NCBI RefSeq assembly: GCF_900220975.1
Contig: NZ_OBQD01000001.1
Span: 434,001 to 498,000 of the forward strand
From: Rhizobium subbaraonis
Lineage (GTDB): Bacteria; Pseudomonadota; Alphaproteobacteria; Rhizobiales; Rhizobiaceae
Direction: 5' to 3'
DNA length: 64,000 bases
In this document: positions 1 through 64,000 of the stretch, piece by piece
Layout of the letters: each line of letters opens with the position of its first letter
How positions within the stretch are numbered: position 1 is the first letter of the stretch
The notes under the pieces: model-generated
What the model saw: the letters and a program-made list of their open reading frames with translations, nothing else
Databases searched by the model: none
Told to the model about the DNA's origin: nothing
Translations under genes and position numbers: made by a program

Positions 1-262
1 GGCCGCACAGCGCCGCGATTGTGCGCAGCTCTGCCTCCTGTCGTTGCCAGTCAAAGCGCGCCCATTCGGCGGGATGGCCGATCTGGGCCTTGGCATAGCC
101 GGAAAGCGCGCCCTCGCAGAAATGCACCAGCCGCACGCCCGCCGCCGAAGAAGCGACCATCATGGCGCGGATGTGCTCGCCATTGGCGCCGATGTCCGGC
201 GTCACGATCGTCTGCGCCGCTGCGATCCTCAAGCTTGCCTCTCCGTTCATCGACTCGTTCAT
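1..262 (-). CDS. carbon-nitrogen hydrolase (nitrilase family), N-terminal part
   Basis: The reverse strand reads about 87 residues before running off the left edge. After the start it reads LRIAAAQTIVTPDIGANGEH, then a segment with VHFCEGALSGYAK. The opening RIAAAQ and the E in the CEGALSGY segment match the start and first catalytic glutamate region of nitrilase/amidase-type C-N hydrolases; the Lys and Cys of the triad lie outside the window. Two in-frame ATGs exist at 262 and 250; no clear ribosome site decides between them and I used the longer one. It diverges from the glycosyltransferase gene at 429. The substrate cannot be told. Confidence 0.7.
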   Translation of the reverse strand, partial: MNESMNGEASLRIAAAQTIVTPDIGANGEHIRAMMVASSAAGVRLVHFCEGALSGYAKAQIGHPAEWARFDWQRQEAELRTIAALCG

Positions 263-428
263 CTGGTTCACGATTGTCCATGCGATCACTGCAAAGCGAA
301 ACCGCCAATCGTGGGGGTACCGGGACCTGTAGGATTGGCAGCCTTCGGCCCGCCGTTGACGGCCATCGCCATTCCGCGCTAGCCCGTTGCCATGGCGATC
401 GGCCGGAGCGGCCGCAGGGAGCAGGCGC

Positions 429-1391
429 ATGAGTGGCAGGGACATCTTCAAGGCGCGGCTGAAGGACGCCGAGGTGCTGCGCGAGGCGGGGCGTTTCGAC
501 GCGGCGATCGACATCCTGAACGCGATCGCCGCCGATCCCGAAAGCGCCCTCCTCGGCCCGCCGACGGTGCTCGGACTGCCGCGCCCGCTGCATTCGGCCT
601 TCCTGAAGGTCGCCAAGCGGCAGGGCGACATGCTTCGGCGCATCGGCTATCAGCATACGCTCGTGCCGCCGCCGGCCGTGCTCGCCCCCTTCGGCCGCTA
701 TTCGGCAACGGAACGGGCGGCCCTGGCCCAAGCGGGCCGCCAGCCGGTGCCGCGCGTGCTGCACATGGTCTGGATCGGTTCGGCCGCGTTGCCGGCATCG
801 ACTGCGGCCTGGGCGGAGCACGCCACCCGGCACGGCTACGGCTGCCGCCTCTGGCGCGAGGCCGATCTTGCCCGCGAGGGCATCGACCGTCATCCCGTCT
901 TCACGGCGATGCTTGCGATCGGCGACCTGCCCGGCGCGGTCGACGTCGCCCGCTACCTGATCCTGGAGCGCTTCGGCGGTATCTACCTCGATTGCGACTG
1001 GTACCCGGCACGCCCCGGCATCGCCTTTCACGATCTCCTGCCGCTGACGGGACTGACGGCGCTGGCCGAGGACATCCCGCGCGAGACGGGCGCTGGCAGC
1101 CTGCTCCTGACCAATTCCTTCATCGCCGCGCCACCGGCGCATCCGGCCATCCGCCGCCTGCTCGAGGCCCTGCCGCAGGCCGCGCAGGCCCTGCCCGGAG
1201 CGCCCGCCTGGTGGTCGACCGGCCCGCTGCTGTTTACCGTCGTCTGCCGCGGCGGTGCTGTCACCGTCGCGGACGCGGCCATCGTCGCCGGCTCCGTGCC
1301 CCGCCGCACGCCGTTCGAGGCCGTGCTGCCGCTGTGCGAGAAGGCCGAGCGCGACGACGGCGGGCTGCTCCTCGCCTGGAAGCCCTGGTAG
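429..1391 (+). CDS. glycosyltransferase, GT32/OCH1-like (DXD)
   Basis: 320 residues. A conserved core follows PRVLHMVWIGSA (about residue 110) and includes ARYLILERFGGIYLDCDW. The D-C-D at residues 188-190 is the metal/nucleotide-sugar DXD motif of the GT32 family (OCH1 and capsular transferases), and PRVLHMVWIG is its N-terminal strand. No signal peptide or membrane segment, so it probably acts at the inner face of the inner membrane. The start at 429 (MSGRDIF) follows a purine-rich AGGGAGCAGG stretch; an ATG at 387 would add 14 unconserved residues. It is probably part of the polysaccharide gene set that follows, although the sugar and acceptor are unknown. Confidence 0.8.
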   Translation: MSGRDIFKARLKDAEVLREAGRFDAAIDILNAIAADPESALLGPPTVLGLPRPLHSAFLKVAKRQGDMLRRIGYQHTLVPPPAVLAPFGRYSATERAALAQAGRQPVPRVLHMVWIGSAALPASTAAWAEHATRHGYGCRLWREADLAREGIDRHPVFTAMLAIGDLPGAVDVARYLILERFGGIYLDCDWYPARPGIAFHDLLPLTGLTALAEDIPRETGAGSLLLTNSFIAAPPAHPAIRRLLEALPQAAQALPGAPAWWSTGPLLFTVVCRGGAVTVADAAIVAGSVPRRTPFEAVLPLCEKAERDDGGLLLAWKPW

Positions 1392-1470
1392 GCGGCGGGC
1401 GATCGCTTTTCGGAGTTCACGTCGCGTGGGTCGCAACGCTTGGTCCAGAAGCCGTGGCAAAGGCTGCCGC

Positions 1471-1510
1471 CCCTCACCCTAACCCTCTCCCGCAGGCGGG
1501 GAGAGGGGAC
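1471..1510. repeat. rhizobial-type palindromic repeat, first half
   Basis: CCCTCACCCTAACCCTCTCC followed by a mirrored GCGGGGAGAGGG forms an 11-12 bp hairpin with a 2-3 nt loop. This is the interspersed repeat found after many genes in alphaproteobacteria. Here it follows the glycosyltransferase stop, where it may also stop transcription. The stretch 1392-1768 otherwise shows no gene. Confidence 0.6.
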
Positions 1511-1644
1511 GCGTCGCGGGCTGGGACGCGGTCCGCTTCTTTTGCAAGATGCCTTTCACCTGCACCGGCCTTTAGTTTTGATGTTCTCCGGGCGCTGTTG
1601 TCCCTGTACTCCGCCGCAGGGCGTATGACGTCGCGTCGTCCGTC

Positions 1645-1692
1645 TTTTACCCCGCTGCGGGGAGAAGGTGCCCGGCAGGGCGGATGAGGGGC
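1645..1692. repeat. rhizobial-type palindromic repeat, second half
   Basis: The sequence contains ACCCCGCTGCGGGGAGAAGG followed by a GCAGGGCGGATGAGGGG end, with a short CCCCGC/GCGGGG hairpin. It resembles the common alphaproteobacterial repeat reading CCCTCATCCGCC...CCTTCTCCCCGC on the other strand. It lies about 135 bp from the related element at 1471, in the gap before the convergent lyase gene, and the two may be ends of one composite element. Confidence 0.5.
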
Positions 1693-1768
1693 CACTTTGA
1701 AGCTCGCTCGACCGGTAGAGCGAAGTGCTGGGCTTCTCCGCGATCGCACCACCGTTCCCCGCTGCCGC

Positions 1769-2743
1769 TCAATCCACGAGCGCGCAGGCCTTCTCGTCGC
1801 GCAGGACGTCGATGCAGTCGGGCGATCGGCGGAAGTCGTCATAGTAGAGGGTCCACTCGCCTTCGCCGGCGGCGCGGTAGGGACCGAACTTGAAATACTG
1901 GTTCTCTCCAAGACCGTGATCGTTGTGGCCGATGAGGCCCGTGGCGGTGACGATCCATTGGCCGTTCGCGAAAAGCTCGACGCGGCCGTCGCCGTCCGGA
2001 CCGGGGTGCGAATAGATGGCGAAGTCGATCCAGCCGCTATCGGGTGCCGGCAGCGGATTGCCACGGGCGGTCAGCACGAGCTCGTCGGTGCAGCTCGAGA
2101 ACGTCTTGCCGTCCTCGGGGCGCCAGTTGGCGTCATGGGCGACGAGCGAGCGCATCTGGTTCACCTCCGGGCGCAGCCATACGGAAGTCTGTCCGGTGGG
2201 GCATGTGAAGGCGCCGTCCTTCTCCTCTGCCGGTGTTCCCGGACGGAAATTGCCCTCGATGGTGGCAAACAGCCGGCCGTTGTCGAGGCGAAGCGCCAAA
2301 AACGGGCTGAAGTCGCCCTCCGCATCCGGGCCGATCTCGCGCTTCCACTGGGCGATCAGGTAGCGATGGTCGTTCTGCGGGATGGGCTCGGCGAACTTGA
2401 CCGAGAAACCGAACCAGACGCCCTTGTCATAGGGGACACGCAGCTCGGTCTTTTCCCAGATCTCGGCCCGCTCGCTGCAGCCTTCGCTGGTGGGCGTGCA
2501 GAGCGGGCGCACGCTCAGCATCAGGGCGCCGCTGCCGACGCGCTTGACCGCGCTCTGGAAGGTGGCGGTGCCGGCCAGCTGCTCGGAATTGTTGCGGTAG
2601 TAGAGCCCGCCGGTGTCGGCGAAGGTCGTTCCGTCGAACCCGTCGTAGAGCTTGGTCGAGGCGGCATCCTGCGCATGAGCGGAAGCCAGCGACGTGCCGA
2701 AAACGATGAGGGCGGCAAGGGCAGAGCGGGGAAGGAGGGCCAT
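1769..2743 (-). CDS. secreted polysaccharide lyase (heparin-lyase I-like fold)
   Basis: 324 residues from the ATG at 2743. The start was chosen because it begins a clean signal peptide (MALLPRSALAALIVFGTSLA, cleavage after SAHA); 22 codons upstream are unconserved and basic. The mature part opens LYDGFDGTTF and contains SERAEIWEKTELRVPYDKGV, WFGFSVKFAEPIP, LIAQWKREIGPDAEGDFSPF and YFKFGPYRAAGEGEWTLYYD. This pattern is typical of the polysaccharide lyase family related to heparin lyase I/alginate lyases. It should act in the periplasm or outside the cell. A paralogue lacking a signal peptide lies at 19541-20494. It may trim or release the polysaccharide made by the neighbouring transferases; the substrate is not predictable. 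Confidence 0.8.
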   Translation of the reverse strand: MALLPRSALAALIVFGTSLASAHAQDAASTKLYDGFDGTTFADTGGLYYRNNSEQLAGTATFQSAVKRVGSGALMLSVRPLCTPTSEGCSERAEIWEKTELRVPYDKGVWFGFSVKFAEPIPQNDHRYLIAQWKREIGPDAEGDFSPFLALRLDNGRLFATIEGNFRPGTPAEEKDGAFTCPTGQTSVWLRPEVNQMRSLVAHDANWRPEDGKTFSSCTDELVLTARGNPLPAPDSGWIDFAIYSHPGPDGDGRVELFANGQWIVTATGLIGHNDHGLGENQYFKFGPYRAAGEGEWTLYYDDFRRSPDCIDVLRDEKACALVD

Positions 2744-2914
2744 GGGGTCTTTCTGGCTGTCGGTTCGGATACGGCGACTGTATCTGCGCCGGCGCGACAT
2801 TGCATTCAATTCTGTGCGAGAGGTCCTGTGTTTTTCAAGGTGTTGAGGGTTGGGGGATTGCGGGCATGCTCATCTGCGTTCCGAATCCCGGCGATCTGGG
2901 CTAAGAGGCATGAC

Positions 2915-4012
2915 ATGAAGATCGCCTTCCATTCGCCGCTGAAGTCGCCCAACCATCCGGTCCCCTCAGGCGACCGCCTGATGGCGCGCCTTCTGATCGC
3001 GGCGCTTGGAAGGGCGGGGCATGTGGTCGACGTCGCCTCGGAACTACGTACGTTCCTCGCCGGTCCCGAGGACGACGGTCGCGCGGCGATCGACGCTGCG
3101 GCTGCGGCGGAAATAGAACGCATCGATCGCCTGTGGCGGACGGGCGGCGCCCCGGACGTCTGGTTCTGCTATCATCCCTACTACAAGGCGCCGGACCTGA
3201 TCGGCCCGGAACTCGCCCGCCGTTTTGCGATCGCCTATGTCACGGCAGAAGCGTCCTATTCGCAGCGCCGCAACCGCGGTCTCTGGACGGAGAACCAGCG
3301 GATGCTGGCGGAGACCGTCCGGCATGCGGCTGTCAATCTCTGCTTTACCAGGCGCGATCGCGACGGGCTGGAACAGAGCATTCCCGGCGGCCGCTTTCGG
3401 TTGCTTCGGCCATTCATCGATCCGTCCGCGTATCTGGCGGTCGAACCGGAGGCGCAGCCCGGCCGGATCGTGACCGTCGCCATGATGCGGCCCGGCGACA
3501 AGTTCGACAGCTACCGGATGCTGGCGGCGGCTCTCGCCCGCCTCCCGGAAAGCCTGCCGTGGACACTCTCGATCGTTGGCGACGGGGCGCTGCGGAGCGC
3601 GGTCGAGGCGCTGTTCTCGCCGCTGCCTCGGGAGCGCATCGTCTGGCACGGTCAATGCGGCCCGGCGGAGATCGCCGAAATCCTCTCCCGCGCGGCGGTC
3701 TATGCCTGGCCCGGCACCGGCGAGGCCTACGGGCTCGCCTATCTCGAGGCCCAGGCGGCGGGACTTCCCGTCGTCGCCCAACGGGTCGCCGGCGTTCCCG
3801 AGGTAGTTTGCGACGGAGTGACGGGAATGCTGACGCCCGCCGGCGATGTCGAAGCCTACGCCGCCGCGCTTGTGCACATTCTGACGGACGGAGACGAGCG
3901 GCGGCGCATGGCGCTTGCCGCGCGCCGCTTCGTGAGCGACGAATGCTCGATCGAGGGCGCTGCCCTGCGGCTGGACGAAATCCTGAACGAAGACGTGGGA
4001 GGGCGCGGATGA
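2915..4012 (+). CDS. glycosyltransferase, group 1 (GT4)
   Basis: 365 residues starting MKIAFHSPLKSPNHPVPSGD, a typical first beta-strand of a GT-B fold transferase. The C-terminal half has ERIVWHGQCGPAEIAEILSR and YAWPGTGEAYGLAYLEAQAA, the EX7E-type donor-binding motif of GT4. The start follows GGGCTAAGAGGC. The reading frame stays open for 1.2 kb upstream, but that part is the shadow of the lyase on the other strand. Its stop overlaps the next start (ATGA at 4009), so the two genes form an operon. Sugar and acceptor unknown. Confidence 0.85.
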   Translation: MKIAFHSPLKSPNHPVPSGDRLMARLLIAALGRAGHVVDVASELRTFLAGPEDDGRAAIDAAAAAEIERIDRLWRTGGAPDVWFCYHPYYKAPDLIGPELARRFAIAYVTAEASYSQRRNRGLWTENQRMLAETVRHAAVNLCFTRRDRDGLEQSIPGGRFRLLRPFIDPSAYLAVEPEAQPGRIVTVAMMRPGDKFDSYRMLAAALARLPESLPWTLSIVGDGALRSAVEALFSPLPRERIVWHGQCGPAEIAEILSRAAVYAWPGTGEAYGLAYLEAQAAGLPVVAQRVAGVPEVVCDGVTGMLTPAGDVEAYAAALVHILTDGDERRRMALAARRFVSDECSIEGAALRLDEILNEDVGGRG

Positions 4013-4764
4013 CCGGCGATGCCTGGCAGCCGCTGATGGGCGAGCTCGACCGCTGGCGGCAGGCCGGCCGCGCGGCGACCTTCTGGCTGCGCGACGACGA
4101 CGCCGTCGAGCCGACGCCGGCGCTGGAACGCCTGCTGGCGCTGACGGCGAACCATTCCGTGCCCTTGGCGCTCGCCGTCATCCCCGCCTTCACCGGCGAG
4201 GCGCTGGCGGAAAGGCTCTTGCCTGCGCGCCATGTCGAGGTGACGGTGCATGGCTGGTCGCACGAGAATTTCGCTCCCGCCGGCGAAAAGAAACAGGAGC
4301 TTGGAGCCCACCGACCCGCCGACCATGTGCTGGCCTCGCTGGAGCAGGGTTTCGTTCGCCTCCGCCAGCTTCATGGCCCGCGCCTGACACCGGTCCTGGT
4401 GCCGCCGTGGAACCGCATCGATCCGGCCCTGATCCCATCGCTCGGCGGGATCGGCTTGCAGGCCCTGTCCGTCTTCGGGCCGGAAAAGGACCGCGGACTG
4501 CCGGCGGTCAATACCCATGTCGACGTCATGGACTGGCACGGCACGCGCGGCGGCCGCGACACCGGCACGCTTGCGCTGGAAATGGCGGCAAGGCTGCGGC
4601 AGGTCGAGGCTGGCGAGGGCACGCTCGGCCTTCTGACCCATCATCTCGTTCACGACGAGGCGGTGTGGACGTTTCTGGAAGCGCTGTTCGTGCGGACCGC
4701 GCGACATCCGGCGTGCCGCTGGGCGGCGCTGTCGACCATCCTGGCTGAGCGGGGGATCGGCTGA
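4009..4764 (+). CDS. polysaccharide deacetylase family protein
   Basis: 251 residues, translationally coupled to the preceding glycosyltransferase (ATGA overlap). FWLRDDDAVEPTPALERLL near residue 25 carries the paired Asp of the NodB-like deacetylase fold, and VHGWSHENFAP carries the HxxxH metal-binding pair. VLVPPWNRIDPALIP matches the third conserved segment. No signal peptide, so activity on a cytoplasmic or lipid-linked intermediate is likely, for example N- or O-deacetylation of a sugar in the growing polysaccharide. Confidence 0.78.
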   Translation: MTGDAWQPLMGELDRWRQAGRAATFWLRDDDAVEPTPALERLLALTANHSVPLALAVIPAFTGEALAERLLPARHVEVTVHGWSHENFAPAGEKKQELGAHRPADHVLASLEQGFVRLRQLHGPRLTPVLVPPWNRIDPALIPSLGGIGLQALSVFGPEKDRGLPAVNTHVDVMDWHGTRGGRDTGTLALEMAARLRQVEAGEGTLGLLTHHLVHDEAVWTFLEALFVRTARHPACRWAALSTILAERGIG

Positions 4765-4778
4765 ATGTTGCACCCGCC

Positions 4779-4796
4779 CCGGCATTCGAAAGCCGG
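4779..4796. terminator. short hairpin between convergent genes
   Basis: CCGGC-ATTCGAAA-GCCGG lies between the convergent deacetylase and MBL genes. The stem is short and there is no T-run, so this is a weak terminator candidate. Confidence 0.3.
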
Positions 4797-4810
4797 CGAC
4801 GGGGAAGGCC

Positions 4811-5728
4811 TTAGCTGTCCACCGCGACGAATTCGATCACCTGTCCGTCGCGGGCGGAGAAGGAATCGGCGAATTCTGCCGAGGCCTGCCGGTCGATCTC
4901 ATCCAGTTCCGCATCGGTGCGCCAGGGCGCGTGATGGATAAAGGCGATGTTTCTGGCGTTCGCCGCCCGGGCGAGCCGGATCGCCTGCTGCCAGGTCGAA
5001 TGGCCGTAGCCCTTGAAGATCTCCATCTCCTCGTCGACGTAGCAGCAGTCGTAGATGAAGAGGTCGACGCCCGCGATCAGCTTGAGCACTTCCGGGTCGA
5101 GCACGCCCGGCACATGCTCGGTGTCGGTGATCATGGCGATGGAGCGGCCGCGCCAGTCGACACGGTAGCCGATCGCGCCGCCCGGATGGTTCAGCATGCC
5201 GGTGCGGATACTCACGTCCCGGCGCGGTTCGAGTATGTCGCCCGCGCGAAAATCGCCGTAGTGGAGATGCGCCCGGCACATCCTGGGATCGACGGGGAAC
5301 CACGGCGGCCGCATGAACTCGCTCACCATCTCGCAGGTCGTCATCTGTCCGGCGAGGTGGCCGGACCAGATTTTTACGTCGCATTCGTGGTTGTAGAGCG
5401 GCTTGAAATAGGGGAGGCCGATGATGTGGTCGTAGTGGCAGTGGCTGAAGAAGAGGTCGACCCGCTTGACGCCCTCGGCCTTCATCGCAAGGCCCGCCGG
5501 CGTGATGCCGGAACCGGCGTCGAACACCAGGATCTCGTCGCCGCAGCGCATTTCGACGCAGATCGTGTTGCCACCGAAACGGGCGAACTGTTCGCCTGAA
5601 ACGGGAATGCTGCCGCGAGTCCCCCAGAATTTGACGGTCAGGATATCGTTCGCGCCGATGCTCTTCTTGAGCTGGCGCGGCGGCTCCGTTCTGCGGCGCG
5701 AATGCGGCGGCCTTCCGATCATGTTCAT
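4811..5728 (-). CDS. MBL-fold metallo-hydrolase
   Basis: 305 residues. VKFWGTRGSIPVSGEQFARF followed by GGNTICVE and FFSHCHYDHIIGLPYFKPLY gives the HxHxDH metal motif (H96, H98, D100, H101). Further ligands lie in MLNHPGGAIGY, MITDTEH and FIHHAPWRTD. WGTRGS-x-GNT is characteristic of the RNase Z-like/cyclic phosphodiesterase-like branch of MBL hydrolases. Combined with the cyclic-nucleotide-binding gene next upstream on the same strand, a phosphodiesterase-type role is possible but is inference. The N-terminal 30 residues are basic and poorly conserved; a later start is possible. Confidence 0.75.
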   Translation of the reverse strand: MNMIGRPPHSRRRTEPPRQLKKSIGANDILTVKFWGTRGSIPVSGEQFARFGGNTICVEMRCGDEILVFDAGSGITPAGLAMKAEGVKRVDLFFSHCHYDHIIGLPYFKPLYNHECDVKIWSGHLAGQMTTCEMVSEFMRPPWFPVDPRMCRAHLHYGDFRAGDILEPRRDVSIRTGMLNHPGGAIGYRVDWRGRSIAMITDTEHVPGVLDPEVLKLIAGVDLFIYDCCYVDEEMEIFKGYGHSTWQQAIRLARAANARNIAFIHHAPWRTDAELDEIDRQASAEFADSFSARDGQVIEFVAVDS

Positions 5729-6107
5729 TTCTGCCTGGCCTCTTCCAGCTCGCCTTCATTGGCGATGGCGTTGGAGTGGCGGATGCACAATCCGACGGGG
5801 CTCGCGGGCTGGCGAAACCGGCCCCTTGCGTGACCCGTGATCGCCGTCAACTGCGCATCCGTCACTCTAACCTTCCACAGTTCCCCGCCACGCCCCAGGC
5901 ACAACGATTGTCCCAAGCGTAGCGAATGTGAAACTATTTTGCGAGTACGAAGTTGAGGCGCGTATCTCATGCCTTTCTGTGGCGACGGCCGGTCATCGCA
6001 CGCGGCATTCTCCGGCCTGCCATTGCAACGCTTCACCGCCGAAAATGTTCCGTGACGGAGCTTTGGGAGCGCTTTTACGCGCGAAACCGGATATGCGGCA
6101 GGCAGGG
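5729..6107 (-). other. gene-free stretch with an integrase-like fragment
   Basis: No convincing complete gene. Reading the minus strand, one short segment gives VTDAQLTAITGHA just upstream of the MBL start. TDAQ-x-x-AITGH is strongly reminiscent of the C-terminal box of tyrosine recombinases, but the following residues lose the expected R-Y-T pattern. This may be a frameshifted remnant or chance similarity. The stretch may also hold the promoter of the MBL gene. Confidence 0.25.
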
Positions 6108-6569
6108 TCAATCCGGCTTCCTGGCGCGGGCGCGCTCGTCTGTCAGTTCCATCGTCGTCCGGCTCAGGCGGCTTGCGAGCTCGCGCATGATCTCGATCGT
6201 CATTTCCGGAAAGTCCGTCAGGAGCTTGAGGAAGTGCTCCTTGCTGATGCGCAAGGCCTCGAGGCTGGTCGCGGCCTTCACCGTCGCGGTGCGCGACACG
6301 TCGCACAGGATGGCGATTTCGCCGACGATGGAATTGTTCTCCACCTCCGCGACCTTGATCTGGCCCCCCGGAGCTTCGACCAGGATATCGGCGCGGCCGG
6401 TCAGGATGACATAGGCGGCATCGCCGGTGTCGCCCTGGCGGAACAGGATCTCGCCGGCGGCGTAGTGTACGCGATCGGAGGTGAATGCCAGAAGCTTGAG
6501 CTTCGTCGGATCCACCCCGGAGAACAGCGGCACCCGCCGCAACATCTGTACTTCGTCTTTCAACAGCAT
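6108..6569 (-). CDS. cyclic nucleotide-binding domain protein
   Basis: 153 residues forming a single CRP-like beta-barrel: FSGVDPTKLKLLAF, AAGEILFRQGDTGDAAYVIL, NSIVGEIAILCDVSRTATVK. GEIAILCDVSRTATV is the phosphate-binding cassette, with the E and R that contact the cyclic nucleotide. There is no DNA-binding helix-turn-helix, only a helical tail ending in LSRTTMELTDERARARK. It lies 50 bp downstream of the degenerate ABC exporter-like gene on the same strand, so a regulatory partnership is plausible: a stand-alone cNMP sensor beside a transporter-like protein. Confidence 0.85.
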   Translation of the reverse strand: MLLKDEVQMLRRVPLFSGVDPTKLKLLAFTSDRVHYAAGEILFRQGDTGDAAYVILTGRADILVEAPGGQIKVAEVENNSIVGEIAILCDVSRTATVKAATSLEALRISKEHFLKLLTDFPEMTIEIMRELASRLSRTTMELTDERARARKPD

Positions 6570-6619
6570 CGTCGTGTCCGTCCCCTCGGTCCGCCTGCTA
6601 GTTTAGCGGTATTGCATTA

Positions 6620-9334
6620 TTATGACACCAATTCCTTGAATGTCGCATTGTCTGCGAGATCCGTAAGTTTGCCGTCCCCGACAAGCCTGCCCTTGTCGAA
6701 GATCAACACGCGGTCGAAAAGATCGGTCAGCGAGGTGTTCGACAGCACCCAGATCACCGCGGCATTTCCGTTCTCCCGGTCGCGTACGAGGGCCAGCACG
6801 TCGCGGCAGATCTGTTCCTGGCTTCGGGCATCGAGCGCCGGCAGCGGCCGGTTGAAGACGTAGTAGTCGGATCGGCGCAGCAGCGCGCGGGCCATGTTCA
6901 GCTTCTGGCGCTGCACCTGCGTCAGGCGGCGGCCGCCCGAGCCGACGTTGAATTCCAGCCCGATCGACAGCACCTCGTCATAGAGGCCGGGCTCGCTGAG
7001 GAGCGCAATGACCATCGCGCGGACGCGCTCCGGACCATCGGCATGGCGATGGCTGACGCGACCGAACAGGACGTTGTCCATGATGCTGGCCGACGCCATG
7101 TAGCTGTGCGGATCGTAGCGGTCGATCGCGCCCTTCAGGCCATCGGGCAGGTTTTCGTGGAACTGCAGTCGCACGTCCACGATCTTCGACATCAGTTCCT
7201 CGGTCAGGAGACCGAAGCGGTGCCTGGGTTCGATATAGGCGAAGCTCAGGCGAATGATCTTGTGCTTGTCGTCGTCGCTGGTCTCGGAGAAATCCTTGCC
7301 CTTCAGCTTCTGCAGCAACTGCTGGTACATCGGAATGTCGTCCGGCGTCATGAACGTCAGCTGCTGGAAGAAGGGATGGTCCGGCGGCAGCCCGGCGAAC
7401 AGCTCGACGGCGTTTTCAGCGATTTCGTAGCCCATCTGGTAGAGCATCCGGTCGAGACCGTTGCGCCCGACCACTTCGCGGAAATAGGCATTGCGGCCGA
7501 TAGCGCGGCCCACCAGCTCCTCCCCGATCGCCGTGCCGAACAGCAGGTTCTCGCCCACCGTCGCCTCGATGTTGTAGCGGTCGGGCTCGAAGGGAACGAC
7601 GAGGTTGCTGAGGTTCGCCTTGTCCAGCTCTTCGCGTAAGGTGTGGCGCATGCCGACGATATGCCGGGCCAGCGCCTCGTTCTGCGTCGGGTCGACGGTG
7701 GAGCGCAGCGCCAGTTCCATGATGTCCTTGGTCAGGTAGACGCAGTCGAGAACGGAGGTGACCGACCGGAACAGGTCCTCCGGGCCGGTGGCGCCGGCGC
7801 CGCGATAGTCAATCCAGTCGCTGTGCACGTCGTAGTCCGGATTGCCGGCCATCCGTGCCTCGTCCTTCTCCCAGGCGCGGAAGTTGAGATGTGCGTCGTC
7901 GTAGACGGCGTCGCGCAGGGGAGCGTGCTTCAGCCCGTAGAGCAGGTTGTCGCGCAGCGTGCCGTAGAAATAGTAGGCGTCCGAGGAGACGTAGGTGATG
8001 CGGCGCCCGCTGACGGACTCCGGCAGCTCGAAGAGATCCCGGTCGCCAACCGATATCCGCCCCGACTCCGGCCACACGGTGCGGCCGATGGCTTCCGCCA
8101 GCGCGTCGCCGCCCGCTGCCGCACCGCCGATGATTGCGACGAACTCGTTCGGCGCGAACTGGACGGACACATGTTCCAGCGTGCGCGCGCCGCTGTCGTC
8201 GGCCATTGTCAGGTTGACCGCCGCAAGCGTTCCCGCCAGTGCCGCGGCCTCCTCGACTGACATCTTCTGGATGGCCGGATCGACCATGTTGTCGACCTTG
8301 AACTGCTCGACAACCTGGTTGTACTTCACCTGCACGTCCTGCCGCGCCTGATCCCAGTCGATCAGCTCCTTCAGCGGGCCGGGCAGATCCTTGTAGGCGG
8401 CGATGACGGCGACGAGCTGGCCGATGTCCAGCCGGCCCTGCAGCGCCAGATAGCCGCCGATCAGGTAGAACAGGAAGGGCGTGACGGAGGCCAGGAAGTT
8501 GTTGATGAACTTGACCAGGAACTTCCACTGGTAGAGGTCGTAGCGGATCTTGAAGATCCGGCCGAGCCGCGAGGCCACATCGGCGCGCTCGAAATTGGTG
8601 GTGTCATAGGCGTGGATCGTGCCGATGCCCTCGACGATCTCGCTGACGCGTCCGGCGAGTTCGCGCGCGGTCAGCTGGCGCTCGCGGCCGAGCACGAGGA
8701 GGCGGCGGCGCATGCGCGGGATCAGCACTGCCTGCACGGCGACGATGACGCCGGCGATCATGCCGAGCCAGATATTCTGCACGAAGATGAAGAACAGGGC
8801 GGTCGCCGCCTGCCCGCCAAGCAGGGCGGGGGCAACGAAGGCATCGCCGGTGAAGCCGCCCATCGGCTCCACCTCGTCCTTGATCATGCTGGCGATCTCG
8901 GCCCCCTTCACCCGCTTGAACTGCGCGGGTGGGAAGCGCAGCACCCGATCCACGAGCTCGAAGCGGATGCGGCGCAGAAGCCGCTCGCCGAGGCGGCCCT
9001 TGTAGGTGTTGATGTAGAGCTTGAACATGCCGTTGACGACGACGAGCGCGAGGAAGACCATGCTGAGCGCGATCAGCATCTGCAGCCGGTTCAGCTCGAG
9101 GCCGGGAAAGAACACGACGTTGCCGACAAAGGGCAGGTTGTACTCGATGCGCATGAACATCTGGCGCGCCGCTTCACCCTCGAACCCCTGGCCCTGGATC
9201 GGGCCGTTGACGATCTGCTTGGGCAGGTCGAAGGAGAGGAAGTAGGGGATCATCGACAGTGCGACGATCAGAAGGATCCAAAGCTGCTGCCTGCGCGTGT
9301 GCGTCCAGATGTAATGGGTTAGGCCTTTTTCCAT
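6620..9334 (-). CDS. ABC-exporter-like membrane protein with degenerate NBD
   Basis: 904 residues. The first 330 form an exporter-type transmembrane domain with hydrophobic segments near residues 15-35, 85-105, 170-210 and 280-305. The nucleotide-binding part starts near residue 370 and has lost its catalytic motifs. The Walker A position reads IIGGAAAGGDAL (residues 401-412), with no Lys. The signature reads LTQVQ (804-808) instead of LSGGQ. Walker B reads YVFNRPLPALD (825-835), with N-R in place of D-E, and the switch His region reads VLSNTS. Walker A and signature are about 400 residues apart rather than about 110. The insert repeats Q-loop-like modules ending NLLYG, NLLFG and NVLFG. It is probably not a standard ATP-driven pump; a scaffold or regulated export accessory is possible. 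Confidence 0.75.
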   Translation of the reverse strand: MEKGLTHYIWTHTRRQQLWILLIVALSMIPYFLSFDLPKQIVNGPIQGQGFEGEAARQMFMRIEYNLPFVGNVVFFPGLELNRLQMLIALSMVFLALVVVNGMFKLYINTYKGRLGERLLRRIRFELVDRVLRFPPAQFKRVKGAEIASMIKDEVEPMGGFTGDAFVAPALLGGQAATALFFIFVQNIWLGMIAGVIVAVQAVLIPRMRRRLLVLGRERQLTARELAGRVSEIVEGIGTIHAYDTTNFERADVASRLGRIFKIRYDLYQWKFLVKFINNFLASVTPFLFYLIGGYLALQGRLDIGQLVAVIAAYKDLPGPLKELIDWDQARQDVQVKYNQVVEQFKVDNMVDPAIQKMSVEEAAALAGTLAAVNLTMADDSGARTLEHVSVQFAPNEFVAIIGGAAAGGDALAEAIGRTVWPESGRISVGDRDLFELPESVSGRRITYVSSDAYYFYGTLRDNLLYGLKHAPLRDAVYDDAHLNFRAWEKDEARMAGNPDYDVHSDWIDYRGAGATGPEDLFRSVTSVLDCVYLTKDIMELALRSTVDPTQNEALARHIVGMRHTLREELDKANLSNLVVPFEPDRYNIEATVGENLLFGTAIGEELVGRAIGRNAYFREVVGRNGLDRMLYQMGYEIAENAVELFAGLPPDHPFFQQLTFMTPDDIPMYQQLLQKLKGKDFSETSDDDKHKIIRLSFAYIEPRHRFGLLTEELMSKIVDVRLQFHENLPDGLKGAIDRYDPHSYMASASIMDNVLFGRVSHRHADGPERVRAMVIALLSEPGLYDEVLSIGLEFNVGSGGRRLTQVQRQKLNMARALLRRSDYYVFNRPLPALDARSQEQICRDVLALVRDRENGNAAVIWVLSNTSLTDLFDRVLIFDKGRLVGDGKLTDLADNATFKELVS

Positions 9335-9700
9335 CTATCGATCATTCCATGCCGAAAAAGCCGAGCGGTCTGCGCGTCGACCGTCGTCGGAGGCAACTGC
9401 AACCGTCATGCGGGACGGTGGCGCCATCATGTGTATGCCCGGCGATATAGGCATGGCTTGCGCTCCCCGAAAGACCGGCCGTGTCACAAATCCCCAATCG
9501 CAACCCGTTCGTTGGAAATCGATACATGAAAAGGCTGCGCCGCTCTCCACGGACATCGCCGTCGTGGGAGGCCTCGGAGCCCCCATCACAGTGAAAAGCG
9601 TTTTTGCATTGATTGCAAGGCTCTACAGGCCGTCCGCCGCGGCCTTGCACCGCTTCGTGGATGCGCGGCGGCGATCCGCACGGATTGCGTGCCCCTGGCC
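9335..9700 (-). other. gene-free stretch upstream of the ABC-like gene
   Basis: Separates the ABC-like gene from the glycosyltransferase operon end at 9701, both on the minus strand. Open frames here are short and lack family features. It should contain the promoter for 9334 to 6108, but I recognise no clear sigma70 pair. Confidence 0.4.
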
Positions 9701-10891
9701 TCAGCGCTTGCCGGTCTCGGCGGCAAGCGCGCCGGGCGGGGCACCGGCGGCGAGGCGGTGCAGGAGGGCGGCTGTGGCTTGCGCACCGTTGAGGTCCAGC
9801 GGCGGCACCGGGGAGGCCGGGCTGTCCAGGGCCTCGCCGATCGCCCGGGCGAGGGCGGAAGCCGACAGTTCGCTTTCGCGCACCGTCCTTGCAAGCCCGA
9901 GCCGCTCCAGCCGCATCGCGCGCGCGGTCTGCTCGGTCTCGCCGCCGGCGGTGAACGGCACGAATACCGCTCGGCATCCTGCCCGCAGGATATCGCAGAC
10001 CGTATTGTAGCCCGATTGCGAGACGGACAGCCGCGCGGCGGTGAGAAGGCTCGGGAAGTCGGTCCGGAAGCGCTCGACCGTGACATTGGCGCCCGCCCCC
10101 GCGACCGTCGCGTCGAAGGCCGGCTGCGGCAGGTTCGGCCCGGCGATGACCAGCCACCGCAGCGCCGGCTCGAGCATGCGTGCCGCTGCGATCGCCGCCT
10201 CGTTCAGCGCGGCCCCGACAGCGCCTCCGCCGGCCGAAACGATGATGTCGAAGCGTTCGGAGGCAGGCTCGGGCGGCGGGGCGGCGATCAGGCCGGTGTA
10301 GATCACCTTGCCGGCGATCCGGCCGGCAAGCGGAAAGCTGTCATCGATCCGGGCAAACCGGGGATCGCCATGGACGAGCACGGCGTCGAAGCGCGCGTTG
10401 ACCAGCGCGACGCTCTCCTCGTCGCGGCCAGGCTTGCTGCGCTCCTGCAGGATATCGCGTAGCGAGGAGAGGACGAGCGGCCTTTCGGGCATCGCCGCGA
10501 TCTCGTCCAGAAGCGGAATGAGCTCGAAGCGGACCTGCCGGCGGCCGAAGGGAAAGGCCTCGATGATGACGATATCGGGGCGGACCTGGCGGAATGTGTC
10601 AAGCAGCATCTCCCGGCGACTTGCCTTGAAGGCTTCGTCGACGGGATTGCCGGACAGGTCGCAAAGCCCGGAAAAACCGGCGTCGCCGGCGACTACCGGC
10701 GGCAGCTCGACATGGCGGATGCCGGCGCCCGGAAAGCCCTTCACCGGCGTCCCGCCCGTCACCATGGTCACGTCGAAGCCGTCGGCGGCCAGCGCGTGCG
10801 AGATGCGGCTGGCACGGGCCAGATGGCCGATGCCGAGCAGGTGCTGGACATAGAAGAATACGCGCAGACCGTATGGATTGGCTGCGCTCAT
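9701..10891 (-). CDS. glycosyltransferase, MurG/GT28-like
   Basis: 396 residues. FFYVQHLLGIGHLARASRIS is the glycine-rich G-x-GH-x-x-R N-terminal loop of MurG-like GT-B enzymes, and SQSGYNTVCDILRAGCRAVF with FTAGGETEQTARA forms the C-terminal donor-binding site. The start at 10891 overlaps the stop of the preceding gene (ATGA), making a coupled operon with 10891-12135 and 12142-13350. It resembles the 'predicted glycosyl transferase' group (COG4671 type), as does 12142. No membrane segment; presumed cytoplasmic face. The reading frame is open far upstream (to about 12439), but that is a shadow. Confidence 0.8.
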   Translation of the reverse strand: MSAANPYGLRVFFYVQHLLGIGHLARASRISHALAADGFDVTMVTGGTPVKGFPGAGIRHVELPPVVAGDAGFSGLCDLSGNPVDEAFKASRREMLLDTFRQVRPDIVIIEAFPFGRRQVRFELIPLLDEIAAMPERPLVLSSLRDILQERSKPGRDEESVALVNARFDAVLVHGDPRFARIDDSFPLAGRIAGKVIYTGLIAAPPPEPASERFDIIVSAGGGAVGAALNEAAIAAARMLEPALRWLVIAGPNLPQPAFDATVAGAGANVTVERFRTDFPSLLTAARLSVSQSGYNTVCDILRAGCRAVFVPFTAGGETEQTARAMRLERLGLARTVRESELSASALARAIGEALDSPASPVPPLDLNGAQATAALLHRLAAGAPPGALAAETGKR

Positions 10892-12135
10892 CACGCCGCC
10901 CGCCACTCGGTCTCGAACAGGTCCTTCAACTGTCGGATGCTGACGTGATGGTCGAATTCGGTCCTGACCCGCCGTTCCGCCGCGTCGCCAAGCCGCTTGC
11001 GCAGGCCCGGATCGCGGATCAGCGTCTCCAGTGCCTTGGCAAGAGCTTCCGGGTCCTCCGGCGGGACCACGCGGCCGTTCTCGCCGTCCTGCAACAGTTC
11101 GGGAATGCCGGAAATGTTCGTCGAGACGCAGACGAGCCGCTGGCTGGAGGCCTCGACCAGCACGTTGGGCAGGCCGTCGCGGTCTCCGTCCGCGGTGATG
11201 CGGCAGGCCAGCGCGAAGAGATCGGAACGGCGATAATGTTCGAGCACGTCCTTCTGGTCGAGCGCGCCGTGCCAGGTGATGCGATCGGCGATGCCGAGCT
11301 TCCCGGCCAGCGCCTTCAGTGCCGCGAGGTTGGCGCCACCGCCGATATGGACGAAGCGCCACGAAAGGTCCGCCGGCAGCAGCGTCAGCGCCTTCAGGAG
11401 TATGTCGTAGCCCTTCTTGTCGACGGCCCGGCCGACGCTGACGATCGTCACCGGATTGCCGGGATCCGAACCGTCGCGCAGCGAATGCGTGCCTGCAAAC
11501 GGTGCGAAACGGTCGAGGTCGAGGCCGTGATAGCTGAGGTGGACATGCTCCTTGCCGTTGGCGAGAATCCGAAGCCGGTCGAAGCCCGGCTGGTTGCAGG
11601 TCACCGTCCAGCGGGTCTCCGAGAGCTTGCCGGCAAGTTCCCAGTCCGGTGAGGTCCAGATGTCCTTGGCATGCGCCGAGCAGGTCCACGGCGTGCCGTT
11701 CATCATGCTCGTATAGCGGGCGACGGAGGCGGGCGTGTGGATGAAATGGGCATGCAGCCAGTTGGCTCCCTCCGGCCATTCGGCGCAAAGCACGGCAGCC
11801 TGCCCGAAACGGCGCACGCGGTTCGGCGTCGGATCCCGGCGCAGGTCCTTGAGGAAGGCGCGGACGGCGGCCCAGAAGCCCGGCAGCTTCCGGCTCCTGG
11901 CGATGCCGCGCAGCACGCGCAGCGGTTCCTGGTATAGGTATTCCGGCAGGTAGTGGACCGGCGCCTTGATCTCGTCGTGGATCGGGTGGCGCTTGGCGTC
12001 GGTCGGGTGGCGCATGGAGATCAGCGTCAGATCGAAGCCCGCCCGCTCCAGCCCGAGGAGTTCCTGGGCGATGAATGTCTCCGAAAGGCGTGGATACCCT
12101 TTCAGGATCACGACGATTTTCTTTTGCGATTTCAA
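10891..12135 (-). CDS. glycosyltransferase, group 1 (GT4)
   Basis: 414 residues. Opens VVILKGYPRLSETFIAQELL, typical of GT4 polysaccharide transferases, with HAHFIHTPASVARYTSMMNG and AHAKDIWTSPDW in the acceptor half. VSVGRAVDKKGYDILLKAL and DGLPNVLVEASSQRLVCVST make up the donor site (E-x7-E region). It sits between two MurG-like transferases with 6-bp spacing upstream and an ATGA overlap downstream, so the three likely assemble one glycan. Confidence 0.88.
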   Translation of the reverse strand: MKSQKKIVVILKGYPRLSETFIAQELLGLERAGFDLTLISMRHPTDAKRHPIHDEIKAPVHYLPEYLYQEPLRVLRGIARSRKLPGFWAAVRAFLKDLRRDPTPNRVRRFGQAAVLCAEWPEGANWLHAHFIHTPASVARYTSMMNGTPWTCSAHAKDIWTSPDWELAGKLSETRWTVTCNQPGFDRLRILANGKEHVHLSYHGLDLDRFAPFAGTHSLRDGSDPGNPVTIVSVGRAVDKKGYDILLKALTLLPADLSWRFVHIGGGANLAALKALAGKLGIADRITWHGALDQKDVLEHYRRSDLFALACRITADGDRDGLPNVLVEASSQRLVCVSTNISGIPELLQDGENGRVVPPEDPEALAKALETLIRDPGLRKRLGDAAERRVRTEFDHHVSIRQLKDLFETEWRAA

Positions 12136-12141
12136 GTTTTC

Positions 12142-13350
12142 TCAGCCCTTTACGACGGTGAGATGGGCGCGCGCGCGGTCTTCCAGCAGATCGCCGACGA
12201 TCTGGGAGATGTTGCGCAACCCTTCCAGTCGCAGCGCCTGCGAGGTCTGCGAGGGCGGCGGGCGGTGGACCAGTTCCTTCAGCGCCCGCGACAGCACTTG
12301 CGGATCGCAGGAATCGTCGGAGGACAGCATCTGCACCAGTCCGAGTTCGGCGGCGCGGCTTGCCCGGATCAGTTGTTCCTCGCGCGGATTGACCCGCGGC
12401 ACGATCAGGGCCGGCTTGTCGAACGAGAGGATCTCGCAATAGGTGTTGTATCCGCCCATCGCGACGACCGCCTTGGCGTCGGCGATCAGTTCCTCCATGC
12501 GGTTGTCGAACTCGATCACTTCCACGTACGGGATCTTCGCCCCCTTCTTCAGGAGCTTCTGGCGCTGCTCGCCCGGCATGTAGGGACCGAGCACGATCAG
12601 TGCCTTGTGCGTCAGTTCCGGATCTTCCTTGTAGGCGTGCAACACGTCGTGGATGAGCGACGCCCCGTCACCGCCGCCGCCGGTGGTCACGAGAATGTAG
12701 TCGCCCCTTGGCCGGTGCTCCGGTGCCGGCTCGTGCGAGACGCTGCGCTGGAGGAAGCCGACGAAATCCATGCGGCCGCGAACCTGCGGCGGCACGTCCA
12801 GTCCGACCAGCGGATCGTAGAAGTCCGGCGGCCCGTAGACCCAGATCCGGTCGTAGTACCGCCCGATCTTGCGCATGATGTCGTTGCGTTTCCACTCGGC
12901 GTCGAGCAGGTGCGGCGCATCCATGACGTCGCGCAGGCCGAGCACCAGTGTCGTGCCGCTGGCCTTCAGGTAGGCGAGGGTGTCCTCGACCTCGCCGCGC
13001 AGCCCCATCGGCTCCTTGTCGACGAGGAAGATGTCCGGCTGGAAGCTTTCGGCGGTGTGGCGGATGATCGCCTGCCGCATCTTCAGCGTTTCCTGCAGGT
13101 CGATGTGCTGCTCCATTGACGTGTATTCGCCGTTGCGCAGCTTGATGACGCTCGGGATCTTCACGAAATCGACGCGCGCGCGATAGTCGAACGCGCCGGC
13201 GATCGGGGATCCGGAGATGATGAGGATGTTGAGGCCGCGGAATTCTTCCACCAGCGAATGCGCGATCGCGCGACAACGACGCAGGTGGCCAAGACCGAAC
13301 GTGTCATGGCTGTACATCAGAATTCGGGCGTCTTCCAGACGTCGCGTCAT
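12142..13350 (-). CDS. glycosyltransferase, MurG/GT28-like
   Basis: 402 residues. ILMYSHDTFGLGHLRRCRAI carries the N-terminal G-LGHLRR loop, and TTGGGGDGASLIHDVL and VVAMGGYNTYCEILSF form the C-terminal nucleotide-sugar half. It is a distant paralogue of the protein at 9701. It is the first gene of the three-transferase operon; the 70 bp to the ABC permease gene upstream hold no obvious terminator, so co-transcription with the transporter genes is possible. Confidence 0.8.
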   Translation of the reverse strand: MTRRLEDARILMYSHDTFGLGHLRRCRAIAHSLVEEFRGLNILIISGSPIAGAFDYRARVDFVKIPSVIKLRNGEYTSMEQHIDLQETLKMRQAIIRHTAESFQPDIFLVDKEPMGLRGEVEDTLAYLKASGTTLVLGLRDVMDAPHLLDAEWKRNDIMRKIGRYYDRIWVYGPPDFYDPLVGLDVPPQVRGRMDFVGFLQRSVSHEPAPEHRPRGDYILVTTGGGGDGASLIHDVLHAYKEDPELTHKALIVLGPYMPGEQRQKLLKKGAKIPYVEVIEFDNRMEELIADAKAVVAMGGYNTYCEILSFDKPALIVPRVNPREEQLIRASRAAELGLVQMLSSDDSCDPQVLSRALKELVHRPPPSQTSQALRLEGLRNISQIVGDLLEDRARAHLTVVKG

Positions 13351-13420
13351 CGCACTTGGCTCTTCGTACGGGTCAAACGACCGAATTCTCCAGATAGCTT
13401 ATGCATCGCACATTTTCGCG

Positions 13421-14596
13421 TTACTTGTAAGGGTCGGCGGCGTCGCGCAAGCCGTCTCCGAGGAAATTGAACGCCAGGATGACAAGTATGACGGGTATCA
13501 TCGGGTACAAGAGCCAAGGATAAAAAGCGATCACGCTCACGCTGCGCGCTTCCGTCAGAAGGATGCCCCAGCTCGTGATCGGCGGCCGCAGGCCGAGGCC
13601 CAGGAAGCTGAGCGCAGTCTCGCCGAGAATCATGCCGGGTATTGTGATCGTGGCAGATGCGATCAGGTGCGACATGAAGCCGGGCACGAGATGGCGCCCG
13701 ATGATGCGGCTGCTCTTGGCCCCCATCAGCTGCGCCGCCAGCACATAGTCTTCCTCGCGCAGCGCCAGAAGCTTCGAGCGGACGGCGCGTGCAAGCCCGG
13801 TCCAGTCGAGCAGGCCGAGAATGACTGTGATGCCGAGATAGACAAGAATGGGACTCCAGCTCACGGGCATGATCGCCGCAAGCGCCATCCACAGCGGGAT
13901 GCTGGGAATTGACTGCAGGACCTCGATGATGCGCTGCACCACGAGGTCGATGACGCCGCCGTGATAACCGGCAATGCCCCCGATGACAATGCCGAGCGTG
14001 AAACTCACCGCGATGCCGATCAGGCCGATCGTCAGCGAGATCCGGGCGCCGTAGATGATGCGCGAGAGCACGTCGCGGCCGAGGCGGTCGGTGCCGAGCG
14101 CGAAGAACTCGCCGTCCTTGGCCGGGCAGACGAGATGGGTGCTGGCCTCCCATATTCCCCAGAATTTGTAGGGGTCACCCGAGCAGAAGAACCGCAGCCG
14201 CTGCACGTTGGTCTTGTCGTCGGCATAGACGCGCCTGAGCGTGTCCATATCGAGCGTCATCGTGCGGCCGTAGACGAACGGACCGACGAGCTGTCCTTCG
14301 TGGAACAGGCGCACGCGCTGCGGCGGCGCATGGATGAAGTCCATGTTGCGGGTGTGCAGGTTGTAGGGTGCCAGGAACTCCGCGATGACGATCATCATGT
14401 AGAGCACCAGCAGGAAAATGCCCGAGGCGAGCGCGACCCTGTGCTTCTTGAACTTCCACCACATCAGCCGCAGCTGCGAGGCCTGGAAGATCTTGGCCTG
14501 TCCCGCCGTCATCGCTTCGACGGAATGCGGGTCGAAGGGGGCGGTGGAGACGTAGTGGTTGAGCGGCGCGCCTGAGGGGGGAAGCGATACGGTCAT
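13421..14596 (-). CDS. oligopeptide-type ABC transporter permease (DppC/OppC-like)
   Basis: 391 residues. An OppC-like N-terminal region is followed by TM1 (ASGIFLLVLYMMIVIAEFLA), a long periplasmic segment (about residues 85-165), then GTDRLGRDVLSRIIYGARIS, the hallmark of this permease family. The EAA loop region reads ALREEDYVLAAQLMGAKSSR. About six membrane segments in all. It overlaps the DppB-like gene by four bases. Rhizobial importers of this class carry peptides but also oligosaccharides and opines; its location suggests a sugar oligomer, which is inference. Confidence 0.9.
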   Translation of the reverse strand: MTVSLPPSGAPLNHYVSTAPFDPHSVEAMTAGQAKIFQASQLRLMWWKFKKHRVALASGIFLLVLYMMIVIAEFLAPYNLHTRNMDFIHAPPQRVRLFHEGQLVGPFVYGRTMTLDMDTLRRVYADDKTNVQRLRFFCSGDPYKFWGIWEASTHLVCPAKDGEFFALGTDRLGRDVLSRIIYGARISLTIGLIGIAVSFTLGIVIGGIAGYHGGVIDLVVQRIIEVLQSIPSIPLWMALAAIMPVSWSPILVYLGITVILGLLDWTGLARAVRSKLLALREEDYVLAAQLMGAKSSRIIGRHLVPGFMSHLIASATITIPGMILGETALSFLGLGLRPPITSWGILLTEARSVSVIAFYPWLLYPMIPVILVILAFNFLGDGLRDAADPYK

Positions 14597-15591
14597 TTCG
14601 TGCTCCCGCCCTGGAGTCTGATGCGCGGATCAAGCAGGGCGAGCGCGATATCGGAAACCAGCACGCCGATGACGGTTAGGAAGGCAAGGAACATCAGGAA
14701 CGAGCCCGCGAGATACATGTCCTGGCTCTGCAGGGCCTTGATCAGCATAGGCCCGGTCGTCTCCAGCGACAGAACGATCGCGGTGATTTCCGCGCCCGAG
14801 ATGATCTGCGGCAGGATCGAGCCGATGTCGGAGATGAAGAAGTTGAGCGACATGCGCAGCGGGTACTTCACCAGCGCCCGGAACGGGCTCATGCCCTTGG
14901 CGCGCGCGGTGACGACATACTGCTTCTGCAGTTCGTCGAGAAGGTTTGCGCGCAGGCGCCGCACCATTCCGGCCGTCCCCGCCGTGCCGATGATGATGAC
15001 GGGGATCCACAGGTGTTCCAGGATCGACTTGGCCTTGTCCCAGCTCATCGGCTCGTTCAGGTACTTCTGGTCCATCAGGTGGCCGATCGAGGTGCCGAAC
15101 CAGATGTTGGCGAAGTACATCAGGATCAGCGCGAGGATGAAGTTCGGGACAGCGAGCCCGAGCAGGCCGAGGAAGGTCAGGCCATAGTCGCCCCAGCTGT
15201 ACTGGTGGGTGGCCGAGTAGATGCCGATCGGGAAGGCGATGATCCAGGTGACGAGGATGGTGACGAAGGAGACGAGCACCGTCAGCCACATCCGGTCGCC
15301 CACCACTTCGGAAACGGGCAGCTGGTACTCGAAGGAATAGCCGAAGTCGCCCTGGAGCATGCCCCCGACCCACTGGATGTAGCGGATCGGCGCCGGCTGA
15401 TCGAAACCGTAGCGTTCGCGCAGCGCCTCGATCTCCTCCATGTCGGCAGCTTCGCCCATGGCGCGCAGTTCGGAGATGTAGCTCTCGAAATAGTCGCCGG
15501 GTGGCAGCTCGATAATGGTGAATACGAGCATCGAGATCAGGAGCAGCGTCGGCACCATGACGGCGATGCGCCAGAGGATATATCGCAGCAT
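14593..15591 (-). CDS. oligopeptide-type ABC transporter permease (DppB/OppB-like)
   Basis: 332 residues. Starts MLRYILWRIAVMVPTLLLIS, the canonical first helix of DppB permeases, and has the EAA loop ELQKQYVVTARAKGMSPFRA. The ATG at 15591 is preceded by an in-frame TTG (15594) immediately after the stop of the binding-protein gene; ATG is preferred. Part of the binding protein/permease/permease/ATPase operon, translationally coupled downstream. Confidence 0.92.
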   Translation of the reverse strand: MLRYILWRIAVMVPTLLLISMLVFTIIELPPGDYFESYISELRAMGEAADMEEIEALRERYGFDQPAPIRYIQWVGGMLQGDFGYSFEYQLPVSEVVGDRMWLTVLVSFVTILVTWIIAFPIGIYSATHQYSWGDYGLTFLGLLGLAVPNFILALILMYFANIWFGTSIGHLMDQKYLNEPMSWDKAKSILEHLWIPVIIIGTAGTAGMVRRLRANLLDELQKQYVVTARAKGMSPFRALVKYPLRMSLNFFISDIGSILPQIISGAEITAIVLSLETTGPMLIKALQSQDMYLAGSFLMFLAFLTVIGVLVSDIALALLDPRIRLQGGSTK

Positions 15592-15594
15592 CAA

Positions 15595-17501
15595 TCAGGC
15601 GCTCCCGTCGTACCAGAACGTATCGGGCAGATAGACACCCATGAAGGCTGTGGGATCGAATCCGTAAAGCCCCGTTTCCGGCACGTTCCTGATCTTCCGG
15701 TTGATCACGACCGGCTGCAGCGTGCCGTTGATGATGCCGATCGAGAACACCTGCTGGGTGTAGATCGTCAGCATCTCCGTCCATATCGTCTCGCGTTCGG
15801 CGGTCGAGCTTGAACGTTTCCACTGTCGCATCAGCTCAACCAGCCTTCTTGCCTCGGGCAGCTCCGGCGCCTCGCCCTTCTGCTCGGCGGAAAGGTAGTG
15901 CAGGCCCCAGACCGGCCATTGCAGCTGCTCGTCGCCCGTCGGTGCAAGGGCGGACGGGGACATGTCGGGGGTGGGAATACCGTTGTCGATACCCTGCTGT
16001 ACCGACAGCATGATCTCGCCGCCGAGCGCCCGGCTGCGGAATACGTCGCGCTGCGAGGTCCGGACGCTGAGCGCCAGCCCCACCTGCCGCCAGTGATCGG
16101 TGACGAGTTCGAGGACGTCGGTCTCCAGCGTGCTTTCGCCGGCGGATTCGATGATCATGCTGGCCTGCCGCCCGTCCGGCAGAAGGCGCACGCCGTCGCT
16201 GCGCCGTTCCGTCAGGCCGACCTCGTCGAGAAGCTTGTCGGCGAGGTCGGGGTCGAACTGCGCCCAGGCGTGCTGGTACTCGGGCTTGAAGAGCGGGCTC
16301 TGCGGCAGGATGGTATCGGCGCTCTCGCGGGCGAGGCCGAAGAAGCTCGCCTTGTTGATCTCCTCCCGATCGATCGCCACCGACAGGGCCCGGCGGAAGC
16401 GGACGTCGCGAAACAGGTCACGCCAGACCTTGTCGCCGCAGTTGAGATTGGGCAGGAGCGCGATGCGCGAGCCCTGGGTGCGCTCCCACAGGCTGACGCG
16501 GATCGGATAGCGGTCCTCGGCATCCTTGAGGAAGGTGTAGTCGGCAAAGTCCAGGCCGCCGGACTGCAGGTCGGTCTCGCCGGCGCCCGCCTTGGCCGGA
16601 ATGATGCCCGGCGCGGAGACGTTCAGGAAGATCCGGTCGATGTAGGGAAGCTGCTGTCCCGTCTCGTCGACGCGGTGGTAGAAAGGATTGCGCTCGAAGA
16701 TGAATTGCTCGGCCGGCGGCTTCGTCAGGTTGCGCCACGGGTCGAGCGTCGGCAGCTCGGGATTCTCCGGCCGGTAGGTGCGCGACATGTCGATGTGGAG
16801 GCTGGTCCAGTCGTCGGAGCCGGTTTCCTCGATCAGCTTTTTCAGCGCCTCGGGCTCGGCATACTTCGGATGGAATTGCTTCATGTAGTGCGCGGGCAGC
16901 GCCAGGGTCAGCGGTTGCGGCGAGGCCAGGCGAAGCAGGAAATCGGGGTTCGGAACATCCCAGGTATACCGCACCGTCAGCGGATCGATCAGTTCGAAAC
17001 GTGGCGGCTTTCCTTCTGACAGAAGGTCGAGCGGCAGCCCGCGCGGGCGCATCTCCTTGTTGTTGAGCACGTCCTCCCAGTAGTAGACGAAGTCGTCCAC
17101 GGTGAAGGGATGGCCGTCCGACCAGCGGTGCCCCTCGCGCAGGCGGAACGTATAGGCCCGGTTTTCCACCTGCTCGAAGCTCTCTAGGATGTCCGGCTGC
17201 AGCGCCAGGTGCTCGTCGAAACCGACGAGACGCGCATAGCCGTTGATGGTCATCAGGCGGATGTCTTTCTGGCTGCCAATGATCATCCGCGCTGAGCCGC
17301 CATATTGCCCGGGCTTGCGGTCCATCGCCGCGAGATTGACGACGCGCGGCACCTTCGGAAGGCGCTCCGCCATCGGCGGCAGGGTGCCGTCGGCAAGCTT
17401 CTCCTTCAGGAATTCCGGTTCCTGCAGGGCGAGCGCTGCCCGCGCCAGCGGCGGGGACAGGCAGGTTGCTGCAAGCAGGCCGAGTACGGTTCGACGCGTG
17501 A

Positions 17502-17505
<4 letters not shown>
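15595..17505 (-). CDS. ABC transporter substrate-binding protein, family 5
   Basis: 636 residues with a GTG start at 17505 overlapping the ATPase stop. The N-terminus MITRRTVLGLLAATCLSPPL contains a twin-arginine-like TRRTVLG motif followed by a hydrophobic stretch and ARA, consistent with Tat or Sec export. FTVDDFVYYWEDVLNN and RDVRFRRALSVAIDREEINK are standard SBP family 5 motifs. It is longer than classical DppA/OppA (about 530), like family 5 proteins that bind large ligands. Between glycosyltransferase and lyase genes, a role in recapturing polysaccharide fragments is a reasonable hypothesis. Confidence 0.9.
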
Positions 17506-19391
<1,886 letters not shown>

Positions 19392-19540
19392 GCCCGGAGT
19401 ATCCTTTGTTACTTTTTGTTACCACCAGAAGTACAGCAGACTAGCGGAGGCCATTGGGCCTGTCCATGACATTTGCCATAGGCCGAAGCCGTTGAGGTTG
19501 TGTGACAAACCCTGTTCATAAACGCGCGCGGCCGCGATTT

Positions 19541-20494
19541 TCAACGGGCGTCTGCAGCGAGCGCGGACAGTGCTTCGCGGCCCAGAATGTCGGCCGCGTT
19601 CAGCGAGCGGCGGAAGTTGTCGAAGTAGAGCGTCCATTCATCGCTCGCGGCCGCGCGATAGGGGCCGAACTTGAAGTATTGCCGCGGTCCGAGCCCCGGA
19701 TCGTCGTGGCCGATGGCCCCTTTCACGGTGACGATCCAGCGGTCGTTTGCGAACAGCTCGACATGGCCGCTGCCGTCCGGCCCCGGGCGGGTCATGACGG
19801 CAAAGTCGATCCAGCCGCTTTCGGGCACAGGCAGCCGGTTGCCCCGGTCGATCACCCGGATGCGACCGGTGCGTGTGCCGAAGGGCTTTCCGTCCAGAAC
19901 GTCCCATCGCCCGTCGGTGGCGACGAGCGCGCGCATCTGGTGCTTCTCCGGCCGCAGCCAGACGGGAGCGGCGGCGTCGGGCGCGCCGGCATCGGCGTTG
20001 CCCGCAGCGTCGCCGTCGCCGTCGCCCGGGCGTAGCATGGTCTCCACGGTGGCAAACAGCTTGCCGCGAACGAGCCGCAGGGCGAAGAAGGGGCTGTAGT
20101 CGCCTTGGGCGGTGGGGCCGATCTCCCGCTTCCACTGGGCAATCAGGTGACGCGTGTCGTCCTGCGGAACCGGATCGGCGAAGCGGACCGAGAAGCCGTA
20201 CCAGACGGCGCGGTCATAGGGTACGCGCAGGCGCGACCGCTCCCAGATCTCCGCCCGTTCGCTGCGGCCGCTCTCGCCGCCCCAGAGCGGGCGGACGCTG
20301 AGCTTCAGTGCGCCGGCGCTGCGGTGCGTGACTGCACTCTGGAACTCGACGCGGCCGGCGCGCTGCTCGGGGTTGTCGCGATAGTAGAGCCCGCCGGCGG
20401 GCGAGAAGGTGGTGCCTTCGAATCCGTCGAAAAGCGGCGTCTCGAATGGGCGGAGCTGCGCGGCATCATCCCGTTGGGAAGAGCCGCCCGCCAT
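19541..20494 (-). CDS. polysaccharide lyase paralogue without signal peptide
   Basis: 317 residues, clearly the same family as 1769-2743: LFDGFEGTTFSPAGGLYYRD, SERAEIWERSRLRVPYDRAV, LIAQWKREIGPTAQGDYSPF, YFKFGPYRAAASDEWTLYFD. Unlike the paralogue it starts hydrophilic (MAGGSSQRDDAAQLRP), so it is either cytoplasmic or exported by a non-Sec route. A low-complexity insertion rich in D, G and A sits near residue 155. The start at 20494 lies one base after the stop of the upstream cyclase, so translation is coupled to it. Confidence 0.78.
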   Translation of the reverse strand: MAGGSSQRDDAAQLRPFETPLFDGFEGTTFSPAGGLYYRDNPEQRAGRVEFQSAVTHRSAGALKLSVRPLWGGESGRSERAEIWERSRLRVPYDRAVWYGFSVRFADPVPQDDTRHLIAQWKREIGPTAQGDYSPFFALRLVRGKLFATVETMLRPGDGDGDAAGNADAGAPDAAAPVWLRPEKHQMRALVATDGRWDVLDGKPFGTRTGRIRVIDRGNRLPVPESGWIDFAVMTRPGPDGSGHVELFANDRWIVTVKGAIGHDDPGLGPRQYFKFGPYRAAASDEWTLYFDNFRRSLNAADILGREALSALAADAR

Positions 20495-20495
20495 G

Positions 20496-21860
20496 TCAGT
20501 TCAGCCCGCGAGCGATCATCGGAATGGTCGTCCGCCGGTCCGAACCGGGAGTGGAACGCGCGTCGCGATAAAGCAGCATCACCTGCTCGGCCTCCGAGCG
20601 TCCGTCGCGGCCTTCGCCATCGAGCGCTTCGGCGCGGTCGAGCTTGAGGTTGGTCTGCCCCGGCAGCAGCACCGTCAGCTTCTGCCGGACCCCGCGCAGC
20701 TTTTCCTCGCCGAGCGTCGTCCATTCGCCGCCGCAATAGGTGGCGAACGTCTGGCTGGCAACGATCGGCTTCGAATACTTCTTCGTCAGCCCCTGCAGCC
20801 GCTGCACCTCGTTGACCGCCGAGCCGAAGGCGGAGAAGGTCAGCCGGTCCCTCAAGCCGACATTGCCGAACATGACATTGCCCACATGCAGGCCGATGCC
20901 GTAGCGGATGTCGGCGAGGCCATCCTTGCGGCGCTTGGCGTTGAGCTCGCCCATGCGCATCGTCGCGTGGCGGACGGCGGACATCGCCGCCTGGGCCGCC
21001 ACCTGCGAGGGCTCGCGGTGCCGGCCGCAGGGATAGACGGCAAGGAAGCCGTCGCCGATGAAGGACAGGATCTCTCCGCCGTTCCGGTTGAACGGCGTGG
21101 CGATCGCATCGAAGAACTGGTTAAGCGTATCGATATAGGCCTGGCGGCCCTCCTTTTCGGCCAGCACCGTCGACTGGCGCATGTCGGCCATGACGAGGGC
21201 GGCGCGGATGGTTTCGCCGTCGCCACGGCGGATCTGGCCCGAAAGCACCCGCCGGCCGGCATTGCCGCCGAGATAGGTCATCAGCATGTTGTCGGCGAGC
21301 TTGCCGAGCACGGCCATCTTGGCTGCGACCGCCAGGCTGTTCTGGATCTTCAGGAGCGCCTCGATGACGTTGTCGCTGAAGCCGCCCGGGGCATCGGTGG
21401 ACCACGACCCGACCATGCCCTGGCCGGGCGATTCACCGAAAGACTGGACGAAGGCGAGATAGTCGGTTGCGCCGGCCTCCTTGAGGTCGTCGAAGATCGG
21501 AAACTCGGAGGGCGCCTTGTGGTCGATGCGCCGGCGCAGGTGATCGAGGCTGTTGCTGAGCAGGTAGTAGTACGGGCTGAGCAGGAAGCGCGACGGTTCG
21601 CTGTCCTCGCCCGAGGCGCGGAAACCTTCGACGGTGACGCCCTGGCCGCGCATCCAGGTGAAGCCCAGCGCGTCATAGAGCGGATGCAGCATCGAAAAGC
21701 TGAGATGGACGCGCAGAAGCGGCAGGCCAGCCGAGGCCAGCCGTTCGCAGAAGCCGGAGACGATGTATTCCAGATTTTCGCCGCTCAGTGCCGCGGTCTT
21801 CAGCCAGGAGGAGACGCGATCAAGGAGGATGTTGGAGACGTCGGCATTACGCGTGTTCAT
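20496..21860 (-). CDS. class III adenylate/guanylate cyclase
   Basis: 454 residues from the ATG at 21860 (MNTRNADVSNILLD); the frame is open further upstream but crosses the divergent promoter. The N-terminal 200 residues are a soluble domain of unknown role (ENLEYIVSGFCERLASAGLP). The C-terminal catalytic domain has ALVMADMRQSTVLAEKEG (first metal Asp), SFIGDGFLAVYPCG (second) and AFGSAVNEVQRLQG. No membrane segment. Its stop is coupled to the lyase at 19541, an unusual cyclase-lyase pair. Confidence 0.85.
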   Translation of the reverse strand: MNTRNADVSNILLDRVSSWLKTAALSGENLEYIVSGFCERLASAGLPLLRVHLSFSMLHPLYDALGFTWMRGQGVTVEGFRASGEDSEPSRFLLSPYYYLLSNSLDHLRRRIDHKAPSEFPIFDDLKEAGATDYLAFVQSFGESPGQGMVGSWSTDAPGGFSDNVIEALLKIQNSLAVAAKMAVLGKLADNMLMTYLGGNAGRRVLSGQIRRGDGETIRAALVMADMRQSTVLAEKEGRQAYIDTLNQFFDAIATPFNRNGGEILSFIGDGFLAVYPCGRHREPSQVAAQAAMSAVRHATMRMGELNAKRRKDGLADIRYGIGLHVGNVMFGNVGLRDRLTFSAFGSAVNEVQRLQGLTKKYSKPIVASQTFATYCGGEWTTLGEEKLRGVRQKLTVLLPGQTNLKLDRAEALDGEGRDGRSEAEQVMLLYRDARSTPGSDRRTTIPMIARGLN

Positions 21861-22179
21861 CTTTTGTCCTTGTCGATGCCTGATGCGGCGCTGTCGCAGC
21901 GATGCCGAGGCGAAGTGTCGATATGAAGTCTTCCGGCTTGGGTCCGGGGCGTCTGGTGGCGGTCGATCTGCCACCGCCGACGCAGTGCGACAAGATATAA
22001 GGGAGGTACCATCCCGAAACCAGAAGCGGTGGGCAAGAAATCTTTCCAGCCGGTCGTTGCCGCGCCGGGACGCCGTCGCCGCTCGGCTTGACGCGGCGGC
22101 GATTTGCGCCCAATTGTCTGCCACCAGACCGAAAGGGCCCAACGCATTGACCTTGCTTCCTTCTTCCGCCGAAACCCTG
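21861..22179. promoter_or_regulatory. divergent intergenic region
   Basis: About 320 bp between the divergent cyclase and nucleotide-sugar dehydrogenase genes, so it should hold both promoters. It is locally less GC-rich around 21997 (CAAGATATAAGGGAGGTACC). No confident -35/-10 pair or operator was found. Confidence 0.4.
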
Positions 22180-23490
22180 ATGACGGCGATTGCCGGAAAA
22201 AGTGCGCGCGCCGGCATCATCGGGCTTGGCTATGTCGGGCTGCCGCTGGCGATCACGATCGCGCGAAGCGGTTTTTCCGTGACCGGCTTCGATATCGACC
22301 CTGAAAAGATCACGGCGCTCGACGCCGGCAGGTCCTATATCGAGGCGGTGCCGGCCGAGGCGCTGGCCGCCGAGACGCGGGCCGGCCGGTTCCGCTCGAC
22401 GACGGATTTCACGGCGCTTTCCGAGTGCGACGTGGTGGTGATCTGCGTGCCCACGCCGCTGACCAAACAGCGCGAACCGGACATGTCCTATGTCGTCAAG
22501 ACCGCCGAAGCCATCGCGCGGACGCTGCGGGCGGGGCAACTGGTCGTGCTGGAATCGACGACATGGCCGGGAACGACGGACGAGCTTGTACGGCCGATCC
22601 TCGAGCGTGGGGGGCTGCGGTCCGGCGTCGATTTCTTCCTCGGCTTTTCCCCGGAGCGTGAGGATCCCGGCAACCGTGACTTCGACACTGCGACCATTCC
22701 GAAGGTCGTGGCCGGCGACGGCGAGGCCGCGTCTGCGCTGATGCAGGCCTTCTACGGCGCGGTGGTCAAGGCGACCGTGCCGGTGTCGTCCAACGCGACC
22801 GCCGAGGCCGTCAAGCTGACCGAGAACGTCTTCCGCGCAGTCAACATCGCCCTCGTCAACGAGCTGAAGGTGCTGTACGAGGCGATGGGCATCGATATCT
22901 GGGAAGTGGTGGACGCGGCGAAGACCAAGCCCTTCGGCTACATGCCCTTCTATCCGGGACCCGGCCTTGGCGGGCACTGCATCCCGATCGATCCGTTCTA
23001 TCTGACTTGGAAGTCGCGCGAGTTCGAACTGCCCACGCGCTTCATCGAGCTTGCCGGCGAGATCAACTCGGCCATGCCCCGCCATGTCGTGTCTCAGCTT
23101 GCCGAAGCGCTCGACATCCGCCTCGGCAAGGCGCTCAGCCGTTCGCGCATCCTCCTGATCGGCCTTGCCTACAAGAAGAACGTGCCCGACATCCGCGAGA
23201 GCCCCTCGCTGAAGCTGATCGAACTGATCGAGGAGCGAAAGGGATCGGTCGACTACCACGATCCCTTCGTGGCCGAAGTGCCCGCGACGCGCGAATACAT
23301 GGCGCTGAAGGGACGGCGTTCGGTCGATCTCGATGAACAGGCGGTGCGCGGCTACGACGCGGTGCTGATCTCGACCGATCACGACATCGTCGACTATGGC
23401 GCACTTGCGCAATGGTCGCCGCTGATCGTAGACACCCGCAACGCCTTCGCCCGCCGCGGTATCGAAGGCGGCAACATCGTCAAGGCCTAG
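22180..23490 (+). CDS. nucleotide-sugar (UDP-glucose/UDP-HexNAc) dehydrogenase
   Basis: 436 residues. The Rossmann motif ARAGIIGLGYVGLPLAITIA is at the N-terminus; the active site PGPGLGGHCIPIDPFYLTWK contains the catalytic Cys; LIGLAYKKNVPDIRESPSLK is the C-terminal NAD(P)/UDP-binding segment. GGHCIPIDP places it nearer the UDP-N-acetylglucosamine/galactosamine 6-dehydrogenase (WbpA/TviB) branch than to RkpK at 29539, whose motif is GGSCFPKD. The start at 22180 (MTAIAGKSA) is preferred over a TTG at 22147. It probably supplies a uronic acid precursor for the polysaccharide encoded here. Confidence 0.9.
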   Translation: MTAIAGKSARAGIIGLGYVGLPLAITIARSGFSVTGFDIDPEKITALDAGRSYIEAVPAEALAAETRAGRFRSTTDFTALSECDVVVICVPTPLTKQREPDMSYVVKTAEAIARTLRAGQLVVLESTTWPGTTDELVRPILERGGLRSGVDFFLGFSPEREDPGNRDFDTATIPKVVAGDGEAASALMQAFYGAVVKATVPVSSNATAEAVKLTENVFRAVNIALVNELKVLYEAMGIDIWEVVDAAKTKPFGYMPFYPGPGLGGHCIPIDPFYLTWKSREFELPTRFIELAGEINSAMPRHVVSQLAEALDIRLGKALSRSRILLIGLAYKKNVPDIRESPSLKLIELIEERKGSVDYHDPFVAEVPATREYMALKGRRSVDLDEQAVRGYDAVLISTDHDIVDYGALAQWSPLIVDTRNAFARRGIEGGNIVKA

Positions 23491-23557
23491 CGGTGGTGGC
23501 CGGACGGCGCGCCGGCGCGCGCCGGGAGTGCTTCAACAAGGGAGAGCGGGAGCCAGC

Positions 23558-24040
23558 ATGAGCCGTCTCGACAGTTTCATCCGTCGCCTGACGGCGCAGC
23601 GCGACATTCTCAACTATGTCAGCGAGCATCTGGCATTGCCCGACGACGGCGTGGTCATGGAGATCGGGCTCGGAAACGGCCGCACCTTCAGCCATCTGCG
23701 CGAGCTTTTCCCCGATCGGCGGATACTGGCCTTCGATCGGGCTTGTGGCGCGCATGCCTCGAGCGTGCCGGAGCCGGGCTGCCTGATGCTGGGCGAGATC
23801 TGCGATACCGGGAAGCAGTTCGAAACGGGCGAGGCGGCCCTGGTTCATGCCGACATCGGCACCGGATATCCGGAAAAGGATGCCGTCACGCTGACATGGC
23901 TGCCGCAGATGGTGGTCGGCATGCTGGCGCCGGGCGGCATCGCCGTCAGCGGCCTGCCGCTGGACGAACCGTCTCTGCAGCGGCTTGAGGTGCCGGAAAG
24001 CGTACCGCAGGACCGGTATTTCCTCTACCGGAAAGGGTGA
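23558..24040 (+). CDS. class I SAM-dependent methyltransferase-like protein
   Basis: 160 residues. VVMEIGLGNGRTFSHLRELF is motif I of a class I methyltransferase and RRILAFDRACGAH is the following acidic strand. The protein is short and the C-terminal half (WLPQMVVGMLAPGGIAVSGL) fits the central strands. A ribosome site (GGAGAGCGGGAG) precedes the ATG at 23558. The target is unknown; the position after the dehydrogenase suggests sugar or glycan methylation, but that is inference. Confidence 0.7.
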   Translation: MSRLDSFIRRLTAQRDILNYVSEHLALPDDGVVMEIGLGNGRTFSHLRELFPDRRILAFDRACGAHASSVPEPGCLMLGEICDTGKQFETGEAALVHADIGTGYPEKDAVTLTWLPQMVVGMLAPGGIAVSGLPLDEPSLQRLEVPESVPQDRYFLYRKG

Positions 24041-24218
24041 GGACGTCTCCGGCCGAACGCGGTCGCAAAACCGCGCTGCCTGTCTGATCCAGCGATGATG
24101 CGGGCCGGGCCGTTACGCGCCGACGCTGCGTTTGCGGGCCGCCCCGGCCTTGCCGGGACAAGACGCGATGCAGCAGGGCGAGACGGCCCGGAGCGGGCCG
24201 GATCGGCTGCGCCGGGGA

Positions 24219-24674
24219 TCAGCTGCGTGGCCGGCAGTCACTGTCGCCGCGTTCGCAACCGCGCTGTGACGGACGGTCGTTGCGGCCCTTGTCGCGCTCG
24301 GGCCTCTTGCTATCCTGCTGCTTGTTGTCTTGCTGGCGATCGTCGTATCCCCGCCGCTGGTCGTCGTTTCGCGTGCGGTCGTTGTTGCGATCCCTGTCGC
24401 GGTCTCTGTCGGGGTTCCTGTCACGATCCCGGTCCTGATCGCGATTGCGGTCCCTGTCCCTGTCTCTGTCTCTGTCCCTGTCGGCGCTGGGCCGCCGGTC
24501 GTCCCTGTGGCCGCGTCCGTCCCAGTAGTCGCGCTCGTAGCGCGGTTCAACGACCCGGTAGCGTGGCGGCTCGGCGTAGTAGCCGCCGCCGGAATAGCCC
24601 GATGTCTCGCAGCCGGCGAGTGCTGCGCCGAGCAGCCCGGCGAGGGGAAGAAGAAGCAGTTTCGACCGAATCAT
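24219..24674 (-). CDS. Asp/Arg-repeat lipoprotein
   Basis: 151 residues starting MIRSKLLLLPLAGLLGAALA, followed by GCETSG: a clear lipobox (LAGC), so probably lipid-anchored. After a Tyr/Gly/Pro-rich linker, residues about 55-100 are an Asp-Arg dipeptide run interrupted by N and Q, and the tail is rich in K, Q and R. The DNA contains short tandem units (GTCCCTGTC-type) near 24370-24480. No enzymatic motif. Possibly envelope-associated and polyampholytic; function unknown. Confidence 0.7.
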   Translation of the reverse strand: MIRSKLLLLPLAGLLGAALAGCETSGYSGGGYYAEPPRYRVVEPRYERDYWDGRGHRDDRRPSADRDRDRDRDRDRNRDQDRDRDRNPDRDRDRDRNNDRTRNDDQRRGYDDRQQDNKQQDSKRPERDKGRNDRPSQRGCERGDSDCRPRS

Positions 24675-24775
24675 CGCAGTACCTCGTAAGTGCCTTCGGC
24701 AGGCACAGACCACAGAACTGTGGCGGGGTACAGGCTCGATCTGCGGGCAAGATACGGCCAAGCGAGGGGTGCAGG

Positions 24776-26227
24776 TCAGGCGGTGCTTTCGCGTCCCGCA
24801 CAGGCATCCGCCCATGGGACCCGACGGTCGGTCTGAGGCGGTCGCACGCCGATGCTGGCGGCCATCGCAACGCGCCCGCGCCCGAGCGACTTGGCCCGGT
24901 AAAGGGCAGCGTCGGCGGCGTTGAAGGCGGCGTCGCAGGTGGTGCCGGCGTCCACGACAAGGCTGATACCGAACGACGCCCCGATCGACGTTTCGCCCAC
25001 GGGCAGAACGATGGGTTGCGAAAGCGCGGCCAGCAGCGTGTTGCAGACCTGTTCCGCCTCGGTCGCCGAAAGGTCCGGCATCAGGATTGCGAATTCGTCG
25101 CCGCCAAGCCGGAAGATGCGATCGGCCTGCCGCGTTCCTGATCGCAGGCGCGCCGCCACCACCCGCAAAAGCGCGTCACCGATGGCATGGCCATGGGTGT
25201 CATTGACCGCCTTGAAGCCGTCCAGATCCATGCAGACCACGGCCAGCGGCCGCCGGTTCGCCAGCGCCTTGAACTCGGGCTCCAGCAGCGCGCGGTTGAT
25301 AAGGCCGGTCAGGAAATCATGCGTGGCCGCATGTCGCATCTCCCGTTCGCGGTCGACCAGCATCTGCGCAGTGCCCCGCGTCATCCGGAACATGAGCAAA
25401 CCGCCAGCCAGGAGCACGAGGCTGACCGCCACGACCAGCGGCAGCGAGTGGTAGAGGACGTCTGCTGCGGGCGTTGGCGGCCGCCAGGAGAGGACCTGGA
25501 CCTGGCCTTCCGGGCTGACAGCGATTTCCGCCCGGGCGCGATTGGCCGCAACGGCCGACAGCGGGCCGACCTGTGGGTCGTCGAGGAGAAAGCGTTGGCC
25601 GAAGAAGTCCTGCAGGCTGCCGTCGATCGGCATCGCCGTGACGAGGATCGGCGCACGGTCGCCCTTCGGCACGGCGGTGGCGAAGTCCGGCTGGAACAGG
25701 CTTGCCGAAAGCAGGACCGCCTCGTCGCCCAGCACCTCGATGCGGCTGGCAGCGACCGGCAGCGGAATGCCGTTTCTGACCGTTGCATGTTCGCGTGCCC
25801 GCACGGCCGCCACGAGCGGGCCGGATTCGGCGACGATCGCGGTCGCTCCGCGTGCGAAGAAGGGGCGGTCCTGCACCGTTGCGGCCGTGCGCGAGTAGAG
25901 GATGGCGTCGGCGGGGTCGAGCACCGCCGTGAAGCGGGTCCGCGACGTGCCGATCAGCGATGCCCCGATGTTGCGATCGGTCCATTCGCGGTCGAAGCGG
26001 TTGTCGAGGTTGGCGATGGCCTCGTCCCAGATCGTCCAGGCCGTCAGCGAGAATTCGATGTCGGAGATCCAGAGCGCGATATTGCTCTCGACCAGCGTTT
26101 CTTGCTGCTGGCGCGCCTCCGCGTCGATCCGCGCAACGCCGAGATAGGGGATGGTCGCCAGTCCGGCAATCAGCAGGGTTATGCAGGCGATGGCCGGGCC
26201 AACGAGTCTGAAGTGAACGAAGCGCAT
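24776..26227 (-). CDS. membrane diguanylate cyclase (CHASE4-like sensor, GGDEF)
   Basis: 483 residues. TM1 (about 8-30), a periplasmic sensor of about 230 residues with LWISDIEFSLTAWTIWDEAI (CHASE4-like), TM2 (LPLVVAVSLVLLAGGLLMF), then the GGDEF domain. The active site RLGGDEFAILMPD is intact and RQAD lies five residues before GGDEF, so the inhibitory c-di-GMP site is present. There is no EAL domain. Start chosen at MRFVHFRLVG (26227), where the first helix begins. It likely makes c-di-GMP controlling the surrounding polysaccharide genes or biofilm formation. Confidence 0.92.
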   Translation of the reverse strand: MRFVHFRLVGPAIACITLLIAGLATIPYLGVARIDAEARQQQETLVESNIALWISDIEFSLTAWTIWDEAIANLDNRFDREWTDRNIGASLIGTSRTRFTAVLDPADAILYSRTAATVQDRPFFARGATAIVAESGPLVAAVRAREHATVRNGIPLPVAASRIEVLGDEAVLLSASLFQPDFATAVPKGDRAPILVTAMPIDGSLQDFFGQRFLLDDPQVGPLSAVAANRARAEIAVSPEGQVQVLSWRPPTPAADVLYHSLPLVVAVSLVLLAGGLLMFRMTRGTAQMLVDREREMRHAATHDFLTGLINRALLEPEFKALANRRPLAVVCMDLDGFKAVNDTHGHAIGDALLRVVAARLRSGTRQADRIFRLGGDEFAILMPDLSATEAEQVCNTLLAALSQPIVLPVGETSIGASFGISLVVDAGTTCDAAFNAADAALYRAKSLGRGRVAMAASIGVRPPQTDRRVPWADACAGRESTA

Positions 26228-26474
26228 GGCCTTATCGGGCAGATTGTCGTGCCCATCGTGAGCACTGATGCCACAACGATCGCAGGCAGAGTTTACGATC
26301 ACGTTACCGCGGGCATGCCGGATACGGTAGCCGAAGACGATCGTTGCGGCGGCCGCTCACCGTCGCAAACGCCGCAACGGCGTGCCTGTGGCAATGTGTT
26401 CGCCGGACGCCTCGCCTCTTCAAGGGGGCTCTTCTCAGGTGCGTTGCGTGCGAATGGGGGGACGCAAGGCCTTG

Positions 26475-28211
26475 TCACGCGCTCCGCATCGCATCTGCAT
26501 CTGCCGCAAACCGCAGGCTTTCTGCCTCGGTGACGAGATAGACGCGGAGCGGCGCGCTGCGGCCGCGGATGGCGATGACGTCGTCCTGCAGCCCCTCGAC
26601 CGCGATCCCGGATTGCCGCAGCGCCCTCTCGGAGACGACGATGGCGACGTCGTGCTGCTTGGCCGCGCTTTCCAGCCGGCTTGCCACGTTGACGGTGTCG
26701 CCGACGGCGGTCAGGCTCTTGGTCGAGCCGTAGCCCATCATGCCGACAACGCTCGGTCCGGTATGGACGCCGATCGCAACGCGCAGGTGGGTGGCGAAGT
26801 CATGGCCGAGTTCTTCGTTCAGGCGGCCGATGTCGCGGACGATCGCGGCGGCTGCTGCCAGTGCCTGCCGGGACGCTTGCTCGCGCTTGCCGCCAAGACC
26901 GAACAGCGCCATGGCGCCGTCGCCGATGAACTTGTCGAGCCGCCCGCCGGCGTCCTCGACCGCCTGGCCGACGATGGCGAAGTAACGGTTCAGAAGGAAC
27001 ACAACGTCGTAGGGCAGCCGGGTCTCCGACAGGTCGGTGAAGGCGCGCAGGTCGCAGAACAGGACGACGATCTCCTCCTCGCGCCCCGGCCGCACCGGTT
27101 CGGTCGCAACCGGCAGGGCGGCATCCGGGTTCGGCGCCATCAGCAAGGCGACGCTGAGATCGGCGGTCGGATGGAGCTGGCAGCCGAGCCGCACATCGGC
27201 ATCCGCATGGATGCGCGAAAGCGCGGCGGCTTCGATAGCGCCAGGCGGGGGCAGGGGCGCGTGGGTGTCTAGGACGCGCACCCGGCAGGTGGAACAGCGC
27301 CCCTTGCCGCCGCAGACGGCATAGTGCGGCACGTCGCCATAGCGGCTGGCCTCGAGCAGGCTGAGGCCGCGCGGCGCGCGTACCAGCGCCCCGTTCGAAT
27401 AGCGGATGGTGATCTGTGAGGCGCGCTCGGCCAGCGTTCGCATGCGTCGAAGCGCGGCAACGAGAAGAATGGCGGCGGAAAAGATCGCGTACAGGGCCAA
27501 CTTGATCTGCCCCAGTCCCTGTGCCACCGCTGCCTGGTCGATCGGCGGGCGGGCCGCGCGCAGCGACTGCGCATAGGCCGGGTCCATCTGCGGCGCGCTC
27601 TCGGCCATGTGCGCGAGCATGCGCCCGGTATCGGCGAAACCGAGAAGGGCAAGCACCGGAACGAGGATCGCGACGGCAAGGAGCCAGGGGGCGGCCGTGG
27701 CATACCAACTGCGATACCGCAGCCAGAAATAGACGCCGAAGCAGCCATGCGTCCAGATAATGAGGAGCGCTGCCGCCTGGCGCAGCCCCGACAGCGGATT
27801 GACCACCCACAGGCTGCGGATGACCATCCGGTAGTCGACGACGACGCCGTAAAGCGGTTGCGAAAGGCGCGCGGGCACGACGTGCTCGATGATAAGGAAG
27901 GGGATCAGCAGGCCGAAGAGAACCTGCGCAGCCTCGCGCATCGGCATGCGCAGCGTCCGGCGGTGGTAGAGCGACCGGAGCACCAGGCCCACATGGGTGA
28001 GAAGCGCGCCGAAAAGCAGGATTGTGCCGACCGGGTTGCGCCAGATGAGGCCGAAGACGGCGCTGATGCGATCTGCCATGTCGAGCGAGACGAGCAGCAG
28101 CGCATGGTTGAAGAGGTGCATCCCCACGAAGGTGAGCATGACCAGGCCGGAACCGAGGCGAACCTTCTGCAGGAACCGTTCGGAGGTGATCGCCGCCAAG
28201 GCCTTGTTCAT
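26475..28211 (-). CDS. adenylate cyclase fused to 2Fe-2S ferredoxin and membrane anchor
   Basis: 578 residues in three parts. Residues 1-280 hold about six membrane segments with scattered His (MHLFNHALL, LLTHVGLVL, IEHVV, WTHGCFGVYFW), resembling the cytochrome-b anchor of succinate dehydrogenases. Residues about 300-380 are a plant-type ferredoxin: CGGKGRCSTCRVRVL with a later GCQLHP gives four cluster Cys. Residues about 400-560 are a class III cyclase: LFCDLRAFTDLSE, FIGDGAMALFG, VGDTVNVASRLES. Start taken at MNKALAAITSE (28211). A redox-controlled nucleotide cyclase is the obvious reading. Confidence 0.88.
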   Translation of the reverse strand: MNKALAAITSERFLQKVRLGSGLVMLTFVGMHLFNHALLLVSLDMADRISAVFGLIWRNPVGTILLFGALLTHVGLVLRSLYHRRTLRMPMREAAQVLFGLLIPFLIIEHVVPARLSQPLYGVVVDYRMVIRSLWVVNPLSGLRQAAALLIIWTHGCFGVYFWLRYRSWYATAAPWLLAVAILVPVLALLGFADTGRMLAHMAESAPQMDPAYAQSLRAARPPIDQAAVAQGLGQIKLALYAIFSAAILLVAALRRMRTLAERASQITIRYSNGALVRAPRGLSLLEASRYGDVPHYAVCGGKGRCSTCRVRVLDTHAPLPPPGAIEAAALSRIHADADVRLGCQLHPTADLSVALLMAPNPDAALPVATEPVRPGREEEIVVLFCDLRAFTDLSETRLPYDVVFLLNRYFAIVGQAVEDAGGRLDKFIGDGAMALFGLGGKREQASRQALAAAAAIVRDIGRLNEELGHDFATHLRVAIGVHTGPSVVGMMGYGSTKSLTAVGDTVNVASRLESAAKQHDVAIVVSERALRQSGIAVEGLQDDVIAIRGRSAPLRVYLVTEAESLRFAADADAMRSA

Positions 28212-28492
28212 GGTCCGGTCCGCGAATCCTGATCTGCGACGTGTGGAACTGCCATTTGCGGATTCCATTCCGAACGCCCCGCCCGTTGGCTGAGCGGCTT
28301 TTGACACTCTCAGGCGCTATGGGCAAGGCCAAGGCGAACGGCCCCATGCCTTCCCGAAAGGCCTGCTCGTAACAACTATGCCAGTAGCGCGGCCGGGGGA
28401 AGGCGGCGGAGCGTTGACGCAGCGTCACATATTCAGGGGGCCGCGCCGCCTGCCGGCCGAGGCGCGGCCACTCTCTGCACCTTGATTGAACG

Positions 28493-29536
28493 TCAGGGGC
28501 GGGCGGCCTGGACGGCGGCGAGCTCGCCCACGCGGTAGTGGTCGCGATACCACTCGACGAAGTCCCTGACGCCGGTGGCAAGCGGGGTTGCCGGCTTGTA
28601 GCCCGTCAACGCCTGCAGTAGATCCGGGCTTGCGAAGGTGCGTGGCGCCTCGCCGGGCTGCATCGGCAGCAGCTTGTGCCGGGCCTTGCGGCCGAGCGCA
28701 TCCTCCAGCGTCGATACGAAGTCCATCAGCCCGACCGGATTTCCGCCGCCGATATTGACGATGCGGAACGGCGCCTGATGGGACAGCGTATCAAGGCCCG
28801 CGGGAGCGGCGACGCGATTGTCCTCGCCTGGAATGACGACGGACAGTTTCAGCATGGCCTCGACGAGATCGCCGACGAAGGTGAAGTCGCGGCTCATCCG
28901 GCCCTCGCCGTAGAGCTCGATCTCGCGGTCCTCGAGAATGGCGTCGGTGAACTTGAACAGCGCCATGTCCGGCCGGCCCCAGGAGCCGTAGACGGTGAAG
29001 AAGCGGAACGCCGTGGTCGGAAGGTTGTAGAGGTGGGCATAACTGTGCGCCATGACCTCCATCGCCTTCTTGCTGGCGCCGTAGATCGTCAGCGGCTCGT
29101 CGGTACGGTCCCCTTCCCGGAACGGGATCTTGTCGGTGGCGCCGTAGACCGAGGACGAGGAGGCGAGCATGAGGTGGCGCGCGCCGACGGCCCGTGCCGC
29201 TTCCAGAAGGTTCCAGGTGCCGAGAATGTTGGCCTCGACATAGGATTTCGGCTCTTCCAGGCTGTAGCGCACGCCGGCCTGCGCGGCCAGATGCACGATG
29301 ACATCGGGGGCCGCGTCCTCAAGCGCACGGCGCACGCCGGCCTGGTCCTCGAGCATCACCTGATGGAAGCGGTAGGCCGGGAACTGCACCAGCCCGGCAT
29401 TACGCGCTTCCTTCAGCCTGACGTCGTAGTAGGGGGTCATTCCGTCAAGGCCGACGACTTCGTGTCCGGCCTCCAGCAGGCGCCGGGCGAGATGGAAGCC
29501 GATGAAGCCGGCCGTGCCGGTAATGAAGTAGCGCAT
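28493..29536 (-). CDS. lpsL: UDP-glucuronate 4-epimerase (NAD-dependent)
   Basis: 347 residues of the extended SDR family. N-terminal [20 protein letters not shown], catalytic [10 protein letters not shown] and [11 protein letters not shown] (Tyr-x-x-x-Lys), and [20 protein letters not shown], which is typical of UDP-glucuronate epimerases. It lies 2 bp downstream of the UDP-glucose dehydrogenase, an arrangement known in rhizobia (rkpK-lpsL) for making UDP-galacturonate for LPS and capsular polysaccharide. Confidence 0.9.
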
Positions 29537-29538
29537 GC

Positions 29539-30855
29539 TTATTTCCCGTCGCCGCTCCGGCCGATGCCGACATACTGGAAGCCGTAACGCGCCACTTCCT
29601 GCGGCGGGTAGACGTTGCGCAGGTCGACCAGGTTCGGCGCTTTCATCGTGGCATGAAGCTTGCGGAAGTCCAGTGCGCGGAACTCGTCCCATTCCGTGAC
29701 CAGCACGAGCGCGTCGGCATCGGCCGCGATCGCGTAGGGATCGGCGCCGAATTCGACATTCGACAGGATGGCGCGGGCGCCGTCCATGCCTTCCGGGTCG
29801 AAGGCGGCGATCTTCGCGCCGTTATCCTGCAGGGCCTGGATGATGGTCAGCGAGGGGGCATCGCGAAGGTCGTCGGTGTTGGGCTTGAAGGTGAGGCCGA
29901 GGACGGCAATCTTCTTGCCGCGCACCGAGCCGCCGCAGGCGGCGATCACCTTGCGGGCCATGGCGCGCTTGCGGTTGTCGTTGATGGCGACGGTGGTCTC
30001 GATCAGACGCATCGGGCTGTCGGCATCGGATGCGGTCTTGACCAGTGCCAGCGTGTCCTTCGGGAAGCACGAGCCGCCGTAGCCGGGGCCGGCATGCAGG
30101 AACTTGTCGCCGATGCGCTTGTCGTAGCCGATGCCCTTTGACACCTTCTGCACATCCGCGCCGAGGCGCTCGCACAGGTCGGCGATCTCATTGATGAAGG
30201 TGATCTTCATGGCGAGGAAGGCGTTTGCGGCGTACTTGATCAGCTCCGAGGTGCGGCGCTCGCAGAAGAACAGCGGGCCCTCGTTGAGATGCAACGGGCG
30301 GTAGACCTCGCTCATCACCTCGATCGCGCGCGGCTCGTCAGTGCCGACGACGATGCGGTCGGGACGCTTGAAGTCGCCGATGGCCGCGCCTTCGCGCAGG
30401 AATTCCGGGTTGGAGACGACGGAGAAGTCCGCGTCCGGATTGGTCTCGCGGATGATGCGCTCGACCTCGTCGCCGGTACCGACCGGCACGGTCGACTTGG
30501 TGACGACGACGGTGTAGCCGTCCATGGCCTTGGCGATCTGGCGGGCAGCGGCATAGACATAGGTCAGGTCCGCATGGCCGTCGCCGCGGCGCGAGGGCGT
30601 GCCGACCGCGATGAAGACGACGTCGGCCCAGGCGACTGCCTTTTCGAGGTCGGTGGTGAAGCTCAGCCGGCCAGACTCGCTGTTGGACTTGACGAGTTCG
30701 TGCAGGCCCGGTTCGAAGATCGGGATCTCGCCCTTGCGGAGCGCCTCGATCTTTTCCTCGACATTGTCGACGCAGATGACCTCGTGGCCGAAATCGGCGA
30801 AGCACACACCCGAAACAAGGCCGACATAGCCGGCGCCAATCATCACAATCCGCAT
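29539..30855 (-). CDS. rkpK: UDP-glucose 6-dehydrogenase
   Basis: 438 residues. [20 protein letters not shown] is the NAD-binding motif, [20 protein letters not shown] contains the catalytic Cys, and [20 protein letters not shown] is the UDP-binding domain. Full length for the family. It oxidises UDP-glucose to UDP-glucuronate, which the adjacent epimerase converts to UDP-galacturonate. First gene of the two-gene operon; its promoter should lie in 30856-31032. Confidence 0.95.
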
Positions 30856-31032
30856 ATGAAACCCATCGTCTTGTTCTGTTCCGCCAGACGGCGGTCAAAT
30901 AGAAGTGCCGGCTTTGCGGCGGTTCGGATCGAACTTCTATTCATCCGGCGGAAGAAAGAAAGACATTTTTTGGCAAGGTGGGGAGTTGTACGCCGACGCT
31001 TTGCCCCGTGCTGCGCCAGGCAAGATGCGCAT

Positions 31033-31398
31033 TCAGTGGCTGGTGGGTCGCTCTTCCACAGCGCCTTGCCCGGTGGCGGGCGACGGCTTGCGGACGGGCG
31101 AGGCATTTCGCCACGCGGTCTCGACGATGTGGCGGACTGTTTCAAGCTCGGCACCGGCGAAATAGAGCGAGGTCCAGCCCTTGTGCCCCCAGCCGCCGGG
31201 AACGGCGGCACACAGGCCGGGTTCTGTCTGGAGAAGCATGGCCTGCTGGCCCGGCGTCAGCTTGCAGACGGCTCGGCCGGCTTCGGGAAGGGTCAGGAAG
31301 ATGCGTCCGCGCACGCGAAAATCGCGCTTGCCGAAATGCGCGCTTTCTTCGGCGCCTGGCATTGCCAGCGCCATCTGGACCAGATCTTCGGACCTCAT
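31033..31398 (-). CDS. MmcQ/YjbR family protein
   Basis: 121 residues from ATG 31398 (MRSEDLVQMALAMPGAEESA). HFGKRDFRVRGRIFLTLPEA and GGWGHKGWTSLYFAGAELET are the conserved segments of the MmcQ/YjbR family (CyaY-like fold, proposed DNA-binding). A stand-alone housekeeping-type gene divergent from the GTA cluster. Confidence 0.8.
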   Translation of the reverse strand: MRSEDLVQMALAMPGAEESAHFGKRDFRVRGRIFLTLPEAGRAVCKLTPGQQAMLLQTEPGLCAAVPGGWGHKGWTSLYFAGAELETVRHIVETAWRNASPVRKPSPATGQGAVEERPTSH

Positions 31399-31479
31399 GT
31401 TCAAAAATAGCACGGATCCGCGTGCGCCGGAAGGCGCGGGTACGGCGACGATTTTCTTGCCGGGATAGGAAAAAAATCC
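31399..31479. other. spacer between MmcQ gene and GTA promoter
   Basis: Short divergent spacer; the region 31399-31826 as a whole lacks a gene and holds the promoter, leader and hairpin listed next. Confidence 0.4.
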
Positions 31480-31508
31480 TTGACAGCGTGACGGTCGTTT
31501 GTTAGGGT
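31480..31508 (+). promoter_or_regulatory. sigma70-like promoter for the GTA cluster/leader
   Basis: TTGACA (31480-31485), 17-bp spacer, TAGGGT (31503-31508). It is the best consensus -35 I see in the window and precedes the GTA genes. Confidence 0.6.
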
Positions 31509-31514
31509 ATGGTT

Positions 31515-31810
31515 ACAGTCGGAGAAGTGCGGGCGGAGAGGTCGCCGGGCGACCGGAACGCTTCGGGTGGTCCCGGGAAAAGACGAGATCGATACCGGGA
31601 TACGCTAGCATGACCGCTCGGGTCGCAACGCTGCCCAGGTCCGGCCAAGCCACGCATGGCCATTACCCGAAGGCTGCGACATGAGCGCGGATCGCCTCCC
31701 TTTTCGGGGTGACATCCGCCCGCCGGCCGGCTGATCGAGCCGGCTGATTGAACTGGTCGTTCGAACATGAGTTGAAGCGCCCGTCCGATGAGGATCGCGG
31801 CGCTTTTTTT
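31515..31810 (+). ncRNA. candidate leader RNA upstream of GTA genes
   Basis: From the expected start of the 31480 promoter, about 300 nt run without a convincing gene to a hairpin plus T-run at 31775-31810, which ends 16 nt before the first ATG. The product could be a short stand-alone RNA or an attenuated leader whose read-through feeds the GTA operon. A short frame at 31499-31684 has no recognisable features. Confidence 0.35.
31775..31810 (+). terminator. intrinsic terminator/attenuator before the first GTA gene
   Basis: AAGCGCC (31775-31781) pairs with GGCGCTT (31799-31805) across a 17-nt loop, followed by a run of seven T (31804-31810). The ATG at 31827 follows at once, with GGAG at 31817 as ribosome site. 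Confidence 0.55.
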
Positions 31811-31826
31811 GTTTCCGGAGCAAGCG

Positions 31827-32393
31827 ATGCACGATTTTGACGACGTCGACCCGGCCCTGTTCGGCCTGCCGGCGACACGGCCGGTCTATGACGGTTTCGC
31901 CGCGGGCGCCCGGTGGTGCGACGGCGGCGCGGCGGCGGTTCTCGACCTCAAGTCGGAGGCGGACGGCGATCCGCTCGCCGACATGCAGGCGATGCTCTCG
32001 CAGATGACCAAGGAACTGCGCGAGCGCTTCCAGCGCTTCCAGAGCCAGAAGCGCTCCGCCGAGCAGATGGCGGACGAGGCGGCCGACGAAGCCGGGCGCA
32101 AGCTCGGGCAGGCCGACGCGAAGGCGGCGATCGAGGCTGTATCGCTGATCGTGCGCACGCTGGAGAAAATCGACAGCCTGCAGCGGACGGTCATGAGCGA
32201 GCGGCGGGATGCCGAGGAGCGTCAGGGCGAGGTGGCCGACATCGACGCGCTGATCGCCGAGTTCGACCGCCGCGTCGAGGCGAAGGCGCGCGCTTATCTC
32301 GAAATGTGGAAGGCGGAACATGGGACCTGCGCGGAGCGGACGGAAGGCGGCGCGGTTTCCGGCAGTGGCGCCGACGGCAAGAACGGCCCGTGA
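31827..32393 (+). CDS. GTA cluster first gene, possible small terminase (g1-like)
   Basis: 188 residues, acidic and largely helical; a likely coiled coil spans about residues 55-150 (MLSQMTKELRERFQRFQSQK, then KAAIEAVSLIVRTLEKIDSL). It sits directly upstream of the large terminase, where the RcGTA g1 small terminase lies, and overlaps that gene by 74 bp. No motif proves function; the assignment rests on position and helical character. Start at 31827 has a GGAG site six bases upstream. Confidence 0.5.
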   Translation: MHDFDDVDPALFGLPATRPVYDGFAAGARWCDGGAAAVLDLKSEADGDPLADMQAMLSQMTKELRERFQRFQSQKRSAEQMADEAADEAGRKLGQADAKAAIEAVSLIVRTLEKIDSLQRTVMSERRDAEERQGEVADIDALIAEFDRRVEAKARAYLEMWKAEHGTCAERTEGGAVSGSGADGKNGP

Positions 32394-34236
32394 GGCGCGC
32401 CGGCTCGCCCGGAAGATCGAAAAGGCAATTGCAAAGGCGAGCGGGCGCATGGCGGATGAGGCGGCGCGCGCGGGCAAGCGGCATGATGCGGCCGTGTCAG
32501 ACGCACTGGCCACGATGACGGCGCTGCAAGCGCGGATTGGTTCTAAAACGGTTGGGGAAGACGCTGCGGGCGACAAAGCCGCGCAGCAGCGGGCCGTTCA
32601 TGTGGCGGACGGGACGGCGCAGCCAGCGCAAGGCGCCGGGGTGCGGGCGAAGCCTTCGACAGTCTCCGAGACAGAGGTGGGGCCAACGACGGATGCGGCG
32701 GCTCGGATGCGGCCATCGACAATCGGCGATGGCGCGGCGGACGGCGGATGCAGTTCGCATCCTCCCGCGGCGGCCGTTGCTGCTGTCGTTGGGGGCGTGG
32801 CCTGGGGCAAGGAAAAAGATGCGAACGATGAAAAAGATGCGAACCGCATGCAGTGTGCCACCGGAACCGGTACGGGCTCTGGTCCTGGCACCACGCCGGG
32901 GCTGAGCGATACGGAACTTGGCGTATGGCAGTCGGTGGACTGCGGCGGCATCGAGACCGGAGAGACCGGGGCGGATCCAGCGTCGGTTCTCGATGCGCCG
33001 CTGGACGTTGCCGGACTGCCGCTGGCTGCGGGGTTGCGCTTGTGGGAGCTGCAACGCCACCCCGCACAGGAGCCGCCCAAAGGCGACTGGCGCGTCTGGC
33101 TGCTGATGGGCGGACGCGGATCTGGCAAGACGCGGGCGGGAGCGGAATGGGTTCACGAGGTCGCACGCAGCACGGGCAAGCTCAGGATCGCGCTGGTGGC
33201 CGAAACGCTGGGCGACGCCCGCGAGGTGATGATCGACGGTGTTTCCGGCATCTGCCGGATCGCGCGGCGGCACAGGCCGGAATTCGAAGCCTCGCGCCGG
33301 CGGCTGGTGTGGCCGAACGGGACGATCGCGCAGATCTTCTCGTCGGAAGATCCCGAAAGCCTGCGCGGCCCGCAGTTTCACCTGGCATGGTGCGACGAGC
33401 TGGGCAAATGGCGGCACGCGCAGGAAACCTGGGACATGCTGCAATTCGGCCTGCGGCTGGGCGACCGGCCGCGGACGCTGGTGACGACGACGCCGCGTGC
33501 GGTGGAGCTGCTGCGATCGCTCGCGTCTGACCGGGGCACCGTGCTGGCGAAGATCCGCACGGCCGACAATGCCGGAAACCTGGCGAAAGGGTTCATCGAG
33601 GCGCTGAACGAGCGCTACGGCGGCACGCGTCTTGGGCGGCAGGAGCTGGACGGCGAGCTGATCGCCGACCGCGAGGACGCGCTGTGGAGCCGCGACAGGC
33701 TGGAGGCGATCCGCCAGCGGCCGGCTGGGCCGCTGGCGCGCATCGTCGTGGCAGTCGATCCGCCGGCGACGGCATCGGCACATTCCTGCTGCGGGATTAT
33801 CGTGGCCGGGCTCGACGAGGCGGGCCGGGCCGTGGTTCTCGCCGACCTCTCCGTGGTCGGGGCGAGCCCGGCCGGATGGGCGGGTGCTGTGGTCCGCGCC
33901 TTCCGTCGCTTCGACGCCGACCGGGTGGTGGCCGAGGTCAACCAGGGCGGCGACATGGTGGCGGCGGTGCTGCGCAGTATAGACGCGGCCCTGCCGGTGA
34001 CCATGGTGCGGGCGACGCGCGGCAAGTTCCTGCGCGCCGAGCCGGTTGCTGCCCTCTACGAGCAGGGGCGGGTGGCGCACGCCGGCAGTTTTCCCGAGCT
34101 GGAGGACCAGATGTGCGACTTCGGCCCTGACGGACTGTCTTCCGGTCGTTCTCCCGACCGCCTCGACGCGCTGGTATGGGCGCTGACGGCGCTGGTACTG
34201 GAACGGCGCGGCGAGCCGCGGGTGAGAGAGATTTGA
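32320..34236 (+). CDS. large terminase / DNA packaging protein (GTA g2-like)
   Basis: 638 residues. The ATPase starts late: Walker A GGRGSGKT at residues 264-271, Walker B FHLAWCDELGKW, coupling segment RTLVTTTPRAVELLR. The nuclease domain has acidic residues in VVAVDPPATAS, VVAEVNQGGDMV and DRLDALVWAL. The core matches HK97/GTA large terminases of roughly 420 residues. About 220 extra N-terminal residues are basic, then A/G/T-rich low complexity. An internal ATG at 32848 would give a 462-residue protein closer to family length; which start is used is unclear. It pumps DNA into GTA or phage heads. Confidence 0.85.
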   Translation: MGPARSGRKAARFPAVAPTARTAREARRLARKIEKAIAKASGRMADEAARAGKRHDAAVSDALATMTALQARIGSKTVGEDAAGDKAAQQRAVHVADGTAQPAQGAGVRAKPSTVSETEVGPTTDAAARMRPSTIGDGAADGGCSSHPPAAAVAAVVGGVAWGKEKDANDEKDANRMQCATGTGTGSGPGTTPGLSDTELGVWQSVDCGGIETGETGADPASVLDAPLDVAGLPLAAGLRLWELQRHPAQEPPKGDWRVWLLMGGRGSGKTRAGAEWVHEVARSTGKLRIALVAETLGDAREVMIDGVSGICRIARRHRPEFEASRRRLVWPNGTIAQIFSSEDPESLRGPQFHLAWCDELGKWRHAQETWDMLQFGLRLGDRPRTLVTTTPRAVELLRSLASDRGTVLAKIRTADNAGNLAKGFIEALNERYGGTRLGRQELDGELIADREDALWSRDRLEAIRQRPAGPLARIVVAVDPPATASAHSCCGIIVAGLDEAGRAVVLADLSVVGASPAGWAGAVVRAFRRFDADRVVAEVNQGGDMVAAVLRSIDAALPVTMVRATRGKFLRAEPVAALYEQGRVAHAGSFPELEDQMCDFGPDGLSSGRSPDRLDALVWALTALVLERRGEPRVREI

Positions 34237-34510
34237 TACAAGTTAAAAGGGTATATGTAAACTAATGCATTTTATTGGTGCATTCCGTTCTCGGTTGTGC
34301 TTGAGTGCGTGGAGGCCGCGGGATGCACTCTCGGCGGGCGAAAGAGCTGAATTCCTGCAGAGTCAAGCGGCGGCAAGGGAACGGGCGCGTTCCGGTCGGG
34401 CTGCTCTGCGCGGATCGGCGTGTTGCGCAAAGGGATTGAGCGGGGCCTTGGCCGGGCGGGCACGGTGAGGCCGCCACGCGCTTGAGGAAAATATTGCTGC
34501 GACGGAGGGG
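34237..34510. other. spacer between terminase and lysozyme
   Basis: About 270 bp without a gene. It starts AT-rich (ACAAGTTAAAAGGGTATATG), unlike its surroundings, with an AATGCA/TGCATT inverted pair near 34264-34285. It may contain a promoter for the lysozyme; none is clear. Confidence 0.35.
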
Positions 34511-35164
34511 ATGATGTCGATCAACAGAAAGTTCTTCTTCGACCGGGTGCGCACGCACCTCTACAAGAACGGGCTGGACCAGGACGCCGTGGACGGGCAT
34601 TCGGCGATACTCGACCGCTGGGAAAAGGACATCCCGAAAGACGACGACCGCTGGCTCGCCTACATGCTGGCGACGGCCTACCACGAGACGGGCGGAAGGA
34701 TGCAACCGGTCGAAGAGAACCTGAACTACTCGGCCAAGCGCCTGCTCGAGGTCTTCCCGCGGCGCTTCAAGGATGCGGCGGAGGCGGCGCGCTATGCCGG
34801 AAAGCCGGAAAAGATCGCCAATCGCGTCTATGCCGACAGGCTGGGCAATGGCGACGAGGCGAGCGGTGACGGCTGGCGCTATCGCGGCCGCGGCCTGGTG
34901 CAGATCACCGGAAAGACGAATTACGAAAAGTTCGGGATCGCCAAGTCCCCGGACGATGCCCTGCAGGCGGATGGTGCGCTCACCATGTTGTTCGAGGGCA
35001 TGATCAAGGGGCGCTACACGGGCAAGGCTCTGGGTGATTTCTTCGACGGGGCACGCGAGGAATGGGTCGAGGCGCGCCGTATCGTAAACGGCTACGACCG
35101 CGCCGACGACATCGCCCGCTATGCGAAGCACTATTACTCGGCAATCAGCTACACCACCGGCTGA
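34511..35164 (+). CDS. GH19-type chitinase/lysozyme-like endolysin
   Basis: 217 residues. LAYMLATAYHETGGRMQPVE carries the putative catalytic Glu, and GWRYRGRGLVQITGKTNYEK is the hallmark of GH19-type phage endolysins. No signal peptide or membrane segment. It lies between terminase and portal, which is not its usual place in RcGTA, where lysis genes are elsewhere. A ribosome site (GGAGGGG) precedes two adjacent ATGs at 34511 and 34514. It should cleave peptidoglycan to release particles. Confidence 0.8.
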   Translation: MMSINRKFFFDRVRTHLYKNGLDQDAVDGHSAILDRWEKDIPKDDDRWLAYMLATAYHETGGRMQPVEENLNYSAKRLLEVFPRRFKDAAEAARYAGKPEKIANRVYADRLGNGDEASGDGWRYRGRGLVQITGKTNYEKFGIAKSPDDALQADGALTMLFEGMIKGRYTGKALGDFFDGAREEWVEARRIVNGYDRADDIARYAKHYYSAISYTTG

Positions 35165-35237
35165 GGACCTTCTGGTGCCGGCACGGCGGCGGCCGGCATA
35201 AACCGCGGCTGCTGCCCTTTCGACGAGGACATTTCCG

Positions 35238-36416
35238 ATGAGATTTCCGTTTTCCTTGCCCTGGCGGCGCGCCGGGGCGGATGGCGTTGCCATTCCCGAA
35301 ACCAAGGCGACGGCGGGCGGCTTCGTGACGCTGACCGCCGAGGGCCGTGCCCGCTGGACGAGCCGCAGCTATGCGGCGCTGGCGCGTGAGGGGTTCATGC
35401 GAAATCCTGTCGCCCACCGCGCCGTGCGGATGATCGCCGAGGCGGCGGCTTCGGTGCCCTGGCTGGTCTACGAGGGCGATGAGGAGGCGACGGACGATGC
35501 GGCCGTCGCTCTACTGGCCCGGCCGAACCCGCGTATGGGCGGCAACGAATTCTTCGAAGCGCTCTATGGCCACCTGCTGATCTCCGGCAATGCCTTCGTC
35601 GAGGGCGTGCGGATCGGCGGGACGCTGCGCGAACTGCACCTTCTGCGGCCCGACCGGGTGAGGGTGCTGGAGGGGCGCGACGGCTGGCCGGAGGCCTACG
35701 AATATCGCGCGGGCGGCCATGCGCGGCGATATCCCGCTGCTGCGGACCCGGCCGGCAATGAGGGGGCGGCCGTGCTCCATCTGCGGCTGTTTCATCCACT
35801 CGACGATCATCTGGGTTTTGCGCCGCTGGAGGCTGCCTCCGTCGCGCTCGACCTCTCCAACGCGGCAGCGCACTGGAACAAGGCGCTGCTCGACAATTCG
35901 GCGCGTCCCTCCGGCGCGCTCGTGTATCAGCCGAAGGACGGCGGCAATCTCGCCCCCGACCAGTACGAACGACTGAAGGCGGAACTGGAGGAGGGCTATT
36001 CCGGACCGGCGCGTGCCGGTCGACCGATGCTTTTGGAAGGCGGGCTGGACTGGAAGGCGATGGGCATGAGCCCGCGCGAGATGGACTTCGTCGAGGCGAA
36101 GAACGGGGCGGCGCGCGACATCGCGCTGGCCTTCGGCGTGCCGCCGATGCTGATCGGCATTCCTGGTGATGCGACCTATGCCAACTACCAGGAAGCCAAC
36201 CGCGCCTTCTGGCGCCTGACGGTGCTGCCACTGATTTTCCGCACCGCTTCCGCCCTGTCGGGGTGGCTGTCGGAGGGGCGGGAAACGGCGCTGCGGCTGG
36301 CGCCGGACCTCGACCAGGTATCGGGGCTTTCGGCCGAGCGCGGCGAACTGTGGTCGCGGGTCGGCGCGGCGACCTTCCTCAGCGACGAGGAGAAGCGGCA
36401 GGCGGTGGGATACTGA
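35238..36416 (+). CDS. HK97-family portal protein (g3-like)
   Basis: 392 residues. NPVAHRAVRMIAEAAASVPW, LYGHLLISGNAFVEGVRIGG, GLDWKAMGMSPREMDFVEAK and LAFGVPPMLIGIPGDATYAN with NYQEANRAFW are standard portal motifs. Forms the dodecameric vertex through which the terminase pumps DNA. Ribosome site in CGACGAGGAC upstream. Full length for the family. Confidence 0.95.
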   Translation: MRFPFSLPWRRAGADGVAIPETKATAGGFVTLTAEGRARWTSRSYAALAREGFMRNPVAHRAVRMIAEAAASVPWLVYEGDEEATDDAAVALLARPNPRMGGNEFFEALYGHLLISGNAFVEGVRIGGTLRELHLLRPDRVRVLEGRDGWPEAYEYRAGGHARRYPAAADPAGNEGAAVLHLRLFHPLDDHLGFAPLEAASVALDLSNAAAHWNKALLDNSARPSGALVYQPKDGGNLAPDQYERLKAELEEGYSGPARAGRPMLLEGGLDWKAMGMSPREMDFVEAKNGAARDIALAFGVPPMLIGIPGDATYANYQEANRAFWRLTVLPLIFRTASALSGWLSEGRETALRLAPDLDQVSGLSAERGELWSRVGAATFLSDEEKRQAVGY

Positions 36417-36659
36417 CGTCCATCAGGGGCGTGTCTTCTGTCTGAAATTCATGGGATGCGGGTCGAGGTCTGAAATCGCCAAAGGGGCGGTTGAATCGGT
36501 TTCTCAGCCGCTTGAACCGATCTCACAGCGGCGTCCGCCAGGGGATTCAAAAGATTCGGAAATTTCCGGGAGGCGCGACGCCGCAGCTTGCCGGGCGGGG
36601 CGGCATTGCGCTCGCCTGCGGGAACCGGACGGGATCAGATTAATCGGAAAGGCTTAACG

Positions 36660-36968
36660 ATGGCTGACTTCGGAAACGACGCGCCGCTCTGGGGCGCGCG
36701 CTGGGTCGGCTCGGCGGCGGGTGCCGCCGTGTCGCTCGTCTACATGCTGCCCAAGGGCCGCCGCGAGGCCGCCTCGCGCTTCGTCACCGGCCTCACCTGC
36801 GGGATAATCTTCGGCGGCCCGACCGGGGTGTGGATCGCCACCCGCCTCGACATCATCGCCTTCATCTCCCGCTACGAGATGACGCTTGCAGGCTCCGCTG
36901 CCGCCAGCCTTTCGGCCTGGTGGGGGCTGGGCGTGCTGATGCGGGCGGCAGAAAGGATGAAGGGCTAG
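36660..36968 (+). CDS. small membrane protein of the GTA cluster
   Basis: 102 residues with about three hydrophobic segments (WVGSAAGAAVSLVYML, FVTGLTCGIIFGGPTGVWIA, LAGSAAASLSAWWGLGVLM). It occupies the slot between portal and prohead protease where GTA clusters carry a small unnamed gene. I do not recognise a function; a holin-like role is conceivable given the nearby lysozyme. Confidence 0.65.
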   Translation: MADFGNDAPLWGARWVGSAAGAAVSLVYMLPKGRREAASRFVTGLTCGIIFGGPTGVWIATRLDIIAFISRYEMTLAGSAAASLSAWWGLGVLMRAAERMKG

Positions 36969-37174
36969 AAGGCTGAGGCTGGCCGCCGGCGGTTCCGGTC
37001 TTGTGTCGCGCTGGTTTCCGGCCGCCACCTGCTGGCTCCCTTTGCCCCTGATCCGCCTGCCGGCACCGTCTCCCCGCAGGCCGGGAGGGCGGCGGCGTTT
37101 GGGTTCCTTTCTGCGGACCGGCGGTTGCCTTCTGCCCCTTTCGGCGGGGTTCGTTCCAACATCGGAGACTTCTC

Positions 37175-37732
37175 ATGACGACTGACGGGCTGCCGGTCTG
37201 GCGGACGAAGAAATATGCGGACCTGACGTTGTCCGGCGTGACCGGGGACGGGGTGTTTTCGGGGTATGCCAGCGTGTTCGAGGAGGTGGACCTGGGCAAG
37301 GATGCGATCCAGCCCGGCGCCTTTTCAAGATCGCTGCAGAAACGCGGGGCGGCGGGCGTGCGCATGCTGTTCCAGCACGACCCGAACGAGCCGCTGGGCC
37401 GCTGGCGAACGATCCGCGAGGACGGGCGCGGGCTCTATGTCGAGGGCGTCCTTTCGCCCGGCGTGGCACGCGCCCGCGAGGTGCATCAGCTGATGAAGAG
37501 CGGTGCGCTCGACGGCCTGTCGATCGGCTTCCAGACCGTTCGCTCGCGGACCGACCGCGTAAGCGGGGTGCGGCGCATCCTCGAGGCGGACCTGTGGGAG
37601 ATCTCGATCGTGACCTTTCCGATGCTGCCCTCGGCGCGGGTCTCGAACGTCAAGAATGCGCGGTGGTTCCGCGATCGCGAAACCGAGCTGGTCCGCACCA
37701 TGCGGCGGGCGGCGCGGATGATGAAACGCTAG
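37175..37732 (+). CDS. HK97-family prohead protease (g4-like)
   Basis: 185 residues. GVFSGYASVFEEVDLGKDAI, MLFQHDPNEPLGRWRTIRED (catalytic His) and GALDGLSIGFQTVRSRTDR (catalytic Ser) are the serine protease motifs of the HK97 prohead protease. It should process the capsid protein encoded next. Its stop codon lies inside the palindrome at 37729. Confidence 0.95.
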   Translation: MTTDGLPVWRTKKYADLTLSGVTGDGVFSGYASVFEEVDLGKDAIQPGAFSRSLQKRGAAGVRMLFQHDPNEPLGRWRTIREDGRGLYVEGVLSPGVARAREVHQLMKSGALDGLSIGFQTVRSRTDRVSGVRRILEADLWEISIVTFPMLPSARVSNVKNARWFRDRETELVRTMRRAARMMKR

Positions 37733-37772
37733 AGCAATTCCGGTGAAATCCGCTTCACCGGAATTGCTCTAG
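37729..37772. repeat. 19-bp perfect palindrome, 6-nt loop
   Basis: CTAGAGCAATTCCGGTGAA and its exact reverse complement flank ATCCGC. This resembles an interspersed palindrome frequent in rhizobial genomes. It overlaps the protease stop codon and may act as a terminator or RNA-processing site between protease and capsid genes. Confidence 0.8.
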
Positions 37773-37788
37773 ATCCTTATTTTTCCCC

Positions 37789-37828
37789 GCATTTCCAGCC
37801 GAAGCGATGCCGCTTCGGCTGGAAATGC
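37789..37828. repeat. 17-bp perfect palindrome, 6-nt loop
   Basis: GCATTTCCAGCCGAAGC and its exact reverse complement flank GATGCC. It is a second hairpin of the same architecture, 16 bp after the first, ending 21 bp before the capsid ATG. Confidence 0.8.
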
Positions 37829-37849
37829 TCCAGCCAAAAGGAAGACGCA

Positions 37850-39118
37850 ATGAGGATGGAAAGCACGACCACCGCGCCGGCGATGACCCCCGCGCCCGAG
37901 ACCAAGGCGGCGCCCGAGACGATGACGGCGGCCTTCGACGACTTCATGGAGGCCTTCGAGGCGTTCAAGGAGACGAATGACCGCAGGCTCGGCGAGATCG
38001 AACAGAAGCTTACGGCCGACGTCGTCACCCGCGACAAGCTGGAGCGCATCAACAAGGCGATGGACGAGCACAAGCGCACGCTCGACCAGATGGCGCTGAA
38101 GAAGGCGCGGCCGGCGCTTTCGCGCGGCAGCGACAGCATCGAGGCGGCCGAGCACAAGCAGGCGTTCTCCGCCTATATCCGCCGCGGCGACGAGGCGGGG
38201 CTGCGCGAGCTCGAGGGCAAGGCGATGTCGGTCGGTTCCGCCGCCGATGGCGGCTACCTGGTGCCGGCCGAGACCGATACCGAGATCGGCCGCCGACTTT
38301 CGGCGGCATCGCCGATCCGGGCGCTTGCCACCGTCCGGCAGGTTTCCTCTGCCGTCCTGAAGAAGCCGTTCTCGACGAGCGGCATGGCGGCCGGCTGGGT
38401 GGCCGAGACCGCGGCGCGTCCACAGACCGGAACGGTGCAGCTTGCCGAGCTCGCCTTCCCGACCATGGAACTCTACGCCATGCCGGCGGCGACGGCGGCC
38501 TTGCTCGACGACGCGGCCGTCGATGTCGAAAGCTGGATCACCTCAGAGGTCGACGTCGTCTTCGGCGAACAGGAGGGCACCGCCTTTGTTTCCGGCGACG
38601 GGGTCAACAAGCCAAAGGGCTTTCTGAGCTATACCAACGTCGCCGACAACGACTGGGCCTGGGGCAGTATCGGCTACATCGCCACCGGCAATGCCGGCGC
38701 GTTCAAGGCGGCCGGCCCGTCCGACACGCTGGTAGATACGATCTACGCGCTGAAGGCGGGGCACCGCCAGAACGCCTCCTTCGTGATGAACCGCAAGGTG
38801 CAGGCCGAGATCCGCAAGTTCAAGGACGCCGACGGCAACTATCTCTGGCGCCCGCCGGCCGGACCCGGCCAGCAGGCCTCGCTGATGGGCTTCCCGCTTG
38901 CGGAGGCGGAAGACATGCCCGATATCGCCGCAAACAGCTTCTCGATCGCCTTCGGCGACTTCCGCGCCGGCTATCTCGTCGTCGATCGCACCGGCGTGCG
39001 CGTGCTGCGCGATCCCTATTCCGCCAAGCCCTACGTGCTCTTCTACACGACAAAGCGCGTGGGCGGCGGCGTGCAGAATTTCGAGGCGATCAAGCTGGTG
39101 AAATTCGCCGCAAGCTGA
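37850..39118 (+). CDS. HK97-family major capsid protein (g5-like)
   Basis: 422 residues. The N-terminal 110 residues are a coiled-coil scaffold-like region (FDDFMEAFEAFKETNDRRLG) expected to be cut off by the protease. Mature part: AADGGYLVPAETDTEIGRRL, PMELYAMPA-type E-loop/P-domain segments, EQEGTAFVSGDGVNKPKGFL, and GDFRAGYLVVDRTGVRVLRD at the C-terminus. Full length for GTA/HK97 capsids. Upstream hairpins may protect the transcript or adjust its level relative to the protease. Confidence 0.95.
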   Translation: MRMESTTTAPAMTPAPETKAAPETMTAAFDDFMEAFEAFKETNDRRLGEIEQKLTADVVTRDKLERINKAMDEHKRTLDQMALKKARPALSRGSDSIEAAEHKQAFSAYIRRGDEAGLRELEGKAMSVGSAADGGYLVPAETDTEIGRRLSAASPIRALATVRQVSSAVLKKPFSTSGMAAGWVAETAARPQTGTVQLAELAFPTMELYAMPAATAALLDDAAVDVESWITSEVDVVFGEQEGTAFVSGDGVNKPKGFLSYTNVADNDWAWGSIGYIATGNAGAFKAAGPSDTLVDTIYALKAGHRQNASFVMNRKVQAEIRKFKDADGNYLWRPPAGPGQQASLMGFPLAEAEDMPDIAANSFSIAFGDFRAGYLVVDRTGVRVLRDPYSAKPYVLFYTTKRVGGGVQNFEAIKLVKFAAS

Positions 39119-39205
39119 GGCGGGCGGCCCGCAACCATTAGCCCCGATCGGCGTTTCTCCCGAATGCATCGTACCGGCGGGTATCCCCCAAGCCGCCGGT
39201 ATGAG

Positions 39206-39240
39206 GGGTGGATGCGGAAGACCTCCCGCCGCATCCACCC
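39206..39240. terminator. 12-bp hairpin after the capsid gene
   Basis: GGGTGGATGCGG (39206-39217) pairs with CCGCATCCACCC (39229-39240), loop 11 nt. No T-run. It probably attenuates or stabilises the end of the capsid message; a second short stem (ACCGGCGG/CCGCCGGT) lies just before at about 39173-39200. Confidence 0.5.
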
Positions 39241-39320
39241 GCCTCCGCTCCGCCGTCACGCGCCTGATGTGACCCTGCGGGCGAAGCCATCGCTCATCCC
39301 TCCCAATCGCGAGCCCTTCC

Positions 39321-39890
39321 ATGACCATTGTCGAACTCTCTCCGCCGGGTGCGGAGCCGATAACGCTTGCCGAGGCGCGGGCGCACCTGCGCCTCGACGA
39401 CAACGCCGAGGACGACCTGCTGGAAGCCCTCATCCGCACCGCGCGTGAGCATCTGGAGCAGGTGACCGGGCTGGCGCTGATTGCGCGCAGCTTCCGCCTC
39501 TATCTCGACGCCTGGCCCACGAGCCGGATGATTCAGATCGTCAAGGGGCCGGTGCAAGCAATTGACAGCGTTACGGTTTACGACGAGGCCGGGCTGCCTC
39601 TGGAGCTCGCCTTGTCCGGTGCCGTGCTCGACGGCGCGGCCCGGCCGGCACGGCTGATGCTGCCCGACCTGCCGGCGCCCGGACCGGCGCTGAACGGCAT
39701 CGAGATCGACTTCACCGCCGGCTTCGGCGAGGCGGGCGCCGATGTGCCCGATACCCTGAAACGGGCGCTGCTGACGCATGTGGCGGCCATGTTCGAGCTG
39801 CGCGGTGTCGTCTCGCCCGGCGACCAGCCGGGCGCGGTGCCACCGGGCTACGAGCGGCTGGTCGCACCTTTCCGCATCCGGAGGCTGTGA
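39321..39890 (+). CDS. head-tail connector (g6-like)
   Basis: 189 residues. ITLAEARAHLRLDDNAEDDL, LIRTAREHLEQVTGLALIAR and GFGEAGADVPDTLKRALLTH are typical of the phage connector family of HK97 gp6/phiE125 gp8 type. It attaches below the portal. It is followed at once by the adaptor gene (stop and start overlap at 39890). Confidence 0.88.
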   Translation: MTIVELSPPGAEPITLAEARAHLRLDDNAEDDLLEALIRTAREHLEQVTGLALIARSFRLYLDAWPTSRMIQIVKGPVQAIDSVTVYDEAGLPLELALSGAVLDGAARPARLMLPDLPAPGPALNGIEIDFTAGFGEAGADVPDTLKRALLTHVAAMFELRGVVSPGDQPGAVPPGYERLVAPFRIRRL

Positions 39891-40225
39891 TGGAGCGCGT
39901 TGCCTTCGATCCCGGCGTCTTCACCGCAAGGCTGACGCTGGAGCGCTCGGTGGAGACGCCGGACGGGCAGGGCGGCGTCAGCCGGACCTATGCCGCGTTC
40001 GGTTCCGCCTGGGCACGGATCGAGCCGGTGTCCGCGGGCCGCAGCGCGGCGGCGGATGCCTATCCGATGCGGGTGACGCACCGGATCTGGCTGCGCCACC
40101 GCGGCGACCTTACAACCGGAGTGCGCCTGAGAAAGGGCGCCCGCCTCTTCGACATCAGGACGTTTCGCGATCCCGACGAGAGCCGGCGCTATGTCGTCTG
40201 CGACTGCGAGGAGATGGAACGATGA
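39890..40225 (+). CDS. head-tail adaptor/stopper (g7-like)
   Basis: 111 residues. LTLERSVETPDGQGGVSRTY, AFGSAWARIEPVSAGRSAAA and YPMRVTHRIWLRHRGDLTTG match the head-tail adaptor (gp16/SPP1-type) family. An in-frame GTG at 39887 precedes the ATG at 39890. Coupled to both neighbours by overlaps. Confidence 0.85.
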   Translation: MERVAFDPGVFTARLTLERSVETPDGQGGVSRTYAAFGSAWARIEPVSAGRSAAADAYPMRVTHRIWLRHRGDLTTGVRLRKGARLFDIRTFRDPDESRRYVVCDCEEMER

Positions 40226-40620
40226 GCGCCGCATCCGCCCTGCAGAAGGCGATCCACGACAGGCTCGCCGGCGACGCCGCTCTGACGGCGCTGATCGGCG
40301 CCGGCGGCATCTGCGACCGGCTTCTGGACCGGCAGCGCCTGCCGGTTGTCGTCATCGAGGCGATCGAGAGCCGCGACCATTCGACCGCGACGGAGGCGGG
40401 CGAGGAGCATTTCATAACGCTCGCCGCCTGGTCGAAGGCGGACGGGCACCGGGAGGCGCAGGCCATAGCAGCTAGGCTGCATGCCCTGCTGCATGACGCC
40501 GAAATTCCCGTCGCAGGCGTCGCCCTCGTCAGCCTGCTGCACCGCGCGACGCGGTTCGGCCGCGACAGGGGTAAGCCGTTCCATCGCGCCGAGCTGCGCT
40601 TCCGCGCCGTGACGGAGTGA
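40222..40620 (+). CDS. tail terminator-like protein (DUF3168, g8-like)
   Basis: 132 residues starting at 40222 with an ATGA overlap. ALQKAIHDRLAGDAALTALI and VVVIEAIESRDHSTATEAGE followed by HRATRFGRDRG fit the DUF3168 family, which holds the tail-terminator position in GTA clusters. Confidence 0.85.
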   Translation: MSAASALQKAIHDRLAGDAALTALIGAGGICDRLLDRQRLPVVVIEAIESRDHSTATEAGEEHFITLAAWSKADGHREAQAIAARLHALLHDAEIPVAGVALVSLLHRATRFGRDRGKPFHRAELRFRAVTE

Positions 40621-40695
40621 GAATTGTCGCTGAGGGCGCCGCTGCGCGCCGCTTTGACCGAACCGGATGTGTATCCAACTTGAAAGGAGTGGCGC

Positions 40696-41103
40696 ATGGT
40701 GGCGCAAAAGGGACGCGACCTTCTAATGAAGGTCGAGGACGGCGGAGGCCATGTGACGGTCGCGGGGCTGCGCTCCAAGCGCCTGTCCTTCAACGCGCAG
40801 GCGGTCGATGTGACGGACGCGCAGTCGGCCGGGCGATGGCGCGAGCTTCTGGGCGGCGCGGGCGTGCAGCGCGCATCCGTCTCAGGGAGCGGGATCTTCA
40901 AGGACCAGGCGTCTGACGCGCTGGTGCGCGCGGCGTTCTTCGCGGGAACCGTTCTCTCATGGCAGCTGGCGATTCCCGATTTCGGCACGGTGACGGGGCC
41001 CTTCCAGATCACCGCGCTCGAATATTCCGGGTCGCACGACGGGGAGGTTCTGTTCGAAATCGCCCTGGAATCGGCCGGGGCGCTTGCGTTCGGAGCAGCG
41101 TGA
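40696..41103 (+). CDS. major tail tube protein, TP901-1 type (g9-like)
   Basis: 135 residues. VAQKGRDLLMKVEDGGGHVT, LRSKRLSFNAQAVDVTDAQS and WRELLGGAGVQRASVSGSGI are characteristic of the TP901-1/GTA major tail protein. Its TGA overlaps the next ATG (41101-41105). Ribosome site GAAAGGAG at 40682. Confidence 0.92.
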   Translation: MVAQKGRDLLMKVEDGGGHVTVAGLRSKRLSFNAQAVDVTDAQSAGRWRELLGGAGVQRASVSGSGIFKDQASDALVRAAFFAGTVLSWQLAIPDFGTVTGPFQITALEYSGSHDGEVLFEIALESAGALAFGAA

Positions 41104-41519
41104 TGACGGGGCGGGCCAATCGACGACGCGGCGAGATCGAGGCGGTGCTGGACGGCGAGCGCCGCATCCTCTGCCTGACGCTCGGCGCGCTGGCGGAACT
41201 GGAGACGGCGTTCGCCATCGATAGCCTGAACGAATTGGCAGCCCGGTTTTCGCGCGGGGCCATCGGCGCCCACGACATCATCCGCATCGTCGGCGCGGGC
41301 CTTCGCGGCGGTGGCAACCTTTATAGCGACGAGGACGTGGCCGCCATGACGGCGGAGGGCGGAATTCAAGGATTCGCACGCATCGTCGCCGAACTGCTGT
41401 CCGTGACCTTCGCCCCGCCGGGAAGCGAAAACGGATCGCGTGAGGCCGGCGGGACGAGCGTGGCGGCGGCGGGCGATGCCACCCGAAACCCTCCGCCGCC
41501 GCATCCGGGGAACGGCTGA
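41103..41519 (+). CDS. GTA tail assembly protein (g10-like)
   Basis: 138 residues. NRRRGEIEAVLDGERRILCL, TLGALAELETAFAIDSLNEL and IIRIVGAGLRGGGNLYSDED are typical of the gene-transfer-agent gp10 family. The tail is Gly/Pro-rich (RNPPPPHPGNG). The stop at 41517-41519 overlaps an open -1 frame that continues into the chaperone gene; see the finding at 41490-41764. Confidence 0.88.
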   Translation: MTGRANRRRGEIEAVLDGERRILCLTLGALAELETAFAIDSLNELAARFSRGAIGAHDIIRIVGAGLRGGGNLYSDEDVAAMTAEGGIQGFARIVAELLSVTFAPPGSENGSREAGGTSVAAAGDATRNPPPPHPGNG

Positions 41520-41575
41520 GCCAGGCGGCAGCGCCCTTTCCCTGGAGGGCGGCGCTGCATGAGGGGCTTTGCCGG

Positions 41576-41764
41576 ATGCGGCTGGATCCGAAGACGTTCT
41601 GGGCGATGACGCCGCTGGAACTGGCGATCGCGTGCGGCCTGCATGGCGAAGCGCCGGCAGGTGGCGCACCAGATCGCAACGCCCTGCTGGCGCTGATGCG
41701 CAGCTATCCCGATCGCGAGCGCGGATCGGACCCGGCGGGCGGCGGGCCGCGGGGAGGCGGTTGA
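41576..41764 (+). CDS. tail assembly chaperone (g10.1-like)
   Basis: 62 residues from the ATG at 41576, which has GAGGGG nine bases upstream. RLDPKTFWAMTPLELAIACG is the hallmark of the small phage tail assembly chaperone. The same frame is open back to 41444 and already encodes family-like residues before the ATG (AAAPFPWRAALHEGLCR), but the only possible upstream start is CTG at 41516. The true product may therefore be about 20 residues longer or a -1 frameshift product of the preceding gene. Confidence 0.8.
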   Translation: MRLDPKTFWAMTPLELAIACGLHGEAPAGGAPDRNALLALMRSYPDRERGSDPAGGGPRGGG

Positions 41765-41885
41765 GTGAGACGGTTGATTGGCCTGCCGGCGCGCGCAGGG
41801 CCAATCCGCTGTATCGCCGCGGGGTGTGTGATCTGCCCGCTGGCGTCCGTCCAAATTCTCAAAACGAGCGAAGGGAGTAATCGCG

Positions 41886-42434
41886 ATGGCGGAATTGGAT
41901 GATCGGCCGCTGGCCGGCACCGTCGAGAGTGCCGAGGCCTTGCGCGACGTGTTCGACGACCTGGAGACGCGCTCCCGTTCTTTCGGCGCCGCGCTGACGA
42001 CAGCGCTCAAGGGCGCGACGGTGGACGGGCGCGGGCTCGAGGACGTACTGAAGGGATTGGCGCTGCGGATCAGCGATATCGGCCTTTCTGTAGGGTTGAA
42101 ACCGCTGGAGGGTGTCATCGGTTCGGCACTGTCGGGTCTTGGCGGCAGCGTCACGCCGTTTGCCAAGGGCGGGGTCGTCGCCGCGCCCACCTATTTTGCC
42201 GCGGCTGCCGGGACGGGCGGCGGCCTTGGCCTGATGGGCGAAGCGGGTGCGGAGGCGATCCTGCCGCTGCAGCGCGGGCCGGACGGTGTGCTGGGCGTTG
42301 CCGCAGGCGGCGGCGGGGCGACGAACATCGTCTTCAACGTGAGCGCGACCGACGCGGCGAGCTTCACGCGCTCGCAGGGTCAGGTGGCGGCCATGCTGAC
42401 GCGCGCGGTCGGTCGCGGCCGGCGCAGCCTTTGA
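41886..42434 (+). CDS. short tail tape measure protein (g11-like)
   Basis: 182 residues. SAEALRDVFDDLETRSRSFG, LALRISDIGLSVGLKPLEGV and FAKGGVVAAPTYFAAAAGTG then LGLMGEAGAEAILPLQRGPD are diagnostic of the short GTA tape measure, in line with the short tail of RcGTA-like particles. Ribosome site CGAAGGGAG. Followed by the distal tail gene after 19 bp. Confidence 0.92.
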   Translation: MAELDDRPLAGTVESAEALRDVFDDLETRSRSFGAALTTALKGATVDGRGLEDVLKGLALRISDIGLSVGLKPLEGVIGSALSGLGGSVTPFAKGGVVAAPTYFAAAAGTGGGLGLMGEAGAEAILPLQRGPDGVLGVAAGGGGATNIVFNVSATDAASFTRSQGQVAAMLTRAVGRGRRSL

Positions 42435-42453
42435 AGATCGCGGGGGAATCACC

Positions 42454-43092
42454 ATGACCGGATTTCACGACGTCCGCTTTCCCTTGCGGATCGCGCTCGG
42501 CACCAGCGGCGGCCCGGTGCGGCGCACCGACATCGTCTCGCTTTCCAACGGGCGGGAGAACCGCAACCGCCGCTGGCACAATGCAAGGCGGCACTACGAC
42601 GCCGGTTCCGGCGTGCGCTCGATCGACGATCTCTATGCGGTGCTCGCCTTCTTCGAGGCGCGGGCGGGCCAGCTCTACGGCTTCCGCTTTCGCGATCCCG
42701 TCGATTTTAAGTCCTGCGCGCCGGCCGAGGCGATCTTGCCCACCGATCAGCACGTCGGCACCGGCGACGGCGAAACAGCGGGCTTCCAGCTCGTAAAGGT
42801 CTATCGCGACGCGGGCGGGGCAATGACGCGGGTGATTGCCAAGCCCGTGCAGGGCAGCGTGAGCGTGTCGGTCGACGGAGTGCAAGCGCCGGCAGCCGAC
42901 TATGCGGTCGACCACGACAGCGGCGTGGTCACGTTTTCTGCCGGTGCCATTCCCGCTGAAGGACAGGTCGTGCGGGCCGGTTTCGAGTTCGACGTGCCTG
43001 TCCGCTTCGATACCGACCGGATCGACATCGATCTCGCGCAGTTCAGCGCCGGTCGCATCCCCTCGATCCCGCTGGTGGAAGTATTGCCATGA
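42454..43092 (+). CDS. distal tail protein (DUF2460, g12-like)
   Basis: 212 residues. FHDVRFPLRIALGTSGGPVR, GRENRNRRWHNARRHYDAGS and LAFFEARAGQLYGFRFRDPV then RFDTDRIDIDLAQFSAGRIP are the DUF2460 hallmarks. Forms the distal tail ring. Four-base overlap with the next gene. Confidence 0.93.
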   Translation: MTGFHDVRFPLRIALGTSGGPVRRTDIVSLSNGRENRNRRWHNARRHYDAGSGVRSIDDLYAVLAFFEARAGQLYGFRFRDPVDFKSCAPAEAILPTDQHVGTGDGETAGFQLVKVYRDAGGAMTRVIAKPVQGSVSVSVDGVQAPAADYAVDHDSGVVTFSAGAIPAEGQVVRAGFEFDVPVRFDTDRIDIDLAQFSAGRIPSIPLVEVLP

Positions 43093-43985
43093 GACAGATC
43101 CCGGCCGATCTTGCCGTTCACCTGCTAAACGACGCCACGACCCTGTGCCAGTGCTGGCGCTTGACCCGGCGCGACGGAGCCGTGCTGGGTTTCACCGAGC
43201 ACGACCGCGACCTTGCCTTTGCCGGCCTGACGTTTCACGCGGCGAGCGGCTTCCAGGCGAGCGATGCGGAAGCCGGATCGGGCCTTGCCGCGGAGGCGAG
43301 CGAGATCGCCGGCGGCTTTTCCTCCAGCGCGATCAGCGAGGCCGATCTCGTCGCCGGCCGCTACGACGGGGCGCAAGTCGAGGTCTTCCTCGTGGACTGG
43401 CAGGAGCCCGCACGGCGCATGCTGCTGCGAACCGGCGAGATCGGCGAGGTGACGCGGGCGGGGGCGGCCTTTCGCGCCGAGCTGAGACGGATGACCCATG
43501 CCCTCGACCAGGTGAAGGGCCGCATCTACGGCCATCGCTGCGACGCTATCCTCGGCGATGCGCGCTGCGGCGTCGCTCTCGAGACGGGCGAACTGCGGGC
43601 GGACGGCGTGGTGACGGAGGTCCTCGACGAGCGGCGATTGCGGGTATCGGGTCTCGACGGCTTTGCCACGCGCTTCTTCCGCTACGGGGTGCTGACCTTT
43701 GCCGGCGGGGAAAACGCCGGGCTGTCCGCCGACGTCGAGGATCATCGGAAGGCAGACCATGCGGTGGAACTGACGCTGTGGCTGCCGATGGCGCTGCCGA
43801 TTGCCGCGGGCGACGGGTTTTCGGTCGTCGCCGGCTGCGACAAGAGCTTTGCGACCTGCCGGGCGAAGTTCCAGAACCACCTCAATTTCAGGGGCTTTCC
43901 TTTTCACGGTTTGGGGCATTTCGTTGAAAAACGTATGTATGGAACCCTGATGGAATCCTTCGGGCAAAGAGTGATGGCATTCTAA
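43089..43985 (+). CDS. tail hub protein (DUF2163, g13-like), 3' end replaced
   Basis: 298 residues. WRLTRRDGAVLGFTEHDRDL, GGFSSSAISEADLVAGRYDG, EVFLVDWQEPARRMLLRTGE and VVAGCDKSFATCRAKFQNHL match the DUF2163 family. Homology-like sequence runs to NFRGFP (residues 266-271, base 43901). The last 27 residues (starting FHGLGHFVEKRMYG) do not look like the usual end of this family and coincide with a drop in GC. The gene has probably been fused at its 3' end to incoming DNA. The next expected genes (g14 NlpC/P60 peptidase, g15 megatron) are missing. Confidence 0.85.
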   Translation: MRQIPADLAVHLLNDATTLCQCWRLTRRDGAVLGFTEHDRDLAFAGLTFHAASGFQASDAEAGSGLAAEASEIAGGFSSSAISEADLVAGRYDGAQVEVFLVDWQEPARRMLLRTGEIGEVTRAGAAFRAELRRMTHALDQVKGRIYGHRCDAILGDARCGVALETGELRADGVVTEVLDERRLRVSGLDGFATRFFRYGVLTFAGGENAGLSADVEDHRKADHAVELTLWLPMALPIAAGDGFSVVAGCDKSFATCRAKFQNHLNFRGFPFHGLGHFVEKRMYGTLMESFGQRVMAF

Positions 43986-44281
43986 GCTGCCTAGTATCCC
44001 CGGGGGTTAGGGGCAGGCAGCCCCGGCCTTCGTAAAAAGCGCGCGCAGCGCACAATTTTCCTGACTAAACGACAAATAATGCACGAAACGACTTGCGTCA
44101 AGTTGATGATTTTGCTAAGTTTTCTTCACGGGAGCAGGGATGTATCTCGTGGCGGATTAGAATTTTGCAAGGCATTGGCGGTCTAACTTGGCCGCTTTGG
44201 CGACGTCGGTGTTGCGACGGCCGGAGATATTGGTATGCCCGCTGATTCGGGCGCATTTTAATCATGCAGTTAGTGTAACTG
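43986..44281. other. AT-richer island junction, no gene
   Basis: About 300 bp without a convincing gene between the truncated GTA cluster and the HTH regulator's stop. It contains GCTGCCT (43986-43992) and AGGCAGC (44015-44021) flanking CCCCGGGGG, a terminator-like or palindromic structure, then AT-rich sequence. No tRNA or clear direct-repeat att site was recognised. Confidence 0.45.
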
Positions 44282-44857
44282 TTATCGGTGATCCGACAGC
44301 TCGTTTGTGACTTCGCGAACCTTAGAATCCTTCCACCGCACACCTACCCCATAGTATTTTCCCGTGGCGACATCACCCCAGCCCGTAAATTCTACATTGT
44401 TGGCTTCATACCACGAACGGAGCTGCTCGTAGGACGGGCGGGACATCTTTCCGCGCTCCAGGTTTTGAATGACGGCTACGGTTAACCCCGCGGCCTTCGC
44501 AACCTCCGCCTGTTCTTTCGCCATTAACGCCCGTGCGGCACGGAACGGAACCGAAAGCTGGACGGCAGGAAATTTGTTTTTCACCGCGGTTTCCACGTCG
44601 GGGCTGAGCGGAGAGGCTAAACTAGCTCCCGCGCGAACGACGTGCTTCCCGATCGATGTCTCACCTAAGAATTCGATGCCTCGGCTAACGTAAAAATCCA
44701 CCAACTGCAGATTTGTTTCGAGCAGTACGGCTTCCGAGTTCTCAGCTGCCGAAACTGACCGCTGCGTAGTCTTAGCACCCGCAGCTGCTTCCCGCTGCGA
44801 GAGGTCTAAAAGTGCACGAGCGGCACGAAGGCTATCGGCAGGAGCGGGAGTCCTCAT
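44282..44857 (-). CDS. tandem HTH (XRE-like) transcriptional regulator
   Basis: 191 residues made of two related halves. Half 1: LRAARALLDLSQREAAAGAK with SVSAAENS and FYVSRGIEFLGE. Half 2: FRAARALMAKEQAEVAKAAG with VIQNLERGKM and WYEANNVEFTGWGD. Both keep the helix-turn-helix spacing of XRE repressors and the GIEF-type strand after it. It is divergent from the cassette at 44983 and probably controls it through the dyad at 44931-44953. Confidence 0.82.
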   Translation of the reverse strand: MRTPAPADSLRAARALLDLSQREAAAGAKTTQRSVSAAENSEAVLLETNLQLVDFYVSRGIEFLGETSIGKHVVRAGASLASPLSPDVETAVKNKFPAVQLSVPFRAARALMAKEQAEVAKAAGLTVAVIQNLERGKMSRPSYEQLRSWYEANNVEFTGWGDVATGKYYGVGVRWKDSKVREVTNELSDHR

Positions 44858-44930
44858 TTAACCGACAAGCCGGTCTAAGAAAAAAATGTCAATAAATGGA
44901 TATGATGTCTTTAATAGCTTCAAAAACGCG

Positions 44931-44953
44931 GTATATAGACGTGTCTGATATAC
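44931..44953. promoter_or_regulatory. candidate operator between regulator and cassette
   Basis: GTATATAGAC-GT-GTCTGATATAC is an imperfect inverted repeat in an AT-rich divergent gap (44858-44982), with a further GATAT/ATATC pair at 44946-44963. This placement is usual for an autoregulating XRE repressor. Confidence 0.45.
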
Positions 44954-44982
44954 AGCGCGATATCAAAAAAATTGGAGCTTAG

Positions 44983-45333
44983 ATGACAGCGTCTGATTCG
45001 GCTTTTGTTGCCTGGAATGGGGTGTCGAGGTCCCTGCTAATTGACCGTCTTCGGCGTCTCGCTAATGACCTCGAAGACATCGATCGATGCCTGGAGGCGC
45101 GGGCACCACGAGCTGCAATGAATAGCTGGACCGTGGGGAGGCGATTTGTGCCGTGTCTTGTTGGACGTCCGCTCAGTCACCCCGCCATACCCGATGGCAA
45201 ACCGGCTTGCTCGAGCGAACTCTTCTATTTCGATCCTGAACGCGGAGTCGCACGAACAATGTCCCGCTGGTATCGTCTCGGCACGAGGGTCGAGCCAGAC
45301 TACTGGGCTGAGCGCCTGGCGGGCCGGTCATGA
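44983..45333 (+). CDS. small DUF6634-like protein
   Basis: 116 residues. VGRPLSHPAIPDGKPACSSE, LFYFDPERGVARTMSRWYRL and GTRVEPDYW resemble, from memory, the short rhizobial DUF6634 proteins (pattern of SEL-x-x-D-x-x-x-G-x-ARTxSRxYRLG). Function unknown. GGAG six bases before the ATG; its end overlaps the next start by four bases. First gene of the four-gene cassette. Confidence 0.7.
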   Translation: MTASDSAFVAWNGVSRSLLIDRLRRLANDLEDIDRCLEARAPRAAMNSWTVGRRFVPCLVGRPLSHPAIPDGKPACSSELFYFDPERGVARTMSRWYRLGTRVEPDYWAERLAGRS

Positions 45334-46109
45334 AGGCCTGGATTTTCTCTGACCTTCACACGGAGTTCGAACCGGACGTCGCCCCGCTCGCGGTGCCCGA
45401 CGCTGACGTCTGCATTTGCGCGGGAGACGTCTGCGACGGCGGCCCGGCGAGGAGCGTCGTCTATTTGGGCGAACATGTCTCGCGGTTCATGCCTGTAATT
45501 CTGGTTCCCGGCAATCACGAGTACTACCGCAGCTCGATTGTCGAAGGACTGAAAGAAGCGCTGGAAACGGCTGCCGAGCGCTACCCTGAGGTCCACGTGT
45601 TGAGCCGCAGCGCCGTAACAGTTGGCGGGTTTCGTTTCGTCGGCGCAACGTTGTGGGGCGATTTCAACCTTTACGGCAACATGAATTGGGCGCTCTACAG
45701 CGCACAAAACCAGCTGAACGACTATCGCAAAATCAAGATGTCGAAGGAACCGTTTCGGCGGTTCACCGCAGGCCATGCAAGCGCCTTCAATCATAGGGAC
45801 AAGCACTTTATCCGGTGCACTCTTGATGAGCCATACGCGGGTCCAACTGTCGTCGTGACGCACCATGCGCCGAGTGTTCTTTCCCTTGCTCCCGAATTCG
45901 TCGGGGACCCATTGACGCCGAGTTTCGTCTCCAATCTCGAACCGGACATCGCCAATTACCAACCTCTCGCATGGATTCACGGCCACCTGCACAATCGCAG
46001 CGACTACTGCATCGTAGACACCCGAGTAGTCTGCAATCCGCGTGGTTATCCCGACGAGCTGGTTCCCGACTTCGATCCAAGTCTTGTGATCGACCTGGGA
46101 GTTCACTGA
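45330..46109 (+). CDS. calcineurin-like metallophosphoesterase
   Basis: 259 residues. Metal motifs in family order: FSDLHTEF (D-x-H), CAGDVCDGG (GD), VPGNHEYY (GNHE), VVTHHAPS (H) and WIHGHLHN (GHxH). All dimetal ligands are present. No signal peptide, so cytosolic. Substrate could be a nucleotide, RNA/DNA end or phosphoprotein. ATGA overlap upstream and 1 bp to the TTG start of the protease gene make it part of one transcription unit. Confidence 0.88.
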   Translation: MKAWIFSDLHTEFEPDVAPLAVPDADVCICAGDVCDGGPARSVVYLGEHVSRFMPVILVPGNHEYYRSSIVEGLKEALETAAERYPEVHVLSRSAVTVGGFRFVGATLWGDFNLYGNMNWALYSAQNQLNDYRKIKMSKEPFRRFTAGHASAFNHRDKHFIRCTLDEPYAGPTVVVTHHAPSVLSLAPEFVGDPLTPSFVSNLEPDIANYQPLAWIHGHLHNRSDYCIVDTRVVCNPRGYPDELVPDFDPSLVIDLGVH

Positions 46110-46110
46110 G

Positions 46111-48045
46111 TTGGCTAGACGTTCTGACAAGAGGTTTCGCTGCCCGTGGAAGCTGTCGAAGCCGAACGACGATCCCTACCTAACCTTGCCGGTTTACCTC
46201 GCCTATTGCGGGATCGCGGCGGCGCTTCGACTTCGGAACCGACAGAACTCGAAGTTCATCGCGATCCTCCGAGTCCATGATTGCTATTTGCCGGTTCACT
46301 CCCAGGCCGCTGAGGTCTTTCTGATGGGGCTCTGGCAGGAGCGCGACTACAATCCGTGCATCAGCGCTTGGGATGAAAAACGCCACAGGGACCAAGTCGT
46401 CGCCCTGAACAAGGATCAGGCGATTTTCTTTGCGGTGCCAGGGCAGCCGCTCGACACCGAGGCGTGGCTTCTCGCGGATGCCGTGGTGAGCGTCGCGCCC
46501 CCGACCAGAAGGCAGGCAGAGGCCGCGCTGCGGCGTTTCGGAATTCCAGTGACCGAGAGGGACGTCGAAATCCTGATTTCGGAGTCTTGGTCTCGACTAC
46601 ATCATGCTTTTCAGACCCGTCGTCATCCGGCCGCTGCGCTGGAACGACTGCGGCAGTATCCGCGCACCCCACCTATCGCGACGAACAATGAACCCGGCGG
46701 ACCGACGCTCGACGAAATGCATGGGTTTGGATCGCTTCTCGATTGGGGGCGCGATCTCGCAATCGACCTCGAGGAGTACAAGGCAGGACGAATCCCGTGG
46801 GAGGAAGTCGACGCCGGTATCTTAATTTCCGGGCCGCCCGGTTCGGGGAAGACGATGTTTGTCGGGGCACTGGCGAGGACCTGCGGCGTTCCCCTCATTT
46901 ACGGTTCGGTTTCCAGCTGGCAGACGGCGGGTGCGCTGGATGAGCATTTGAAGGCAATGCGTGCCTCTTTCGAGGAGGCCAAGGCCAAAGCTCCCGCTAT
47001 CCTGTTTGTCGACGAGGTCGATACGTTTGGAGACCGAAGTGAGACGGATCGGAACCGTGGCTACATGCGGGCCGTGATTGCCGCCTTTCTCGAGTTGCTG
47101 GACGGTTTCAAGCGGCGCAAGGGGGTAGTCGTCGTCTCGGCGTGCAACAACCCGGAACAGATCGACCCGGCAATCCGCAGGGCGGGCAGGCTTGGTCAGC
47201 ATTTTGAGGTGACGCTGCCTGACGACAATGCCAGGCTTTCAATCCTGAAGTATTACAGCGGCATCGAACTCGATCCGAATCAGGCAGAGCAGTTCACCCT
47301 CGCGACCGAACGTTACTCCGGAGCCGACATCGAGCAAATTGTAAGATTTGCCAAGCGATCGGCGCGCCGAAGAAAGCAAGACTTCGCTGGCGAGCACATT
47401 GTCGGGGAATTACCGCCGGCACCGGAGCTTCCGGCCGAATACCTTCGTTCCGTCGCCGTCCACGAGGCCGGACATGCCATTGTCGCTGTTGAGCTCGGGT
47501 TCGGTGAACTGGTGAACGTCAAGATTGCCAGCTACGCCATCCCGGGCAACGGCAATCAGGTCGGCGGGGCGATCTACGCGATGCCGCGGCACATGCGCAG
47601 GACCAGAGCTGCCTACCTTGACGATATCGCGGTGTCGTTGGGAGGCATCGCTGCCGAAACGGTAGTGTTCGATGCGTTCTTCGACGGTGCGGCAGGTTCC
47701 CATAACGCCGACCTGAATACTGTGACCAGAATCGCAACCCTCTTGGAGGCCGGTCTCGGCATGGGGCACACGCTGGTGGTGGCGGACAACGCCGTGAGCC
47801 GCCTCGAGGCACTCCGCGCCAGCGACCCTGGTCTGCGGAAGCGTGTGCACGATGTCATCGCCAACGAGTTCGAGCGGGCAAAAGAGATCATCAGAAATCG
47901 GCGTGCCGCATTGGACGAGATAGCCGGCCGCTTAATCCACGCGAAATCGCTATCTGGTGATGATGTCCGCGACATCATCGAAAGACACCGCCGACCGACG
48001 GTAAGCCTCGCGAAGCTTCCACGCAGCTTGGGGTCACAGGCATGA
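46111..48045 (+). CDS. soluble FtsH-like AAA+ / M41 zinc protease
   Basis: 644 residues. Residues 1-200 are an unrecognised domain without membrane helices. AAA+ module: Walker A GPPGSGKT (about residues 241-248), Walker B ILFVDEVDTFGDR, SRH NPEQIDPAIRRAGRLGQHFE with arginine fingers. M41 protease: HEAGH at 451-455 and the third zinc ligand Asp534 in GSHNADLNTVTRIATLLEAG. All catalytic residues for unfolding and proteolysis are present. Normal FtsH has two N-terminal TM helices; here they are replaced by a soluble domain. The start is a TTG, since the first in-frame ATG would remove about 70 residues. Coupled to both neighbours. Confidence 0.85.
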   Translation: MARRSDKRFRCPWKLSKPNDDPYLTLPVYLAYCGIAAALRLRNRQNSKFIAILRVHDCYLPVHSQAAEVFLMGLWQERDYNPCISAWDEKRHRDQVVALNKDQAIFFAVPGQPLDTEAWLLADAVVSVAPPTRRQAEAALRRFGIPVTERDVEILISESWSRLHHAFQTRRHPAAALERLRQYPRTPPIATNNEPGGPTLDEMHGFGSLLDWGRDLAIDLEEYKAGRIPWEEVDAGILISGPPGSGKTMFVGALARTCGVPLIYGSVSSWQTAGALDEHLKAMRASFEEAKAKAPAILFVDEVDTFGDRSETDRNRGYMRAVIAAFLELLDGFKRRKGVVVVSACNNPEQIDPAIRRAGRLGQHFEVTLPDDNARLSILKYYSGIELDPNQAEQFTLATERYSGADIEQIVRFAKRSARRRKQDFAGEHIVGELPPAPELPAEYLRSVAVHEAGHAIVAVELGFGELVNVKIASYAIPGNGNQVGGAIYAMPRHMRRTRAAYLDDIAVSLGGIAAETVVFDAFFDGAAGSHNADLNTVTRIATLLEAGLGMGHTLVVADNAVSRLEALRASDPGLRKRVHDVIANEFERAKEIIRNRRAALDEIAGRLIHAKSLSGDDVRDIIERHRRPTVSLAKLPRSLGSQA

Positions 48046-48413
48046 AAAAGAAGCGTCGATCACGAAAAGGGCGAGGCTCTCGCTCGGCCGAGTCGAAGCG
48101 GGGAGCGGAACGACGCGCTGAAAAGCGCTCGTTCGGGTCTGGTCTCGACGAGGTCGGGTTTCGGCCACTCGGGCGTCGTATCCTGGTCTCCAAACCACGA
48201 TCCGTTGATGAGCGGGCAAAAGCCGAGAGGGAAACCAAAACTTCGGCTCCGATCGACGGCCCCGGGCCCTATGCCGACGACCCACTGGGCTACGATACCA
48301 GCGATCCTTCGTGGGGCCGGAGAGCGGCCGAACATGCCTTGTCGGGTGCGGACAAGGACGCGATCGAGAAGGAGGTCCGTGAGGCGTTACGGCGATGGGG
48401 GCTGAGCAAGTAA
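48042..48413 (+). CDS. small basic protein of the protease cassette
   Basis: 123 residues starting with an ATGA overlap with the protease stop. The first 30 residues are very basic (KKKRRSRKGRGSRSAESKRG); the C-terminal 50 contain GPYADDPLGYDTSDPSWGRR and an amphipathic helix (KDAIEKEVREALRRWGLSK). No known family recognised. The coupling suggests an adaptor or substrate for the AAA+ protease, or a nucleic-acid-binding partner. Confidence 0.65.
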   Translation: MKKKRRSRKGRGSRSAESKRGAERRAEKRSFGSGLDEVGFRPLGRRILVSKPRSVDERAKAERETKTSAPIDGPGPYADDPLGYDTSDPSWGRRAAEHALSGADKDAIEKEVREALRRWGLSK

Positions 48414-48675
48414 CGGATAATCGAGCGGACGTTTTGTTTGGGAGTTCGCCGTTCAAAACCTCGTCTGTTGGTCACCTCAAGATAGCAGGCGTGTCATACG
48501 CTTTCTTTGCCGGCTCGAATGACAGGGGCACGAACGTTCGACGTCCCGACGCCTGAAGCTTTCTTGCCGATCGGCTCGCCAATCTCGGGTTGACCGTCAA
48601 GTCGGCGCTTTAGAAATGGAGCGTCGGCTCCGCCGCTATGATATGATCAACTCTGCTGAACCGAGGGAGGTGTGA
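48414..48675. other. spacer after the protease cassette
   Basis: About 260 bp; no gene, repeat or clear terminator seen. Confidence 0.4.
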
Positions 48676-49044
48676 ATGCGTAGCCTTTTACTCACCCTTT
48701 CTGCAGGAGCGCTCTCGGCGTCGATCGCTACTGCCGCGGAGCCCATGATCTTCCATACCGCGAATTTCGGTGGCGACACCGTCGTCAGCCTCGGCCTCAT
48801 TGGCTATCGCCTGTCTAACCAGGCCGAATACGACTACGACGTGCTGATTTCGCTGTCGCAGAAGCACTTCAAGAGCGGCGACGTCTACAGCGATCCCGGC
48901 CGGCATCGGGCATTTGTGAGGTGTTCCGATCCCGCCAAAGTTTCGGTCAGAGGGGTGGACTATGCGGTGTCCACATCCTTGGCCCGTGGGACCGACTGGA
49001 AGTCTGATCTCTGGGTCGCTGTCTGCCGCCCTTCCGTCTCATAG
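48676..49044 (+). CDS. small exported protein of unknown function
   Basis: 122 residues with a signal peptide (MRSLLLTLSAGALSASIATA, then AEP). The mature part (FHTANFGGDTVVSLGLIGYR) is predicted beta-rich with two Cys (VRCSD and AVCRPSVS). GGGAGG precedes the ATG. Its last 85 bp overlap, on the opposite strand, the 3' end of the cyclase gene at 48960. Confidence 0.6.
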   Translation: MRSLLLTLSAGALSASIATAAEPMIFHTANFGGDTVVSLGLIGYRLSNQAEYDYDVLISLSQKHFKSGDVYSDPGRHRAFVRCSDPAKVSVRGVDYAVSTSLARGTDWKSDLWVAVCRPSVS

Positions 49045-50306
49045 GGATTATCGGTTCGCCCGCTATCGCGACGACCAATGTACCAGACATCGATGGGCTC
49101 TCGCCTGCCGTGAAGCATGGCAAGTGGCTGCTTTACCCAAGCTGCGTACGGTACCGTTGAGTGCAGGTGGGAGATCACGTCGGACGAGACGACCAGGGGC
49201 GTCGCGAGTGATTTCGCCATCGTTTCCAGACGCTGCGCTACGTTGACCGTGTCCCCGATGACGGTGAACTCGCTGTGACACCCGCTGTCCAAAACGCCCC
49301 CAACGACGGTGCCATAGTGGAGTCCGATGGCCGCATGCAGCGCCGGAAGGCCGTTTCGGTTGCTGTGGCGCTTCCAGTCAGTCAAGGCATCTACGAGTTC
49401 GAGGGCACATGCGAGTGCGCGGTCCGCGTCTTCCTCGGTTGGTTTCGGATGACCGAAGACGGCCATGACGCCGTCCCCCATAAATTTGTCCACGGTCCCG
49501 CCGTGCTCGAAAATGGTTTGAGAAACGAGCTGTCGATACTCTCCGAGTACGAATGCCAACTCAGGAGCGGGGGCGGTTTCGGCGAAGCTTGTAAAGTCGC
49601 GCAAGTCGACAAACATGATCGCAGCATTCCGCCGTTGCAAACCGAGGGCGTCGCCGCGTTCCTGAAGTTCCCCGACAACAAATGGCGAGAAGAAGCGGGA
49701 GAGATTGAGGCGTCGCCGATCCGCCTTTATCGCCTCTCTTCGCGTTCGGTCGTGATCCCTAGCCAAAAGATAGATCGCAAATGCGGTAAAGCCGAAGCTG
49801 ACAGTGAGGCCGAGGTCCTGGTTCAGGAACGAGGCGAGCAAGGAGGCGACGTCATCAGCCGGGTGGCGGGCAGCTGTGATCGCCAACATCGTTACCCAGG
49901 ACGTGAGTACGATTCCCGAGAAGACGAGCACCAGCCGTCGGTCCAGCTTCAGGCCGATGTGAACGAGCAGGATGAAGGCAACGACGAGACCGGATGTGGT
50001 CAGGTTGTGGTTTTCGCTGACTGGGCCGCCCAAAATGTGGGCGTACAGCAGCAGCGCGACCAGCAGGGCGTCCAGCACGACAAACAAAGTGTTCAGCCAG
50101 CTATTGCGTGCCAGGAAACGGGTGGTGGCTACAGAAGCAACGCTGATACCGAGGTAGACGACAACGACCACGTGATGTGTGGTCATGGCTCCCTCGTTGC
50201 CTCCGAGCACGAGGTTGGCAACCAGAATCGCAAACGCCACGAACCGCAACAGGATCGAACGTGTCTCCCGATCTGAATCCCAGTCGGGGTGGAGCGAAGA
50301 CTTCAT
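48960..50306 (-). CDS. membrane class III adenylate/guanylate cyclase
   Basis: 448 residues from the ATG at 50306. Five to six membrane segments in residues 18-190 (LRFVAFAILVANLVLGG, VVVVVYLGISVASVA, NTLFVVLDALLVALLLYA, SGLVVAFILLVHIGLKL), then a linker (LSRFFSPFVVGELQERG) and the catalytic domain: AIMFVDLRDFTSFAE, FMGDGVMAVFG, VIGDTVNVAQRLET. Active-site residues are intact. The RLNLSRFFSP motif is common in rhizobial membrane cyclases. The polar C-terminal tail overlaps the convergent gene at 48676. Confidence 0.88.
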   Translation of the reverse strand: MKSSLHPDWDSDRETRSILLRFVAFAILVANLVLGGNEGAMTTHHVVVVVYLGISVASVATTRFLARNSWLNTLFVVLDALLVALLLYAHILGGPVSENHNLTTSGLVVAFILLVHIGLKLDRRLVLVFSGIVLTSWVTMLAITAARHPADDVASLLASFLNQDLGLTVSFGFTAFAIYLLARDHDRTRREAIKADRRRLNLSRFFSPFVVGELQERGDALGLQRRNAAIMFVDLRDFTSFAETAPAPELAFVLGEYRQLVSQTIFEHGGTVDKFMGDGVMAVFGHPKPTEEDADRALACALELVDALTDWKRHSNRNGLPALHAAIGLHYGTVVGGVLDSGCHSEFTVIGDTVNVAQRLETMAKSLATPLVVSSDVISHLHSTVPYAAWVKQPLAMLHGRREPIDVWYIGRRDSGRTDNPYETEGRQTATQRSDFQSVPRAKDVDTA

Positions 50307-50353
50307 GTCTGCGTACTTCGTTTGGTGGAAATTGGAGGCGGTGCAAGGTAGCA

Positions 50354-50383
50354 CGAGGCGCGGCTATCGATGGCCGCGCCTCG
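50354..50383. terminator. hairpin at the end of the copper operon
   Basis: CGAGGCGCGGC (50354-50364) pairs with GCCGCGCCTCG (50373-50383), loop 8 nt, just beyond the CusF-like gene stop. Probably the terminator of the minus-strand operon. Confidence 0.55.
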
Positions 50384-50392
50384 CTGTTGAGG

Positions 50393-50677
50393 TTATTTCA
50401 CCTGTGTCACGGTGAGCTTGCCGTTAACGCGTTCTGCCACGAACTCGACGGTCGCGCCTTCCGTGAGCTTTTCGAGAAGCGCATCGTCCTGGACCCGGAA
50501 AACCATCGTCATCGCCGGCATGTCAAGGTCCTTTAGTTCCTCGTGGATCAGGGTGACCTTCTTGGACTTCGTATCGACCTTCTTCACCGTCCCCTTGGTG
50601 AACTCCGCCGCCAGAGTCCCATAAGCAGTAGCGAGGGAAAGAGCGGACGCGAGGGCCACTTTGATGATCAGCTTCAT
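50393..50677 (-). CDS. periplasmic copper-binding protein, CusF-like
   Basis: 94 residues with a signal peptide (MKLIIKVALASALSLATAYG, cleavage near LAA). VTLIHEELKDLDMPAMTMVF is the CusF copper site (His, two Met). Small OB-like barrel. A strong AAGGAG lies before the ATG. Last gene of the lipoprotein/TolC/oxidase/cupredoxin operon; it likely chaperones periplasmic Cu(I). Confidence 0.92.
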   Translation of the reverse strand: MKLIIKVALASALSLATAYGTLAAEFTKGTVKKVDTKSKKVTLIHEELKDLDMPAMTMVFRVQDDALLEKLTEGATVEFVAERVNGKLTVTQVK

Positions 50678-50699
50678 TTCTGCAACTCCTTCGGATTGT

Positions 50700-51176
50700 T
50701 TACTTTTTGGAGACAGTCACGTCCCCGTGCATTCCTGCGTCGTAATGGCCGGGAACCAGGCACGCGATCTTGAAGGTGCCGTCGTTGGTGAATTTCCAGA
50801 TGATTTCGCCCGATTGACCGGCAGCGAGGCGAATCGCATTGGGATCGTCGTGTTCCATTTCCGGGAACTTCTCCATCACGGCCTTGTGCTCCATGATCTT
50901 GTCTTCCTGGTCGAGAACGAACTCGTGATCCAGCTCGCCCGCGTTCTTGATCGCGAAGACGATGGTCTGGCCCTTGCGGACCTTGAAGGTCGACGGAGTG
51001 AAGACCATTTTTCCGTCGTCGGTCTCCTTCATCGTGACGCGGATGGTCTGGGTAGCCTTGGCCTTGGTGCCGGGTTCGCCGACCGCCATTTCACCATGGC
51101 CGCCTGCGTGGCTGCCTGAAGCCAGCGCCGGGGAGGCGGCGGCGGCGAGAAGAAGTCCGAATACTGCAGCTTTCAT
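50700..51176 (-). CDS. cupredoxin-domain copper protein
   Basis: 158 residues from ATG 51176 (MKAAVFGLLLAAAASPALA signal peptide). A His/Gly-rich stretch follows (SGSHAGGHGEMAVGE). FTPSTFKVRKGQTIVFAIKN, ELDHEFVLDQ and IACLVPGHYDAGMHGDVTV supply the type 1 copper ligands His, Cys, His, Met. Probably an electron carrier or copper buffer for the neighbouring multicopper oxidase. Confidence 0.9.
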   Translation of the reverse strand: MKAAVFGLLLAAAASPALASGSHAGGHGEMAVGEPGTKAKATQTIRVTMKETDDGKMVFTPSTFKVRKGQTIVFAIKNAGELDHEFVLDQEDKIMEHKAVMEKFPEMEHDDPNAIRLAAGQSGEIIWKFTNDGTFKIACLVPGHYDAGMHGDVTVSKK

Positions 51177-51215
51177 TGCTTGTTCCTTTGAGTAGTTGAA
51201 CGTTGGCATGCGAGA

Positions 51216-52565
51216 TCACCCGTGGTTCGAGTGTTTCGGTGTGATCTGGGTCTTTGCGTCTTTGGCTTTGGTCGTGTCGGGCAGTTCACCGGTCCACTCC
51301 CAGGCCTGGGTGCCGGGGGGATTTTCGTACCAACCGGGATCGGAGTAATCGCCATCAGAGATGCCTTCTCGCACCTTGACGACCGAGAACATGCCGCCCA
51401 TCTCAATTGGACCGTGCGGCCCCCAACCGGTCATCATCGGGACGGTGTTCTCCGGTATCTCCATTTCCATCTCGCCCATGTCGGCCATGCCGGCTGTCCC
51501 CATCGGCATGTACTCCGGGCGGATTTTCTTTATCTTCTCGGCAACCTGCTTCTTGTCGACGCCGATGAAGGTCGGAATGTCGTGCCCCATCGCGTTCATC
51601 GTGTGGTGCGACTTGTGGCAATGGATCGCCCAGTCGCCGACATATTTGGCGTCGAACTCGTAGGCCCGCATCGCGCCCACCGGGATGTCGATGCTGACCT
51701 CCGGCCATCGTGCCTCCGGCCGAACCCAGCCGCCGTCGGTGCATGTCACCTCGAAGTCGTAACCGTGCATGTGGATTGGGTGGTTGGTCATGGTGAGGTT
51801 GCCGACCCGCACTCGCACGCGGTCGTTCTTTGAAACGACGAGCGGGCTGATGTCCGGAAACACGCGGCTGTTCCAGCACCACAAATTAAAATCGGTCATT
51901 TCCATGATGCGCGGCACATAGGAGCCGGGATCGATGTCGTATGCGTTAAGCAGGAAGACGAAGTCGCGGTCGACCGGCATAAACTTCGGGTCCTTGGGGT
52001 GAACCACGAAAAAGCCCATCATCCCCATCGCCATCTGGACCATTTCGTCGGAATGGGGGTGGTACATGAAGGTGCCGGACTTCACGAGGTCGAACTCGTA
52101 GACGAAGGTTTTGCCGACCGGAATATGCGGTTGGCTCAGGCCGCCGACGCCGTCCATGCCTGACGGCAGGATCATTCCGTGCCAGTGGACGGTGGTGTGT
52201 TCCGGCAGTTTGTTGGTGACGAAGATGCGCACGCGGTCGCCTTCGACGGCTTCGATCGTGGGGCCAGGCGACTGCCCGTTGTAGCCCCACAGGTAGGCGG
52301 TCATGCCTTCGGCCATTTCCCGCTCGACGGGTTCGGCGACAAGATGGAATTCCTTGACGCCGTTGTTCATCCGGTACGGCAGCGTCCAGCCGTTGAGCGT
52401 GACGACGGGAGTGTAGTCAGGGCCGGATGTCGGCCGGGCCGTGATCTGCGTCTCGGCTGTTTCCATCACAGCGGCTTCCGGCAGGCCCATGCTGGATGTC
52501 TTTGCCCAGGCCGTGGAGGAGACCAGGGCCGCGCCCGCGCCAAGTATCTGTCTTCTGTTGAACAT
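51216..52565 (-). CDS. multicopper oxidase (CopA/CueO-like), Tat-exported
   Basis: 449 residues from ATG 52565. MFNRRQILGAGAALVSSTAW is a twin-arginine signal. Copper motifs in order: TTVHWHGMILP, GTFMYHPHSDE, HPIHMHGYDFEV and AIHCHKSHHTMNAMGHDIPT, the last with Cys-His for types 1 and 3. All four copper-binding clusters are present. The C-terminal part is Met-rich (MGTAGMADMGEMEMEIPE), as in periplasmic Cu(I) oxidases. It likely oxidises Cu(I) to the less toxic Cu(II). Confidence 0.93.
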   Translation of the reverse strand: MFNRRQILGAGAALVSSTAWAKTSSMGLPEAAVMETAETQITARPTSGPDYTPVVTLNGWTLPYRMNNGVKEFHLVAEPVEREMAEGMTAYLWGYNGQSPGPTIEAVEGDRVRIFVTNKLPEHTTVHWHGMILPSGMDGVGGLSQPHIPVGKTFVYEFDLVKSGTFMYHPHSDEMVQMAMGMMGFFVVHPKDPKFMPVDRDFVFLLNAYDIDPGSYVPRIMEMTDFNLWCWNSRVFPDISPLVVSKNDRVRVRVGNLTMTNHPIHMHGYDFEVTCTDGGWVRPEARWPEVSIDIPVGAMRAYEFDAKYVGDWAIHCHKSHHTMNAMGHDIPTFIGVDKKQVAEKIKKIRPEYMPMGTAGMADMGEMEMEIPENTVPMMTGWGPHGPIEMGGMFSVVKVREGISDGDYSDPGWYENPPGTQAWEWTGELPDTTKAKDAKTQITPKHSNHG

Positions 52566-52581
52566 AGTGGTGGTTCCTTTC

Positions 52582-54045
52582 TCAGTGCCCGCCGCCACCG
52601 CTGTCGGCGGCTGCGGCAACTTCCGTCGTTCCGGATGAAGCTCCAGCACCACCGCCGTAGATCGCGGGAGCGAGGTTTGCCTCGGAGAGCCAGAAGTCGC
52701 GCTTTGCATTCACGGCGAGAAGGATCGAATTGACCTTCTCCCGACTGTCGGCGAGCAGTTCGAACGTGTTGGTGATCATGCCGTTGTAAGTGAGAAGGGA
52801 CTCCTCCTCGACCTTGGTCCGCAGTGGCACGACATTGTTTCGGTAGTGCCGCGCGATGTCATAGTTGGCGCGGTATGCCTGATAGGCGGAGCGCGCCTCG
52901 GAGCGAACGTTGACGGACTTCTCGGCAAGGAGATTTGCGGCTCGCATGTATGCCAGCTCAGCCTTGCGCATTCGCGCCTTGCCGCTGTCGAAGATCGGAA
53001 TGACGAATTCAAGTTCGGCGATCGCCGTTGTCTCGTGCTTCGTGTTTCCGTCTTCCCTTTCTCGTTCGGTTTCGAATCCACCGATCAGTTCCAGGTCGGT
53101 GACGTATCGTGTGGCTTCGGTGAGCTTGTACGACTTTGCGGTTGCATCAAGGTCGAGCTTTGCCATCTGGAGATCGACACGGCGTTGAAGCGCCTCGGCC
53201 TCGATCGTGTCCTTCTTCATCAGGCCCTTCGGCAGCGAGGGGAGGCGATTGGCGACTTGGTAGTCGATGTCTGAACCCCAGAGGCCCATCAGCCGCGTCA
53301 GTTCTTCCTTGGCAAGCCTCGCATCCAGCCTAGCTCTTGCCGTCTGGCCGGCGAGTTCGGCATAGAAGACATGCTCGCGCGCCTGACTTCCCTTTGTCAT
53401 CGCACCGGTTTCACCGAGTTTCTGGGCAAGCTCCGAGGCTGCGTCTGCTGCCGACTGTGCTTGGTTCAGCTGGGCGACCGTCTCCCATGCCGCGACGGTA
53501 TTGATCCAGGCGCGACGCGTGTCTGCCGCTAGCTGTAGCGTCCGTTGAGCCGCGGCAAGTTGGGCGCGTCGATAGTTGGTGTCGGCAATGTCGACGTTCC
53601 GCTGGTGGGTCGCCAGGGCGAGGATGTTGGTGGCGATGACGCCCTCGATCGAATTGAACGCCTCCAGGCCCGGGGTCCCGATTCCGTTGAAGCCGATCCC
53701 CACGGTCGGGTTGAGCAGCATGGTCGACTGCCACGCGTCGGCGGCCGAGTCCCCGAGATCGGCATAGGCAGCCTGCAATCCCTTGTTGTTAAGAAGGGCT
53801 ACCTGTACGGCGGTCTCCACATCGATGGTCTTTTTCGCCATCAATGTCTTCACTTGGGCCGACACCGCTCGCGCCTGCTGCTGATTCTGCACCCAGACCG
53901 TCTGTTTCCCCGTGCCTTCGGCGGTCCTTGCCGAAACGGTCGAGAAGCCTGCGTCCTTCGCGGCATACTCGGTGGTAGACGCGCAACCAGCCAAAATCAG
54001 CGGAAATGCGATCGCTATCGCGATCTTGAAGGTCATTTTGCTCAT
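52582..54045 (-). CDS. TolC-family outer membrane efflux lipoprotein
   Basis: 487 residues. A lipoprotein signal (FPLILAGCASTTEY) and two copies of the OEP repeat: KTIDVETAVQVALLNNKGLQ, GLQAAYADLGDSAADAWQ, and later VDLQMAKLDLDATAKSYKLT. Long coiled-coil helices throughout. Forms an outer membrane exit duct. The usual RND and membrane-fusion partners are not present nearby. The order omp-oxidase-cupredoxin is reminiscent of copper operons in Sinorhizobium. Confidence 0.9.
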   Translation of the reverse strand: MSKMTFKIAIAIAFPLILAGCASTTEYAAKDAGFSTVSARTAEGTGKQTVWVQNQQQARAVSAQVKTLMAKKTIDVETAVQVALLNNKGLQAAYADLGDSAADAWQSTMLLNPTVGIGFNGIGTPGLEAFNSIEGVIATNILALATHQRNVDIADTNYRRAQLAAAQRTLQLAADTRRAWINTVAAWETVAQLNQAQSAADAASELAQKLGETGAMTKGSQAREHVFYAELAGQTARARLDARLAKEELTRLMGLWGSDIDYQVANRLPSLPKGLMKKDTIEAEALQRRVDLQMAKLDLDATAKSYKLTEATRYVTDLELIGGFETEREREDGNTKHETTAIAELEFVIPIFDSGKARMRKAELAYMRAANLLAEKSVNVRSEARSAYQAYRANYDIARHYRNNVVPLRTKVEEESLLTYNGMITNTFELLADSREKVNSILLAVNAKRDFWLSEANLAPAIYGGGAGASSGTTEVAAAADSGGGGH

Positions 54046-54269
54046 GACGCATCTCCTTCAGGAGACTGCGCTTCGTTTTGCAGACGCCAGGGTTTGGGAT
54101 CAACCGGCACGCGGTGGGTGTAGCCAGCGAAGGGGCTTGCGTAACCCACGGGACGTACGGATAGGTGGGCGGACTCCGATTGGTGCGAGGCGATAACATC
54201 GGGAGGCAAGGTGGTAGCGCATCCGCTCGCGGCGAGCGGCAATGCGACCACGAAATAAAATGGTCTCAT
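54042..54269 (-). CDS. small lipoprotein heading the copper operon
   Basis: 75 residues: FVVALPLAASGCATTLPPDV has a lipobox (ASGC). The rest (HLSVRPVGYASPFAGYTHRV) has no known domain. The stop overlaps the TolC start by three bases, so the genes are coupled; similar short lipoproteins precede TolC genes in other copper clusters. Confidence 0.7.
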   Translation of the reverse strand: MRPFYFVVALPLAASGCATTLPPDVIASHQSESAHLSVRPVGYASPFAGYTHRVPVDPKPWRLQNEAQSPEGDAS

Positions 54270-54362
54270 GGTGTAAAATCCAAATAGGAAATGGCATCGG
54301 CGGCTGGAGCGAAGTCACGCTCGCAATCGCACGCTCAGCCCGCTGGAGCGGGACAGACCTAC

Positions 54363-54740
54363 TCAGAGATTGGGGGGACGATGAAGCGGAGGGACGCCGG
54401 TCTTGATCTGCGCGTCGTTGACGAATTCCCGGAGGACAGCTAGACGCGGGCCACCGATCATGTCCGCTTCGACGACGATGGCCAGGCTGACGCAGAATGC
54501 GTTGCAGCACTCCTGTTTGGAGAGTTCCTGATCGCCATCAGGATTGGAGTGGTGGTCTCCGTGTTCCTGGTGGGCGTCGGATGACGCGTGGTGGCCATCG
54601 GTCTGATCCGCTGCGATGGTCGACCAGGTTCCATGCATGGCGGCGGAAGCCGAAGGCAATGAGTATCCCGCCAGTGACGCAATGATCACTAAGCGAAGCA
54701 GAACCAGCATTTTCGACAATGTGATTCGAAACATACCCAT
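54363..54740 (-). CDS. exported His/Cys-containing small protein (copper-cluster type)
   Basis: 125 residues. A signal-peptide-like segment (MLVLLRLVIIASLAGYSLPS, then ASA), then a His-rich stretch (TDGHHASSDAHQEHGDHHSN) and QECCNAFCVS. His-x-H and vicinal Cys suggest metal binding, as in small CopL/DUF2946-like proteins of copper operons, but I cannot confirm the family. A start at the internal Met 11 is possible. Confidence 0.55.
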   Translation of the reverse strand: MGMFRITLSKMLVLLRLVIIASLAGYSLPSASAAMHGTWSTIAADQTDGHHASSDAHQEHGDHHSNPDGDQELSKQECCNAFCVSLAIVVEADMIGGPRLAVLREFVNDAQIKTGVPPLHRPPNL

Positions 54741-54972
54741 GCCTGAGGACTATCATCGCCCCAATAGTTGTCAATTGTCAGCTCCACACAACATTTCATT
54801 CCGCCGACAGTGTGGCAGCTTCGCGGCCATCGACCACGTCGCTGTGGATAGCTTCCGAAGCCTACACCTTGCCACGACGGGAAGGTCAACACGTGCCGCA
54901 CGGGATTGCCGTTCCCCCACCGCTGATTTACGTGCTGCTATCGGTTATAACACTTTGCGTTGGCAAAACGAG

Positions 54973-55425
54973 ATGCTGGAATGGAGTGCGTATCTTGGGC
55001 TTTTTCTCGCGGCGTTCGGAGCCGCGACCATTTTGCCTTTTCAATCCGAACCTGTTTTGGTGGGCCTTCTGCTTGCCGGCGAGTTTTCGCCTGTCCGACT
55101 GATCCTGGTTGCAAGCGTCGGTAACGTCTTGGGTGCTGCGGTGAACTGGGGCTTGGGGCGCTGCATCGAGCGATACCGAGACAAAAGCTGGTTTCCCGTC
55201 AAAGAGCCTCAACTGCAAAGAGCGGAAGGCTGGTACCGAAGGTTTGGACGCTGGTCACTTCTGCTGTCATGGATGCCCCTGTTCGGAGACGCGTTGACCG
55301 TTCTTTCAGGTGTTCTGCGCGAACCGTTCTGGTCGTTTCTGATCCTGGTGAGCATTGCAAAAGCGGGTCGCTACGTGGTGCTGGCCTTTGCGACACTCGG
55401 AGTCCAAGCAATTCTCGGATTTTGA
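54973..55425 (+). CDS. DedA/YqaA-family membrane protein
   Basis: 150 residues, four hydrophobic segments. AATILPFQSEPVLVGLLLAG and SVGNVLGAAVNWGLGRCIER (with the conserved N-x-x-G) and FGRWSLLLSWMPLFGDALTV are typical of the YqaA branch of the DedA/VTT family. Start taken at MLEWSAYLGL (54973); the longer upstream frame is not conserved. Presumed lipid or small-solute handling; often found with metal resistance genes. Confidence 0.82.
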   Translation: MLEWSAYLGLFLAAFGAATILPFQSEPVLVGLLLAGEFSPVRLILVASVGNVLGAAVNWGLGRCIERYRDKSWFPVKEPQLQRAEGWYRRFGRWSLLLSWMPLFGDALTVLSGVLREPFWSFLILVSIAKAGRYVVLAFATLGVQAILGF

Positions 55426-55466
55426 AGCCGGCTGCTCTATGAGGCGTTCTGCAGCGAGAGCCACGA

Positions 55467-55964
55467 TCATCCTCCTACCGTCGCCCCACGCTCCCGTCGG
55501 CTCATTTCTTCTTGGTATCGCCGCTCCCGCTCCGGCCAGGTGCCTTTGATGAACATGAGCACAGCGCGGATTTCGTCATCGCTCATGATATTATCGAAAC
55601 CCTGCATGTCGCTCTGGTATCCTCCGCGAACGACGGCCGCCGGACCCTCCTTGGTAATGCGGAAAAGCATGTCGTCGGGGTGATGCCAGGTATGGCCGGA
55701 TGCGTCGTGCGGGGGAGCTGGCATGCGTCCAGACGGTAGCGGCGTTTTCCAGTCGCGCTGACCTTCGAGGTTGGTGCCGTGGCAAGCGGCGCACCGCTCG
55801 GCATAGAGCGTCTTTCCGATCGCGACGGTGGAGGCAGTGCCGACCGGCCGCCATTCCGAAAGCCATGCCAATAGGAAGACCGCTGCCGCCGCACCAAACC
55901 AGAGGGCCAGAAGCAGCACTGCCGCCCTGTTCACTTGTCGTCGTCGAGTGCCGAATACGATCAC
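55467..55964 (-). CDS. membrane-anchored class I cytochrome c
   Basis: 165 residues with GTG start. One N-terminal TM (AAVLLLALWFGAAAAVFLLA), then LYAERCAACHGTNLEGQ (CxxCH haem site). The distal Met ligand is likely in QGFDNIMSDDEIRAVLMFIK. The C-terminus is charged (RERRYQEEMSRRERG). A periplasmic electron carrier, possibly for the copper oxidase or nitrite reductase remnants nearby. Confidence 0.85.
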   Translation of the reverse strand: MIVFGTRRRQVNRAAVLLLALWFGAAAAVFLLAWLSEWRPVGTASTVAIGKTLYAERCAACHGTNLEGQRDWKTPLPSGRMPAPPHDASGHTWHHPDDMLFRITKEGPAAVVRGGYQSDMQGFDNIMSDDEIRAVLMFIKGTWPERERRYQEEMSRRERGATVGG

Positions 55965-55996
55965 GTCGGGGCATGCCTTCCGTTGTTCCAGGCGGG

Positions 55997-56380
55997 TTAT
56001 AAATCAAAAGATGCCAGGATCGGACAAGGGCCCGGCTTGCCGGTGGTACATTCCCCGACGAGCCGCCTTAGCGCTTGCCGCGCGTGCTCCAGCTCGGCGA
56101 TCCTGCCGTCCAACGCATCTATCCGGTTCCTTGCGAGAGTCCGCGCTCGCTCCCTGTCTACTCCGGAATCGAGATCGAGAAGCTCCTTGATCTCCTCAAG
56201 CGTGAAACCAGCCGTCTGTGCCTGTCTGATAAACAGCAGACGCCGCACGTCCTCCTCGCCGTAGCGGCGGACTCCCTGCGCACGCCGGGGAGTGTCCAAC
56301 AGCCCCCGCCGTTGATAGTAGCGGATGGTCTCGACGCCGACGTGTCCGGCTGTTGCGAGTTTTCCGATGGTCATTTCCAT
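55997..56380 (-). CDS. MerR-family metal-responsive regulator
   Basis: 127 residues from MEMTIGKLAT (56380). VETIRYYQRRGLLDTPRRAQ and GVRRYGEEDVRRLLFIRQAQ form the MerR DNA-binding domain; FTLEEIKELLDLDSG leads to the dimerisation helix. The C-terminal metal loop has two Cys (GECTTGKPGPCPILASF). MerR proper uses three Cys; the helix Cys expected near DLDSGVDRERA is absent, so Hg(II) three-Cys binding is unlikely, and Cu(I) or another soft metal is possible. Divergent from its likely target at 56455. Confidence 0.85.
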   Translation of the reverse strand: MEMTIGKLATAGHVGVETIRYYQRRGLLDTPRRAQGVRRYGEEDVRRLLFIRQAQTAGFTLEEIKELLDLDSGVDRERARTLARNRIDALDGRIAELEHARQALRRLVGECTTGKPGPCPILASFDL

Positions 56381-56386
56381 GGTCTC

Positions 56387-56418
56387 TTGACTCCGTACCA
56401 TGGTACGGAACGTATGGT
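56387..56418 (+). promoter_or_regulatory. MerR-type promoter/operator
   Basis: TTGACT (56387-56392) and TATGGT (56413-56418) are separated by an overlong 20-bp spacer that contains the perfect dyad CCGTACCATGGTACGG (56393-56408). An overlong spacer with an internal palindrome is the signature of MerR activation by DNA untwisting. It drives the + strand gene at 56455. Confidence 0.85.
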
Positions 56419-56454
56419 CTTGCCAACGGTTTCACAAGATGAAGGAGAAGTGAA

Positions 56455-57243
56455 ATGTTGGACAAGACAAACCCGGTACATCTTTCGAGGAACGCGGTGC
56501 TCTACCGCATGGTGATGCCTGACCACACCTGTCCGTACGGATTGAAGGCCAAGGACCTGCTGAAGCGAACCGGCTATGAAGTGGACGATCGTCACCTGAC
56601 GACGCGCGAAGAGACCGACGCCTTCAAGGCTCAGCACGGCGTGGCGACGACACCGCAGGTTTTCATCGGGGAAGACAGGGTCGGCGGTTACGACGATCTT
56701 CGCAGGTTCCTTGGCAGACCCGTGACCGATCCCAAGGCCACGACCTATCGCCCGGTGATTGTCTTGTTCGCCCTGACCGCCCTTATGGCAATGGCGGCCA
56801 GCTTCGCGGTCGACGGCAATCCGCTGTCGCTGCGTGCAGCGGAATGGTTCATCGCCTTCTCGATGGTCGCGCTCGCCATGTTGAAGCTTCAGAACGTCGA
56901 GAGCTTCGCGACGATGTTCCTGAACTACGACCTGCTCGCGAAGCGTTGGGTTCCCTACAGCTACATTTACCCCTATGCCGAGGGACTGGCCGGGGTCCTG
57001 ATGATCGCGGGCGCGCTGAATTGGTTGTCTGTACCAGTAGCATTCTTCATCGGGACCGTAGGAGCAGCATCGGTCTTCAAGGCAGTGTACATCGATAGGC
57101 GGGAGCTGAAGTGCGCGTGCGTCGGCGGATCGAGCAACGTTCCGCTCGGCTTCATCTCGCTCACGGAAAACTTGATGATGATCGGCATGGCCATCTGGAT
57201 GACAGTGGCATCGGCGGGCCTTGCGGTGGGCCACGCAATGTAG
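56455..57243 (+). CDS. glutaredoxin fused to MauE/DoxX-like membrane domain
   Basis: 262 residues. Residues 1-90: MVMPDHTCPYGLKAKDLLKR and GVATTPQVFIGEDRVGGYDD, a glutaredoxin with CPYG active site. From about residue 100: four hydrophobic segments (VIVLFALTALMAMAASFAV, FIAFSMVALAMLKLQ, GVLMIAGALNWLSVPVAFFI, LTENLMMIGMAIWMTVA) and LKCACVGGSSNVPLGFISLT with a CxC pair, as in MauE/DoxX redox-associated proteins. Under MerR control, so probably metal-induced thiol redox or metal transport. Terminated by the hairpin at 57254. Confidence 0.85.
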   Translation: MLDKTNPVHLSRNAVLYRMVMPDHTCPYGLKAKDLLKRTGYEVDDRHLTTREETDAFKAQHGVATTPQVFIGEDRVGGYDDLRRFLGRPVTDPKATTYRPVIVLFALTALMAMAASFAVDGNPLSLRAAEWFIAFSMVALAMLKLQNVESFATMFLNYDLLAKRWVPYSYIYPYAEGLAGVLMIAGALNWLSVPVAFFIGTVGAASVFKAVYIDRRELKCACVGGSSNVPLGFISLTENLMMIGMAIWMTVASAGLAVGHAM

Positions 57244-57253
57244 AGCGCCCTGT

Positions 57254-57300
57254 ACCGCTCGATGCGGGTGGCAAGCAACTTGCCACCCGCATCGAGCGGT
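57254..57300. terminator. 22-bp perfect hairpin, bidirectional terminator
   Basis: ACCGCTCGATGCGGGTGGCAAG (57254-57275 by position) pairs perfectly with 57279-57300; loop CAA. It lies between the convergent stops at 57243 and 57308. Confidence 0.75.
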
Positions 57301-57307
57301 TCGGAGT

Positions 57308-57583
57308 TCATTTCAGATAGGCACGGACGACATCTATGAGTTCTGCGGCACCTTCGTCGCGTTCCTTTTGAGTGAGGCCATCGGCGGCGAGGTGGTGCCG
57401 GATGTGATCCTCAATAACCTCGCCCATCAAGCCGTTGACAGCGCCACGTACTCCCGCGATCACCTGCATGACTTCAGCACAACCCTTTTCCTCGTCCAGC
57501 ATCTTCTCGACGCCTTCCATCTGTCCCCGAATGCGTCGCACGCGGTTGATCAGCTTTTGCTTTTCCCGGATGGTGTGGGTCAT
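57308..57583 (-). CDS. dmeR: RcnR/CsoR-family Ni/Co-responsive repressor
   Basis: 91 residues, all helical. Ligand positions match RcnR exactly: His3 (MTHTIRE), Cys35 (EEKGCAEVM), His60 and His64 (EDHIRHHL). RVRRIRGQMEGVEKMLDEEK is the conserved first helix. His64 distinguishes it from copper-type CsoR and from FrmR. It is 26 bp downstream of dmeF and should repress that operon until Co or Ni binds. Confidence 0.85.
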   Translation of the reverse strand: MTHTIREKQKLINRVRRIRGQMEGVEKMLDEEKGCAEVMQVIAGVRGAVNGLMGEVIEDHIRHHLAADGLTQKERDEGAAELIDVVRAYLK

Positions 57584-57609
57584 TCGGATTCTCCTCTGTC
57601 CGGTGCTCG

Positions 57610-58563
57610 TCAGGCCGCGCGTGCTTCGACTTCGACGGTCACATGCGACAGATCGTGAATGACGGCAAGCTTGTCTCGATAATGCGAGGGCGCACGTGGG
57701 TGATCCGTGACGATCGAGACGATGGCACCATGGTGGCCCGGCCCGAGCTGCCACACGTGGAGATCGACGATCTCGCCGCCTTCTTTGGCGATGATCGCCT
57801 CGATTTCTTCGGGTAGGTCTTCTCCCTCCGGAATGTAGTCGAGCAGGACGCTTCCAGTGTCGCGGATGAGGCCCCACGACCAGCGTGCGATGACCAAGCC
57901 GCCGACGATGCCGATTGCCGGATCGAGCCAAAGCCAACCATAGACGCTTCCGAGCGCGAGGGCGGCGATTGCCAGAACGGAGGTCAGGGCATCCGCTAGC
58001 ACGTGGAGATACGCTGCACGCAGGTTCTGGTCGTGTCCAGCGTGTCCGTCGCCATGATGATGCCCATGGTCGTGCCCGTGATGGTGATCATCCTTCAGGA
58101 GCCAAGCGCAGACAAGATTGACGATCAGGCCGATGACTGCAACGAACATTGCTTCCCCGAAATCGATTGCAATGGGAGATTGGAACCGCAACACACTCTC
58201 CCAGCCGATCAACAGCGCGACGAGGGCCAGGACGACAGCGCTCGCAAATCCCGCGAGGTCTCCCAGCTTGCCAGTTCCGAATGAAAAGCGTCGGTTGTTG
58301 GCCTGCTTGCGGGCATAGAGATATGCGAGGGCTGCGATCAGCAAGGCGGCGGCATGGGTGGACATGTGCCAGCCATCTGCGACCAGGGCCATGGAGCCGA
58401 ACATGTTGCCTGCGACGATCTCCACGACCATCATGGTCGTCGTGATTGCAATCACCAGCCAAGTTCGGCGTTCGTTTCGGTGGTGGTTGTCTCCCAGAAA
58501 CAAGTGGGTGTGAGCGGCTTTCATGGTGCCCCCACCATGGCCGTGAGCATGTCCGTCGATCAT
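57610..58563 (-). CDS. dmeF: cation diffusion facilitator, Co/Ni exporter DmeF-like
   Basis: 317 residues. Six TM helices with MALVADGWHMSTHAAALLIA (H-x-x-x-D-like site of TM2) and YLHVLADALTSVLAIAALAL (TM5 site). A His-rich cytosolic loop (DDHHHGHDHGHHHGDGHAGH) lies between TM4 and TM5, and a His-rich N-terminus (DGHAHGHGGG). The C-terminal cytosolic domain has IVDLHVWQLGPGHHGAIVSI. This is the DmeF branch of CDF pumps. With dmeR directly downstream it forms a nickel/cobalt efflux operon like that described in Rhizobium leguminosarum, but with gene order reversed. Confidence 0.92.
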   Translation of the reverse strand: MIDGHAHGHGGGTMKAAHTHLFLGDNHHRNERRTWLVIAITTTMMVVEIVAGNMFGSMALVADGWHMSTHAAALLIAALAYLYARKQANNRRFSFGTGKLGDLAGFASAVVLALVALLIGWESVLRFQSPIAIDFGEAMFVAVIGLIVNLVCAWLLKDDHHHGHDHGHHHGDGHAGHDQNLRAAYLHVLADALTSVLAIAALALGSVYGWLWLDPAIGIVGGLVIARWSWGLIRDTGSVLLDYIPEGEDLPEEIEAIIAKEGGEIVDLHVWQLGPGHHGAIVSIVTDHPRAPSHYRDKLAVIHDLSHVTVEVEARAA

Positions 58564-58580
58564 TGATACACCTCTAAAAT

Positions 58581-58604
58581 AATATAGGTGGGTATACTAT
58601 ACTA
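58581..58604 (-). promoter_or_regulatory. candidate DmeR operator
   Basis: On the minus strand AGTATAGTATACCCACCTAT: a short C-tract flanked by AT-rich inverted sequence, as in RcnR/DmeR operators, 18 bp upstream of the dmeF start. Confidence 0.6.
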
Positions 58605-58790
58605 TGGCTTCATATGAAAGCGCATTTGGCCAGAGGCTGCTCGGCTGCCATCGCAGTGAATTCTGGATTGCGTTTTGCGCCACCGGATCACGAAATCGCG
58701 AGTACTTGCCTTGCTTGCGGTAGCTCAAAGATCACGGTGTCGGCGACGTCTTGAATGGGACCGTACGGGCAAACATTCAGGAACTTTTCG

Positions 58791-59864
58791 ATGACCAACC
58801 ATCACAGATACTCGCCTTTGGGCATGGGACTGGCGCTTCTGTCAATCACGGCGATGCCTGCCTTCGCCGGAGGTCCCACGATCATCCGCCCGAGAACGGC
58901 ACCACAGCCGCCCCACTCGATATTGTCCGGGCGGCCAATGACCTGGCACCGCCGCTAGCAAGGAGCGGCCCCGAAACAATCAAGGTCAAACTGGATACCG
59001 TCGAGGTGACTGGAAGGTCAGCTGATGGCGACCTATCACTACTGGACGTTCAACAAGAAAGTCCCGGGCCCGTTCGTTCGTGCGCGGGTAGGGGACACGA
59101 TCCAGGTAGAGCTTTCGAATCTCGCTGATAGCAGCGAGCGCCATAGTGTGGACTTTCATGCCGTGACCGGTCCCGGCGGTGGAGCGGTCGCGACGGATGC
59201 CGCGCCGGAAGAAACGAAGGGGTTTTCGTTCAAGGCGCTGAAGCCAGGACTTTACGTTTATCACTGTGCGGTGCCGCTGGCCGCGCACCACATAGCCAAC
59301 GGCATGTATGGATTGATCCTCGTCGAGCCGGAGGAGGGCCTCCCGCCTGTCGATCGTGAATTCTACGTCATGCAGGGCGAGGTCTACACTTCGCAAACAT
59401 ATGGCTCCAAGGGGAAATTGACCGAGAGCCTCGAGAAGCTGATGGCGGAAGCCCCGGAGTACTACGTGTTTAACGGAGCCGCCAACGCGCTCACCGGCAG
59501 CAATGCATTGAAGGCTAGGCTCGGTGAGACAATCCGCATCTATTTCGGTGTCGGGGGGCCTAACAAGACCTCGAGTTTCCACGTCATCGGTGAAATCTTT
59601 GACAAGGCCTACCAGCTTGCATCCCTGACGACGGAGCCCTTGGCAGACGTGCAAACGATCACTGTGCCGCCGGGCGGTGCGGCGGTGGTTGACATGAGCC
59701 TGGACGTCCCAGGCGAGTGCGTTCTGGTTGACCACGCCTTGTCGCGTGCGGCCCGCGGCCTGGTCGGCAAGCTGGTTGTAGATGGGGAAAACCAGCCGGC
59801 ACTTTTCAAGGCTGCGTCAGCCAAAACCGAGGAATCGGAGCACAACACGCACAGTTCCCATTGA
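58791..59864 (+). pseudogene. nirK: copper nitrite reductase with two frameshifts
   Basis: Signal peptide in frame 1 (MTNHHRYSPLGMGLALLSIT, ending AFA), middle in another frame (LDIVRAANDLAPPLARSGPE, TIKVKLDTVEVTGRSADG), then back to the first frame for the rest (ATYHYWTFNKKVPGPFVRAR onwards). The second break, at about 59028, looks like a 2-nt loss. The body is a clear class II NirK: VDFHAVTGPGGG, YVYHCAVPLAAHHIANGMYG (type 1 and 2 Cu ligands), SFHVIGEIFDKAY and VDHALSRAARGLVG. All ligands downstream are intact. As read, no full-length enzyme is made; sequencing error cannot be excluded. The 3' part alone (59025-59864) could give a leaderless 279-residue fragment. Confidence 0.8.
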
Positions 59865-59978
59865 CCCTCCTGCTGACCGAGGTGTCGGCCAGCGCGGCGA
59901 TTGTCTACGAAGGCAGCCATGGGACACCTACCGCGGAGCAGCGCCTTCTTTACCATTTCAACCGCTCTACAATCACTC

Positions 59979-60021
59979 CCAACGCATTCAATCCGCGAAA
60001 TTCGCTGATTGAATGCGTTGG
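59979..60021. repeat. 43-bp near-perfect palindrome
   Basis: CCAACGCATTCAATC (59979-59993) mirrors GATTGAATGCGTTGG (60007-60021); the centre GCGAA-A-TTCGC extends the dyad. The outer motif CTCCCAACGCATTC recurs as a direct copy at 60082-60095. It may be a terminator for nirK or a recombination site. Confidence 0.75.
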
Positions 60022-60074
60022 ATCGGAACTTCCATGGCACCGGTCGGTTGTCCGAAAAACGGTGGTTGCTAAAA

Positions 60075-60389
60075 ATGTCACCTCCCAACGCATTCGCAAA
60101 AGTCTGCTCGGTTATCCTGCTGGTCCTCATGGTGGCATTCTCGAACCACTCGGGACCCGTGGCATTCTCCGACGCTGCGCACCAATGCAAAGTTGGTCCA
60201 TCGCACCACCCACAGGGACGGGTGGCGGACAACTGTTGTCATTCTACGCAGTGCGTTTGGGTTTTTTCGGTCGTTCCCGTCCTGCCGAACACTTTCGCTT
60301 TTGAGCATGGACCGCAATCCGTCGGGATTCAGCGACCTTTTGTAATCACAAGGAGCCTCTATCCTCCGCCCAAGCCGGGTCTCGGTTGA
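60075..60389 (+). CDS. small exported Cys/His protein, unknown
   Basis: 104 residues from ATG 60075. Signal-like start (KVCSVILLVLMVAFSNHSGP), then SHHPQGRVADNCCHSTQCVW and a Pro-rich tail. Cys/His pairs suggest metal binding; it recalls the small protein at 54363 in length, position in a copper cluster and the CC-x(2,3)-C pattern. Weak coding evidence; no family recognised. Confidence 0.45.
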   Translation: MSPPNAFAKVCSVILLVLMVAFSNHSGPVAFSDAAHQCKVGPSHHPQGRVADNCCHSTQCVWVFSVVPVLPNTFAFEHGPQSVGIQRPFVITRSLYPPPKPGLG

Positions 60390-60423
60390 CTTTGATGCCC
60401 GTTACAAAACGTAGGAGATTCAA

Positions 60424-60843
60424 ATGACTTCCTGGACAAAAATGATTGTTGCCGCGGCCGTTCCCCTGGTCGTCTTGGCCGTTCCCAGCCCCAGTTCGGC
60501 GCAGATGGCGCTACCGGACAAGTGCAAAGCAGACATGGCAACGGGCCAGGCCATGCAGATGCCGGAAATGCAGATGGGCAACATGGCCGAACATCAAAAG
60601 GCAATGATGGAGGGTATGCGGGAAATGCATCCCGCGATGATGCAAGGAATGATGGCGAAAGACCCAGATGTCGCTTTCGTGTGTGGAATGATCGCCCACC
60701 ACATGGGCGCGATCTCCATGTCCGAGGTCGAACTGAAATTCGGCGACGATGCAGAGGCCAAATCGATGGCTGAGAAGATCATCGACGCCCAGAAAAAGGA
60801 AATCGACGAGATGACCACCTGGATCAACGAGCACGCCCAGTAG
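60424..60843 (+). CDS. DUF305 copper-binding periplasmic protein
   Basis: 139 residues with a signal peptide (MIVAAAVPLVVLAVPSPSSA). Met-rich (MQMPEMQMGNMAEHQKAMME, MREMHPAMMQGMMAKDPDVA), then FVCGMIAHHMGAISMSEVEL, the DUF305 H-H-x-G core. Such proteins (CopM-like) bind Cu(I) or Ag(I) through Met and His. Followed after 28 bp by a Csp-like gene, so probably co-transcribed. Confidence 0.9.
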   Translation: MTSWTKMIVAAAVPLVVLAVPSPSSAQMALPDKCKADMATGQAMQMPEMQMGNMAEHQKAMMEGMREMHPAMMQGMMAKDPDVAFVCGMIAHHMGAISMSEVELKFGDDAEAKSMAEKIIDAQKKEIDEMTTWINEHAQ

Positions 60844-60871
60844 GCGTACAGGAAAAAGCGGGAGAAGCGCT

Positions 60872-61207
60872 ATGCATCACACTCAGTCACCCGAGATGAA
60901 GGCTTGCATCGACAACTGTTTGGCCTGCTATCGGGAATGTCTATCGGCAGCCATGCATCACTGCCTGGAGATGGGCGGTGAACATACGAAACCGCGCCAT
61001 TTCCGGCTTATGATGGCATGCGCGGAAATCTGCCGGACCTCCGCGCATTTCATGCTTCTGGGCTCGGAGCATCACAAGCATGTATGCCGGGAATGCGCAG
61101 AAATCTGTGTTGAATGTGCGGACGACTGCGAGCGTATCGGCGACATGCAGAGTTGCGTGGACGCGTGCCGACGCTGCGCGAAGAGCTGCGAAGAAATGGC
61201 GGCCTAG
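60872..61207 (+). CDS. four-helix-bundle copper storage protein (Csp-like)
   Basis: 111 residues, 14 Cys. Cys pairs along helices: ACIDNCLACYRECLSAAMHH, CAEICRTSAHFML, HVCRECAEICVECADDCERI, QSCVDACRRCAKSCEEMAA. This is the pattern of Csp/DUF326 proteins that store many Cu(I) ions inside a four-helix bundle. No signal peptide, so the cytosolic type (Csp3-like). Confidence 0.92.
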   Translation: MHHTQSPEMKACIDNCLACYRECLSAAMHHCLEMGGEHTKPRHFRLMMACAEICRTSAHFMLLGSEHHKHVCRECAEICVECADDCERIGDMQSCVDACRRCAKSCEEMAA

Positions 61208-61221
61208 CTAGGCGACGATCC

Positions 61222-61249
61222 AACACGCGCCGCCAAAGCGGCGCGTGTT
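61222..61249. terminator. hairpin between convergent genes
   Basis: AACACGCGCCGC (61222-61233) pairs with GCGGCGCGTGTT (61238-61249), loop CAAA. Bidirectional terminator between 61207 (+) and 61288 (-). Confidence 0.7.
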
Positions 61250-61287
61250 CCGACTAGGGTATGATCGCGATCGCGATCGCGCCAATC

Positions 61288-61650
61288 TCATTGACCTTGC
61301 ATAAAAGTCTGCATCTCTTCGAGCGTGACCTTGCCGTCGTCGTTTGCGTCCACGCTGTCGAATATCCGTTTGTGAACCGCCGTGACCTCTTCAAAGGACA
61401 ATCCGCCGTCGCCATCCGTGTCCGCCACAGCGAACATGATTTTCATCATGTGACCGCGCATCGGCATTCCGCCTATCATTCCCTGCATTCTGCCGCCCAT
61501 TGCCATTCCGGGCATCTGGCCGTGCTCTGCCTGGGTCCCTTGGGCTTGGGTTGCGTCAGTGCCCGATTGAGCCAGTGCCGCGGTTACGGGACCCATTGAA
61601 AGAAGAATGGCGGCCACTACTGTCATGCGTGTCAGTTTTCCCGGGACCAT
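61288..61650 (-). CDS. exported Met-rich EF-hand protein
   Basis: 120 residues. Signal peptide (MTVVAAILLSMGPVTAALA), a Met/Gly/His-rich linker (MPGMAMGGRMQGMIGGMPMR) and two EF-hands: DTDGDGGLSFEE and DANDDGKVTLEE with full calcium loops. The Met-rich stretch is a copper-binding feature. Strong AGGAG ribosome site. Possibly a periplasmic Cu/Ca sensor or buffer. Confidence 0.85.
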   Translation of the reverse strand: MVPGKLTRMTVVAAILLSMGPVTAALAQSGTDATQAQGTQAEHGQMPGMAMGGRMQGMIGGMPMRGHMMKIMFAVADTDGDGGLSFEEVTAVHKRIFDSVDANDDGKVTLEEMQTFMQGQ

Positions 61651-61735
61651 TTTCGTTCTCCTTTGCTCCCATGGCTGCTGGACATGCTACGGTTCGATGA
61701 TACCACCCCCCCTGCGAGTGCTGGTTTGTGTTTGA

Positions 61736-62233
61736 TCAAAGACCCGCTGTCTGGAAACGGATGGCGGCATCCGATGCTATTCGGTCCACACACCAACGTG
61801 CATACATCGGTCCAAGAAAACTGCCGATCAGACGCCCGATCAGTGTCGCTGGAAGATCGTAGTCGATAAACACCCTGAGATCGGAACCCTCCTGCCTCGC
61901 CTCGATCTCAAAACCCATCCGGTATGAACCGATGACCAGGAGGAGGGGCCTGTTCGTCGTTTCCCAGACCTTGCGAACAGGTGGCCGCCGCTCGACGGTC
62001 GTCACTTCAAGGTAGAGCCTCATGCCGAGGAACGTTCCGGTCATCCGTATCCGCCCGCCGATTTGCCGGCCTTCGGACCGATCGAACTCGTACGACATTC
62101 GGCCGCCGAGCATCATCACCGAGGGCTCTGACATATGTCCGGCGAGGCGGCGATGATCGTCAAGATAGTCGAAGAGGGCCTCGGCCGACGCCTGGATGCG
62201 AACCCTGGAGTTGGCCGAGTACCGGTAGCTCAT
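61736..62233 (-). CDS. SRPBCC-family lipid/ligand-binding protein
   Basis: 165 residues from ATG 62233. [20 protein letters not shown] and YLDDHRRLAGHMSEPSVMML begin a START-like fold; VWETTNRPLLLVIGSYRMGF and LRVFIDYDLPATLIGRLIGS the rest. Coupled by overlap to the DUF2933 gene and, through it, to the copper ATPase. Such genes accompany Cu P-type ATPases; role unknown. Confidence 0.75.
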   Translation of the reverse strand: MSYRYSANSRVRIQASAEALFDYLDDHRRLAGHMSEPSVMMLGGRMSYEFDRSEGRQIGGRIRMTGTFLGMRLYLEVTTVERRPPVRKVWETTNRPLLLVIGSYRMGFEIEARQEGSDLRVFIDYDLPATLIGRLIGSFLGPMYARWCVDRIASDAAIRFQTAGL

Positions 62234-62427
62234 TTTTCTTCGTCCGAAGCACCTCGGTGATGTCCATGCCCGCCATGTCCGTGGAAGAGGTGCATGACTG
62301 GGCAAGCCAGCAAAACGAGATACGGCAGGAACCCAAGGGCGTGGCCCCAGTGCTCCCGCAGGACGAAGAACAGGACGATGGCGGCTAGTGATGCGGCCAT
62401 AAGCATCCAAGTCCGTGACGACGTCAT
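62230..62427 (-). CDS. DUF2933 small membrane protein
   Basis: 65 residues, two hydrophobic segments ([40 protein letters not shown]) and a His-rich end ([10 protein letters not shown]). Typical of DUF2933 proteins of copper/heavy-metal operons. Overlaps both neighbours by four bases. Confidence 0.85.
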
Positions 62428-64000
62428 AGTTTGACGCTCCTCAATCTCAGCGAGTTGCCGATGACGCTCACAGACGAGAGTGCCATGGCGGCTGCCGCGA
62501 TGATGGGGGACAGAAGGAGGCCTAAGGCCGGATAGAGGACCCCGGCAGCCACGGGAACACCCAAGGCATTGTAGATGAAGGCAAAGAACAGGTTCTGGCG
62601 AATGTTCGACATTGTCGCGTGGCTAAGTTGCCGTGCTCGCACGATGCCCTGGAGATCGCCTTTCAGGAGTGTCACTCCTGCGCTCTCGATTGCCACGTCC
62701 GTCCCCGTACCCATCGCGATACCGACGTCGGCAGCGGCGAGCGCGGGCGCGTCGTTGACGCCGTCTCCCGCCATGCCGACGATCCGCCCCTCGCTTCGTA
62801 GTCGTGAGACGATCTTGCTCTTGTCCTCTGGAAGAACCTCCGCCTCGACTTCGGAAATGCCGAGCCGGCGGGCCACGGCGTGCGCCGTCGTCTTGTTGTC
62901 GCCGGTGAGCATCACGACGCGAATTCCGGCGTCGACCAACGCCTTTACGGCGTCCGGCGTCGTTGCCTTGATGGGGTCGGCAATGGCGAAAAGACCCGCG
63001 ACGTGACCATCCATGGCCATGAAGATGACGGTTGCCCCGTCGTCGCGCAGTTCTTCGGCCTTGTGCGTCATTGAGGAGACGTCAATCCGTTCCTCTTCCA
63101 TGATCCGGTGACTCCCGAGGATGATGGCGCGGCGATCGACTTTGCCCGTGACGCCTTTCCCGACCGGACTGTCGAAATCCTCTGCATTTCCAATCGGAAC
63201 GTCGCGTTCTCTGGCGGCGTTGACGATCGCAAGCGCAAGCGGGTGTTCGCTGGAGTTTTCCAGTGTCGCGGCAAGGCGGAGCAGCTCGGTCTCGGGCACT
63301 TGGTCGCTCGGGATGATGGCTGTAACCTTGGGCCGGCCCTCGGTGAGCGTTCCGGTCTTGTCGACGACAAGGGTGTCGACCTTCTCGAATCGCTCCAGCG
63401 CTTCAGCGTTCTTGATCAGGACACCCAGCCGCGCGCCCCGTCCCACGCCGACCATGATCGACATCGGTGTCGCCAGCCCCAATGCGCAGGGGCATGCGAT
63501 GATGAGCACGGCGACGGCCGCTACCAGTCCATGGGCGAACCGCGGCTCCGGGCCGAACAGCATCCAGGTCACGAATGAAACAATCGCAATGAGGATCACG
63601 ACCGGCACGAACCAGCCCGACACTTCATCCGCGAGGCGCTGGATGGGCGCACGGGATCGCTGGGCGTCGGCGACCATCTGCACGATCCGCGACAGCATCG
63701 TATCCCGGCCAACCTTTGCGGCTTCCATGACGAAAGCTCCGGTCTGGTTCATGGTGCCGCCGATGAGCTTGGAGCCGGCGTCCTTCGTCACAGGCATGGA
63801 TTCCCCGGTTATCATCGACTCGTCGACTGAACTTCGTCCTTCCAGAAGGGTGCCGTCCACGGGGACTTTCTCTCCGGGGCGAACACGCAGCCGGTCACCG
63901 ACCGTCACCACATCAAGACCGACGTCTTCCTCCGAGCCGTCCGAGTTCACTCTCCGAGCGATCTTGGGAGCCAGATCGAGCAGGGCGCGGATTGCACCGC
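62424..64000 (-). CDS. copA: Cu+-transporting P1B-type ATPase, 5' end beyond window
   Basis: At least 525 residues; the N-terminus lies outside the right edge. Motifs in order: [20 protein letters not shown] (TGE), [20 protein letters not shown] (CPC metal site), [14 protein letters not shown] (phosphorylated Asp), [10 protein letters not shown] (HP), [46 protein letters not shown] and [16 protein letters not shown] supply the TM7-TM8 N and M-SS residues of Cu+-ATPases. A GTG at 63950 is internal, not the start, since coding-like sequence continues to the edge. Heads the operon with DUF2933 and SRPBCC genes. Confidence 0.95.

Follow-up and report, generated by a model that had tools for sequence, protein, structure and literature searches.

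An ABC-Exporter-Fold Protein Family of Alphaproteobacteria with a Degenerate ATP Site and a Cyclic-Nucleotide-Binding Partner

A 904-residue protein of Rhizobium subbaraonis has the predicted fold of an ABC exporter, no usable ATP site as judged from its motifs, and a cyclic-nucleotide-binding (cNMP) protein as its standing partner. The textbook view of ABC transporters is that of engines run on ATP. The explanation we favor, with a probability of about 50%, is that this pseudo-exporter is an ATP-independent ABC-fold membrane protein that acts for a surface-polysaccharide locus, probably gated through its cNMP partner; the inferred parts are the transport, the gating, and the ligand. The window is the whole 64,000-nucleotide stretch of DNA that was analyzed, and its features are collected in Table 1.

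Table 1. Features of the window around the pseudo-exporter gene (positions are those of the window).
Feature	Position	Strand	Basis
Second GT4 glycosyltransferase (about 2900-4012)	within 2895..4764	+	Pfam; 34/80 loci
Polysaccharide-deacetylase-like gene	3988-4764	+	34/80 loci; without Pfam match
MBL-fold hydrolase	4811..5728	-	PF12706; 35/80 named loci
Stand-alone cyclic-nucleotide-binding protein, 153 aa	6108..6569	-	PF00027
Pseudo-ABC exporter, 904 aa	6620..9334	-	intact ORF, ABC_membrane, marginal ABC_tran, homologues
Degenerate switch IWVLSN, residues 861-866, Ser 865 for His	6737..6754	-	motif alignment, rhizobial set
Module 3, residues 736-835, running into signature helix and Walker B strand	6830..7129	-	profile matches
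Degenerate Walker B, residues 824-829, Asp-Glu to Asn-Arg	6848..6865	-	motif alignment, rhizobial set
Degenerate signature LTQVQ, residues 804-808	6911..6925	-	motif alignment
Module 2, residues 573-735, extra copy	7130..7618	-	profile matches
Module 1, residues 436-572, true Q-loop position and first helical copy	7619..8029	-	profile matches
Degenerate Walker A, residues 403-410, Lys to Gly	8105..8128	-	alignment, rhizobial set
Exporter-type transmembrane domain, residues 1-345	8300..9334	-	Pfam ABC_membrane 87-312, invariant columns, dN/dS 0.06-0.08
MurG-like glycosyltransferase, start uncertain	9701..10891	-	PF04101; 73/80 loci
GT4 glycosyltransferase	10891..12135	-	PF00534; 72/80 loci at >=40% identity
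Second MurG-like glycosyltransferase, probable smb21265 counterpart	12142..13350	-	PF04101; 72/80 loci; gene counting
Opp-type ABC importer: two permeases, binding protein, fused ATPase	13421..19391	-	64-71/80 loci
Adenylate/guanylate cyclase domain protein, upstream end of locus	20496..22220	-	PF00211, 36.6 bits

ORF analysis of the window gave one intact reading frame of 904 codons for the pseudo-exporter. The intactness foreseen in the original prediction extends to a same-genus relative, 96% identical and without a stop, and a homologue search met no internal stop across 22 matched stretches. Pfam scored ABC_membrane at 67.9 bits against a cut-off of 28, while ABC_tran was barely above its cut-off (28.6 vs 25) and covered residues 386-478 only. 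The transmembrane domain (TMD) does look normal, as had been claimed, and is under strong constraint, holding 56 of the 74 invariant columns of alignment A1. Against four congeners, dN/dS was 0.041-0.256 in every region, so the gene is not dead. The TMD value (0.063-0.084) was the lowest among the four regions in three of the four comparisons; against the closest congener, one part of the nucleotide-binding domain (NBD) was tighter than the TMD (0.041 vs 0.063).

In the NBD, the ABC core motifs are all replaced: Walker A Lys, Q-loop Gln, signature, Walker B Asp-Glu, and switch His. The Walker A region reads GGAAAGGDAL from residue 403: position 409, where the Lys belongs, is Gly, and position 410 is Asp. 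The Q-loop Gln is replaced by Ser 451, and Walker B is YYVFNR, with Asn 828 and Arg 829. The D-loop is retained (ALDAR at 833). A canonical motif test on the window protein returned Walker A Lys and Ser/Thr, Walker B Asp-Glu, and switch His as absent. All seven control exporters from the same genome carry LSGG[QEM] together with the Walker A, signature, and Walker B patterns. The motif positions thus bear out the predicted loss of every catalytic motif of the NBD. The AlphaFold model (mean pLDDT 78.9, two TMD stretches below 50) retains an NBD fold matching the ComA NBD (3vx4_D, Z 28.8, rmsd 2.2 Å), the alignment covering 238 of 240 residues over model span 363-904. When overlaid on an exporter NBD in this way, the predicted fold is complete. 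By sequence, the window protein has no usable ATP site.

The NBD is also enlarged. From the Lys position to the signature Ser, the window protein has 396 residues. The same distance is 99 in five and 104 in one of the six own-genome canonical exporters in which both motifs matched the pattern. About 290-297 residues are therefore extra, in agreement with the roughly 290 predicted. The motifs NLLYG, NLLFG, and NVLFG start at residues 463, 596, and 754, within two residues of where the modules had been placed (about 465, 598, and 753). Profile comparison matched module 1 with module 2 at E 9.2e-7, 1 with 3 at E 9.3e-8, and 2 with 3 at E 1.5e-13. Against canonical NBDs, modules 1 and 3 gave E 3.6e-10 and 6.3e-20, and module 2 only E 0.0035. 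In a shuffle control, pair 1-3 scored 45 and pair 2-3 scored 78-80, with a maximum of 19-21 across 60 column shuffles. Pair 1-2 was controlled with other module cuts only, scoring 83 vs a maximum of 18 in 50 shuffles; in a 15-sequence profile run this pair was weak (23 columns, E 1.4e-4). Chance motif repeats are ruled out, since the profile scores far exceed those of the column shuffles. By profile homology, each of the three NxLxG modules is a copy of the Q-loop/helical unit, and the proposed copying of this subdomain is upheld.

The window insert had no Pfam match; across 15 members there were four weak matches, each in a single member. A profile search of the insert against the PDB gave none up to E 10, and the insert modeled alone gave no Foldseek match at E 0.001 or better. 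A second structure comparison of this model reached Z values up to 3.8, with no confident fold match. ABC NBDs made up 5 of the 50 rows (MlaF, OppD, LolD, and MacB twice). They paired model residues 109-111 to 251-254 with one 69-73 residue stretch of chain, presumably the Q-loop-to-signature part of the NBD. With Z 2.7-3.4 and rmsd 2.8-3.1 over 58-61 residues, they are consistent with the module reading and far below a safe threshold.

Family members were found in 131 of 385 sampled Alphaproteobacteria genomes and in 0 of 398 sampled Pseudomonadota genomes outside that class. The family is class-wide, not rhizobial only. Its 163 members were selected by their insert, so the presence of the insert in all of them is by construction. 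None has all five core catalytic residues, 118 have none, and 45 keep one to four. Four members retain four of the five, and some homologues retain Lys, Glu, and His. Of the 45 partial keepers, 38 belong to other orders of the class, as do all 29 members with the Walker A Lys. The Walker A, signature, and Walker B patterns occur together in 0/163, compared with 7/7 own-genome exporters. Homologues with canonical motifs, named in advance as evidence against a pseudo-ATPase, thus exist in part: 45 members keep some core residues, but none carries an LSGG or SGG[QEM] signature.

The rhizobial members keep none of the five core residues (0/78), and their replacements are largely fixed: Asn828 in 78/78, Arg829 in 68/78, Pro830 in 78/78, Trp862 in 78/78, and Glu/Asp410 in 77/78. 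In rhizobia the degenerate positions are therefore conserved as such, and the losses uphold the pseudo-ATPase status that had been proposed, as far as motifs can tell. Since 45 members, mostly of other orders, keep some core residues, the rhizobial protein would be the end of a gradual loss, and the ancestor may have bound ATP, given that four members keep four of five. On the family tree, the Lys state must have changed at least nine times; the root of this tree is weak, with very long outgroup branches, and the tree was used for this minimum only. These observations support, at the level of sequence, a stepwise dismantling of the nucleotide site across the family, with the direction of change being our interpretation.

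The cNMP gene of the window ends 50 bp from the pseudo-exporter gene, as predicted. A cNMP-binding domain lies within 600 bp downstream in 144 of the 163 members and is fused at the C terminus in 12. It was not found within 600 bp in seven members, one of which (L137) has the domain further on (L195). In all 80 named loci, the cNMP gene is downstream, on the same strand, and 35-172 bp away. The cNMP protein is a standing partner of the pseudo-exporter. PF00027 is the sole Pfam match of the 153-residue protein (73.2 bits). The phosphate-binding cassette motif of cyclic-nucleotide domains is Gly-Glu...Arg, and its residues are kept as Gly in 147/147, Glu in 139/147, and Arg in 146/147 distinct rows passing E 1e-10. 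With its ligand residues conserved, the partner fits a cyclic-nucleotide receptor, the ligand itself being putative. Some records annotate the partner as a CRP/FNR transcription factor; this was rejected, as no C-terminal helix-turn-helix was found and PF00027 is the only Pfam match up to E 0.1. A cyclase is annotated in the R. johnstonii and S. meliloti loci at the place corresponding to that in the window.

Neighbor counts over the 80 named loci in Table 1 used a threshold of at least 40% identity and 40% coverage. Without it, paralogous glycosyltransferases and other importers passed; under the threshold, GT4 was counted in 72 loci instead of 77, the second GT4 in 34 instead of 54, and OppDF in 71 instead of 73, with the remaining gene counts unchanged. 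The fused importer ATPase retains its Walker A, signature, and Walker B motifs, two of each. The deacetylase-like label follows an S. meliloti locus gene annotated as a polysaccharide deacetylase. Across the class, two glycosyltransferases adjoin the pseudo-exporter in 20 of 40 sampled loci; at 40% identity the pair was not found in the other 20, some of which are truncated where the contig stops. In two Ruegeria members, no glycosyltransferase is annotated within 14 kb; the second carries two nucleotide-sugar genes at a distance of about 12 kb.

Counting genes in S. meliloti places the orthologue (66% identity) at approximately SMb21269 and its cNMP gene at approximately SMb21270, both within smb21252-smb21271. 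The available text of PMC10128002 describes this as the phazolicin-protecting polysaccharide (PPP) locus, with nine genes required, and reports a phazolicin MIC of 0.18 μg/mL for the smb21265 mutant vs 1.47 μg/mL, so the PPP genes bear on tolerance of phazolicin. It names the locus and two glycosyltransferase mutants, and does not mention the pseudo-exporter motifs or the cNMP partner. The polysaccharide context of the original prediction is thereby supported, by gene counting in S. meliloti. This counting agrees with smb21265 and smb21252 but misses smb21247-smb21249 by two tags. Counting from the LacI gene puts the sulfotransferase, aminotransferase, and deacetylase two tags higher than smb21249, smb21248, and smb21247, their names in the available text of PMC5498481, so at that end the counting may carry a two-tag error. 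According to the same text, the Clr-controlled cluster of the Clr/cAMP regulon is nodP2-smb21248, adjoining but not the PPP locus. The next S. meliloti cluster encodes an O-antigen ligase together with a protein of LPS biosynthesis, which means that a different export route is present close by. The gene pRL110056, reported for root colonization in the accessible portion of PMC11103875, might be the nucleotide-sugar dehydrogenase adjoining the cluster, counting from repA. The part of PMC5539429 at hand does not name the locus tags. Searches by S. meliloti and R. leguminosarum locus tags returned only locus-level or neighbor mentions, and those of titles and abstracts on degenerate exporters and on cNMP with exporters in rhizobia found nothing on the family.

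In the favored explanation, the pseudo-exporter would be a type IV ABC-exporter-fold membrane protein, probably homodimeric, that no longer uses ATP, with two extra tandem Q-loop/helical copies inserted ahead of the signature helix. The cNMP-binding subunit, mostly a separate gene and sometimes a C-terminal fusion, would sit on the NBD and probably replace ATP as the ligand setting the NBD/TMD state. In rhizobia, the protein may serve the counterpart of the S. meliloti PPP cluster, its most likely role being that of a cNMP-controlled gate or of an ATP-independent flippase or scaffold for the glycan of that locus. We put forward a more specific version only tentatively: cyclic nucleotide would have replaced ATP, the NBD dimer being rebuilt with two extra transmission-subdomain copies as a switch that a docked cAMP/cGMP receptor operates. 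Alphaproteobacteria at large would then have a surface-polysaccharide transporter or gate that is independent of ATP and gated by a second messenger.

The protein could instead be a secondary transporter, for example proton-driven, of the polysaccharide or a lipid-linked precursor, with a structural NBD remnant and cNMP control secondary. The invariant columns and low dN/dS of the TMD agree with this, as does the scan of window neighbors, where no Wzx-, Wzm-, or synthase-type exporter was recognized, although exporters encoded elsewhere could serve. SbmA and BacA have an exporter-like fold thought to function without ATP and no NBD; the pseudo-exporter shares the fold but keeps a larger-than-normal NBD. 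BacA, an SbmA-like peptide transporter present in S. meliloti, is named as a SLiPT in the available literature text. A place among SbmA/BacA-type SLiPTs was rejected for the pseudo-exporter, for which an NBD fold is predicted. Purifying selection on the NBD and its extra modules, with new residues fixed, exceeds the needs of a remnant, and against the closest congener one part of the NBD is under tighter constraint than the TMD. We regard such a transporter as somewhat unlikely.

A role confined to signaling or scaffolding, in which the protein reads cNMP, assembles or allosterically controls the cluster glycosyltransferases at the membrane, and transports nothing, is unlikely. It would suit the constant cNMP pairing and, in rhizobia, the cytoplasmic-type glycosyltransferases. 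The Q-loop/helical subdomain touches the membrane part in exporters, so the tripled module may give docking surfaces. However, the whole and strongly constrained exporter-type TMD is not obviously needed by a scaffold, and the two Ruegeria members lack annotated glycosyltransferase neighbors.

Non-canonical ATP binding, or a degenerate half of a heterodimer whose canonical half-exporter is encoded elsewhere, is improbable. Degenerate nucleotide sites in an exporter fold are well known from heterodimeric exporters (TM287/288, TmrAB, MRP1, CFTR; PMC7756269, available part), at least seven canonical half-exporters are encoded elsewhere in the genome, and some homologues keep Lys, Glu, and His. 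In those heterodimers, as the literature text available to us describes them, one site is canonical and hydrolyzes ATP, whereas here all motifs are gone, and no exporter half with canonical motifs was found next to the gene, either in the window or in the two rhizobial loci with annotation. The five core residues are gone from all 78 rhizobial members, and with an SGGQ-type signature in 0/163 no family member could complete a partner's site the usual way. Loss of the main catalytic motifs would also fit a decaying, functionless gene, but the 22 stop-free stretches, low dN/dS, and class-wide presence rule out a pseudogene and leave decay next to no probability.

Compared with type IV ABC exporters such as MsbA, PCAT1, ComA, NdvA, and TmrAB, the pseudo-exporter has the TMD and full NBD fold in common and differs in a site judged unusable for ATP by sequence, a tripled Q-loop/helical unit, and a cNMP partner. 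If the favored explanation is true, an exporter framework can run on, or be gated by, a ligand other than ATP. The PPP locus, a barrier to an antimicrobial peptide, would gain a candidate cAMP/cGMP-controlled membrane component, and the role of a pseudo-ATPase ABC protein would become directly testable in a genetically tractable organism.

The pseudo-exporter, the ABC-exporter-like protein of the window, matched ABC_membrane in Pfam at residues 87-312, well over the cut-off. Its ABC_tran match was marginal (28.6 bits vs a cut-off of 25) and covered residues 386-478 only. PCAT1, ComA, NdvA, and MsbA were among its best relatives in a PDB sequence search. The original prediction held that the catalytic motifs of the nucleotide-binding domain (NBD) are replaced, and this was borne out: the Walker A, Q-loop, signature, Walker B, and switch positions are occupied by Gly409/Asp410, Ser451, LTQVQ (804-808), Asn828-Arg829, and Ser865, respectively. 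The D-loop ALD is retained. At the level of sequence, the ATP site of the pseudo-exporter is lost.

A rhizobial set of 78 members was assembled from the window's protein and the named loci, themselves the best 80 of at least 496 candidate stretches coding for a relative in the named collection. None of the five core residues was kept in any of the 78. Asn828, Pro830, Trp862, and Gly/Ala409 were present in all 78, Glu/Asp410 in 77, and Arg829 in 68; most replacements are fixed, and the degenerate positions are to that extent conserved as such. Against four congeners, dN/dS was 0.063-0.084 for the transmembrane domain (TMD) and 0.041-0.256 for the NBD and insert parts.

Whole-protein matches at E 1e-60 or better were found in 21 of 41 genomes, own included. 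A profile of the insert, the extra residues between Walker A and signature, matched 31 of 398 genomes sampled across the phylum, none of them outside the class, and 131 of 385 sampled within the class (own included in both). From 183 loci, 183 ORFs gave 163 family members after merging by shared middle stretches, one of just 436 aa. Since members were picked by the insert, its presence in all 163 is by construction. The Walker A Lys is kept in 29, the Ser/Thr in 10, the Q-loop Gln in 11, the Walker B Asp in 16, the catalytic Glu in 27, and the switch His in 19. With the Q-loop excluded, none, one, two, three, four, and five core residues were kept by 118, 9, 20, 12, 4, and 0 members, respectively. 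Canonical homologues, named in the original prediction as counterevidence, thus exist only in part: 45 members keep some core residue, but none keeps all five, and LSGG or SGG[QEM] occurs in 0/163. These 45 comprise 38 from other orders of the class (among them all 29 Lys-keeping members), 5 from the same order, and 2 whose records list no order. In an alignment-free control, GxxxxGK[S/T] was present in 5/163 and hhhDE in 9/163; 0/163 members combined the patterns of Walker A, signature, and Walker B, vs 7/7 own-genome exporters. On a tree built rapidly from the TMDs of 67 representatives, the Lys state required at least 9 changes and the Glu state at least 10. We read the sequences as suggesting that the signature and Mg ligands were lost early and the remainder then repeatedly, a direction that we infer. 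Three members (L128, L129, L176) cluster on the tree, with a signature region still more broken and carrying inserted residues; no cNMP partner was detected for these or for L130. In one relative genome (L018/L022), the match is split in two by additional Ala-rich sequence that separates the TMD from the NBD, with the frame intact over 968 codons.

The Walker A Lys to signature Ser distance is 396 residues in the pseudo-exporter (family median 396, range 338-468, 163 members). In the six own-genome exporters with recognizable motifs, it is 99 (five) or 104 (one). Residues 436-835 were cut into modules 1 (436-572), 2 (573-735), and 3 (736-835), with profiles built on 152-161 family rows. All three pairs matched as profiles: 1-2 with E 9.2e-7 (score 43), 1-3 with E 9.3e-8 (score 45), and 2-3 with E 1.5e-13 (score 78-80), the last two vs shuffle maxima of 19-21. 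An earlier run of modules 1-2 with 15 sequences had aligned just 23 columns (E 1.4e-4). When the cuts were placed differently, residues 552-605 matched 711-763 (E 1.3e-13, score 83 vs a maximum of 18 in 50 shuffles). In profile comparisons with canonical NBDs, modules 3 and 1 reached E 6.3e-20 and 3.6e-10, respectively, and module 2 only 0.0035 (scores 25.9 and 29.3 in the two directions, shuffle maximum 22.5). The Asn of the NxLxG motif is present in 163/163 for modules 2 and 3 each and in 154/163 for module 1. The predicted model repeats a strand, short helix, strand, helices, and long helix over 446-572, 579-727, and 737-819. Together, the profile matches and the repeated secondary structure place two extra Q-loop/helical-unit copies after the Q-loop position of module 1 and ahead of the signature helix of module 3, in agreement with the proposed copying of this subdomain. 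Judged from sequence, the transmission module is tripled.

AlphaFold2, run on the window's protein together with those of 41 related loci, gave a pseudo-exporter model with a mean pLDDT of 78.9, blocks mostly at 78-93 from residue 361 on and two TMD stretches (154-180 and 315-334) below 50. The NBD overlay proposed in the original prediction was obtained with ComA, whose NBD aligned to model residues 363-904 (VIA-align, Z 28.8, rmsd 2.2, 238/240 residues). By this alignment, the NBD core of the model is whole and the extra modules are insertions. Modelled alone (pLDDT 80.9), the insert gave no confident structural match.

The adjoining partner is a stand-alone cNMP-binding protein. It has 153 aa and no other Pfam domain, so the records that label it "Crp/Fnr regulator" mislead. 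A cNMP-binding gene lies on the same strand, 35-172 bp downstream, in 80/80 named loci (best 80 of at least 496). Of the 163 members, 144 have a cNMP domain starting at most 600 bp downstream and 12 carry one as a C-terminal fusion. In the other 7 none was seen; for one of these 7 (L137), it lies further on (L195). Fusions include Ruegeria and Azospirillum, the insert motifs of the latter seen by eye. In the 147 distinct rows passing E 1e-10, more distant rows being left out, the phosphate-binding cassette keeps Gly in 147, Glu in 139, and Arg in 146. The cassette of the partner is thus kept, whereas the ATP site of its neighbor is not, and by sequence the partner is constant, with its ligand residues retained. 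One distant genome holds three paralogues (L166, L167, L168), all with a fused cNMP domain; the glycosyltransferases (GTs) were not found nearby, and a different role is likely.

Neighbors were called at ≥40% identity and ≥40% coverage, with 10 kb flanks limiting far genes. In the 80 named loci (best 80 of at least 496), MurG-like GTs were found in 72 and 73, GT4 in 72, Opp importer parts in 64-71, a second GT4 in 34, an MBL hydrolase in 35, and a deacetylase-like gene in 34. Of 40 further loci, 20 picked for divergence and 20 from better-scoring class members, 20 carried both the MurG-like GT28a and GT4, in most cases immediately upstream and on the opposite strand, 13 of them with OppDF too; the other 20 were without, some cut by contig ends. 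The gene content indicates a neighborhood of polysaccharide type. The two MurG-like GTs of the window each match the other's S. meliloti counterpart (~23-29% identity) and look like an old duplicate pair. An S. meliloti lyase gene of the PF14099 family lies between cyclase and importer. The first domain of the UDP-sugar dehydrogenase starts at residue 149, so the gene itself probably begins close to 22.2 kb.

Features of the pseudo-exporter locus in the window
Feature	Position	Strand	Remark
Polysaccharide lyase	1769-2809	minus	PF14099; one on each side of locus
cNMP-binding partner	6108-6569	minus	153 aa
Pseudo-exporter ORF	6620-9334	minus	904 residues
MurG-like GT	9701-10891	minus	
MurG-like GT	12142-13350	minus	
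Polysaccharide lyase	19541-20494	minus	PF14099; one on each side of locus
Adenylate/guanylate cyclase	20496-22220	minus	far end of locus; likewise in the loci of R. johnstonii and S. meliloti
UDP-sugar dehydrogenase ORF	21763-23490	plus	called too long

The probable S. meliloti counterpart locus, smb21252-smb21271, specifies the phazolicin-protecting polysaccharide (PPP). Published work reports an MIC of 0.18 vs 1.47 ug/ml for smb21252 and smb21265 mutants (PMC10128002), induction of seven of the nine genes needed for PPP by Myxococcus attack (PMC10315480), and SM_b21272 as a LacI regulator (PMC11387232). With the LacI gene of strain RCAM1750 as the starting point, backward gene counting placed the cNMP gene at ~SMb21270, the pseudo-exporter at ~SMb21269, and a MurG-like GT at SMb21265. 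The last agrees with the glycosyltransferase family protein, and the gene counted as ~SMb21252 with the GT4, given in PMC10128002. For smb21247-smb21249, beyond that end, the counted tags exceed those of PMC5498481 by two, which leaves an uncertainty of two at the far end. We infer that the pseudo-exporter and cNMP genes correspond to ~SMb21269 and ~SMb21270, respectively.

The pseudo-exporter feature is real, conserved, and unusual. Literature searches on degenerate exporters, on cNMP with exporters in rhizobia, and by locus tag yielded no description of the family. The pseudo-exporter would form a homodimer, and the partner would bind cNMP and dock on the NBD. Gating of the pseudo-exporter may follow, with a glycan or glycan precursor as the putative transported substrate. 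The cyclase at the locus edge is a possible source of ligand for the cNMP protein.
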